The notes below the pieces were generated by a model. That model ran no database searches and had not been told where the DNA came from. It saw nothing but the letters and a program-made list of their open reading frames with translations. From an uncultured Chlorobiaceae bacterium (GTDB lineage: Bacteria; Bacteroidota; Chlorobiia; Chlorobiales; Chlorobiaceae): 40,270 bases of DNA. This document shows, piece by piece, positions 1 to 40,270 of the stretch. Position numbers and translations under genes: made by a program. Every line of letters starts with the position of its first letter. The first letter of the stretch is position 1. The stretch spans positions 1 to 40,270 of the forward strand of contig CAJAJL010000112.1 in the NCBI GenBank assembly GCA_903940125.1. Reading direction: 5' to 3'.

Positions 1-220
1 ACTCTCCGGAGTGACTATATTCTGATGAAGGGGTTGCATAAATATCGCGTCTTATTAGCTGACTTTAACTACCAGTAATATAACGATTTGCGATATTTTT
101 TGCCCCCTTTTTTTTGTTTATTGATGAATAATTCAGGATAGAAGTATTACCGTTTATAACTGCATCAGCTACAAGCTTGATAATCAGTCATTGTAATCAC
201 GGTTTAACTGAGGATTTCAC

Positions 221-526
221 ATGAAAATGTTACTGACAGTCGAATTCCCGCCAGAACCCTTCAACTCTCTCCTCAGAAGCGGCAAGGTGGGTGGGATTAT
301 AGGGCGTATTTTAGAAGAGAGCAAACCAGAAACGGCATACTTTACAGAGCACGAGGGTAAACGAGGAGGCATTTTTATTGTTAATGTCCATTCTCCGTCG
401 GATATACCTGCCTTTGCAGAACCCTTTTATCTCAATTTTCAGGCCAATTGTACGTTTCGTATTCTCATGACCCCGGAGGATTTACAAAAAGCAGGTTTGG
501 AAGAGCTGGGCAAAAAATGGGGATGA
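221..526 (+). CDS. small conserved protein of unknown function (101 aa)
   Basis: The 101-residue product starts at an ATG and shows no signal peptide or membrane segment. It contains well-formed segments such as LTVEFPPEPFN near the N-terminus and KRGGIFIVNV near residues 46-55, and it ends in MTPEDLQKAGLEELGKKW. This pattern resembles short conserved alpha/beta proteins of the DUF3303 type found in many bacteria, but the match is from memory and no function is implied. The gene stands alone on the plus strand, with an AT-rich 220-base upstream region and a long gene-poor stretch downstream. I see no catalytic motif. Confidence is fairly high that it is a real gene and low on what it does. 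Confidence 0.7.
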   Translation: MKMLLTVEFPPEPFNSLLRSGKVGGIIGRILEESKPETAYFTEHEGKRGGIFIVNVHSPSDIPAFAEPFYLNFQANCTFRILMTPEDLQKAGLEELGKKWG

Positions 527-1483
527 CATTTATCCGGTAATGCGATTATAGGCAGCTCAAATGTCTCGGATTGATTTGCTTGTTGAAGGCATATCTCGTT
601 ATTGCTCCCGCACGCGGGGGGCAAAATGCACAATCAACTCAGAACTAAGGCTACAGGAATTAGACCGGACCTTTGAGCGGATACCAGCAGGTGTCTAAAG
701 AAATCCATAGAAAGACCCTGCTTGTTGTCCAATGCTATGATTTTCCGGGTATGGATGGTCTCCCCTGCTTGATTTGTAATTGTTTGTTGATCAAACTCCT
801 CCCCTCCAGCTTCAAGCACCAGCAGCAGGCACGCCTCGAATCGCGACACACTTTCTAAGTGGAACATTACATTTCTCAGTAAAAGAAGGTTTGTTGAAAC
901 AGCAAAATCGTGCTACGTGTCGTTAAAATGACAAAGTTTTTCATACCTCAGACGGCTTTTGTCTCTGCCAAACCTTTCACTTGTGGCAGAACTCTTTTTG
1001 GTCTTACCAGGAAATCATGAGAATCCTCTTTTTTATTTATTTTTCATGATCATTTTTTTGTGTCAGCAGTAAATATTTGGTAACATAATTCAACGATTTG
1101 ATCACTCAAGTTCATATTCTTATTATGCTTGAGGGGATAGTTATTGCATTTGACAAGTCTCTTGACCTGCAAGGGCAAGTTATGTCGCTGCTTCTGCAGT
1201 CCCGGCTATCGCTATAGAAAACACCATAGCCATCCTGCAGACTCTCGATATGACTGGTATTAAGGCGCTCCGGGATCGCATCATTAAGGTGCATATAAGA
1301 GAGCTTGCACGCAGTGGAATAAAAATTGATTTGGCCCATTTTTTGGCACTGCATCTGTTTGTTGGTTAATCGTTTTTCGTTTAAAGTGCAGTACCTTTAC
1401 CTGTAAGGATATGAACGATTGGTACTCGACATCCAATAACAGGATAAACCTGTCCATCATACAGGCAATAAAAAATTAACAGC
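527..1483. other. gene-poor AT-rich stretch with one repeat copy and a possible gene relic
   Basis: No convincing gene is present in these 957 bases. The stretch holds the first copy of the 104-bp direct repeat (682-785). From 1166 to 1369 on the plus strand a frame stays open for 67 codons without an early ATG, and its end reads protein-like (RIIKVHIRELARSGIKIDL). This could be the 3' remnant of a lost gene, but I do not recognise the family. The region just upstream of the Septu-like ATPase gene (about 1380-1483) should contain its promoter, but I cannot point to a clear one. Confidence 0.4.
682..785 (+). repeat. direct repeat copy 1 (left of Septu-like cassette)
   Basis: These 104 bases match positions 3697-3800 in the same orientation with 8 mismatches and no gaps. 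The copies sit about 3.0 kb apart, one on each side of the two-gene PtuAB-like cassette. Similarity stops abruptly on both sides. Both copies can be read as a similar short peptide on either strand, and on the minus strand three of the eight differences are synonymous. The repeat may therefore derive from a coding fragment. I do not recognise it as a known insertion-sequence end. Confidence 0.85.
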
Positions 1484-2818
1484 ATGAAATTACTTTATAT
1501 TTACTTTAACAACTTTCGAAGGTATGAAAAAGCCTTGTTGCGATTCCACCCTGAGTTCACTGTTCTTATAGGCGAAAACGGAAAAGGAAAAACAACCGTA
1601 TTAGATGCGATTGCTGTTATGCTTTGTACCTATTTCCACGGATCGGGCATCAAAACAGGACAGAGTGTTATTCAAAAAGAAGATTCCAGACTGGTGATGT
1701 ACGAAAAGGGTGGGCAGATTTTTCTTGAGCCACAAAGGGATGTTTTTTTAGTCGCAAAAGCGATCGTTCATGGTAATCCAATTGACTGGCGGAGAGAAGT
1801 GGGTGACCGAGGAGGTAAAGCTAAAAAAATTATTGACATTGGGCGATCAGACCGTTCCAGCATAACTTCTGAAACCCCTGATTTGCCACTCTTGTTGTAC
1901 TACGGTTCGGGACGATTGTGGGATATTCATCGAAAAGTTGAAACAGAAAAACCAGGATCACAGCTCGATGCCTATCGATTCTGTCTTGATCCTAAATCCG
2001 ATCAAAAAGCATTTGAAAAATGGTTCAAAAAACTGACCATTGCGGCTTTGCAAAAAGGAAAGGAATCTCCTGCACTTCAGGTTGTTAAAAACGCAGTATT
2101 GACTTGTATTCCTGAAGCAGAAGATTTTTTTCACGATACAGAGCAAGATCAAATTGTTATCACACTAAAGAGAGATGGATTAATCCCTTTCAACAACCTA
2201 TCGGATGGTTATCGCAATATGGTTGCAATGGTTGCAGATATTGCACTGCGAGCATCAAGCTTAAATCCCCACTTTGAAAATGATGCTGCAAAAAAAACCA
2301 ATGGGATTGTATTAATCGATGAGATTGATCTTCATCTTCATCCAAAATGGCAACGTCACGTCGTTCGAGATCTGCAAAATGCATTTCCAGCATTGCAGTT
2401 TATTGCGACCACCCATTCACCATTTATTATCCAATCCCTTGATCCTGGAGAAGTTATTGACCTCAATCAGGATGCAATTCCTGAAATTGTAAATACCGCG
2501 CCTGATGGGGTTGCTGCCCCTGGTCCTGCCGATAGTTATAGCAACCGCTCCGTTGAAGATATCACCGAAGAAGTGATGGGGGTAGATATGCCTCAACGGA
2601 GTAATCGCTATCAGCAGATGTACCACGTAGCAACGCATTATTACAAGCTGTTGCAAAAAGCGGAAAACGCCAATACATCAGAAAAAGCAGAACTGAAAGC
2701 CCAGCTCGATGAATTGTCCGCCCCATTTAGTGACAATGTAGCTTATCACGCTTTTCTTCAGATGGAGCGGATCGCCGCGGGGTTAGGAAAAACAAACCAG
2801 ACAAAGGAAGTTCAATAA
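1484..2818 (+). CDS. ptuA: PtuA-like AAA ATPase of a Septu-type anti-phage system
   Basis: This 444-residue protein is an ABC/SMC-like (OLD/AAA15-type) ATPase. The Walker A motif GENGKGKTT lies at residues 30-38, the Walker B IVLIDEIDLHLHP at about 275-287, and the switch histidine segment ATTHSPF at about 308-314. No membrane segment is visible. In Septu systems PtuA is the ATPase partner that controls the HNH nuclease PtuB, and the pair aborts phage infection. The PtuB-like gene follows with a one-base TAATG overlap, which argues for translational coupling and a two-gene system. No reverse transcriptase or retron RNA gene is visible upstream, so this is a stand-alone Septu rather than a retron-linked one. 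The symbol rests on domain architecture and gene pairing; other OLD-like ATPases remain possible. Confidence 0.82.
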   Translation: MKLLYIYFNNFRRYEKALLRFHPEFTVLIGENGKGKTTVLDAIAVMLCTYFHGSGIKTGQSVIQKEDSRLVMYEKGGQIFLEPQRDVFLVAKAIVHGNPIDWRREVGDRGGKAKKIIDIGRSDRSSITSETPDLPLLLYYGSGRLWDIHRKVETEKPGSQLDAYRFCLDPKSDQKAFEKWFKKLTIAALQKGKESPALQVVKNAVLTCIPEAEDFFHDTEQDQIVITLKRDGLIPFNNLSDGYRNMVAMVADIALRASSLNPHFENDAAKKTNGIVLIDEIDLHLHPKWQRHVVRDLQNAFPALQFIATTHSPFIIQSLDPGEVIDLNQDAIPEIVNTAPDGVAAPGPADSYSNRSVEDITEEVMGVDMPQRSNRYQQMYHVATHYYKLLQKAENANTSEKAELKAQLDELSAPFSDNVAYHAFLQMERIAAGLGKTNQTKEVQ

Positions 2819-3534
2819 TGAGACCAGTCGTTCGAGGCGATTGTCCCAAAGATGTGAAGGACGAAAATGTTCGATTTGCATCATATGCACAAGCTCGTGG
2901 TGAACTCATAAAGCGCATGGGTGAATTTTGTTCCTATTGTGAAATGCACTTGGATTCATCTCTGGCTGTTGAGCATGTGCAACCAAAAAAACCTGATGGT
3001 GCCTTGACCGAAATGGAAGATCGAGCACTGGATTGGAATAATTTTTTATTGGCCTGTACTAATTGCAACTCAACAAAAGGAAATACCGATGTCATTTTGG
3101 CAGATTACTTCTGGCCAGATCGTGACAACACATTTCATCTCTTTCGTTACTCAGAAGGTGGTGTTATTTTTCCTGCGATACATTTATCCGAGGCAGAGAA
3201 ATTGAGGGCCTATAAAACCATTACGTTAACGGGCCTCGATAAACACCCCTTAAACAATCCCGAGGCATCAGATAGACGTTGGGAAAATCGTCGGGAAACC
3301 TGGGATATAGCTGTTCGATCGAAAAGTCGGTTAGCGAAAAACAATTGCCAGGAAATGCGGGAGCAGATTCTTGAAACTGCAACTGGACACGCTTATTGGA
3401 GTATATGGATGACGGTCTTTGAAGATGACCCCGATATGCGTTGTCGCTTCATTGAGGCTTTTCCTGGAACGGATAAAACCTGCTTTGATGCTGCGAGAAA
3501 TTATGCTGCAGTAGCCAGAAAAGGAATTCAGTAA
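2818..3534 (+). CDS. ptuB: PtuB-like HNH endonuclease of a Septu-type anti-phage system
   Basis: The 238-residue protein carries an HNH zinc-finger nuclease core in its N-terminal third. C38 and C41 (FCSYC) and C80 and C83 (ACTNCN) form the presumed zinc knuckles. The catalytic segment VEHVQPK has E52-H53, and the C-terminal half of the motif is CNSTKGN (N84, K87). This arrangement is typical of the PtuB family (TIGR02646-like), whose members act as the DNA-cutting effector with PtuA. All key residues are present, so the gene appears functional. Its start codon overlaps the stop of the ATPase gene by one base. The C-terminal 130 residues show no domain I can name. Confidence 0.82.
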   Translation: MRPVVRGDCPKDVKDENVRFASYAQARGELIKRMGEFCSYCEMHLDSSLAVEHVQPKKPDGALTEMEDRALDWNNFLLACTNCNSTKGNTDVILADYFWPDRDNTFHLFRYSEGGVIFPAIHLSEAEKLRAYKTITLTGLDKHPLNNPEASDRRWENRRETWDIAVRSKSRLAKNNCQEMREQILETATGHAYWSIWMTVFEDDPDMRCRFIEAFPGTDKTCFDAARNYAAVARKGIQ

Positions 3535-3982
3535 GATACTTAACGCTCATGACTGAATGTACTTAAAAAGACACGCACAAATAATCGCCCCTTTATTAAG
3601 CCCACGACCCTACATTAAGCGCCCTCCTCAGCAAGCGGGTAGTCTTCAACATCAAAGGCAACACAATACCGGCTCATAGCCATGATCAGCTTTGATTACC
3701 AGCAGGTGTCTAAAGAAATCGATAGAAAGACCCTGCATATTATCCAATACGATGATTTTCCGGTTATGGATGGTCTCCCCTGCTTGATTTGTAATTATTT
3801 AATGATTCTGTTAATCTCTCTTATTGAAAGTAATTTACCGGTAACCGATGAGTTATCAAAGAAATAGACAAAAGCCGAATTGAATTGCTGTTGCATCCAT
3901 TCGGGAGTTTATCCCGGTCATTGTGCATTCCACAGCAATCGGTTACGGTTTTATCTTTATACAACCATTCTTAATCAGAAAA
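3535..3982. other. intergenic stretch with second repeat copy
   Basis: These 448 bases contain no supported gene. They hold the second copy of the 104-bp direct repeat (3697-3800). A short minus-strand frame next to the repeat (about 3618-3687) reads MAMSRYCVAFDVEDYPLAEEGA and then stops. It may be a small-gene relic, but it is too short to call. No clear terminator hairpin follows the nuclease gene. Confidence 0.4.
3697..3800 (+). repeat. direct repeat copy 2 (right of Septu-like cassette)
   Basis: This is the second copy of the 104-base repeat at 682-785, same orientation, 8 mismatches, no gaps. Together the copies bracket about 2.9 kb that carries the Septu-like pair. The arrangement is what recombination between the repeats, or insertion with target duplication, would leave. 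The divergence of about 8% argues that the duplication is not recent. Confidence 0.85.
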
Positions 3983-5421
3983 TCATTTCCTCATCCTGAT
4001 ACGGTAACCCATTGCTCGATAGCCTCGCTGGCGCTTTTCCCACATTCTTGCAAGCTGCGGATAGTCATGTTCGACATAATCGTAAATACGCACATCACTC
4101 TTGTTGACATGATCACGGTGCAGACGTCCTGTATACTGCTGTAATGTTCCTTTCCAGGAGATCGGCATAGCAAGCACCAAAGTATCAAGAGGTGGATGAT
4201 CAAAACCTTCGCCAATCAGTCGCCCGGTTGCGAGAATAACCCTTGGAATCGAATCTTGCAGTTCAGCAAGCTCTGTAAGCGTGTTTGCTCGATGCTTTTT
4301 TGTCAACCGGCCATGCAGCAAAAAGCAATGCGAAATTTGATCGGCGAGTAGTTCGAGTATCAGTTGCAGTTGTTCGGTGCGTTCCGTCAAAACAAGAATC
4401 TTTCGCCCTTCATGAAATGCATCGAGAATATCCTTTGCTATGCATTGGTTTCGGAAGGAGTCATTGGCGAGAATCCTGAAAACCTCCTGTATTCCTGATC
4501 CCTGAGGAATTACCGGCGAAAACAGGTTGAGCGGCCAAACCTCCAATCGGACTGGTGCATTTTCTGCTTGAAGCGCGCGATACCGAACAGGACCACACTG
4601 CATAAAAATTATCGGCTGATGGCCGTCTCGACGAATGGGAGTTGCTGTCTTTTGGTAAAGTATCATGATTAGGAAAAAAACGATCGTAACTTTTTATGGA
4701 AAGTTGATGGGTGCGTTCACATGTTTGGCTTATAAGTACGGCACCAAGCTGTCGTGCAATTGATGCCGGAACAGGTTCAGCAAAAAAAATCCACACATGC
4801 GCTCCATTGCCTGAACGCGAAATTTCCAGAGCTGCTGGAATATTTAACTCTCGGCACGACTGCATGAAGGCAGATGCATCCCCGTGCCAGCCCTCATCAT
4901 CAAAGTCTGTCGCAATAAAATAACAGGTTTCATCTGGCAGCATTGGATAAACACCAATGGTATGTTTGCCAGAAAGATGACGGTAAAGAACCTTTTCTGT
5001 AACCGGCAACAGCATGCGATGTGGACAATCACTGCATTTTATCCGTGGTTTATTGCAGACACCTTTCCGCCACTCGTTGCTGCAGACTGGTGAATAACCA
5101 AACGTCCCTTTTGCCGACTCCCAACGAATTTGGATACACATCCGTGCGTCCACGAAATAGTTGCCCGAAAAGTGCAACTTTTTCAATTGCTGAACGTTGT
5201 ATTGTCGACGATGTTTGAATTTCAAATGAATTTTCTTTTGATGGAATTGATTCATCCCATGGTATGCCATTTGCCGCAAGAAGTGCTTTCAACCTGACAT
5301 TTTCTTCCTGCAGTTGCCTTAATGCATCAGGTAATTGCCCGAAAACATTGTTATTCCTGCTATCCTCATCCATACCATTTCGTATAAGCCCTTCAGAACT
5401 GGAAAAATGAAAAGTAAGCAA
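3983..5421 (-). pseudogene. broken TOTE-type primase-helicase (frameshift plus internal deletion)
   Basis: Three minus-strand pieces together match one large TOTE-conflict-system protein (archaeo-eukaryotic-primase domain fused to a superfamily 2 helicase). The N-terminal piece (likely ATG at 5373) has the coiled segment LRQLQEENVRLKALLAANG and reads as far as GRTDVYP. One extra base in a run of three T at 5129-5131 then shifts the frame. The primase part continues as RWESAKGTFGYSP and ATDFDDEGWHGDA with its zinc-type Cys residues, ending at FFPNHDTLPK. At about 4643-4652 the sequence jumps, also out of frame, into helicase motif III (TATPIRRDGHQP). The end has intact motifs V/VI (IGEGFDHPPLDTL, QYTGRLHRD). 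The helicase N-terminus, including Walker A and the DEAD-type box, is missing. The gene cannot make a working protein. Confidence 0.85.
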
Positions 5422-5482
5422 ATACCCTCAGAACCAAGCACAACTTGGTCAGCGACCATAAAAAAAGGCAAACTGCCGGACT

Positions 5483-6271
5483 CTAGCCCCAATCTCCTTG
5501 GAGACGCTGCTTAGCAAGCCAACTGGTTACATAGTCTGCAACTTCCTGCCAGCCAGGCTCCCCAACGATCCAGTGAGCATGATTCTCAAACTCCTTGTAT
5601 GTTGATACCGCCTTATACTTCCTCGCAACTTTTCGGGCTACTGATGCAGGGACGATACGATCCAATTTGCCAGCCACGACAAGAACCGGGCAGGTAACCC
5701 TGGACTCATCGACATGTGATGCCCGTGAAGGATCAAAAAACCAGTATCCTAATTCTGTAGCCGCCTTTCCAGACTCATAAACAAGTTTAGTGTAGATCTC
5801 CCACTGTTCCTTTTCCGGCATCAGGTGCAGCATCGAATAAGCAGCTTCACTGAATTTCTGGCGGAAAGGTTTTTTCCAGAAACCCCACTTTGTCTGTACA
5901 CTCCAGAAACTCTTGAAAACAGAGGGTGTCAAAGCCATGATCCCGGCTGGTGATGCGGGAGTAAGCAAAACAATCGCCTTTGCACGATTGCGTGCACCAA
6001 GAATCTGGGCCAGAAGCGCTCCCATGGAGTGACCCATCACTATAGGTTTTTCGTCCAGTTGGCAGATCTCCTTTTCGAGTTGTGCAGCATAATCCAAAAG
6101 ACTGGTTGTCCCGAGATCAGGATTTGGAACACCACGGGGATCCATATCGTGGTATCGCAAGGTGGAAGCGATGCAACGGTACCCTTCCTCCTCCTCAAAC
6201 TTTCTCCGATAATTATCCCAGTACCACGGACCTCCAGACATTCCGTGAATCATGAAAATCGTATCAGCCAT
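5483..6271 (-). CDS. alpha/beta hydrolase
   Basis: The start at 6271 is chosen because GGGAGAG lies six bases upstream; a longer reading from 6292 is possible. The 262-residue product has the nucleophile elbow GHSMG (Ser82), an acid at GKLDRIVP (Asp204) and a C-terminal His in ENHAHW (His231 or His233), giving a full catalytic triad. The oxyanion-loop HG motif is FMIHGMSGG near residues 6-14. No signal peptide is seen, so it should be cytoplasmic. Substrate is unknown; serine esterases, lipases and lactonases share this fold. It lies downstream of the TPR gene on the same strand, separated by 143 bases with a hairpin between, so it is probably transcribed on its own. Confidence 0.85.
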   Translation of the reverse strand: MADTIFMIHGMSGGPWYWDNYRRKFEEEEGYRCIASTLRYHDMDPRGVPNPDLGTTSLLDYAAQLEKEICQLDEKPIVMGHSMGALLAQILGARNRAKAIVLLTPASPAGIMALTPSVFKSFWSVQTKWGFWKKPFRQKFSEAAYSMLHLMPEKEQWEIYTKLVYESGKAATELGYWFFDPSRASHVDESRVTCPVLVVAGKLDRIVPASVARKVARKYKAVSTYKEFENHAHWIVGEPGWQEVADYVTSWLAKQRLQGDWG

Positions 6272-6307
6272 TTTGCACTCTCCCGATAACATTACCTGGC
6301 CAAATAA

Positions 6308-6334
6308 GAAGCCCAGGCACTACACCGGGGCTTC
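6308..6334 (-). terminator. possible terminator hairpin after the TPR gene
   Basis: GAAGCCC (6308-6314) and GGGCTTC (6328-6334) form a perfect 7-bp stem with a 13-base loop between the TPR gene and the hydrolase gene, both on the minus strand. Only a weak T stretch follows in the minus direction, so termination is plausible but not certain. Confidence 0.4.
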
Positions 6335-6414
6335 AGCGTTTCATTGGATCATGGGGTTATCATAACGAGCAAATCATGTCAGGCATCACATCTTACCTTA
6401 TCACATAAGGGGTA

Positions 6415-6849
6415 TTACCCGTTACTGTTTTGTACATCTTCTTCGACTGAATTACCGCCAAAAGAGCCTGCCATTATAAAGTCTGCTTTTGCACCCTGAG
6501 TATCTCCAAGAGCAGATTTAGCAAGTCCTCTGTTTTTAAAACCCTGTGCATCGACGGGTGTAGGATCTACCTCTATCGATTTTTTAAAGTCTGCATTTGC
6601 AGCTTCGGTTGCCCCTAAAGCAAGCTCTGCTGCACCTCTGTTGTAGTATGCTTTTGCAAGGTCATCTGAACCTGGTTTTGGAGTGGTTTCAATCGCCTTG
6701 GTGAAGTTTGCTATGGCCTCCTTGTGCTGACCGGCTTTAAGCTGAGCCTCACCGGTGATCAAAGATGGAATGTTATGTGCAAAAACGACATTACTTGCAA
6801 GCATCACATTCATTGCAGCAAGAGATAGAAAACGGAATGAGTTTTTCAT
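6415..6849 (-). CDS. exported small TPR-repeat protein
   Basis: The 144-residue protein begins with a clear Sec signal peptide (MKNSFRFLSLAAMNVMLAS...), probably cleaved after VVFA at residue 24. The mature part contains about three degenerate tetratricopeptide repeats, for example AYYNRGAAELALGATEAA and FKNRGLAKSALGDTQGA. TPR modules bind peptides or partner proteins, so a periplasmic scaffolding role is likely, but no partner is indicated by neighbours. A GAGG Shine-Dalgarno precedes the ATG. It appears monocistronic. Confidence 0.82.
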   Translation of the reverse strand: MKNSFRFLSLAAMNVMLASNVVFAHNIPSLITGEAQLKAGQHKEAIANFTKAIETTPKPGSDDLAKAYYNRGAAELALGATEAANADFKKSIEVDPTPVDAQGFKNRGLAKSALGDTQGAKADFIMAGSFGGNSVEEDVQNSNG

Positions 6850-7038
6850 AAGGTACCTCGCTTGTTATGTTGTTATAAGTAAAGGGGCAAATGACAGCTG
6901 TTTTGCATAACAGACATTATCAATAACCACACACCTATATTGTAACCAACACACCCTTAAAGGCTCGTTAAAGCACCCTTAAATTTTCATAAAAAATACA
7001 CACCTCTGAAATAAATCCTTCCAGCGAAGGAACATGCC

Positions 7039-7734
7039 CTACACCACAGTTCCAAAGAGCTTTCCAACTCCCGCCGTAATCCCCATAGCGAGCACTCCCC
7101 AAAAGGCAACCCGCAAAGCACCCTTGGCAACAGATGCGCCTCCAGCGTATGCCGCCGTACCTCCCAGAACCACTAAAGTGACCAGAGCCGTAGCGGATAA
7201 TACTTCGACAATATTGGCTGAAGGTGCCAGTAAAACCGCTGCAATCGGAATAATTGCACCTGCAACAAAAGAGATGGCGGAAGCCAATGCTGCCTGGATC
7301 GGCCTTGCCCGCAGAGTCTCCGTAATGCCAAGTTCATCCCTGACATGAGCAGCAAGAGCATCTTTCGACATAAGGCTGACTGCAACAAGCCGTGCCATAG
7401 GTTCATCAAGACCCCTGCTGACATAAATCGACGTCAGCTCCTCCAATTCACGCTCTGGTTCAGTTGCAAGTTCCCTCTTTTCTCGCTCGATGTCCGCCTC
7501 CTCGGTGTCCGCTTGCGATTGTACAGACACATACTCGCCCGCAGCCATAGACATGGCACCAGCCACCAGACCAGCCACACCTGTTAACAGAATACTCTGT
7601 TGTGGAACACCGGCAGCGGCAACGCCGATAACAAGACTTGCAACCGATATGGTTCCGTCATTTGCTCCAAGGACGGCAGCTCGAAGCCAGCCTATGCGCT
7701 CGGCTTTGTGTGACTCACTGTGCATGGTTGACAT
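7039..7734 (-). CDS. VIT/CCC1-family Fe/Mn transporter-like membrane protein
   Basis: The ATG at 7734 is preferred because AGGAGA stands eight bases upstream. The 231-residue product matches the VIT1/CCC1 family, which exports or stores ferrous iron and manganese. The N-terminal segment WLRAAVLGANDGTISVASL is characteristic. It is followed by a hydrophobic stretch with GLVAGAMSMAAGEYVSV, then a charged cytoplasmic loop with many Glu residues (EEADIEREKRELATEPERE) that forms the metal-binding domain in this family. Three further hydrophobic segments make up the C-terminal half. About five membrane helices are expected. Direction of transport and metal choice cannot be read from sequence. Confidence 0.9.
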   Translation of the reverse strand: MSTMHSESHKAERIGWLRAAVLGANDGTISVASLVIGVAAAGVPQQSILLTGVAGLVAGAMSMAAGEYVSVQSQADTEEADIEREKRELATEPERELEELTSIYVSRGLDEPMARLVAVSLMSKDALAAHVRDELGITETLRARPIQAALASAISFVAGAIIPIAAVLLAPSANIVEVLSATALVTLVVLGGTAAYAGGASVAKGALRVAFWGVLAMGITAGVGKLFGTVV

Positions 7735-7956
7735 CAAATAATTCTCCTGTTGTTCATCTTTTGATTACAATAATTACAATATAAAATCATAACCTGTTCA
7801 CGTTATATAGCATCAATTTCAGATTTCAATAGTTGAAAAAAATTGATATACTCTAACATATTATAATCGAAATCATTACATATTCTGTCACAGCAAGGGC
7901 ACCTGCCGGTATACTCTATTTTTTTTCTGGTCTCTGGTGTTAAAATCAATAAAAAA

Positions 7957-8592
7957 ATGAAGGTTATAGCAATCAACGGAAGTCCCAAAAAGGACGGAAA
8001 TACCTGTCATGCGCTGACAGGTGTAGGAAGGCAGCTGCAGGAAAACGGTATTGAATTTGAAATTATACATGTCGGCGGCAAAGCGGTCAGAGGATGCATG
8101 GCCTGCGGAACATGTGCAAAAAATAAAGATGAAAAATGCAGCATAACTACCGACCCGGTCAATGAATGGATTCAGCAGATAAAAGATGCTGACGGCATCA
8201 TTCTTGGTTCACCGGTTTACTATGCGGGCATTGCAGGTACTATGAAATGTTTTCTCGACAGGGCATTTTATGTTGCAGGAGCAAATGGTGGTCTGTTCCG
8301 ACAGAAAGTTGCCGCAGCAGTTGTTGCTGTTCGCCGTACAGGAGGTTCTGCCACATTCGACAGCCTCAACCATTATCTGACCTATTCCGAAATGATTCTT
8401 GCAACCTCGAATTACTGGAACATCACTCATGGCAGAACACCGGGTGAAGTATTGCAGGATGGCGAAGGAGTGCAGATTATGGATGTCCTCGGACGCAATA
8501 TGACCTGGCTACTCAAAATGCGTGAAGAAACAAAAGACTCAATCCCGCCACCGGCAAAAGTTGACAAGATCTACACCCACTTTATCAGATAG
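7957..8592 (+). CDS. iron-sulfur flavoprotein / NADPH-dependent FMN reductase-like protein
   Basis: The 211-residue protein has the flavodoxin-like FMN-binding start AINGSPKKDGNT (residues 5-16) and the second flavin loop GSPVYYAGIAGTMK. Between them lies a compact cysteine motif, CMACGTCAKNKDEKC (CX2CX2CX7C), as in iron-sulfur flavoproteins (Isf) that bind one [4Fe-4S] cluster beside FMN. It probably moves electrons between ferredoxin-like donors and small oxidants such as oxygen or peroxide, but the physiological acceptor is unknown. It lies just upstream of the large hdr/flx operon but is separated by 282 bases and is probably transcribed separately. No strong Shine-Dalgarno is visible at the ATG. 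Confidence 0.85.
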   Translation: MKVIAINGSPKKDGNTCHALTGVGRQLQENGIEFEIIHVGGKAVRGCMACGTCAKNKDEKCSITTDPVNEWIQQIKDADGIILGSPVYYAGIAGTMKCFLDRAFYVAGANGGLFRQKVAAAVVAVRRTGGSATFDSLNHYLTYSEMILATSNYWNITHGRTPGEVLQDGEGVQIMDVLGRNMTWLLKMREETKDSIPPPAKVDKIYTHFIR

Positions 8593-8794
8593 ATCATGCA
8601 CATGGTATAACCCTACCGCCATCCTACCCCTCAGCTCTTGGCAAAATGAGTTGTAATTTATGTGCCGTCCATTGAACGCTTTTGTTATGATCAGTGTTTT
8701 CAATTCTTCAGTCAGCATTCTGAAGATCTCTGCAGAGTCATAAGGCCAACTGATAAAGATGGAAAAAGAGGATTAATATTTAAGGTTTGTGAAT

Positions 8795-8823
8795 TTGACA
8801 TTAATGTATTTTTCCTTAACATG
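8795..8823 (+). promoter_or_regulatory. candidate promoter of the hdr-flx operon
   Basis: A perfect TTGACA occurs at 8795-8800, about 75 bases before the first gene. A 17-base spacer places the -10 position at 8818-8823, where the match to TATAAT is poor. Weak -10 sequences are common at activated or repressed promoters. The palindrome at 8816-8832 overlaps this -10 position. Confidence 0.4.
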
Positions 8824-8832
8824 CTATGTTAA
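8816..8832. promoter_or_regulatory. 17-bp palindrome, likely operator of the hdr-flx operon
   Basis: TTAACAT (8816-8822), GCT and ATGTTAA (8826-8832) make a perfect inverted repeat with 7-bp arms, 42 bases upstream of the first hdr start codon and overlapping the expected -10 element. This is the usual geometry for a dimeric transcription factor site. The arms do not match the standard FNR/CRP or Rex consensus in their usual orientation, so the regulator is unknown. Confidence 0.5.
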
Positions 8833-8874
8833 TGCCATTTCGCTTCCCGCTTCATGTAAAGCAACATATACCAC

Positions 8875-10383
8875 GTGTCAAATAACAAGATGACAGAATC
8901 GGATGCCCTGAAGCATCAGCTTGAGGAGTCTACAGGCAATGACTATAACTGCTGCTACCAGTGCGGTAAATGCACGGCTGGCTGTCCGGCGGGAACATTC
9001 ATGGATAATCCTCCAGCCCGTATCATGCGTCTGGTACAGGCCGGATATATGGAAGAAGCGCTGAAAAGTGATGCACTCTGGTACTGTCTGGGCTGTCAGA
9101 CCTGTACGTCGCGATGTCCCCAGAATATGGAGATTGCTGCCACCATGGACTCTTTAAGAGCTCTGGCACTTGAAAAAAATATTATTTCCACAGACAAGGC
9201 AAAAAAGCTGGTCAATGCCTTTCATCTCTCTTTCCTCAACAACATCCGTAAACACGGCCGTCTGGAGGAACTTTCACTCGTCAACAGCTACAAACTCCGC
9301 ACCAGATCCTTTCTGCAGGATGCCGCATCCGGCGTCAAGATGATCAGGGAAGGAAAGATAAACCCCATGCATACCCTTACCGGCAAAGGCGGGGTAAAAG
9401 CAAAAGATCAGATTGCCAGAATTTTTGAAGCCTCCGAAAAGCCATCGCATCAATCGTTACCAAAACGACGCCCCGTTAAAAAAGAGTTTAAACCTAAAGC
9501 CCCCCTGTCGATCAAACCTGGCATGACCATAGGCTACTATCCAGGATGCTCGCTCAGCGGCACAGCTAAGGAATTTGATATTTCGGTTAAAAAAATGTGT
9601 TCCCTGCTCGATATTAAACTGCAGGAAATCGATGACTGGAACTGCTGCGGAGCAACTTCGGCCCATGCCACCAACCACAAGCTTTCTCTGCTTCTGCCTG
9701 CAAGGAATCAGGCTCTTGCTGATGCTCAGGGAATGACTTGTGTCCTTGCACCTTGCGCAGCCTGCCAGAATCGTCAGGTAACTACCCGGCAAGCCCTTAT
9801 GGATTCAGCTGAACTTCGTGAGGAAGTTCGTTCCATTACCGGAATAGAACCAACCTGCACTGCTGAATTTATCGGTGTGACGCAGCTTCTTGAAGCGATG
9901 GACCCCGGGGAAATTAAAAAAAGAGTCACCAAACCTCTCACAGGAATTAATCTTGCGTGCTATTATGGCTGCCTTCTGGTTCGCCCTATGGAGGCGATGG
10001 GGTTTGACGATACAGAAAACCCGCTCAAGATGGAGGCAATCATGACTGCTCTTGGAGCGACACCTGTTGAGTGGGCATTCAAAATAGAGTGCTGCGGAGC
10101 AGGTCTCACCCTGGCCCAGCAGCCGCTTGTCGAAGAACTTACACACAAGATTGCAAAAAATGCCTTGGCGAACGGTGCTGAAGCATTTGTCGTAGCCTGT
10201 CCTCTGTGCCATTCCAATCTTGACATGCGTCAGGAAAGCATGAGAAAACGGTTCGGAGATGTTAAACCCATGCCTGTTTACTATATTTCAGAACTGGTTG
10301 CCATCGCCTGCGGAGCCAATCCATCTGAAGTTGCAGTGGGTAAACATTTTGTTCCCGCACTCGATCTGGTTTCGAAACTTTAA
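8875..10383 (+). CDS. fused HdrC-HdrB subunit of a heterodisulfide reductase-like complex
   Basis: The protein is 502 residues from a GTG start, or 497 from the ATG at 8890. The N-terminal HdrC-like part (1-90) has two [4Fe-4S] motifs, CYQCGKCTAGCP (27-38) and CLGCQTCTSRCP (71-82). After a linker (about 100-215) come two CCG domains typical of HdrB: C225, C257-C258-G and C294-x-x-C297, then C362/C366, C406-C407-G and C442-x-x-C445. In HdrB these hold two non-cubane [4Fe-4S] clusters at the disulfide-reducing site. HdrB and HdrC are separate proteins in methanogens and in the Desulfovibrio flx-hdr cluster, so the fusion is notable. It is the first gene of the hdrCB-hdrA-flxD-flxC-flxB-flxA operon. 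The true disulfide substrate (DsrC trisulfide or another thiol) is not shown by sequence. Confidence 0.9.
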   Translation: MSNNKMTESDALKHQLEESTGNDYNCCYQCGKCTAGCPAGTFMDNPPARIMRLVQAGYMEEALKSDALWYCLGCQTCTSRCPQNMEIAATMDSLRALALEKNIISTDKAKKLVNAFHLSFLNNIRKHGRLEELSLVNSYKLRTRSFLQDAASGVKMIREGKINPMHTLTGKGGVKAKDQIARIFEASEKPSHQSLPKRRPVKKEFKPKAPLSIKPGMTIGYYPGCSLSGTAKEFDISVKKMCSLLDIKLQEIDDWNCCGATSAHATNHKLSLLLPARNQALADAQGMTCVLAPCAACQNRQVTTRQALMDSAELREEVRSITGIEPTCTAEFIGVTQLLEAMDPGEIKKRVTKPLTGINLACYYGCLLVRPMEAMGFDDTENPLKMEAIMTALGATPVEWAFKIECCGAGLTLAQQPLVEELTHKIAKNALANGAEAFVVACPLCHSNLDMRQESMRKRFGDVKPMPVYYISELVAIACGANPSEVAVGKHFVPALDLVSKL

Positions 10384-10527
10384 ACAATAACAGGTATACT
10401 GTTGGATATCGGTGATTGTAAAAGATCATCGTAACAGACAATGCATCCGTGACTATTTGTTCCGGCTCTCAGCACCATCTTATTGAGCTGCCGTCGTTAT
10501 GGCGGTTTCATATTAAATGATTGTATT

Positions 10528-12498
10528 ATGGCGAAAATAGGGGTATTCATTTGTCATTGCGGCGAAAACATAGGCGCTAAAGTAGATTGCACGAAACTGG
10601 CAGCTGCCATGGGTGAACACCCGGGTGTTGCGGTTTCGGTGGAGTACAAATATTTTTGTTCTGATCCGGGCCAGGAAAGCGTTAAAAGAGCTATCCGCGA
10701 AAATAACCTTACCGGTGTGGTTGTCGCAGCCTGCTCTCCAAGAATGCACGAAGCCACATTCCGCAAAGCATGTGCCGAAGCTGGACTTAACCCCTATTTA
10801 TGTGAAATAGCAAATATTCGCGAGCAGTGCTCATGGGTGCATACCGATAATGGCCAGGCGACTGAAAAAGCCATGGACATCACCCGTTCGATGGTTGAAA
10901 AAGTTAAACGCAACAATAAACTGCAGCCTATTGAGGTACCTGTCACCCGTCGTGCCCTGGTTATCGGAGGGGGAATTGCAGGAATTCAGGCGGCACTCGA
11001 CATTGCCAATGCGGGTCAGGAGGTTGTACTCGTTGAGCGTGAGCCCTCCCTTGGCGGACACATGGCTCAATTGTCGGAGACTTTCCCTACGCTCGATTGC
11101 TCTCAATGCATCATGACCCCAAGAATGGTCGAGGCAGCTCAACACCCAAAAATCCGGCTGCTTACCTATTCAGAAATTGAAAGCGTTGACGGTTATATCG
11201 GGAACTTTTCGGTCAGGGTCCGCATGAAATCGCGCTACGTTGATATAGATAAATGTACCGGCTGCGGCGACTGCATAACGAAGTGCCCTGCAAAAAAAAT
11301 CTCAAGTGAGTTCGATTGTGGTCTTGGAAAACGAACAGCCATTTATACCCCTTTTGCACAGTCTGTCCCAAATATTCCAGTTATCGACAAAGCTAACTGT
11401 ATCTATTTCAAAAACGGGAAATGCAAAATCTGTTCTAAAACCTGCCAGTGCAGTGCTATCGACTTTGATATGCCGGACACCTTTGTGGATCTTGAAATCG
11501 GCGCAATAGTGGTTGCGACAGGGTTCCAGGTTCAAAACAACACCATGTACGGCGAATATGGTTACGGAACATATCCTGATGTCATTAACGGGCTCCAGTT
11601 CGAACGTCTTGCTTCAGCAAGCGGTCCGACAGCAGGAAAAATCCAGCGTCCTTCGGATGGAGCCGAACCGCAGACTGTTGTCTTCATACAGTGTGCAGGA
11701 TCTCGTGACCCGTCAAAAGGAGTGCGTTATTGTTCTAAAATCTGCTGCATGTACACTGCCAAGCACGCCATGCTTTATGCCCATAAGGTTCATGGAGGAA
11801 AAACCCATATTTTCTATATGGATATCCGTGCAGCAGGCAAAGGATACGACGAGTTCAGCCGAAGGGCAATTGAGGAGGATGAAGCGGCATATCTACGCGG
11901 CAGGGTCAGCAAAGTATGGCAGGAAAACGGCAAACTGATGGTAAGAGGCGTTGACACCCTTCTGGGCAGACCTGTTGAAATAGCGGCTGATATGGTGGTA
12001 TTGGCAACAGCAATAATTGCACAGCCTGATGCGAAAGATTTTGCCAAAACCATTGGTATCGGTTATGACGAATACGGATTCTACAACGAGGCGCATCTTA
12101 AACTCCGCCCTGTCGAATCATCCACGGCTGGCGTTTTCCTTGCTGGAGCCTGCCAGTCCCCGAAAGATATTCCCGATTCGGTTGCCCAGGCATCGGCCAC
12201 GGCAAGTAAGGTACTTGCTCTTTTCAGCAAGGATATGCTTGAAAGAGAGCCGGTCGTTGCGACAAATAATGAAGCAACCTGCGCCGGGTGCTGGGGTTGC
12301 GTACTTGCCTGTCCCTACAATGCTATCGAGCAGAAAGATATTCTCGACCGTTCAGGACGAATCATCAAACGGGTGGCATCTGTCAATCCAGGACTTTGTC
12401 AGGGCTGCGGCACCTGTGTCACCTTCTGCCGTTCAAACAGTCTTGATTTGGCAGGCTTTACCGAAAAACAGATCTTTGCAGAAGTGATGGGTCTCTGA
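10528..12498 (+). CDS. hdrA: HdrA, FAD and Fe-S subunit of heterodisulfide reductase-like complex
   Basis: The start MAKIGVFICHCG at 10528 fits HdrA family N-termini; a longer frame from 10483 adds 15 unlikely residues. The 656-residue product has an N-terminal domain with conserved Cys, a FAD-binding Rossmann motif (VIGGGIAGIQAALD, about 145-158) and the loop LDCSQCIMTPRM. A ferredoxin insertion follows (CTGCGDCITKCP, about 243-254), then a further Cys cluster (CKICSKTCQC) and a C-terminal pair of [4Fe-4S] motifs (CAGCWGCVLACP and CQGCGTCVTFC). In HdrA the FAD is the bifurcation centre that splits electrons between the HdrBC branch and ferredoxin. The gene follows hdrCB after a 144-base gap and precedes flxD. 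Confidence 0.93.
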   Translation: MAKIGVFICHCGENIGAKVDCTKLAAAMGEHPGVAVSVEYKYFCSDPGQESVKRAIRENNLTGVVVAACSPRMHEATFRKACAEAGLNPYLCEIANIREQCSWVHTDNGQATEKAMDITRSMVEKVKRNNKLQPIEVPVTRRALVIGGGIAGIQAALDIANAGQEVVLVEREPSLGGHMAQLSETFPTLDCSQCIMTPRMVEAAQHPKIRLLTYSEIESVDGYIGNFSVRVRMKSRYVDIDKCTGCGDCITKCPAKKISSEFDCGLGKRTAIYTPFAQSVPNIPVIDKANCIYFKNGKCKICSKTCQCSAIDFDMPDTFVDLEIGAIVVATGFQVQNNTMYGEYGYGTYPDVINGLQFERLASASGPTAGKIQRPSDGAEPQTVVFIQCAGSRDPSKGVRYCSKICCMYTAKHAMLYAHKVHGGKTHIFYMDIRAAGKGYDEFSRRAIEEDEAAYLRGRVSKVWQENGKLMVRGVDTLLGRPVEIAADMVVLATAIIAQPDAKDFAKTIGIGYDEYGFYNEAHLKLRPVESSTAGVFLAGACQSPKDIPDSVAQASATASKVLALFSKDMLEREPVVATNNEATCAGCWGCVLACPYNAIEQKDILDRSGRIIKRVASVNPGLCQGCGTCVTFCRSNSLDLAGFTEKQIFAEVMGL

Positions 12499-12550
12499 AA
12501 AGAGCTTTTCGTTATGCTGAACAACAGAACTTTGCTACAGGAGTTAGCCT

Positions 12551-13000
12551 ATGAGTGAACCTTTCGAGCCGAAAATCATAGCTTTTGTCTGCACCTACTG
12601 TACGTATGCGGGCGCCGACCTTGCCGGAACCAGCCGGTTGAAATATGCGCCTAATGTGCGCATTATCCGTCTTCCGTGCACAGGAAGAATCAGTCCTATG
12701 TTTATCTTGAAAGCTTTACAGAAAGGAGCTGACGGAGTACTGATAAGCGGATGCCATCCTGGAGACTGCCATTTTACCCATGGTAACTACCACGCTCGAC
12801 GCAGGTGGATGGTCTTTCGTGCCCTGCTTGACTTTATAGGTATACCACCCGAACGGGTCAAGTACTCATGGATCAGTGCGGCTGAGGGAGTAAAATTTGC
12901 TGAATTCATAAACACCGTCACTGAAGACATCCGCAAACTTGGCCCTTTTGAACAATACAGTCAGTTGATCGAGCAAACCCAGGCATCGGCATCACTATAA
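12551..13000 (+). CDS. flxD: FlxD/MvhD-like [2Fe-2S] electron transfer subunit
   Basis: The 149-residue protein belongs to the MvhD family (methyl-viologen hydrogenase delta subunit). Typical segments are FVCTYCTYAGADLAG near residues 12-26, RLPCTGRI, SGCHPGDCHFTHGNY near 76-90, and WISAAEGVKF. The conserved Cys residues hold a [2Fe-2S] cluster. In the Hdr complex this subunit docks on HdrA and feeds it electrons from the input module, which here is the Flx proteins because no hydrogenase genes follow. A good Shine-Dalgarno (CAGGAG) lies before the ATG. The gene is tightly packed between hdrA and the next Fe-S gene. Confidence 0.92.
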   Translation: MSEPFEPKIIAFVCTYCTYAGADLAGTSRLKYAPNVRIIRLPCTGRISPMFILKALQKGADGVLISGCHPGDCHFTHGNYHARRRWMVFRALLDFIGIPPERVKYSWISAAEGVKFAEFINTVTEDIRKLGPFEQYSQLIEQTQASASL

Positions 13001-13010
13001 AAAACACGGA

Positions 13011-13841
13011 ATGAGTATCGAGGAACAATACAGAACGAGGGCAAAGGAACTTCTTTCAGGCGGTGCCGTCAAAATGGTTATCGGCTATGGCAAAGGCACA
13101 ACCGCCAGCCGACGTCGTCCGCTCTTTATCAGTTCACCTGATGATGTCGAACGGCTTGTACTTGATGATGCCTGCATAACCAACCTCTCCGGATATCTTG
13201 TCAGTGAAGGCCTTCTGAGCGATGAAAAACGTGTAGCTGTTTTTCTCCGGCCTGAAGGAATACGTGCTGTAAATATTCTTGCAGCTGAATCGCAGCTTGA
13301 TGCTGAGCAGATTGTTATTTTTGGATTTGATGTCAGCGGGACCGAAGTCCGTGCGTTGAAAGGCATCCATGTCGAAGAGTTTTCGGATGTCATTGGATCG
13401 ATCAAGGAGGGTGCTCCTGAAGCTTCCGAAGAAGAACTTTTTGAAAAAATCGAAAAGATGAGTCCGCAGGAGCGGTTTTCTTTCTGGCAGGAGGAGTTTG
13501 CAAAATGCATCAAATGTTATGCATGCCGCCAGGCGTGCCCTATGTGCTACTGTCGTCGCTGTATTGTCGACAGCAATCAGCCGCAATGGGTCAATACCTC
13601 TTCACATTCCCTCGGAAATTTTGAATGGAACATTGTCAGGGCATTTCACCTTTCCGGACGCTGTGTCGAATGCGGCAACTGTGATCGTGCATGTCCGGTC
13701 AACATTCCACTTCGTCTCATCAACCACAGAATGGCTGAGGAGGTACTTGGGGCATTCGATCACTTTGCCGGCATGAGCAAAACCCAGGAACCGGTGCTTG
13801 CCAGTTTTAAAAAAGACGATTCCGAGACATTCATTCTCTAA
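13011..13841 (+). CDS. FlxC-like iron-sulfur protein of the Flx-Hdr complex
   Basis: The 276-residue protein has a two-part build. The N-terminal 160 residues show no cofactor motif. The C-terminal part has two cysteine motifs, CIKCYACRQACPMCYCRRC (about 165-183) and CVECGNCDRACPV (about 218-230), suited to two [4Fe-4S] clusters, the first with extra Cys. In Desulfovibrio two such Fe-S proteins (FlxB and FlxC) link the NAD(P)H-oxidising FlxA to FlxD. The gene order here mirrors flxABCD, which places this one in the FlxC position. Spacing to flxD is 10 bases. The B versus C assignment rests on order only. Confidence 0.78.
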   Translation: MSIEEQYRTRAKELLSGGAVKMVIGYGKGTTASRRRPLFISSPDDVERLVLDDACITNLSGYLVSEGLLSDEKRVAVFLRPEGIRAVNILAAESQLDAEQIVIFGFDVSGTEVRALKGIHVEEFSDVIGSIKEGAPEASEEELFEKIEKMSPQERFSFWQEEFAKCIKCYACRQACPMCYCRRCIVDSNQPQWVNTSSHSLGNFEWNIVRAFHLSGRCVECGNCDRACPVNIPLRLINHRMAEEVLGAFDHFAGMSKTQEPVLASFKKDDSETFIL

Positions 13842-13854
13842 GTAACAAACCTGT

Positions 13855-14868
13855 ATGACAAAAATCCTTTTCAGCGATAAACTTGACAAGTGTGTCGAAC
13901 GATGGAAATCAGCTGGTTTTACCGTTATCGGCCCTGTACAGCGAGCCAATATTTCAACATATGCAGCTGTTGAACATGCTGCCGAATTAGAGTTTGGACT
14001 TATTCTGCCCGACCGTTCTATCAAGGATTTGTTCTTTCCGCAGAGTGAACCGATGTTGCGTTATACCATAAAAAAAGAATCCATCGACACCGATGAGTGC
14101 CTGCCTCCTGTCGGGCCGAGAATTATTTTTGGTGCACGACCCTGCGATGCCTCAGGGATGGCGATTGACGATCCCCTGTTTGGATGGGACTATAAGGATG
14201 AATACTGGTTTCAGAGACGCAATGAATCGGTTATTGTAACCATTGCATGCACAAAAGCAGATGATTTCTGCATGTGCACATCTCTTAAAATGGCACCCGA
14301 CAGCTGCAAAGGCTCCGATATTCTGCTTCGGCCACTTGCCGGCAACAAGGGATGGCAGGTTGAGGAATTGACTGACCGCGGACGCGAAGCGTTCAAAACA
14401 ATTGCCGATCTCCTCCAGGAAAGCTCCGAACAGGCTGCTCCTATAGCGGTCGTTGAGAAAAAGTTTGACCTTGACGCCTGTGTCGCCTGGCTGCAGAATC
14501 CAGAACATTTTGAAAGCAGATTCTGGAAAGAGATATCGATGCGCTGTATAGGTTGTGCCTCCTGCACCTACCTCTGTCCCACCTGTCACTGTTTTGACAT
14601 CCAGGATGAAGGTGATACCTACACCGGCATCAGACGAAAAAACTGGGACAGCTGCTCATTTGCTCTTTTTACCATGCACACCTCAGGCCATAACCCCCGA
14701 TCAACCCAATCGGCCAGATGGCGTCAGCGAATCATGCACAAATTCAATTATTTTCCTGGCAAATTCAGTGTGAACAGCTGCAGCGGATGCGGTCGGTGCT
14801 CACGCCAGTGCCCGGTTGACATGGGAATTACCGAGACCTTACAAGAGATATCAAAATTATCGCTGTGA
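13855..14868 (+). CDS. FlxB-like iron-sulfur protein (sulfhydrogenase beta-type)
   Basis: The 337-residue product resembles the beta subunit of sulfhydrogenases and anaerobic sulfite reductases, a 4Fe-4S dicluster protein. The segment GARPCDASGMAIDDPLF (about 82-98) is typical of that family. Two C-terminal Fe-S motifs follow: CIGCASCTYLCPTCHCFD (about 231-248) and CSGCGRCSRQCPVDMG (about 305-320). It would relay electrons between the flavoprotein FlxA and the Hdr module. It begins 13 bases after the previous gene, and its stop overlaps the GTG start of flxA (GTGA), so translation is probably coupled. Confidence 0.8.
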   Translation: MTKILFSDKLDKCVERWKSAGFTVIGPVQRANISTYAAVEHAAELEFGLILPDRSIKDLFFPQSEPMLRYTIKKESIDTDECLPPVGPRIIFGARPCDASGMAIDDPLFGWDYKDEYWFQRRNESVIVTIACTKADDFCMCTSLKMAPDSCKGSDILLRPLAGNKGWQVEELTDRGREAFKTIADLLQESSEQAAPIAVVEKKFDLDACVAWLQNPEHFESRFWKEISMRCIGCASCTYLCPTCHCFDIQDEGDTYTGIRRKNWDSCSFALFTMHTSGHNPRSTQSARWRQRIMHKFNYFPGKFSVNSCSGCGRCSRQCPVDMGITETLQEISKLSL

Positions 14869-15731
14869 CAGAAAACATCCACAACACACAACAGAACATC
14901 TACAAGCCGGCCATCATGAAAATTGTGGCCCGCCACGACGAAGCGCCAGGCGTAAAAACCATGAGACTTGAGTTTCAGGATCCGATTGACCATCAGTTTT
15001 TCAAGGAAACATTCCGTACCGGTATGTTCGGACTCTACGGTGTATACGGTGAGGGAGAGAGCACCTTCTGTGTCGCAAGCCCTGAAACACGCAAGGATTA
15101 TATTGAATGCACCTTCCGCCAATCAGGCAGGGTGACTTCGGCGCTTGCAAATGCTGATATCGGCGACCTCATCACTTTCAGGGGGCCCTACGGCAACCGC
15201 TTTCCTATTGAGGAGTTTCATGGCAAAAATCTTCTTTTCATATCAGGCGGAATTGCCCTTCCTCCAACAAGGAGCGTCATATGGTCATGCCTTGACCAGC
15301 GCGAAAAATTCGGCAGGGTCACTATTGTTTACGGAGCCCGTACCGTGGCAGATCTGGTGTACAAGCATGAACTGGAAGAGTGGCAGGAACGAAGCGATGT
15401 CGATCTTGTCCTGACAGTTGATCCTGGTGGAGAGTCGCCCGACTGGAAAAACAGGATTGGCTTTGTCCCCACGGTGCTCGAGGAGGCTGCGCCATCTCCG
15501 GATAACTGCATTGCGGTAATTTGCGGCCCCCCGATCATGATCAAATTCACTCTGATCTCGCTCAAAAAACTTGGTTTTGATGAATCAAACGTCTTTACAA
15601 CGCTTGAAAACAGAATGAAATGCGGTCTTGGTAAATGCGGTCGATGCAATGTCGGCTCGGTCTATGTGTGCAAGGAGGGACCAGTCTTTACAGCTGCGGA
15701 GGTCTCCCGAATGCCGGCATCCGATTTATAG
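14865..15731 (+). CDS. flxA: FlxA-like FAD/NAD(P)-binding oxidoreductase subunit
   Basis: The 288-residue protein starts at GTG in an overlap with the gene before it. It is a ferredoxin-NADP reductase-fold protein of the PyrK/HydG/AsrB type. The FAD-binding segment is TFRGPYGNRFP (about 104-114), the nucleotide-binding segment LLFISGGIALPPTRS, and the C-terminal CGPPIM precedes a [2Fe-2S] motif (CGLGKCGRCNVG, then C at YVCKEG). It should oxidise or reduce NAD(P)H and pass electrons to the Fe-S partners and on to HdrA. It closes the operon. Its last six bases overlap tail-to-tail with the end of the murB-like gene on the opposite strand, leaving no room for an intergenic terminator. Confidence 0.88.
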   Translation: MTENIHNTQQNIYKPAIMKIVARHDEAPGVKTMRLEFQDPIDHQFFKETFRTGMFGLYGVYGEGESTFCVASPETRKDYIECTFRQSGRVTSALANADIGDLITFRGPYGNRFPIEEFHGKNLLFISGGIALPPTRSVIWSCLDQREKFGRVTIVYGARTVADLVYKHELEEWQERSDVDLVLTVDPGGESPDWKNRIGFVPTVLEEAAPSPDNCIAVICGPPIMIKFTLISLKKLGFDESNVFTTLENRMKCGLGKCGRCNVGSVYVCKEGPVFTAAEVSRMPASDL

Positions 15732-17354
15732 CAGAGCGATTGTATAGAATCGCTCCGGCTGATGAAAATCGGCCGGAGCTGAGGATGCTTCCCACCAGGG
15801 AAACAAACCATACTCTCCCCTTCCGGTAGATGCACAGCACTGCAAAGCGATACGCTGACCAGTTAAGAATGGCTCCAGCAGTTTATAGGAAAACTCCATC
15901 CCGAAACTCCTGTCGCTCATCACCATCCTGACCTGCCCCATCCATGGTTCAGCGGAAAGAACTGTCTGCCCTCGAGCCCTTCTTCTCGGAGTATCGAATT
16001 GCAAAGCAACCCAGTGCCCCTCTGGAGTCATTTCAAACTCAAGATAACCGACGACGGAATCGGTATGCGCAATAAAAAGTTCTGAAACCCCATATCTCCA
16101 AAGTCCATCAGTAAACGTGCCCGCAGGAAGAGTCGAAGGTGGCTTCAGTGAAAATAGAGCAGGATTGCCATTACTGGTTGTCCAGCGAAGAAAAGATGCG
16201 TCCGGGGCAGCGATGGCCTCCTGAATCGAAAGCAGTTGTTCGACGGCAACAAAACCACCGGAAAGCCATTCCCTGTTGTCAACACAGTTATAAGCCAACA
16301 GAAGCCCCTGAAGAAGAACCTCTGGAAAAAGCTGTGCCGGAATTTCCGCGTTATTGTTCATCTCCTGCTGTGGTAACCATAATAGCCCGGCCCATCCCTT
16401 GGAAGGGTCATTAACATCTGCAACACTTTTCACTCCGCATGCTTCAAGAAAATTTCCATCAAACAAGCCGATGCACTGCACCTCCAGATCAAGTTGTACA
16501 CCAGCCTCTTCAAGTGCTGCAGTTTTCATCTGTTCGGCAAGGCGGAGCACATCAGTTGCAGTTGCTCCCCCCATGTTGAAAATGAAATTTGCATGGTGTT
16601 CGCTGACCATCGCTCCCCCTTCCCGCCGCCCTTTGAAACCCAATTCTTCAAAAATAGTGCCACTCGAACGACCGGACGCATAGTTGTTCTTAAAGGTGGA
16701 ACCACAACTCGGAAAATCGAAATGATGCTTTTTTGTGCGCTCCTCCTCATATCTATGCATAAGATCTTTGATCTCCTCTGCGGAGCCGGATTGTGGAAAC
16801 CGAAGCACAACAGCAACAACAATCTCGGGATAGTCCATCAGTGAGGTATGCTTGTAGCCATGAAAAACCTCATCAGGGGTCTGCCAGCGCAGCCGTCCGT
16901 CAAGAGAAACGGTCTGGATACCAGCTGTAACTTCAGAAATTTCACCTCCAAAACATCTGGCATTCATTCTGACCGTCGATCCTATAGTACCCGGAAGTCG
17001 AAAAAGCCACTCTCCCCCTGCACGGCAGCATGAAAGCAGCTCATCGGCAATCAAAGTGTTGTCTGTACCGGCTTCGCAAAAAAGTTCATCATCCGATATC
17101 CAGAATATCCGCCGCATAAAGTCTAAAGAGATCACAACACCAGGAAAAAAGGTATCGGAAAAAAGAATATTGCTCCCCTTTCCCATGAGTGCTAAAGGAA
17201 GACGATGCTCCCTGTTCCACTCGAGAAGATCGGCAATTTCGGCAGGAGTCTGGGGGTGAGCAAGGAAACGGGCTGTACCACCGATCCCGTAATATGCCCG
17301 TGAAGCAAGAGAAACATTGGATTCGAATCTACAGGGAAGGGATAATTCACTCAT
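15726..17354 (-). CDS. murB: UDP-N-acetylmuramate dehydrogenase (MurB) with extra C-terminal CBM9/DOMON-like domain
   Basis: The protein has 542 residues, whereas usual MurB enzymes have about 300-350. Residues 1 to about 310 are a type II MurB that reduces UDP-GlcNAc-enolpyruvate with NADPH and FAD in peptidoglycan synthesis. Motifs are YYGIGGTARF, MGKGSNILFSD, the FAD loop LPGTIGSTVRMNA and CGSTFKNN with the active-site Ser. Residues from about 315 to the end are an added region with DGLWRYGVSELFIA, GYLEFEMTPEGHWVALQFDTP, RIALQCC and an end with PADFHQPERF. That layout is like DOMON or family-9 carbohydrate-binding modules seen beside glycan enzymes. No signal peptide is seen. The fusion reads as one uninterrupted frame. 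The identity of the added domain is an inference. Confidence 0.88.
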   Translation of the reverse strand: MSELSLPCRFESNVSLASRAYYGIGGTARFLAHPQTPAEIADLLEWNREHRLPLALMGKGSNILFSDTFFPGVVISLDFMRRIFWISDDELFCEAGTDNTLIADELLSCCRAGGEWLFRLPGTIGSTVRMNARCFGGEISEVTAGIQTVSLDGRLRWQTPDEVFHGYKHTSLMDYPEIVVAVVLRFPQSGSAEEIKDLMHRYEEERTKKHHFDFPSCGSTFKNNYASGRSSGTIFEELGFKGRREGGAMVSEHHANFIFNMGGATATDVLRLAEQMKTAALEEAGVQLDLEVQCIGLFDGNFLEACGVKSVADVNDPSKGWAGLLWLPQQEMNNNAEIPAQLFPEVLLQGLLLAYNCVDNREWLSGGFVAVEQLLSIQEAIAAPDASFLRWTTSNGNPALFSLKPPSTLPAGTFTDGLWRYGVSELFIAHTDSVVGYLEFEMTPEGHWVALQFDTPRRRARGQTVLSAEPWMGQVRMVMSDRSFGMEFSYKLLEPFLTGQRIALQCCASTGRGEYGLFPWWEASSAPADFHQPERFYTIALL

Positions 17355-17477
17355 GACACGGCGCCTTCTTTTGGACTTCAGAAAAGTGCTTAAACAAGAT
17401 GAACGCTAAAAAAAAGAGATGAAAATGGATAAATTCCATATTTTCCGTATTCCGCAACCAATTATCAGAAAAAAAAC

Positions 17478-17930
17478 ATGCCAGAAAACACTGAACGCAG
17501 GGTAAACTTTGCCCTGGCACAAATTACAACCGAACAAATTGCACTTCTCCCTGAAGTCCTTGTTGAAGACAAGCCTATCACCATAAATGCAGGCCTTAAT
17601 TTTGGTATCGACAATAAACAGCATCTTTTGAAAGTAATGTTCAAAAACATCTTTCTGCAAGAGGAAACCCCCTTTATTATCATCGAAACAGGATGTGTTT
17701 TTGCTATAGATCCCGAATCATGGGCGCTTTTTTCAAATCAGGAGAGCGGTTTTTTTGTATTGCCGAAAAACTTCGCAGGTCATCTTGCAACACTGACAGC
17801 CAGTACAGCTCGCGGGATTTTGCATAACAAAACAGAAAACACCCCGATGAACAGGTTTTTTATTCCGGCCAATAACCTGGAAGAGATGATCCCGGACAAC
17901 CTGGCACTTCCTTTGGAACCAGCATCCTGA
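17478..17930 (+). CDS. conserved small protein of unknown function, weakly SecB-like
   Basis: The 150-residue protein has no signal peptide or membrane segment. The order of its segments recalls SecB-fold chaperones: a beta-rich start (RRVNFALAQITTEQ), a middle with LLKVMFKNIFLQEETPFIIIETGCVFAI, and then ATLTASTARGILHNKT followed by a proline-bearing FFIPANNLEEM. In SecB-like proteins the last part forms the long helix and final strand. This is a shape comparison from memory, so the function is left open; a general substrate-binding or chaperone role is possible. The gene stands alone between divergent murB and convergent nitroreductase genes, with a strong hairpin after it. Confidence 0.7.
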   Translation: MPENTERRVNFALAQITTEQIALLPEVLVEDKPITINAGLNFGIDNKQHLLKVMFKNIFLQEETPFIIIETGCVFAIDPESWALFSNQESGFFVLPKNFAGHLATLTASTARGILHNKTENTPMNRFFIPANNLEEMIPDNLALPLEPAS

Positions 17931-17946
17931 ATAAACAGCAATATGA

Positions 17947-17972
17947 TGCCTGTCCGCGTGGTGCGGCAGGCA
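17947..17972. terminator. hairpin between convergent genes
   Basis: TGCCTG, one bulged T, then CCGC (17947-17957) pair with GCGG and CAGGCA (17963-17972) around a 5-base loop, giving a 10-bp GC-rich stem. It lies between two genes that face each other, so it may stop transcription from both sides. There is no long T tract. Confidence 0.55.
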
Positions 17973-18000
17973 CATTCATTGAAAAATCCCGCTTCTTTCA

Positions 18001-18567
18001 TCACTTTAAAAATGTAACTGTATCGGGTTTTCGAGGTTCTGCTTTGGGGAAAGGTTGAGCGCTGTATCCAAAAACAGCTGCAGCATAGGGAATATAATCT
18101 GTGGGAAAGGTAAGACCTATACTGCTTAATGATGCTGGCCCAGTATGGCTGCCATAGACCATAATCGGAGCATGTTGCCAGCAGGATGCTATACCCAGTG
18201 ACGCAGCCGCAAGTAACATATTTCCCATGGCAAGCACACTATCCCACAAAGGCGCAACAGCTTTGCTGTTTCCAGATATAATGACCAGAGTCGGTGCATG
18301 ATAAAAAACATGAAACTCATCACTGCTTGCCAACTCGCGCATAGCGGCATTTTCTGAATGTTGAAAACTTGCTTTGCATAGAATCTGCAACTTTTCCAGC
18401 AAAACCTGATTCTGCACTATGGTAAAATGCCAAGGCTGCTGCCCCATGGCGGATGGAGCATACTGACCAGCCTTAAGTATCTCATGCATCTCTTTTTCAC
18501 CAATCTGTTGTGGCTGATAACTCCTTACACTCCTTCGTGTTAAAATGGTTTTGATCGTTTCATTCAT
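18001..18567 (-). CDS. nitroreductase-family FMN oxidoreductase
   Basis: The 188-residue protein is a compact nitroreductase. It has the FMN-phosphate binding start RRSVRSYQPQQI (residues 11-22), APSAMGQQPWHF (about 37-48) and the later segment AMGNMLLAAASLGIASCWQ. These enzymes use NAD(P)H to reduce nitro groups, quinones or flavins; the natural substrate is not evident. The start ATG sits 17 bases from the end of the upstream histidine kinase gene on the same strand, so the two are probably co-transcribed. That raises the possibility that the kinase gene and this reductase share a redox-related cue, but nothing in the sequence proves it. Confidence 0.88.
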   Translation of the reverse strand: MNETIKTILTRRSVRSYQPQQIGEKEMHEILKAGQYAPSAMGQQPWHFTIVQNQVLLEKLQILCKASFQHSENAAMRELASSDEFHVFYHAPTLVIISGNSKAVAPLWDSVLAMGNMLLAAASLGIASCWQHAPIMVYGSHTGPASLSSIGLTFPTDYIPYAAAVFGYSAQPFPKAEPRKPDTVTFLK

Positions 18568-18584
18568 CTCAGTTTTTTTACTGG

Positions 18585-20327
18585 TTATTGAACTTCAAGG
18601 AGTTCACGTACTTTGAGGGCAAGTTCTATACGAGAAAATGGTTTGCCAAGAAAAGGCATCGAAACATGCTGATCCTCTTTAGACGATAAAGAGTCATCCG
18701 CGTATCCTGAAATCAGCAGAACTTTAAGACCGGGACGTTTTTTTGTCAAAAGCATTGCAAGATCTCGCCCATTCATTACCGGCATAATTACATCTGTAAT
18801 GAGCAGATGAATAATTCCCGAATAGTCGCTTGCGAGTGTGAGAGCCTCCTGTGGTGATGCTGCCACCAAAACCGTGTAACCAAAACTTTTTAAAAACTCA
18901 AATGTAATATCTCTGACTGACTTGTCATCCTCAACAAGTAAAATAATCTCATGACCAGTGGATAGCTTTTCAGGAGTTTTCAATAATGGAGAAGGAGAAA
19001 TAATACCCTCATAAGAAGGTAGATAAATTTCAAAGGTTGTCCCTTTTCCCACCTCACTGGATACTAAAACAGCACCATTGTTCTGCATGACAATTCCATG
19101 CACTGTGGCAAGCCCAAGGCCTGTACTTGTTATCGACGATTTAGTTGAAAAGAAAGGTTCAAAAACAGAATCCAGCGTTTTTTTATCCATACCGCTTCCG
19201 TTATCCTGAACCGAAAGCAGTACATAATGACCAGGAACTATTTCAGGATGATCCCTGGAAAAATCAGCATCAACGGTAACATTGCGAGTTTCGATAGAAA
19301 GTGTACCAATACCTTGAATGGCATCTCTCGCATTTATTGCAAGATTGGTTATGATCTGATCAATCTGCGATGAATCCATCTGCACAGGCCAAAGGTCCTT
19401 GGACAATTTGTAGATTACATCAATATTAGTCCCAAGAAGGCGCTGGAGCATGCCGAGTGTATGAGAAACTGCAACATTGAAATCCAGTACCTCAATTTCA
19501 ATAGGCTGCCTTCTGGCAAAAGCAAGCAGCTGACTGGTAAGTCCGGCCGATTTAAGAACGGACATCCTGAGATCAGAAAATATTTCCCGCACACTGCTTT
19601 TCATATCCTCAGTATCGATCAACAAATCAATGTTACCAAGCATCACCTGCAGCATATTGTTAAAATCATGTGCAACACCTCCAGCCAGCCGGCCTATTGA
19701 CTCCATTTTCTGAGCCTGCATCAGATTAAACTGAAGAACAACATTCTGCTTTTCAACCTCTTTCTGCCTGGTTAAATCAGTAAGAATAGCCCTGCATTCC
19801 TGACCGTCATCACTGACGACAGCATCAATACGAACCGTCATCACTGTCACATTATCCGCCTTCGAATCCGAATTCGAAGGCATAAGCATCACTTCAGCTG
19901 ATTTTTGCTCATGGGAGCCGAAAACAGTATCGAGGAGTGAATTAAAAACCGGAAGATCATGAAAAGCAACAAAGCGTCCTAACCTATCCCCTTTTAACAG
20001 TGATCGATTAACGTTAAGCATCTTTGTCGCTGTCAAATTTACATCAAGTATCGTACTGTCCCGAGCCAGGGTCAGGTATCCGAGCGGTGCGAACTCATAA
20101 AGATCAGAATAACGTTCCAGACTCTCCTCTAAATCCGCCCGCGACTGAAGCAGCTCCTCCTGCTGCATTTCAAGCTCTATCTGATGAATCGAAAGCTCAT
20201 GGATAACCCTATGCAGCTCCTCAGATGACGCAATATCAGCGTTATTCTTTCGAGCTTTTGGCCAGGATTTTTCAGCCCTGCCCCTTAACTCATTGAGGTC
20301 ATCAGAAAGCGCTTTTTTCTTTTTCAT
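18585..20327 (-). CDS. cytoplasmic hybrid sensor histidine kinase (PAS-HisKA-HATPase-receiver)
   Basis: The 580-residue protein has no membrane segment. A charged coiled region (about 30-72) leads into a PAS domain (about 72-190, LYEFAPLGYLTLARDSTILDVN). The HisKA domain follows with H220 in LAGGVAHDFNNML. The ATPase domain has N-box residues at about 328-332 (NLAINARDA), the G1 box DNGSGM (375-380) and G2 STGLGLATVHG. A receiver domain runs from about 460 to the end, with acidic EDD (467-469) and the phospho-acceptor D512 in LLITDVIMPVMNG, plus a C-terminal KPF. All catalytic residues are present. The output partner is not encoded nearby. The PAS domain has no obvious haem or FMN signature, so the signal is unknown. 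Confidence 0.9.
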   Translation of the reverse strand: MKKKKALSDDLNELRGRAEKSWPKARKNNADIASSEELHRVIHELSIHQIELEMQQEELLQSRADLEESLERYSDLYEFAPLGYLTLARDSTILDVNLTATKMLNVNRSLLKGDRLGRFVAFHDLPVFNSLLDTVFGSHEQKSAEVMLMPSNSDSKADNVTVMTVRIDAVVSDDGQECRAILTDLTRQKEVEKQNVVLQFNLMQAQKMESIGRLAGGVAHDFNNMLQVMLGNIDLLIDTEDMKSSVREIFSDLRMSVLKSAGLTSQLLAFARRQPIEIEVLDFNVAVSHTLGMLQRLLGTNIDVIYKLSKDLWPVQMDSSQIDQIITNLAINARDAIQGIGTLSIETRNVTVDADFSRDHPEIVPGHYVLLSVQDNGSGMDKKTLDSVFEPFFSTKSSITSTGLGLATVHGIVMQNNGAVLVSSEVGKGTTFEIYLPSYEGIISPSPLLKTPEKLSTGHEIILLVEDDKSVRDITFEFLKSFGYTVLVAASPQEALTLASDYSGIIHLLITDVIMPVMNGRDLAMLLTKKRPGLKVLLISGYADDSLSSKEDQHVSMPFLGKPFSRIELALKVRELLEVQ

Positions 20328-20556
20328 CGGATAGTTTCATATTGCCGGCACTGGTAATAAAAGAGCTTGTTTATTCCAACGCAGGTAAGATAAGTTTAAG
20401 CTCTCTGTGAATCAAAGTTTCGTTTCAAATTTGGCTATTCATCCTGTAAACCCGGTAAATCATATTTTTAAAAATGGCTGGTCAGTTTCAAAAAACTTTT
20501 CCTACCTTGTCTCATTCGTTGTAACCATTTTTTATACTTATTGCAGATTCCCGGGT

Positions 20557-21966
20557 ATGCAGACTTTACCATCAGACGCTCTCTTTTCATCGCTTGATCC
20601 CGCCTCCGTTTCTTCAGAGGAACTTCTTCATCAGCTCGCAGCACAGCAAAAGTCACGCAAGAAATGGCTGTTGATCCAGCCGATCAGCAACACCAGCATG
20701 ATGGTTGATTCCGGAACGGTCAGCATGCCTTTAAACCTGATCATGGTTGCAACCCTTGTGGGCAAACTGTTTGATGTCACCTTCATTGACGAACGGCTTG
20801 GCGACAAAATACCTGAGGATTTTTCCGGCTTTGACATTGTAGCCATCACTTCCCGTACACTCAATGCATCCAAGGCATATCGGATAGGCGATGCCGCTCT
20901 CCGTCAGGGAAAAACCGTGATTCTTGGAGGTGTTCATCCCACCATGCTTCATAATGAGGCATCACAACACTGCACGAGTGTCGTTTACGGTGAAATAGAA
21001 TCGATATGGACAGAACTTGCCACTGATGTAATGACAGGAAAAATGCGGAGCATTTACAGGGCAAAAGAGCTTAAGCCGATGAGCACCATGCTCCACCCTG
21101 ATTTCAGCTATGCCCTTTCTTCCAAAAACTCCAAAAAATACAGTTCCCGGATCCCGCTTCTTGCTACGAAAGGCTGTCCGGTAGGATGCAACTTCTGTAC
21201 GACACCGACGGTCTACGGAAAAAGCTACCGCTATAGAGAACTTGATCTTGTGCTCGATGAAATGCGTTATCATCAGCAGAGAGTCGGCAAGGAAAAAGTC
21301 AATTTTTCCTTCATGGACGACAATATCAGTTTTCGTCCGAAGTATTTCATGACCCTGCTTGAAGAGATGGCAAAGCTCGGTGTACATTGGAATGCCAATA
21401 TTTCCATGAATTTTCTCGATAAACCCGAGGTTGCCGAACTGGCCGGTCGTTCTGGATGCGACCTGCTCAGCATCGGGTTTGAGTCTCTTAATCCCGAGAC
21501 GATCAAGAGCGTCCAGAAGGGATCAAACCGGCTCGGCAGTTATGAAACGGTTGTAAGCAATCTGCATAAAAACGGTATAGCCATTCAGGGGTACTTCATG
21601 TTCGGCTTTGATAATGATACGGAGGAAAGCTTCCAGCTTACCTACGATTTTATTATGAAAAACCAGATCGAGTTTCCCGTGTTTTCTTTAGTCACGCCAT
21701 TCCCGGGAACACCGTATTTCGATGAAATGAAGTCCCGCATACGCCATTTCGACTGGGACAAGTACGATACCTACCATTACATGTTTGAGCCGAGTAAAAT
21801 GAGCGGTGAAAAACTGCTTGAAAACTTTGTCAAGCTTCAGCAAGAGGTCTATAAAGGCCGTGCGATTCTGCAGCGTATGAAGGGTAAACCGCTGAACTGG
21901 GTCTGGCTGGCCAACTACGCCATGAACCGATTTACCAGCAAACTCTCTCCTGGCTATTTTTACTGA
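20557..21966 (+). CDS. B12-binding-domain radical SAM protein (BchE/BchQ/BchR-like)
   Basis: The ATG at 20557 gives a 469-residue protein; an upstream GTG at 20407 would add 50 residues that do not look conserved. The N-terminal 160 residues form a cobalamin-binding-type Rossmann domain (FDVTFIDERLG, FDIVAITSRTLNASKAYRIG, VILGGVHPTMLHNEA), although the classical DxHxxG is not seen. The radical SAM core has CPVGCNFC at C207, C211 and C214. Such proteins include BchE, which forms the isocyclic ring of chlorophylls, and BchQ/BchR, which add methyl groups at C-8 and C-12 of chlorosome bacteriochlorophylls. The position in a cluster with bchU supports a pigment-methylation role. I cannot decide between bchQ, bchR and an unassigned paralogue. 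Confidence 0.82.
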   Translation: MQTLPSDALFSSLDPASVSSEELLHQLAAQQKSRKKWLLIQPISNTSMMVDSGTVSMPLNLIMVATLVGKLFDVTFIDERLGDKIPEDFSGFDIVAITSRTLNASKAYRIGDAALRQGKTVILGGVHPTMLHNEASQHCTSVVYGEIESIWTELATDVMTGKMRSIYRAKELKPMSTMLHPDFSYALSSKNSKKYSSRIPLLATKGCPVGCNFCTTPTVYGKSYRYRELDLVLDEMRYHQQRVGKEKVNFSFMDDNISFRPKYFMTLLEEMAKLGVHWNANISMNFLDKPEVAELAGRSGCDLLSIGFESLNPETIKSVQKGSNRLGSYETVVSNLHKNGIAIQGYFMFGFDNDTEESFQLTYDFIMKNQIEFPVFSLVTPFPGTPYFDEMKSRIRHFDWDKYDTYHYMFEPSKMSGEKLLENFVKLQQEVYKGRAILQRMKGKPLNWVWLANYAMNRFTSKLSPGYFY

Positions 21967-22096
21967 CAACCAATTTTTTAAACTCAACGCAATACTCATC
22001 AACAACCGTTGCCGTTTCCGCCGATCAATCTTCAGTATTGATCATTTATCTACGAATTATGTTTCGCGTAGCTTGCCGTAAAGATTTCGTAGAGAT

Positions 22097-22124
22097 TTGA
22101 GTATGGGTTTTAGTAAGATATAAA
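22097..22124 (+). promoter_or_regulatory. candidate promoter for the ArsA-bchU leader
   Basis: TTGAGT (22097-22102) and TATAAA (22119-22124) are spaced by 16 bases, close to the sigma-70 pattern. A transcript from here would start near 22131 and meet the hairpin at 22259-22288 before reaching the ArsA-like gene. Confidence 0.35.
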
Positions 22125-22258
22125 GTAGTTTTCAGCCTTTCGAACAATGATAATCCACTCAAAGAGATGAGTGTGATAATTTCATAGAGAAAGCTTCTTT
22201 GTTGCTGGCGCCTTATGGCACGACTGACGTTAATAACAGGTTTCTTGCTTTAGGTAAT

Positions 22259-22288
22259 GAAAGCTGAGCATGAGCTTTCTGTTTTTTT
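22259..22288 (+). terminator. rho-independent terminator-like hairpin in the leader of the ArsA-like gene
   Basis: GAAAGCT (22259-22265) and AGCTTTC (22273-22279) form a perfect 7-bp stem with a 7-base loop, followed by TGTTTTTTT. The upstream gene ended nearly 300 bases earlier, and the next start codon is at 22316. It is therefore better placed to end a leader or small RNA than the upstream mRNA. Confidence 0.6.
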
Positions 22289-22315
22289 CTATGTAATTTC
22301 TTCAAAAAAGTATTC

Positions 22316-23539
22316 ATGAGGATTTTAACCTTTACAGGTAAAGGCGGGGTTGGTAAAACCAGTGTTTCCGCGGCTACTGCTGTCCGGTTGTCTCAGATAG
22401 GCTATCGTACCCTTGTTCTCTCGACCGATCCAGCTCACAGCCTTTCGGATTCGTTCAACCTGCCTCTCGGCTCTCAACCGACAAAAATCAAGGAAAACCT
22501 TCATGCTATTGAGGTCAACCCCTATGTTGACCTTAAGGAAAACTGGCAGTCTGTCCAGAAGTTCTATACAAAAATTTTTATGGGCCAGGGCGTTTCCGGA
22601 GTTATGGCCGACGAAATGACCATCCTGCCCGGAATGGAAGAACTGTTTTCCCTCTTACGGATAAAACGCTATAAAGCTTCCGGTCTGTATGATGTTCTTG
22701 TGCTCGATACGGCACCGACAGGCGAAACCTTAAGGCTTCTCTCTCTCCCTGACACCCTTGCATGGGGTATGAAGGCGGTGAAAAATGTCACAAAATATAT
22801 CATCAAGCCATTGAGTAAGCCTCTTTCAAAGATGTCCGATAAAATCGCATTTTATATCCCGCCTGCAGATGCTGTTGATTCTGTGGATCAGGTTTTTGAT
22901 GAGCTTGTCGATATCCGCGAAATTCTTACGGACAATAATAAATCGACCGTGCGTCTGGTCATGAATGCTGAGAAAATGTCCATCAAGGAGACTATGCGTG
23001 CACTGACCTATTTGAACCTTTACGGCTTCAAAGTAGATATGGTGCTTGTCAACAGACTTCTGGATACAAAAGAAAACAGTGGATATCTGGAGAAGTGGAA
23101 AACAATTCAGCAGAAATACCTTGGTGAAATTGAGGAGGGCTTCTCTCCCCTTCCGGTTAAAAAACTCAGGATGTACGAAAAAGAAATTGTCGGCCTCCAG
23201 TCGCTTGAGTTGTTCGCTAAAGACATGTATGGCGATACCGATCCATCAGATATGATGTATGACGAACCGCCTGTCAAGTTTATCCGCAATGGTAATGTCT
23301 ATGAGGTGCAGTTGAAGCTGATGTTTGCAAATCCTGTCGATATCGACGTCTGGGTAACCGGCGATGAGCTCTATATTCATATTGCTAATCAGCGTAAAAT
23401 TATTACTCTTCCGATTAGTCTGACGGGTCTTGAACCAGGGGAAGCATTCTTTAAAAACAAATGGCTGCACATTCCCTTCGATCTTAACCAGCATGATCAG
23501 AACCATCAGCGCAAGGATTATGACAAGGTATTGAACTGA
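22316..23539 (+). CDS. ArsA/Get3-family ATPase with C-terminal HSP20-like domain
   Basis: The 407-residue protein starts with the deviant Walker A motif GKGGVGKTS (8-16), followed by VLSTDPAHSLSDSF and the A-loop DTAPTGETLRLL typical of ArsA/Get3 ATPases. It has one ATPase domain, not the tandem pair of plasmid ArsA. Residues from about 318 to 395 form a small beta domain (VKFIRNGNVYEVQLKL to KWLHIPFD) like the ArsA HSP20-type domain. No arsenite pump or ArsR gene is nearby, so arsenic resistance is unlikely. Between two radical SAM genes and bchU, a role in handling or inserting pigment enzymes or chlorosome proteins is more plausible, though that is inference. Confidence 0.88.
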   Translation: MRILTFTGKGGVGKTSVSAATAVRLSQIGYRTLVLSTDPAHSLSDSFNLPLGSQPTKIKENLHAIEVNPYVDLKENWQSVQKFYTKIFMGQGVSGVMADEMTILPGMEELFSLLRIKRYKASGLYDVLVLDTAPTGETLRLLSLPDTLAWGMKAVKNVTKYIIKPLSKPLSKMSDKIAFYIPPADAVDSVDQVFDELVDIREILTDNNKSTVRLVMNAEKMSIKETMRALTYLNLYGFKVDMVLVNRLLDTKENSGYLEKWKTIQQKYLGEIEEGFSPLPVKKLRMYEKEIVGLQSLELFAKDMYGDTDPSDMMYDEPPVKFIRNGNVYEVQLKLMFANPVDIDVWVTGDELYIHIANQRKIITLPISLTGLEPGEAFFKNKWLHIPFDLNQHDQNHQRKDYDKVLN

Positions 23540-23670
23540 TCAATTATCAATAAATCATTCAACAATTTTAAGAAACTATGAGCTCATATCTACCCTGAAA
23601 CGCATGAGTTAACCGTGATGCTACTTTTTTTATTTATTGATCACAATTGATTTAAACCAAGAACTCAAGC

Positions 23671-25056
23671 ATGAGCAACCCTGAACCTCCTCGTATTAAA
23701 CCCCTCAAAATTCTCCTCATCGCCCCGAAAGGGAAAAAAGACTCGAAAAGCAACCAGAAGCCATTGTTTAATATGGCTATAGGTGTTCTGGTAAGCCTGA
23801 CTCCGGCACAACATCATATTGAAATTGTTGATGAACATTTTGGCGACCCCATAAATTATGATGGTAATTACGATTTTGTAGGCATAACGTCACGGACAAT
23901 TGATGCAACAAGAGGCTATGAAATTGCTGACAGGTTTCGGAAAAAAGGAACAAAAGTCATGCTTGGGGGATTGCATGTTTCCTTTAATACTGAAGAAGCC
24001 AGACCCCATGCTGACTGCATCGTTTGCGGGGAAGCAGAAAACCTCTGGTTGACCGTTCTTGAAGAGGCGGCTTATAACCGCTTAAAACCACTCTACGACT
24101 CCAAAGATTTTCCGCCGGTAAAAGAGATCATTCCGATTGATTACGAACGTATTGCGAAATTCTCAAAACGGGAAAAAGTTGATGGAACAAAATCTATCCC
24201 TATTTATGTAACTCGCGGTTGCCCTTTTGAATGCTCATTCTGCGTTACCCCGAATTATACTGGAAAACTCTACAGGAGCCAAAAACCTGAAGAGCTCAAA
24301 AAACAAATTGAAATCGCTAAAAAGGTTTTTTTTAAACCGAAAGGAAAGTCATCAAAACCCTGGTTTATGCTGACTGACGAAAACCTTGGTGTCAGCAAAA
24401 AGAAGTTATGGGAAGCTCTTGATCTGATTAAAGAGTGCAATATCAACTTCAGCGTCTTTTTCAGCATCAATTTTCTTGAAGACAAGGAGACGGTCAAGAA
24501 ACTTGTTGATGCTGGGTGCATCATGGTGCTTGTGGGTTTCGAGTCCATCAATCAAAGCACCCTTGAAGCCTACAATAAAGGCCATGTCAATTCAGCGGAG
24601 AAATATTCGCGATTGATTGAAGAGTGCCGTCAGGCAGGCCTGAATGTTCAGGGTAATTTTCTGGTCAATCCTGAGCTGGACAGTTTCGAAGACATGGATA
24701 ACCTGGTAAAGTTTGTGGGTAAAAACAGTGTGTTCATGCCTATTTTTCAGATTATTACTCCCTACCCCGGAACATCAATGTACTGGGAATACAAGAATAA
24801 CGGATGGATTACCAACGAGGACTGGGAAAAGTATAACGCCATGAATCTTGTTATCCGTTCAGAGAAATACGACGCTGTTGAGTTTCAGCATAAATTCATG
24901 AAAAGCTATTACAAGGTTTACTCATGGAAAAATATTGTCAACAGGGTAAGACGCAACCCCTATAAATTACTCAACCTGGTCACAAGTCTGGCTTTCCGTA
25001 CCAACCTTCGGGAACAACTGGATACTTTCGAGAAAGATAACAACATCAAACAATGA
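23671..25056 (+). CDS. B12-binding-domain radical SAM protein (BchE/BchQ/BchR-like), second copy
   Basis: The 461-residue protein has a cobalamin-type Rossmann N-terminus ([48 protein letters not shown]) and the radical SAM motif CPFECSFC at C184, C188 and C191. Later segments [15 protein letters not shown] and [15 protein letters not shown] are typical of the BchE-like family. It is a paralogue of the protein at 20557-21966: both share the order of motifs and the phrase GI-SRT in the cofactor domain. It is 59 bases upstream of bchU on the same strand. A methyltransferase or cyclase step on bacteriochlorophyllide is likely. Which carbon it acts on cannot be read here. Confidence 0.82.
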
Positions 25057-25115
25057 TCTCGTCATCTGTCATTATTTACAATGCTTTTTTTTAACTATTA
25101 AGCCTTCCATCCATT

Positions 25116-26135
25116 ATGAATGACCTTGAGTTACTACAACAAAGTCACAGGGCCAATGAACTTGTTTTCAAAGGACTTGTGGAATTCGGCAGTTTAAAGG
25201 CTGCGCTTGAACTGGATCTTTTTACGCATCTTGCTGGTGAGGCAAAAGATACAGAAACAATTGCGACTGCTGTCGGGGCGATTCCACAAAGACTCATCAT
25301 GCTGCTTGAGACCCTGGCTCAAATTGGAATTACCTCCAAAGAGGATGGAAAATGGAGTCTCACCGCTTTTTCAAAAGAATTATTTGTGCCGAATCCTGAA
25401 CTGCCGAACCTCTATATGATTCCGGTACTGAAAGCCATGGCAAATCTTGCAGACAACTTTTATCTTCAGATTGCCGACGCTGTAAAAGGCAAGGTCAACT
25501 TCAAGGGAGAGGTTCCCTATCCTCCGGTAACCCGTGCTGACAACTGGTATTTTGAGGAAATTCACCGCAGCAATGCCCATTTTACCATCAAACTGCTGCT
25601 TGAAGAAGCCAACCTGTCAAACGCAAAAACCCTTGTGGATGTTGGAGGCGGTATCGGCGATATTTCCGCAGCGCTTCTGAAGAAGTTCACTCAGCTTGAT
25701 TCCACCATTCTTAATCTTCCCGGTGCTGTTGAACTCGTCAATGAAAACGCTGCAGAAAAAGGTGTTGCAGACCGGCTCAGGGGAGCAGCTGTTGATATCT
25801 ATAGAGATTCCTACCCTGCGGCAGATGCGGTAATGTTCTGCAGAATCTTATATTCGGCAAATGAACAGTTGACCGCCATGCTGCTTAAAAAAGCCTATGA
25901 TGCTCTTCCTGTCGGTGGAAGGGTACTGATTCTCGATATGATTATTGATGAACCAGAAGATCCGAATTTCGATTACCTCAGCCACTATATCCTTGGTGCA
26001 GGTATGCCTTTTTCAGTGCTCGGCTTCAAACAGCAGGGTGCCTATCAGGGGATACTTGAGTCGATAGGGTTTGGCGATGTCCGCACAGTCAGAAAGTACG
26101 GTCACCTGTTGTGTGAAGCTGTTAAACCGGCTTAA
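25116..26135 (+). CDS. bchU: bacteriochlorophyllide C-20 methyltransferase BchU
   Basis: The 339-residue protein matches BchU closely in memory. Distinctive segments are HRANELVFKGLVEF (residues 11-24), FKGEVPYPPVTRADN, NAHFTIKLLLEEA, the SAM-binding VDVGGGIGDISAALL (about 174-188), STILNLPGAVELVNENAAEKGVADR and FDYLSHYILGAGMPFSVLGF. BchU adds the C-20 methyl group that turns bacteriochlorophyll d-type pigments into c (or, with a formyl group, e). The frame is complete with no frameshift, so the cell probably makes C-20-methylated chlorosome pigment; known bacteriochlorophyll d strains carry a broken bchU. It ends the pigment cluster and is followed by a strong hairpin. Confidence 0.95.
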   Translation: MNDLELLQQSHRANELVFKGLVEFGSLKAALELDLFTHLAGEAKDTETIATAVGAIPQRLIMLLETLAQIGITSKEDGKWSLTAFSKELFVPNPELPNLYMIPVLKAMANLADNFYLQIADAVKGKVNFKGEVPYPPVTRADNWYFEEIHRSNAHFTIKLLLEEANLSNAKTLVDVGGGIGDISAALLKKFTQLDSTILNLPGAVELVNENAAEKGVADRLRGAAVDIYRDSYPAADAVMFCRILYSANEQLTAMLLKKAYDALPVGGRVLILDMIIDEPEDPNFDYLSHYILGAGMPFSVLGFKQQGAYQGILESIGFGDVRTVRKYGHLLCEAVKPA

Positions 26136-26141
26136 AACGTA

Positions 26142-26175
26142 AAAAGCGGTCATTCTGCAAAGAGTGGCCGCTTTT
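26142..26175. terminator. terminator hairpin after bchU
   Basis: AAAAGCGGTCA (26142-26152) pairs with TGGCCGCTTTT (26165-26175), an 11-bp stem with one G-T pair and a 12-base loop. The A-rich and T-rich flanks allow it to work in both directions, for bchU and for the small minus-strand gene that ends at 26180. Confidence 0.75.
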
Positions 26176-26179
26176 CCTC

Positions 26180-26383
26180 TTATTCTTCTGACTGATTGAT
26201 CTCAGGTTGTAATGGCGGCGGCTGAGCCGGCAAAAGCTCCTTAACCTGTTTCATGACAGCATTCGCGACAAAAAGCCCTGCACCACCAACCACTATTCCA
26301 GAAAGACCGTGAAACAGAATCGGCATACCAAGAGGTGAAAACAACAAAGCCCCTCCAGCCAGACCAGTAGCTTCTTTCAGCAT
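26180..26383 (-). CDS. very small glycine-rich membrane protein (67 aa)
   Basis: The 67-residue product has about 45 hydrophobic, glycine-rich residues (LAGGALLFSPLGMPILFHGL and IVVGGAGLFVANAVM) that could form two short membrane helices in a hairpin. A charged, proline-rich tail follows (QVKELLPAQPPPLQPEINQ). GGGAGTG before the ATG is a good Shine-Dalgarno. I do not recognise a family. Small hydrophobic helix-hairpin proteins of this kind occur in chlorosome envelopes and in many other membranes, so no function is claimed. It is transcribed towards bchU and shares the hairpin between them. Confidence 0.65.
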   Translation of the reverse strand: MLKEATGLAGGALLFSPLGMPILFHGLSGIVVGGAGLFVANAVMKQVKELLPAQPPPLQPEINQSEE

Positions 26384-26502
26384 ATCACTCCCGTTCAGTT
26401 TGCTTAAGATTATGGGTTACTCGTATAAATAACTGTATAAATATAAACATCTGTCAATATCGAGACAAGTTGCTCGTATAAAATATGAAGGATGTCGGAA
26501 CA

Positions 26503-27783
26503 TCAGGTGCCGAGGGCTGTTCCTGGTTTGAGAGATGCAGCTATACGGGCGGGGATAAAAGCAAAAAGGAGCGTCAGGGCAATGACAGCTATTGAGACCA
26601 AAGCGTAATCGATCGGATCAATAAGCAGTGGTACATATTTAATGAAGTAACTTTTTTCGGGCAGAGTGATGAGGTGAAAGCGTGACTCGAAAAGGGAGAG
26701 TGAGAGTGCAAGGATATTGCCGGCTGTAATGCCGGACAATGAAATCAGAAGGGCTTGTACCATAAATACCATGCTGATTTTTCCGGGTTCAAGACCAAGG
26801 GCGCTGAGCATGCCTATTTCACGGGTTTTTTCGATTATCAGTACCAGAAGCGTCGAAATAATGTTGAAAACAGCCACAATAGTAATGGTAACAATCAGCA
26901 GTGGCGTTATGTTTTTTTGAAGCTTCAGCCACTCAAAAAGATTTGAATAGCGTTCAAAAACCGTATATCCATAAAAGGGAATTCCAAGAGATGCGGTAAC
27001 CTCTTTCACGGTTTTCGTGAGATCGGCAAGCTTGTGAACGTTGGCATCATACCCGCTTATCATCATGGGGTTAAAGCGCTGTTGCAGTTGTTTCAGATTA
27101 CAGATGACAACATAATCATCAAATCCTTCCTGAAGACCCGTGTCATAAATTCCGCGTATGACTCCGACTTCAAGGTCAAGTGAGGAGAAGAGGTCGACAA
27201 TGCTTTTATTACTTGCAATAAGTTTTGCGCCTGATGCATTATTTCCAAGCCCCACAAGCATAACTTTTTTCCCAACAGTAAGGCCCAGGTTTTCGGCCAG
27301 AGTCTGCCCAGCATAAAGTGCAATTCCCTCATCAACCTGCTTCTCTCCAAAAGGAACAAAAGTTCCTGCCTTGAGAAATTTTTTCATAAAAACCTCCAAT
27401 TGCTGTTGATTGATTCCTTTGACCAGAATCGGCTTGCTCCGAAACGGCTCGCCTTCAACAGCAATACGGCTGCGGAGAACAAAGTTTTTTTCCAGAAAAG
27501 GCGTTACGCCGGATACGTTTGCATTATTCGCTATTTTTGAAACATCTGATCGCCTGTCCTGAAAAAGCTGGTCTTCGGGATGACGGATCTGCATGTGAGC
27601 GCTGAAGCTGATAATCTTGTTTTCCACACTGCCGGCAAAACCTTTGACTATGGAGAGTGTCAGAATAAGTGCAGCAGTTCCAACAGCTATCCCAATAACC
27701 GCGACCATGACAATAAAGGTTGGCTTCGATGCTGACCGTTGCTTGAATGCAAAACGTCTGGCAATGTAGAACTCAGGTTTCAT
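26503..27783 (-). CDS. LolC/LolE-family ABC transporter permease
   Basis: The 426-residue protein has the FtsX/LolC layout: one N-terminal membrane helix (about 22-45), a large periplasmic domain (about 46-285) and three C-terminal helices (about 295-320, 345-370 and 390-415). Typical segments are the ARRFAFK start and EKTREIGMLSALGLEPGKI in the coupling region. Family members release lipoproteins from the inner membrane or move other envelope cargo. No ABC ATPase (LolD) gene is next to it, so the ATPase must be encoded elsewhere. Its start overlaps the end of the diguanylate cyclase gene (ATGA), so the two are translationally coupled. Confidence 0.87.
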   Translation of the reverse strand: MKPEFYIARRFAFKQRSASKPTFIVMVAVIGIAVGTAALILTLSIVKGFAGSVENKIISFSAHMQIRHPEDQLFQDRRSDVSKIANNANVSGVTPFLEKNFVLRSRIAVEGEPFRSKPILVKGINQQQLEVFMKKFLKAGTFVPFGEKQVDEGIALYAGQTLAENLGLTVGKKVMLVGLGNNASGAKLIASNKSIVDLFSSLDLEVGVIRGIYDTGLQEGFDDYVVICNLKQLQQRFNPMMISGYDANVHKLADLTKTVKEVTASLGIPFYGYTVFERYSNLFEWLKLQKNITPLLIVTITIVAVFNIISTLLVLIIEKTREIGMLSALGLEPGKISMVFMVQALLISLSGITAGNILALSLSLFESRFHLITLPEKSYFIKYVPLLIDPIDYALVSIAVIALTLLFAFIPARIAASLKPGTALGT

Positions 27784-29072
27784 CCTGCTTTACTTTGCGG
27801 AATGTTCATGGAGGCAAAGGTCACGACGGTGTTTCTTCCGGCGGATTTGGCCATATAAAGGGCCCTGTCGGCATTGTTGGTCAGTGTCTCCCTGTCGGAA
27901 GCATCACCGGGAAAAGTCGCTATTCCTATACTGACCGTCAGGTGCCCAGCTTTTTTTTGATGTTTACTCGAAAATTGTGCAGCACCGATAACTTTGCGAA
28001 GACGTTCTGCAACCTCCTTTACCGTAACAGAATCTGTCTCGGGCAGCAAAACGGCGAATTCGTCACCGCCGAACCTTGCGGGAACATCGGACATGCGGCA
28101 CTGACTGATGATAAGATCAGCAATACTTTTCAGAGCATGATCTCCGGCAATATGACCGTTGGTATCATTGTACTGCTTGAAATAATCGATATCGATCATC
28201 GCAAGGGAGACCTTGTCTCCGTGACGTCTGGCTCGTTCTATATCAATAATAAGATGCTCCTTAAAGTGACGATAATTGTAGAGATTGGTCTTTTCATCAC
28301 GAATATGAAGTTCATCAAGCATTTTATTTTTTTCCTCAATCTCGCCACAAAAACTCATGATTGACTCGGTAATCTGAGTAATATCGCTGGAGTATTCTGT
28401 TTCAGCCAACTCCTTTTTAATTTCCTCAGCGGTATCATGGATACTCTCAGGTATGTCTCTGTTCAGCAGTTTCAGCTGTCCTGAAAGCTGGGCAAGAGGC
28501 AGAAGCGTCTGCCTGTAATTGTTATGCAGCAGCCATCCGGCTGTAATACTCAGGGTGAGAAGCACAGCAAGAATAAAAAAAAGAAAAAACTGATTGATGA
28601 CAACAAGTTCGTCAGCTGCCACCTTAGTCTCAACCTTTGCTTTGTCTATGGTATTTTCCAGTCCAAACCTGAAAAGTTCAAGATTTTCGCCTGTAAGTAC
28701 CACAGTCCAGTTCTGTCTGTCGGCATGCATCGGAGCAACCGGCTGCAATCCGGCATCCTGCATCTGAACAAGAAGTTTTTCATAGATAAGACGCAGCACA
28801 CCTGCATACTGCTTGATGCTTAACTTTCGCTCCTCTCCGGCAACTGTTATAGTATGCGCCAGATTTCGGGAAAGATCGTATTCAATAAGTTTGCTCCTGA
28901 AATCCACAAGCTCCAGATAGCATGTCTGTTTTTTTTCGACCTTTTTAAGCAGATCGTGCTGCATAACAAGAAATCCTGCAGTACCGGCTATCACAATCAG
29001 GATACAGATCGTTCCTGTAAAAATTATAGCCTGTAAAGGAGATATTTTCTTTATCGAATGCAGAGCACCCAT
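27780..29072 (-). CDS. membrane diguanylate cyclase with periplasmic sensor domain
   Basis: The 430-residue protein has a membrane helix at about 14-36, a periplasmic domain of roughly 120 residues, a second helix at about 158-182, a HAMP-like linker and a C-terminal GGDEF domain. The active site is RFGGDEFAV at about 331-339. RMSD five residues before it fits the RxxD inhibitory I-site, so feedback inhibition by c-di-GMP is likely. It should make c-di-GMP in response to a periplasmic signal. Six bases separate it from the PstS-like lipoprotein gene upstream, so that protein may act as its ligand sensor. The output (adhesion, motility or envelope) is not shown. Confidence 0.92.
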   Translation of the reverse strand: MGALHSIKKISPLQAIIFTGTICILIVIAGTAGFLVMQHDLLKKVEKKQTCYLELVDFRSKLIEYDLSRNLAHTITVAGEERKLSIKQYAGVLRLIYEKLLVQMQDAGLQPVAPMHADRQNWTVVLTGENLELFRFGLENTIDKAKVETKVAADELVVINQFFLFFILAVLLTLSITAGWLLHNNYRQTLLPLAQLSGQLKLLNRDIPESIHDTAEEIKKELAETEYSSDITQITESIMSFCGEIEEKNKMLDELHIRDEKTNLYNYRHFKEHLIIDIERARRHGDKVSLAMIDIDYFKQYNDTNGHIAGDHALKSIADLIISQCRMSDVPARFGGDEFAVLLPETDSVTVKEVAERLRKVIGAAQFSSKHQKKAGHLTVSIGIATFPGDASDRETLTNNADRALYMAKSAGRNTVVTFASMNIPQSKAG

Positions 29073-29077
29073 AACAT

Positions 29078-29980
29078 TTATTTCAAAATAATAGTCCGTT
29101 CAAATGCCTTGTAAGGGGCAAGAGAGCTTCTTTCAAATGCTTTCTGGCCTGAACTGCTCAACCAGGAACCAAACCCTGCGGCAAGTGCATCGCCGGAATA
29201 ATATACATAGTAAACGGTCGTAACAAGAGGATAGCTTCCTTCAAAGATATTTTGCTGGGTAGGCTCGTACGCTGATATTCCGTCGGGCTCTTTTGCAAGA
29301 GGAACGATTCTGATATTCTTTTCAATCCAGTCCACTTTAATCCCTCTATCAAGAGATGAACGAAAAAGCATTCCAATTGCCTTATTATCGGTGGAAACTC
29401 TTCTGATAAGTTCAGTTTCGTTGCTGCAGCCCCGTGCTTTAAAATCTTTTTTATCTATTCCGACACCTGCGGCAAAAACTGACTGAAGACGGTAATCATC
29501 AGCCGTTACAAGAGGAAGTATCCCATTGTTCACCTTACCGGAAAAAAGAGATTTAAGCTCCTTTATTGAAAGCTTCCTGACAGGACTCATGCGATTGACA
29601 ATACAGATAATAGCATCACGAGCGACAGGTTCTCGGCGAAGCGGACGTTGCATGGTTGTAAACAAAGAATCCTCAGCCGTCCCTGGTTCACCGCTGATCA
29701 TTGCGGCACGGGCATTGTGACTCAGAAGATGTTTGATAGTCTTGTTGGAACCGGAAGGCAGGATTGTGATTGCAGCATCCGGATAATAACGGGTAAAAGT
29801 CTCAATCTGACTGCTGGCAATATCGCCAAGCTGCCGATCGACAGCAAGTGTCATCTGTCCGCTCAGGGCACTGTCAGCGACCTTCCGCTGCGAACAGTTC
29901 ATCAAAAACAACATGGCCGAAAAAAGGAAAAGAGCGTTAATCAGCTTGATGGAGACACTCCGGTTTACCTTGTTATTCAT
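29078..29980 (-). CDS. PstS-like substrate-binding lipoprotein
   Basis: The 300-residue protein has an N-terminal signal ending in a lipobox-like LFLMNC with Cys29, so it is probably lipid-anchored. The rest is a type 2 periplasmic binding fold of the PstS family (AITILPSGSNKTIKHLL, MISGEPG, IVNRMSPVRKLSIKELKSLFSGK, TTVYYVYYSGD). PstS proteins bind phosphate, though related ones sense other anions. No pst transporter genes are present. The next gene, six bases away, is a membrane diguanylate cyclase, so this lipoprotein may regulate that enzyme rather than import a solute. It is the first gene of a three-gene operon that ends with a LolC/E-like permease. Confidence 0.85.
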   Translation of the reverse strand: MNNKVNRSVSIKLINALFLFSAMLFLMNCSQRKVADSALSGQMTLAVDRQLGDIASSQIETFTRYYPDAAITILPSGSNKTIKHLLSHNARAAMISGEPGTAEDSLFTTMQRPLRREPVARDAIICIVNRMSPVRKLSIKELKSLFSGKVNNGILPLVTADDYRLQSVFAAGVGIDKKDFKARGCSNETELIRRVSTDNKAIGMLFRSSLDRGIKVDWIEKNIRIVPLAKEPDGISAYEPTQQNIFEGSYPLVTTVYYVYYSGDALAAGFGSWLSSSGQKAFERSSLAPYKAFERTIILK

Positions 29981-30228
29981 AGCAATTCATAGTCAAATAT
30001 TCGCAGTCAAAAATGCAATTGTTGAAATTTGCCGGAACTTACCAGCTAAGATAGCCAGAAAAAAGATGTTGCCATAAAAAACAACTGCTCTGTTACCATC
30101 TTGAAAATAATTGATTCTCTCCTTGAAAATCAGATAAAAAAGGTTAATATTTCCACTTTGTTGGATATTTATTCATAAAATATTTCGCAACCGCGAGACT
30201 TAAGACAATTAACCAAGCTGCCTTTATC

Positions 30229-31260
30229 ATGAATCAACCGGTATCAGATGGTTCGCAAAAATATTCAGTATCGATCATTGGTGCTTCAGGCTATTCAGGC
30301 GCTGAACTGACGAGGCTGCTCCTTCATCATCCGCAGGTTGAGCTTCGGGAACTTTATGCTTTTTCACAGACAGGAAAACCCGTATCAGAGCTCTACCCCG
30401 CTCTTGACTGTGACATGAGTTACAAGTCCTACAACGGAGAAACAGAGAGCGATATCTTTTTTCTTGCACTTCCCCACGGGGAGGCATTGCAGCTTGTTCC
30501 AGCTCTTTTGCAGGCAGGTAAAACCGTCATAGACCTTTCCGGCGATTTCAGGTTGAAGAGCGTTCTTGAGCATCAGCAATTCTATAAACAGGCTAAATCA
30601 CCCGAAGCCGTCATGACCTACGGTATGCCTGAGCTGTTTGGGGAAGAGATAAAAAGCTCCAAGGCAATAAGTAACCCTGGTTGTTTTGCTACCAGTATTA
30701 TTCTTGGTGTTGCTCCGTTATTTCTCAGTAATGCGAGCATAATAAAAGTTCGTTCCATTACTTGCACCTCCACGTCCGGTATTTCCGGAGCCGGGCGCAG
30801 CAGCAAAACAGAATTATCGTTTTCAGAGATGAGCGAAAATGTCAGAGCCTATAAGGTAGGCATCCATCAGCATACCCCTGAAATCATGCAGGCTCTTGGC
30901 ACTTCGACCTCCAATCCATCCTTTGATTTTACCTTTACCCCCATGATCGGTGCACTCGTTAGGGGTATCTACAGCGTTCTTAATGTCCAGCTGGACAAAC
31001 CATCTGACATGGAAGATATAAAGCGGCACTACAGGAATTTTTACAGGAATGCACCATTTGTAAGAGTGCGTGAAAGCATGACGGAGGTCAGGCATGTCTA
31101 CCGTACAAATAATTGCGATATACATGTTGCTCATGCCGGTGCAGGCGGTTCACTTGTCATTGTGACAGCAATAGACAATCTTTTGAAAGGTGCTGCTGGA
31201 CAGGCAGTACAGAACATGAATATCATGCTCGGCATTGATGAAAGAACCGGGCTGTCATAA
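30229..31260 (+). CDS. argC: N-acetyl-gamma-glutamyl-phosphate reductase (ArgC)
   Basis: ArgC reduces N-acetylglutamyl phosphate with NADPH, the third step of arginine synthesis. The 343-residue protein has the Rossmann start [13 protein letters not shown] (15-27) and the catalytic cysteine C152 in SNPGCFATS, with the conserved [11 protein letters not shown] loop and HQHTPEI (histidine of the active site) further on. Length is usual for the family. It is the first gene of argCJBFRG; the 248-base divergent region upstream should contain the operon promoter and an ArgR site, but I could not identify either with confidence. Confidence 0.95.
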
Positions 31261-31294
31261 TCAATTTCCTTAATATTTAACACTTCATACTGCA

Positions 31295-32581
31295 TTGGAG
31301 AAACTCAACAAAGGGCTTAAAATAATTCAGGAGCTTGCTGCTGCAACCTCCTGGCCGGCGGCGGTCATTCCTATGGAAGCAGATTCAGATGGAACGCATG
31401 GATTCTGGCCGGAAGGTTTTTCTTCCGGTGCTGTTGCTGCCGGAATTAAATACAGCAGCCGCAAAGACCTGATGCTGCTCTCAGCAGATGCCCCCTGCAG
31501 CGCTGCCGCACTCTTTACAACAAACCTCTGCTGTGCTGCTCCTGTTATGCTTTCGCGTAAACATCTTGAACAATCCGCTTCTTCGATCCGCGCAATTGTC
31601 AGCAACAGCGGAAATGCCAATGCAGCTACCGGTGCACAGGGAATGGATGACGCGCTGGCCATGGCTGAAGCTGCAGCTCGTGAACTTGCCATCAAACCTG
31701 AAGAGGTTCTGGTTGCTTCAACCGGCGTTATCGGTCAGCTTCTGCCGATGGAAAAAGTTCTGGGTGGTATCGTTTCCCTGCCCTCCAGCATGCAGCGCAA
31801 CTCAGTGATTGATACCGCACAGGCCATAATGACCACCGATACTTTTCCGAAGTTTTTCACGCTTGAAGTCAGTCTTTCCAAGGGGAATGTCCGTCTGAGC
31901 GGACTCGCGAAAGGGTCAGGCATGATTTGTCCGAACATGGCTACCATGCTTGCTTTTATTACTACCGATGCCGCTATGACTCCCTCTCTTCTTCATGAAG
32001 CGCTTCAGAGAGCAAACCGCAGCAGCTTTAACGCCATTACGGTTGATGGTGATACAAGTACGAACGATATGGTCTCCATACTTGCCAGCGGCACCGGCCC
32101 TGAAATCGCCTCTGACAGCCCTGACTACACCTTGTTTTGTGAAGCACTTGAGGCGTTGATGATTTTTCTTGCAAAGCTTATCGTCATTGACGGAGAAGGA
32201 GCAACTAAACTTGTTGAGATCAACGTTGTTGGAGCATCAGACCATAAGGATGCAGAACTTGCAGCCAGGACAATCGCCCAGTCAAGTCTTGTAAAGACGG
32301 CTATTCACGGGGAAGATGCCAACTGGGGAAGAATTATTGCCGCAGCGGGTCGTTCAGGAGCACGCTTCAATCAGGATGAGCTTGAGCTGCATTTCAATGA
32401 CTTTATCGTGCTTAAACCGGGTTTAATTGCCGACTTTTCTGAAGAGAGTGCGGCTGAAATCATGGCGAAAAATTCCTATGCCATCACACTTCGGCTTGGC
32501 AGCGGACCTGGATGTGCAAGGATATGGACCTGTGATTTGAGCAAGGAATATGTCGATATAAACGGAAGCTATCGAAGCTGA
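31295..32581 (+). CDS. argJ: bifunctional ornithine acetyltransferase / N-acetylglutamate synthase (ArgJ)
   Basis: ArgJ recycles the acetyl group from N-acetylornithine to glutamate and may also use acetyl-CoA. The reading frame begins with a TTG at 31295 (428 residues); an ATG at 31373 is the alternative, but it would remove 26 residues. The self-cleavage and nucleophile site is in [13 protein letters not shown], with the Thr at residue 217. The segments [12 protein letters not shown] and [14 protein letters not shown] are typical. It lies 34 bases after argC in the operon. The protein splits at Ala-Thr into alpha and beta chains in known homologues. The true start is uncertain. Confidence 0.94.
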
Positions 32582-32618
32582 AAATTTCTTTAACCTGTAC
32601 AAGAATCTATTTCGAAAA

Positions 32619-33512
32619 ATGGAACATTCAGAGTGCCGTGAACTAAAATCTGTAAGAAAGGCCCCTCAGGCAGCTATCGGACAGGTTCTGATTGAGGCTT
32701 TACCTTATATACGCCAGTTCGAAGGAACAACCTTTGTTATTAAATATGGCGGCTCTGCAATGAAGGATGCATTCCTTAAAAACATATTTGCTCAGAACGT
32801 GACGCTTTTGCGCAAAGTCGGCATCAACGTAGTGCTTGTTCACGGCGGAGGAGATGCCATAACCAGAACTGCTGAAAAACTTGGACTGAATTCGCGCTTT
32901 GTTCAAGGCAGACGAGTCACCGACAAGGAGATGATTTCCGTTATCCAGATGACGCTTGCCGGCAAGGTCAACCAGGATATTGTGCAGTTGATCAGTGAAC
33001 ATGGAGGTAAAGCTGTTGGAGTGACAGGTCTGGATGCCGATACCATAAGTGCGGTACCCCACCAGAACGCTGAAACTCTGGGTCTTGTAGGTGAGGTTGC
33101 TCAAATTAACACAAGCTATATAGATCTGCTGTGCCATGCAGGACTTATTCCTGTTATAGCACCCATCGGATTTGACGAAAAGGGAAATATCTATAATATC
33201 AATGCCGATGATGCCGCAAGCAGTATTGCTATTGCATTGAAAGCGGAAAAACTCATTTATGTCAGTGATGTTGAAGGCATTCATGTGGGCGACAGAATAC
33301 TGAAAACCATCTGCAAGGCTGAAGCCGCTGATTTTATCGAACAGGGCATTATTTCCGGCGGTATGATCCCGAAAGTGCTCTCAGCATTCAATACACTGGA
33401 CGGCGGAGTTGGAAAAATTCATCTTATAGACGGAAAATCAACACACTCTCTTTTGCTTGAAATATTCACTCACGAAGGCGTCGGTACCCAGTTTATAGCA
33501 GAACAGGACTAA
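32619..33512 (+). CDS. argB: acetylglutamate kinase (ArgB)
   Basis: The 297-residue protein phosphorylates N-acetylglutamate with ATP, the second arginine step. It has the N-terminal [10 protein letters not shown] (about 40-49) with the catalytic lysine, [11 protein letters not shown] (about 73-83) and the nucleotide-binding DVEGI. The last part ([10 protein letters not shown]) carries the second conserved lysine. An N-terminal extension of about 20 residues ([15 protein letters not shown] preceded by [15 protein letters not shown]) is present; in hexameric arginine-sensitive kinases such a helix takes part in feedback inhibition, so arginine control is plausible. It is 37 bases after argJ. 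Confidence 0.95.
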
Positions 33513-33539
33513 GAAATCAATCCTTAAACAAATAATGGA

Positions 33540-34559
33540 ATGGAAGCGGTTAATAACATAAAGCAGGAGTTGGCAAAACGTGATTTTCTGGGATTTTCTC
33601 ACCTGGATGCCGCTAAAATCATTGAATTATTCGATTACTCCCTTTTTATCAAAAAGAAGAGAAAGGAAAGCCCCTCCGTATCAGCCTTTCTACCGTTGCG
33701 CGATAAAACGGTAGCTATGATTTTCAGCAAGCCATCCTTACGAACAAGGGTTTCTTTTGAACTTGGCATTCATGAACTTGGTGGATATGCAATAAATCTT
33801 GATGGTCAATCAATCGGTCTTGGCTCGCGTGAATCGGTTGAGGACGTCGCCAGGCTTTTGTCTCGCTATAACAATGCTATTGTTGCTAGACTGCATGAGC
33901 ATGCCGTTATAGAGGGGATAGCAGAGCATGCTACAATTCCGGTTATCAATGCACTGACCGATCTTTCGCATCCATGCCAGGTGCTTGCAGATGTCTTTAC
34001 TCTTTATGAGAGGTCGTTGTGGCATGATAATATCAAGGTTGTTTTTGTCGGTGACGGTAACAATGTGGCCAATTCATGGATAGAACTGGCAGGCATCCTT
34101 CCCTTTCATTTTGTGCTTGCCTGTCCGGAAGGATATACCCCGAATCAGGAAATTCTGGATGCTGCCATAAAAAAAGGAATAAGCCGGATTGAAATTCTGC
34201 ACGATCCTCTGAAAGCAGCTTCCAACGCTGATGTGCTCTATACCGATGTCTGGACCAGTATGGGCCAGGAAAAAGAAAACGAAGAACGCCTCACAATATT
34301 TTCACCTTTTCAGATCAACAGCACCTTGCTTGGTATGGCAAAACCTTCAGCCGTGGTCATGCACTGCATGCCGGCTCACCGAGGTAAAGAGATAAGTGCA
34401 GAGGTCATGGACGGCTCCCAATCCATTATTCTTGATCAGGCCGAAAACCGGCTTCATGTCCAAAAAGCACTTCTGGTCAAGCTTTTGAACCATGATGAGT
34501 ACCGAAAATTTCATCTTACCCATAGACTGCTGAATGCTTCCAAAAAAATCAAGAGCTGA
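33540..34559 (+). CDS. argF: ornithine carbamoyltransferase (ArgF)
   Basis: The 339-residue protein makes citrulline from ornithine and carbamoyl phosphate. The carbamoyl-phosphate motif SLRTRVSFE is at about 66-74, HPCQV at about 141-145 and the ornithine/catalytic HCMPAHRG at about 280-287. GDGNNVANSW precedes it. Both substrate loops are intact. The ATG at 33540 is used; an overlapping ATG at 33535 leads into a short, stopped frame. It lies 27 bases after argB and 14 bases before argR. Nothing unusual was seen. Confidence 0.95.
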   Translation: MEAVNNIKQELAKRDFLGFSHLDAAKIIELFDYSLFIKKKRKESPSVSAFLPLRDKTVAMIFSKPSLRTRVSFELGIHELGGYAINLDGQSIGLGSRESVEDVARLLSRYNNAIVARLHEHAVIEGIAEHATIPVINALTDLSHPCQVLADVFTLYERSLWHDNIKVVFVGDGNNVANSWIELAGILPFHFVLACPEGYTPNQEILDAAIKKGISRIEILHDPLKAASNADVLYTDVWTSMGQEKENEERLTIFSPFQINSTLLGMAKPSAVVMHCMPAHRGKEISAEVMDGSQSIILDQAENRLHVQKALLVKLLNHDEYRKFHLTHRLLNASKKIKS

Positions 34560-34573
34560 AAGGGAAAGCAACC

Positions 34574-35020
34574 ATGAACAAGCATGCAAGGCAGTTAAAA
34601 ATCAGAGAAATTCTTCAGCAGAACAGGGTTGGAAATCAGCACGACCTGCTGCAGCTTCTTCGTGATTCCGGAATGAAAGTCGCACAGGCAACACTTTCAC
34701 GCGACTGTGCGGAACTTGGGCTTATCCGGTCGAAAACCGACGGAAATTACCGGCTTCTGTTTCCTGAAGATAACGCCGGCCGGATCATCAAAGGTCTTGT
34801 TGGAATTGAGGTACTTGCTGTTAATTCAAATGAAACAACGGTAATTATCAAGACTCTTCCGGGTCGTGCTCACGGTGTTGGATCCTATCTTGATCAGCTG
34901 AGAAGCCCGCTTATTCTCGGCACAATCGCTGGAGATGATACGGTGCTGCTCATTCCAACTTCTGTTGCAAACATTTCGGCTTTGATATCATATATTCATA
35001 AAAATCTTTCAAAAAACTGA
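34574..35020 (+). CDS. argR: arginine repressor ArgR
   Basis: The 148-residue regulator has a winged-helix DNA-binding half (about 1-70, KIREILQQNRVGNQHDLLQLL and ATLSRDCAELGLIR) and a C-terminal arginine-binding, oligomer-forming half with GRAHGVGSYLDQL and LGTIAGDDTVLL. It represses or activates arginine genes according to arginine level. It sits inside the operon between argF and argG, so it probably controls its own synthesis together with the enzymes. The DNA-contacting residues look intact. A weak Shine-Dalgarno (GAAAGGG) is visible before the ATG. Confidence 0.95.
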   Translation: MNKHARQLKIREILQQNRVGNQHDLLQLLRDSGMKVAQATLSRDCAELGLIRSKTDGNYRLLFPEDNAGRIIKGLVGIEVLAVNSNETTVIIKTLPGRAHGVGSYLDQLRSPLILGTIAGDDTVLLIPTSVANISALISYIHKNLSKN

Positions 35021-35038
35021 TAATTTAATTGAACACGC

Positions 35039-36241
35039 ATGAGTAAGGAAAAAATTGCAATAGCCTATTCCGGTGGATTGGACACATCCATCATGATCAA
35101 ATGGCTGAAAGACAAGTATGGTGCAGATATTGTTGCCGTTACTGGTAATCTCGGACAGCAGAAAGAGATTGAAAACCTTGAAGCGAAAGCACTCTCTACC
35201 GGAGCTTCGAAATTCAAGTTTGTTGACCTGCGCAAAGAATTTGTCGAAGAATATATCTGGCGAGCACTCAAGGCCGGAGCTCTCTATGAGGATGTCTACC
35301 CGCTTGCGACCGCGCTTGGACGCCCCCTGCTTGCAAAAGCCCTTGTCGATACCGCACTCGAGGAAGGATGCACCATGCTTGCCCATGGTTGCACGGGAAA
35401 AGGCAACGACCAGGTGCGCTTCGAAGTCACTTTTGCCTCACTTGCACCGCATCTAAAAGTGCTTGCTCCCCTGCGTGAATGGGAGTTCACCTCAAGAGAA
35501 GCTGAAATTGCCTATGCACTGGAACACAATATTCCAGTATCCGCTACCAAAAAGAGCCCATACTCAATCGATGAAAATATCTGGGGAATCAGTATCGAGT
35601 GCGGTGTGCTTGAAAATCCAATGATTGCACCTCCCGAAGATGCCTATCAGATAACCACCTCCCCTGAGAATGCTCCGGATACACCGGCAGTTGTCGATAT
35701 CGAGTTTGAAAAAGGTATTCCGGTCTCACTTGATGGCAAAAAATTAAGCGGTCTTGACCTTATCATCCGACTTAATGAGATCGGTGCAGCTAATGGCATT
35801 GGACGGCTTGACATGATCGAAAATCGTGTTGTCGGCATTAAATCCCGTGAAATTTATGAAGCTCCTGCAGCAACAATCCTCCATTTTGCTCACCGTGAAC
35901 TTGAACGCCTTACCCTCGAGAAATCGGTGTTCCAGTACAAAAAGAATATCAGTCAGGATTACGCCAACATCATTTATAACGGCATCTGGTTTTCTCCAAT
36001 GAGAAAGGCGCTTGACGGATTTGTGAATGAAACACAGCATCCGGTAACCGGTCTCGTACGTCTGAAGCTTTATAAAGGTGGTGTGTCGCTTCTTGGAAGA
36101 AATTCACCATACTCGCTTTATAACGAGGAGCTGGCTACCTATACTGAGGCTGACACCTTCAACCATAAGGCGGCGGCTGGTTTTATACACCTGTATGGTC
36201 TTGGTCTGAAAACATTCAGCGAAGTCAATCAAGGGAAATAA
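35039..36241 (+). CDS. argG: argininosuccinate synthase (ArgG)
   Basis: The 400-residue enzyme joins citrulline and aspartate with ATP. The PP-loop AYSGGLDTS is at residues 9-17, the aspartate/citrulline part has [14 protein letters not shown] (about 117-130), and the later [11 protein letters not shown] and [10 protein letters not shown]-like segment ([12 protein letters not shown]) are typical. Length is usual. It closes the argCJBFRG cluster; argH and argD are not in this window. A hairpin follows at 36260-36288. Confidence 0.95.
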
Positions 36242-36259
36242 TTTCACCGTTCAGAACTG

Positions 36260-36288
36260 TGTGCAGGTTCGTTTACACGGCCTGCACA
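36260..36288 (+). terminator. possible terminator of the arginine operon
   Basis: TGTGCAGG (36260-36267) pairs perfectly with CCTGCACA (36281-36288) across a 13-base loop, 19 bases after the argG stop. Only three T follow, so strength is uncertain. It separates argG from menE, which begins at 36361. Confidence 0.5.
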
Positions 36289-36360
36289 TTTGCCTGAAAA
36301 ATATGCTTCCCTCCGATAGGCTGTACCCGCTCTAATCTGCCAACATTTACCAACCTCACT

Positions 36361-37782
36361 ATGGACTTACTGGAACGAGCTGCAAAGCTTTTTGGCAACT
36401 CTCCAGCCCTGAGAATGCCGGACAAAACCCTCTCCTTTACAGAGTACAATAATCAGGCAGCACAGATTGCAAACCTTCTCTTCCAAAAAGGATTTCATTC
36501 CGGCGATATAATTGCTGTTGTCTCGCCAAATACACCGGAAATGGCACTTCTTCTGGCCGGAGTGCTGAAAGCGGGAATGATTGCCGCACCACTCAACCAC
36601 CGCTTTCCAGAACACCTGCTGAAAAATATCGTTGATAACCTTTGTCCTCAGCTGATACTGACCAATAATAAGCAGCTGTTTTCGCACGATGCTATACGCA
36701 CAGTAACGGTTGCATCCATGCTGGAAAATACCAGAGGCTGCACTGTCCGCAAGGAAGTTGAGTTCTCTGAAACAATGGAACGTGCGGTAAGCATAATCCA
36801 TACCTCGGCAAGCACCGGAGTGGCGAAAGCCGCTGTGCACAGCCTGGCAAATCACTGGTACAGCGCACTCGGTTCAAATGAAAATCTCCCCTTCGGATGC
36901 GGAGATTGCTGGCTGCTTTCGCTGCCGCTCTACCATATTGGAGGCTATGCCCTGCTTTATCGTTCTCTCATCTCAGGCGGAGCACTTGCGGTCGGACGTC
37001 CGGATGACACTCTCTCACTCTCAATACAGACATTTCCTGTAACCCATCTTTCCGTCGTCCCGACACAGCTTTACCGAATGCTTGCCGACACAAAATGCAC
37101 TGAGCATCTTCGCCGACTGAAAGCTCTCCTGCTTGGCGGAAGTCCGGCTCCGAAATCTCTGATCGACGATGCCATCCGACACAACATTCCTCTCTACCTG
37201 AGTTACGGCTCAACCGAAATGACTACCCAGATTGCCACCTCTCCTGAACCGATTAACCGCTTGACGCTAAACAGCGGAAAGCTTCTGCCATACCGGGAAC
37301 TCAAAAATGCAGCAGATGGCGAACTTCTTGTCAAAGGGCCATGCCTCTTTCAGGGTTACCTGCGGCAGGGATCTATTCTGTCTCAGACCGATAATGAAGG
37401 GTGGTTCCATACTGCTGATATCGGCTGTATAGAGAAGGATGGCACCGTTACAGTGCTTGGCCGTAAGGATAATATGTTTATCTCAGGCGGTGAAAATATT
37501 CACCCTGAAGAGATAGAAAAAGCGCTGATGATGATTGATGGTATCCGTGAAGCGCTTGTCACAGCGATTCCCGATCATGAGTATGGCCATCGTCCAGCGG
37601 CATTTATTGAGACTTTTGAGAACAATATCCCCACTGACGACACTATTACCCTGATAATGAATGCTACTGTCGGAAAGCTGAAGACTCCAGCTCGTTATAT
37701 TCGTATAAACGAGTGGTCTACCCTCCCGGGATCGCAAAAAATCAACAGAGCCTGGTACTCTGCTGCCACGCCATCACCCTGA
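36361..37782 (+). CDS. menE: o-succinylbenzoate-CoA ligase (MenE)
   Basis: The 473-residue protein is an acyl-CoA synthetase of the ANL superfamily. The phosphate loop is HTSASTGVAKAAVHS (about 147-161), the A5 motif YGSTEMTTQI (about 281-290), A7 GWFHTADIG and A8 GRKDNMFISGGENIHPEEIE. The lysine for adenylation lies near the C-terminus (LPGSQKINR). MenE activates o-succinylbenzoate for menaquinone ring formation; green sulfur bacteria use menaquinone and chlorobiumquinone. It lacks other men genes next to it, so the assignment to succinylbenzoate rests on overall similarity of these motifs, and another small aryl acid is possible. It stands alone between hairpins. Confidence 0.82.
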   Translation: MDLLERAAKLFGNSPALRMPDKTLSFTEYNNQAAQIANLLFQKGFHSGDIIAVVSPNTPEMALLLAGVLKAGMIAAPLNHRFPEHLLKNIVDNLCPQLILTNNKQLFSHDAIRTVTVASMLENTRGCTVRKEVEFSETMERAVSIIHTSASTGVAKAAVHSLANHWYSALGSNENLPFGCGDCWLLSLPLYHIGGYALLYRSLISGGALAVGRPDDTLSLSIQTFPVTHLSVVPTQLYRMLADTKCTEHLRRLKALLLGGSPAPKSLIDDAIRHNIPLYLSYGSTEMTTQIATSPEPINRLTLNSGKLLPYRELKNAADGELLVKGPCLFQGYLRQGSILSQTDNEGWFHTADIGCIEKDGTVTVLGRKDNMFISGGENIHPEEIEKALMMIDGIREALVTAIPDHEYGHRPAAFIETFENNIPTDDTITLIMNATVGKLKTPARYIRINEWSTLPGSQKINRAWYSAATPSP

Positions 37783-37893
37783 AGAAAAAAGGAAACTTAT
37801 AATGAAAAGTGGTTGTTGTATTTACCGATGAATATATTAATGAAAAAGGTTTTATATGCTTTTGTTATGCAGATAACTCGAAAGGAGATCAAC

Positions 37894-38046
37894 ATGAAAA
37901 AGATTGTTATTTTCGCTATGATTTTTTTATTCGCCGGCTGTGCCTGGGACGAAAGCGGCAGACGTGACAATAACAGACACGAAGGCAATAGACATGAGAC
38001 AGGGACTCAGCACCAGGGTCAAGTAAATGATCACAGAGGCAATTGA
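37894..38046 (+). CDS. 50-residue histidine/asparagine-rich lipoprotein
   Basis: The start at 37894 is supported by a near-perfect Shine-Dalgarno, AAAGGAGATC. The product begins with a short signal (MKKIVIFAMIFLFAGC) ending in a lipobox with Cys16. The mature 35 residues are strongly hydrophilic, with repeated Arg, Asn, His and Glu (RRDNNRHEGNRHETGTQHQ, then NDHRGN). The five His could bind metal or give charge to the periplasmic surface, but no family is recognised. It is followed within about 20 bases by a strong hairpin and is apparently a single-gene unit. Confidence 0.6.
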   Translation: MKKIVIFAMIFLFAGCAWDESGRRDNNRHEGNRHETGTQHQGQVNDHRGN

Positions 38047-38380
38047 TTCTCACTCTTTTGATCCAAGAAGCCCCGGAATACTACCGGGGCTTATGCGTTA
38101 AATGAAGTATCAACCTGATGAAATCGCTCACAAAAAACTCAAGCATGTTCTCCTTTCTGGTATAACCGAAAGAGGTTGAGCTCCCGCCTACCGGTTGGCT
38201 GATAAAGAAGGCTTCGTTAACAAGCTGGTTTGCTGCGGCGTGGATGCTTGAACGGAAGTGGCCTGAGCGGTGGGGTCGCCGTGAGGTGCCGCCCTAGGGA
38301 TAAGAAGGGGAAGGATACGCTTGTGGTGATTGGGTGATTATTTCAAAACCTGAATCGTGCAGGGCTTTTGAATATTGTCG
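38047..38380. other. intergenic stretch with hairpin and possible relic
   Basis: These 334 bases hold the hairpin at 38068-38092 and no convincing gene. A minus-strand frame without a start codon stays open from about 38297 down to 38095 (containing AAANQLVNEAFFISQPVGG) and looks like a short degraded coding piece of unknown origin. The base composition here is more GC-rich than the flanks. Confidence 0.35.
38068..38092 (+). terminator. hairpin after the small lipoprotein gene
   Basis: AAGCCCCGG (38068-38076) and CCGGGGCTT (38084-38092) form a perfect 9-bp stem with a 7-base loop 21 bases after the lipoprotein stop codon. The stem is GC-rich with an A/T edge, as in terminators, though the T tract is short. 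Confidence 0.6.
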
Positions 38381-38671
38381 CTAACGCGCTAAAGCCCTGA
38401 TGACTGCTTCAGGTTCATGGGCAATGACGGTTAAAAGAACGCGAGCTGCCCGATCAGGTTGACGGCGTTTTTGTTCCCAATCTTGTACCGCCCGAACATC
38501 AAAGCCAAACCGCGAAGAAAATTCAGGTTGCGTCAACCCCAAACTGTTGCGGATAGACTTGACGTCAATCTCCTCTGGAACATGAACAGTAAAACCTTCA
38601 CTCATTTCGCCACGTGCGTAGGCCAGCGCCTGGTTGGCTGACTTGATAAGTTTACTTCCTGCTTTGGACAT
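38381..38671 (-). CDS. HigA/NadS-type helix-turn-helix antitoxin
   Basis: The start at 38671 is preferred, with AAGGAG nine bases upstream; the longer frame from 38704 would sit inside the toxin gene. The 96-residue protein has an N-terminal segment ([20 protein letters not shown]) and an XRE-type helix-turn-helix ([28 protein letters not shown]) with intact recognition helix. Proteins of this kind neutralise a RelE/HigB-type toxin and repress their shared promoter. The toxin gene ends 20 bases into this gene, so the pair overlaps and is coupled. The order (toxin first) fits HigBA-type modules. Confidence 0.85.
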
Positions 38672-39017
38672 AGTGTTTAACTCCTTTCTTGTAAACATCA
38701 GCAAGCGCTCCTAAAATCTGCTTCAGTTCATTTCTTTCGGATTGCGTTAAATTGGCTCTTTCACCTTTTGAAAAGATAGATAACAGGAAAACGGGAATAT
38801 CTTCTCCAGCATAGAAGGTAACAACCCTGTACCCTCCGCTTTTTCCCTTACCCCGTCCAGCAAATCGAATTTTTCGAGCCCCGCCTGTCCCTTTCATTTC
38901 GACTCCGGCATCAGGGGTTTGCGCTATATAATCGACGATTGATCGACGCTCATCGGCAGTTAAACCGAGCGCTTTGGCATCGACGAGATATTCCGGCGTT
39001 TCTATAACAACTTGCAT
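38652..39017 (-). CDS. RelE/HigB-type toxin
   Basis: The 121-residue protein resembles RelE-superfamily toxins that cut mRNA on the ribosome. Typical segments are [22 protein letters not shown], the substrate loop [26 protein letters not shown] (stem of the RNA-binding core) and [23 protein letters not shown] near the end. It is the first gene of the pair, directly followed by the antitoxin. A palindromic site lies just upstream of the start. The catalytic residues of this family vary, so activity cannot be judged. No frameshift is present. Confidence 0.87.
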
Positions 39018-39026
39018 AAATTAATG

Positions 39027-39041
39027 TACGGCAATGCCGTA
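39027..39041. promoter_or_regulatory. operator-like palindrome upstream of the toxin-antitoxin pair
   Basis: TACGGC (39027-39032), AAT and GCCGTA (39036-39041) form a perfect inverted repeat 10 bases upstream of the toxin start codon. A TATAAT-like sequence overlaps its right side. This is where HigA-type antitoxins usually bind to repress their own operon. Confidence 0.5.
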
Positions 39042-39110
39042 TATAATACAAGGGGTAGTTTGGCTGACGAGATCATCAAGCGCCGTGAAGCTGCAGGTAC
39101 AAACGACGAA

Positions 39111-39368
39111 TCATAAAATGGTTACAAGTCTTTTCTGCTTGATGAGCGAGAGGAGTTTCATGTATAGGGCAAACACGGTCTGGCTTACCTCCTCATGTTC
39201 ACGCAAGGCTTTAATTTCGGTGGCACTGAATGCATGAATCGGTGTCAGGCAAGCTTCGTCAAACTGACGCATTGTCTTTTTGTCGATAACACCAGCATCA
39301 TAAATGCCAGACATTGTTTCGTGGATCGCCGCAAAAGCGTCACTCTTGTATGTTTTGACTTTATTCAT
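39111..39368 (-). pseudogene. HigA-type antitoxin lacking its helix-turn-helix core
   Basis: This 85-residue frame has the typical antitoxin N-terminus (TYKSDAFAAIHETMSGIYDAG, FSATEIKALREHEEVSQ) but jumps from SQTVFALYM straight to KLLSLIKQKR. In full-length relatives about 20-27 residues between these points hold the recognition helix and the QWERGEKRP-type turn. Those are missing here by an in-frame deletion near 39145-39155. The protein should be unable to bind DNA in the usual way. The remnant of its toxin gene lies just upstream. Confidence 0.75.
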
Positions 39369-39453
39369 GACATTTTACGGGCTTAAAGTCCCCGGTTTTA
39401 ATGAGTTTTTCGAGCTTTAAGCTGCTGGCATCATCATTAAAAGGGGAATCATG
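39361..39453 (-). pseudogene. 3' remnant of a second toxin gene
   Basis: On the minus strand the last 30 codons of a lost gene remain, reading NDDASSLKLEKLIKTGDFKPV and ending at the stop 39361-39363. This overlaps the start of the damaged antitoxin gene by eight bases, the usual arrangement in such pairs. A stop codon at 39454-39456 cuts off everything further upstream. The toxin body is gone. Confidence 0.55.
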
Positions 39454-39533
39454 TTAGAAGTGAGTATTGGCTGCTATTGAACGGCGGTATATAGTGTCCC
39501 TACCCCGTTAAGGATATTTCTGCTGTGTGGTTA

Positions 39534-40157
39534 TTAGATGTTGGTCGTAACCCATTCACGCATGTATCTTATTAGCTCCGACACTGGAAGATTTGGTATT
39601 TCCGTTTTATTAAAGCCATGAGACAATAAATCGTCGTAATTATCTGCCATGAATTGTGTGAATTGATCGAAGAGTCCTGAAGGGCCAGGAAGGTTGATTC
39701 CAACATCATTCACGAGCCAGTGTCGTACTGCAGCAACCACCCGTACCGGTTCATCGTGATGGGCAGCAATGTCCGAGTTTGAGAGATCAGACAAAGCAAT
39801 TTGATACCTGTAAGGCTCTTTCTCGAGAATCAGACAACGTTTGCTCAGTTGTTCCCCTGTACCAAAACAGCTACATCCGACATCAAGACCAAGTTCAAAA
39901 GGCATATTGAAGCGAAAATACTCTCCTGCACGTTTTGCCTTGATACGAGAGAGATCATGAATAGCGTATTTAGACTCTCTAACCAGCTCAACAATCTTGC
40001 TGAAACGAGTCTCACCGGAGTTTAGCCTTTCTGCTGCCAATCTGGGATTAAGGCCAGCACGAAGAACAGTGAAGAGAAGAGGTCGAAGCAACGGTCGAAA
40101 GTAGTCGTCATAAGGGCAGTTGACGAAAACATTCGTGTCGAAAATAGATATTGACAC
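39534..40157 (-). CDS. conserved protein of unknown function, possible TIR/nucleotide-hydrolase-like fold
   Basis: The 207-residue protein has a well-defined pattern: IFDTNVFVNCPYDDYFRPLL at the start, GLNPRLAAERLNSGETR (about 36-52), YAIHDLSRIKAK (about 64-75) and FNMPFELGLDVGCSCFG (about 82-98). Later segments are LILEKEPYRYQIALSDLSNSDI and AAVRHWL. The order of short beta strands and the late acidic/ELG motif recalls TIR-like and nucleoside deoxyribosyltransferase-like folds. This family is common, often among defence or accessory genes, but its function is not established. There is no signal peptide. The neighbours are decayed toxin-antitoxin genes. Confidence 0.7.
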   Translation of the reverse strand: MSISIFDTNVFVNCPYDDYFRPLLRPLLFTVLRAGLNPRLAAERLNSGETRFSKIVELVRESKYAIHDLSRIKAKRAGEYFRFNMPFELGLDVGCSCFGTGEQLSKRCLILEKEPYRYQIALSDLSNSDIAAHHDEPVRVVAAVRHWLVNDVGINLPGPSGLFDQFTQFMADNYDDLLSHGFNKTEIPNLPVSELIRYMREWVTTNI

Positions 40158-40190
40158 GCTTAGTGATTGTTAATAAATAACTATAACAAT

Positions 40191-40270
40191 TTAGTCGAGA
40201 TTTGGCTCAATTTTGTAGTTCCATTCACCATGAAATTCATTTCGTAACATGTGAATTTTTTCAAATTCAG
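40191..40270 (-). CDS. 3' end of a gene running off the right edge
   Basis: The minus strand is open from the right edge to a stop at 40191-40193. The last 25 residues read EFEKIHMLRNEFHGEWNYKI and then EPNLD. The phrase FHGEWNYKI resembles C-terminal ends of ISAzo13-type transposases from memory. This would need the sequence beyond the window to confirm, and the piece is very short. Confidence 0.35.
   Translation of the reverse strand, partial: EFEKIHMLRNEFHGEWNYKIEPNLD

Follow-up and report, generated by a model that had tools for sequence, protein, structure and literature searches.

Desulfovibrio vulgaris has a FlxABCD-HdrABC complex (Ramos et al., 2015, as outlined in PMC4759654 and PMC10084766) that shares an NAD(P)H-binding FlxA, a sulfhydrogenase- and MvhD-like middle section and HdrABC with an operon in the stretch of DNA analyzed here, 40,270 nucleotides of a contig from an uncultured Chlorobiaceae bacterium (GCA_903940125.1, CAJAJL010000112.1; hereafter the window). 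As far as those papers describe the D. vulgaris system, the present locus differs from it in that hdrC and hdrB are fused, the host is a phototroph, the operon is also conserved in genomes lacking DsrC, and no adh gene lies beside it in the window. Methanogen HdrABC-MvhAGD and HdrABC-Fdh complexes (5odc, 7bkb) also have relatives here, with HdrA, HdrB, HdrC and MvhD all represented and their cluster ligands kept, but the input module is of the sulfhydrogenase-type NAD(P)H kind rather than a hydrogenase or an F420 formate dehydrogenase. To our knowledge, neither CoM nor CoB is expected in a Chlorobiaceae host. HdrC-HdrB fusions are known elsewhere, with HdrC preceding HdrB in one chain both in these and in HdrD of methanogen HdrDE; the domain order here is alike, but the fused chain is encoded together with HdrA and Flx proteins, and the operon contains no HdrE. 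The beta and gamma subunits of sulfhydrogenase 1 (9nez, which we take to be from Pyrococcus furiosus) are relatives of FlxB and FlxA, respectively, although the operon lacks the hydrogenase alpha and delta subunits.

The operon spans positions 8875-15731 and comprises six intact genes on the plus strand in the order hdrCB-hdrA-flxD-flxC-flxB-flxA (Table 1). Family matches for all six confirm the full Flx-Hdr gene set and order given in a preliminary description of this DNA: HdrA, HdrB, HdrC and FlxA-D are encoded together, with HdrB and HdrC as one chain. The flxB and flxA genes overlap by 4 bases. The TTG at 10483 is an alternative hdrA start but probably lies too far upstream, because translation from the ATG at 10528 gives a protein that aligns from its residue 3 onward with residue 5 of 5odc_A. 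No hydrogenase genes were found behind the operon or among the window proteins scanned, and the gene following flxA is the opposite-strand murB, in agreement with the earlier statement that no hydrogenase follows. FlxA presents FAD- and NAD(P)H-binding features and the operon encodes no hydrogenase catalytic subunit, which supports the earlier suggestion that NAD(P)H is probably the partner; the phototrophic host proposed at that time is likewise supported, with bchU in the window pointing to a green sulfur bacterial origin. A scan of the window against Rfam returned 0 families at the gathering threshold, and no tRNA genes were found in it.

Table 1. Genes of the operon and neighboring features in the window.
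Gene	Position	Strand	Start	Family or similarity	Product
hdrCB	8875..10383	+	GTG	CCG and Fer4 dicluster families	HdrC (~residues 1-190) and HdrB (~217-502) in one chain; carries two [4Fe-4S] and two noncubane cluster motifs and is presumed to reduce the disulfide
hdrA	10528..12498	+	ATG	HdrA2/HdrA families	FAD protein with inserted and C-terminal ferredoxin domains; presumed bifurcation site
flxD	12551..13000	+		FlpD/MvhD family	MvhD/FlpD-like electron-transfer subunit
flxC	13011..13841	+		Fer4 dicluster family	Two-cluster ferredoxin-like subunit
flxB	13855..14868	+		Sulfhydrogenase beta (HydB)/AsrA-like	Fe-S subunit
flxA	14865..15731	+		Sulfhydrogenase gamma (HydG)/AsrB/PyrK-like	FAD/NAD(P)H-binding, [2Fe-2S] subunit
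murB	15726-17354	-			Next gene after flxA
bchU	25116-26135				Supports green sulfur bacterial origin

Inspection of the fused chain revealed both [4Fe-4S] motifs in the HdrC half (C27/30/33/37 and C71/74/77/81) and two CCG motifs in the HdrB half (C225...C257C258...C294xxC297 and C366...C406C407...C442xxC445). All these cysteines are invariant in 56/56 aligned sequences, and cluster cysteines do not vary among the Chlorobiaceae, corroborating the earlier claim of a single HdrC-HdrB chain with a complete complement of cluster cysteines. Structural relatives were identified for both halves, with E-values of 4e-15 for the HdrC half against 5odc_C and 2e-33 for the HdrB half against 7bkb_B. An AlphaFold model of HdrCB, of moderate confidence (mean pLDDT 65), has a weak HdrC half and a usable HdrB half, the latter matching HdrB structures with target TM values of 0.83-0.86. 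No ferredoxin-type motif is missing from HdrA, which also retains its flavin (FAD) domain and can be aligned over its full length with HdrA from the HdrABC-MvhAGD complex of methanogens (5odc_A, E 4e-204). FlxD, in which five cysteines are invariant in 51/51 sequences, resembles MvhD (9sw2_D, 5odc_D; E ~1e-44). FlxC matches FdhB (E 1e-23), its C-terminal part being similar to the Fe-S tail of the F420-dependent formate dehydrogenase beta subunits found in Hdr complexes, while FlxB and FlxA match the sulfhydrogenase 1 beta (E 1e-35) and gamma (E 4e-54) subunits of 9nez.

Comparative analysis revealed hdrCB in 84/86 Chlorobiaceae genomes, the two genomes without it being 87% and 66% complete, and as a single open frame in 55/55 Chlorobiaceae loci. 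The fusion is hence general in the family, and an assembly artefact is ruled out. The six-gene order is kept in 46/53 Chlorobiaceae loci, with contig ends in the other seven. Gene order was otherwise compared with that of 16 Bacteroidota loci (L084, L085, L150-L163); these operons follow the order hdrC-hdrB-hdrA-flxD-C-B-A, as in the window, and their HdrA proteins are 63-67% identical, but hdrC and hdrB are separate genes in 16/16 of them, so the fusion marks the Chlorobiaceae. We judge the fused HdrCB to be a variant of FlxABCD-HdrABC, in which separate HdrB and HdrC chains are typical but not strictly defining.

The sequences themselves show the fusion, the full set of parts with their cofactor ligands, their conservation and their occurrence independently of DsrC (see below); from these we infer complex formation, bifurcation, its direction and the substrate. 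We consider it probable (about 0.75) that the product of the operon is a soluble FlxABCD-HdrABC complex, with HdrC and HdrB in one chain, which connects NAD(P)H and ferredoxin with a disulfide. Judging by homology, a hydride from NAD(P)H would be passed to the FAD of FlxA, and electrons would then leave the FlxA [2Fe-2S] cluster and reach the HdrA flavin by way of the FlxB, FlxC and FlxD clusters. There the pair would be split, with one electron reaching ferredoxin via the HdrA ferredoxin domains and the other passing through the HdrC half to the pair of noncubane clusters in the HdrB half, where the disulfide would be reduced. The reverse reaction, in which reduced ferredoxin and thiols would yield NAD(P)H, is possible in principle and would fit a phototrophic organism in which reduced ferredoxin comes from the reaction centre. 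The need for such a confurcating route is not obvious, since a ferredoxin-NAD(P)+ reductase is already present in Chlorobium (Seo and Sakurai, 2002, as cited in PMC6282198). Bifurcation and its direction are predictions from homology, and the same parts could also accommodate an NAD(P)H-thiol or a ferredoxin-NAD(P)H route, so that the gene set alone is no proof of bifurcation. It nonetheless appears very unlikely that the enzyme is a thiol/disulfide oxidoreductase that uses NAD(P)H or ferredoxin without bifurcation: the family matches, the HdrA alignment and the conserved cysteines are all compatible with a simple electron chain, but HdrA has the flavin domain, every ferredoxin-type motif and the end-to-end match to its HdrABC-MvhAGD counterpart.

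For the bifurcating complex, the partner would be a disulfide common to all Chlorobiaceae, with DsrC a possible partner where present rather than the general one. DsrC has been proposed as the partner in D. vulgaris, where an interaction between it and FlxABCD-HdrABC is reported (Ferreira et al., 2023, as cited in PMC10504309), and in the present case it would couple NAD(P)H and ferredoxin to the oxidation of sulfur. The genome from which the window derives encodes dsrA and a DsrC bearing both C-terminal cysteines, so the DsrC pairing put forward in the preliminary description holds as a possibility for this organism; it does not hold as a rule. DsrC is absent from 24/86 Chlorobiaceae, 12 of these 24 genomes being at least 95% complete, and its role as general partner is weakened by the retention of hdrCB in 24/24 of them. 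Among the first 17 DsrC-less Chlorobiaceae, dsrA exceeded its cut-off in 0/17. The genome taken to be C. ferrooxidans lacks DsrC, and that taken to be Chlorobaculum tepidum has it. Likewise, 12/14 operon-bearing Bacteroidota have no DsrC over the cut-off, whereas a genome of the same order as the Chlorobiaceae (G050) has two DsrC matches and no operon, and we regard DsrC as an unlikely partner. A loop through fumarate seems most improbable. In it, thiols would be oxidized by the E-type fumarate reductase that serves the reverse TCA cycle, and Flx-Hdr would re-reduce the resulting disulfide, gaining reduced ferredoxin, by analogy with tubeworm symbionts; in symbiont rTCA gene clusters, flxABCD-hdrABC lies intermingled with korABCD and tfrAB (PMC6315080). 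The window's genome does contain clustered sdhABE genes, with an SdhE that resembles HdrB, but none of the operon's neighbors in the window was found to be an rTCA gene, and G050 has an HdrB-like match without the operon. SdhE-type anchors, moreover, usually face quinone.

N-methyl-bacillithiol is the low-molecular-weight thiol of Chlorobiaceae, and YpdA is the usual bacillithiol disulfide reductase. Because BshA is over its cut-off in 69/70 Chlorobiaceae and YpdA in 0/70, Flx-Hdr might stand in for the missing YpdA with N-methyl-bacillithiol disulfide as its partner, a reading that is tentative and, on balance, improbable. It would fit the order-mates G050 and G051, which have YpdA and lack the operon, and Chlorobaculum tepidum, a species in which deletion mutants have been made and whose N-methyl-bacillithiol occurs mostly in the reduced form, with no reductase for it named (PMC6282198). 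We keep it as a hypothesis because the profile does not extend past Chlorobiaceae: YpdA occurs in 5/14 operon-bearing Bacteroidota and, considering BshA-positive genomes, in 5/12 with the operon versus 13/28 relatives without it. Seven BshA-positive order-mates have neither YpdA nor the operon, two operon-bearing Bacteroidota have no BshA, the Chlorobiaceae pattern may reflect one evolutionary event, and thioredoxin reductase-like proteins remain as alternatives. The fuller proposal is that the fused-HdrCB complex of Chlorobiaceae reduces N-methyl-bacillithiol disulfide and, through flavin-based bifurcation or confurcation, couples the cellular thiols to NAD(P)H and the ferredoxin of photosynthesis; it is quite unlikely. 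If true, it would add a new class of Hdr substrate, since the enzyme would act on a disulfide of the bacillithiol type instead of CoM-S-S-CoB or DsrC, and any low-molecular-weight thiol substrate would connect the redox state of thiols with ferredoxin and NAD(P)H during anoxygenic photosynthesis.

Because nearly all members of this photosynthetic family have the complex and many of them lack the Dsr pathway, the family offers a clean test of the DsrC hypothesis. The Flx-Hdr substrate in DsrC-less green sulfur bacteria is a testable question, since the operon is carried there without its usually proposed partner. The genes themselves are probably already in print, given a C. tepidum cluster reportedly listed as hdrD-hdrA-orfs-hydB2-hydG2. 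No description of Flx-Hdr in Chlorobi was found in the portions of the literature covered by our searches, which took in neither Ramos et al. (2015) nor chapters in books about the genomes of green sulfur bacteria; the same searches returned no measurements of activity, complex formation or expression from any green sulfur bacterium.

Phylogenetic inference was performed on 51 HdrA sequences, comprising the window, 13 of the 55 Chlorobiaceae loci, 16 Bacteroidota and 21 other loci, with 6 further other loci left out for lack of a full-length frame. The tree places the Chlorobiaceae inside the Bacteroidota sequences, in one clade with the Bacteroidota operon genes (support 100). Horizontal transfer from Bacteroidales to Chlorobiaceae was considered and set aside, as monophyly of Bacteroidota was not rejected (AU p 0.0735). 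Regarding the flanks, ten hand-picked genes beside the Bacteroidota operons gave no consistent functional signal. Among the Chlorobiaceae, murB lies downstream on the opposite strand in 39/53 loci, and an FMN_red gene lies upstream of the operon only in eight close loci.

The operon is filled by six open frames, all on one strand, which Pfam and NCBIfam name as an HdrC-HdrB fusion, HdrA, an MvhD/FlpD protein, a dicluster ferredoxin-like protein and sulfhydrogenase beta-like and gamma-like subunits, with flxB and flxA overlapping by four bases. Sequence searches against solved structures matched HdrA to 5odc_A (E 4e-204), the HdrB part to 7bkb_B (E 2e-33), the HdrC part to 5odc_C (E 4e-15), FlxD to MvhD structures (E about 1e-44), FlxC to the Fe-S tail of formate dehydrogenase beta subunits from Hdr complexes (E 1e-23), and FlxB and FlxA to sulfhydrogenase 1 beta (E 1e-35) and gamma (E 4e-54). 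The HdrC and HdrB cluster cysteines are all invariant in an alignment of 56 Chlorobiaceae sequences, and cysteine motifs are kept in HdrA (n=51), FlxD (n=51), FlxC (n=50), FlxB (n=49) and FlxA (n=49). Names, structure matches and motifs thus bear out the preliminary description of a complete six-gene Flx-Hdr set with all cluster cysteines in the fused HdrCB; no hydrogenase genes follow, as it had also stated, since the next gene after flxA is murB on the opposite strand. In an AlphaFold model of HdrCB (15 input sequences, mean pLDDT 65) the second half resembles HdrB structures (target TM 0.83-0.86) and the model of the HdrC half is poor. The hdrA start appears better placed at an ATG than at the TTG of the mechanical ORF list, because alignment to methanogen HdrA begins at the third residue after that ATG. 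The presence of bchU in the window supports a green sulfur bacterial host, and the nearest named relatives of HdrCB are Chlorobiaceae.

Coordinates of the operon, its neighbours and a fumarate reductase locus of the same genome
Feature	Position	Strand
VIT-family gene (PF01988)	7039-7737	-
FMN-reductase-family gene	7957-8592	+
hdrCB-hdrA-flxD-flxC-flxB-flxA	8875-15731	+
hdrA start, TTG of ORF list	10483	+
hdrA start, preferred ATG	10528	+
murB	15726-17354	-
Radical-SAM/ArsA/bchU row	20407-26135	+
bchU (bacteriochlorophyllide C-20 methyltransferase)	25116-26135	+
E-type succinate dehydrogenase/fumarate reductase	L002:1495-3830 (contig G000:C97)	-

In two rounds of searching (49 Chlorobiaceae genomes plus 37 more, 86 in all), hdrCB was found in 84, in 82 of them aligned over nearly its full length in a single open frame; in G106 the alignment spans residues 108-499 of a 506-residue frame, and in G369 the gene is split between two contigs. 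The two genomes in which it was not found are G034 (87% complete) and G047 (66% complete). The fusion is present at 53/53 Chlorobiaceae loci, plus L164 and L165, and at none of 43 loci (25 + 18) from outside the family, among which HdrB is not clearly recognisable in L168 and L169 and the frame is broken in L105. Of these 43, sixteen (L084, L085, L150-L163), with 63-67% identical HdrA, share the gene order of the window's operon but carry hdrC and hdrB as separate genes ahead of hdrA-flxD-flxC-flxB-flxA. Being general in Chlorobiaceae and found at no outside locus, the HdrC-HdrB fusion is a family trait; assembly error, which the preliminary description had raised, is ruled out by these 84 genomes and 55 fused loci.

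HdrA was searched for in 394 Bacteroidota genomes and detected at E 1e-100 or better in 101. These are 82 of the 86 Chlorobiaceae and 19 others, 14 of them with 64-67% identical HdrA; none of the 12 genomes from other families of the same order is included. The four Chlorobiaceae missed at this threshold are G004 and G332, where hdrCB is present near a contig end, and G034 and G047. The full six-gene order is found at 46 of the 53 loci, the contig ending inside the operon at the remaining seven. In the HdrA tree, Chlorobiaceae form a single clade (support 100), joined with (support 100) and nested inside the Bacteroidota operon sequences, yet monophyly of Bacteroidota HdrA is not rejected (AU p 0.0735), so that transfer and vertical descent are both compatible with the tree. 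One genome (G220) holds two HdrA copies (contigs C10 and C99), each 89% identical to that of the window, representing duplication or mixed strains.

The preliminary description had proposed a thiol/disulfide pair such as DsrC, and the window's genome does have dsrA, together with a DsrC that retains its two C-terminal cysteines. No DsrC match was found, however, in 24 of the 86 Chlorobiaceae (17/49 and 7/37), including Chlorobium ferrooxidans (G007, identified through its contig coordinates, which match those of locus L059); all 24 carry hdrCB, and 12 are at least 95% complete. Three genomes with DsrC fragments only (G093, G196, G305) were scored as DsrC-bearing. In the first 17, dsrA was likewise not over the cut-off, indicating that the whole pathway is gone rather than one small gene overlooked. 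DsrC over the cut-off is also absent from 12 of 14 operon-bearing Bacteroidota, and G050 has two DsrC matches and no operon. DsrC may be the partner where present but cannot be the partner of the complex in general.

A different substrate is suggested by N-methyl-bacillithiol, which Chlorobaculum tepidum makes and holds mostly in the reduced state; it was found unnecessary for sulfur(0) oxidation, and the parts of that account available to us name no disulfide reductase for it (PMC6282198). Among 70 of the 86 Chlorobiaceae (G000-G048 and 21 of genus g25), BshA, a marker of bacillithiol-type thiol synthesis, was over the cut-off in 69 (48/49 and 21/21) and YpdA, the usual bacillithiol disulfide reductase, in none (0/49 and 0/21). 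Chlorobiaceae thus seem to be without the usual enzyme, a pattern that fits Flx-Hdr as the missing N-methyl-bacillithiol disulfide reductase. Against this, the 12 order-mates without the operon have BshA in nine and YpdA in only two (G050, G051), so YpdA and the operon can both be absent; and YpdA is found in five of the 14 operon-bearing Bacteroidota (BshA in 12) and in 13 of the 28 relatives that have BshA but no operon, giving no sign outside Chlorobiaceae that Flx-Hdr replaces YpdA. The Chlorobiaceae pattern may reflect a single event. A thiol-fumarate loop is a further possibility, by analogy with tubeworm symbionts, whose flx-hdr genes are described as interspersed with korABCD and tfrAB (PMC6315080): the window's genome has an E-type fumarate reductase. 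This enzyme, with an HdrB-like SdhE, adjoins hemE.

Homology predicts that NAD(P)H would reduce FlxA and that electrons would travel via FlxB, FlxC and FlxD to the flavin of HdrA, where they would be split, one share going to ferredoxin and the other to the noncubane clusters in the HdrB part. The D. vulgaris complex is described as coupling NADH oxidation to reduction of ferredoxin and a disulfide (DsrC) during ethanol oxidation, and as working in reverse during pyruvate fermentation (PMC10084766). The putative reverse direction, from ferredoxin and thiols to NAD(P)H, would be attractive in a green sulfur bacterium because light supplies reduced ferredoxin. The operon with fused HdrCB in a phototroph is confirmed, and its earlier interpretation is supported in part.

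The Flx-Hdr complex itself is of a known kind, its gene cluster having appeared, with hdr and hyd designations, in early descriptions of green sulfur bacterial genomes; a literature search, with subscription papers mostly outside its coverage, found no description of Flx-Hdr in Chlorobi. The apparently new points are the occurrence of the fusion throughout the family, the uncoupling of the complex from DsrC and the hypothesis of a bacillithiol-type substrate, and the main interest is that the substrate question of Flx-Hdr becomes testable.

Several neighbouring genes are also of note. MurB is 542 residues long, its Pfam MurB domains covering only about residues 30-295; the C-terminal extension of about 245 residues has no Pfam match and is kept in many Chlorobiaceae (matches extend to residue 541-542). 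The FMN-reductase-family gene directly upstream of hdrCB, perhaps an iron-sulfur flavoprotein given its cysteine-rich stretch, occupies that position at only 8/53 Chlorobiaceae loci, all close relatives, and the VIT-family gene, too, accompanies the operon only among close relatives. Further downstream lies a row of genes that may be a neighbourhood for bacteriochlorophyll tailoring: it encodes a pair of radical-SAM proteins, of which the second matches a B12-binding domain at a score under the Pfam cut-off, followed by an ATPase resembling ArsA/Get3 and by bchU.
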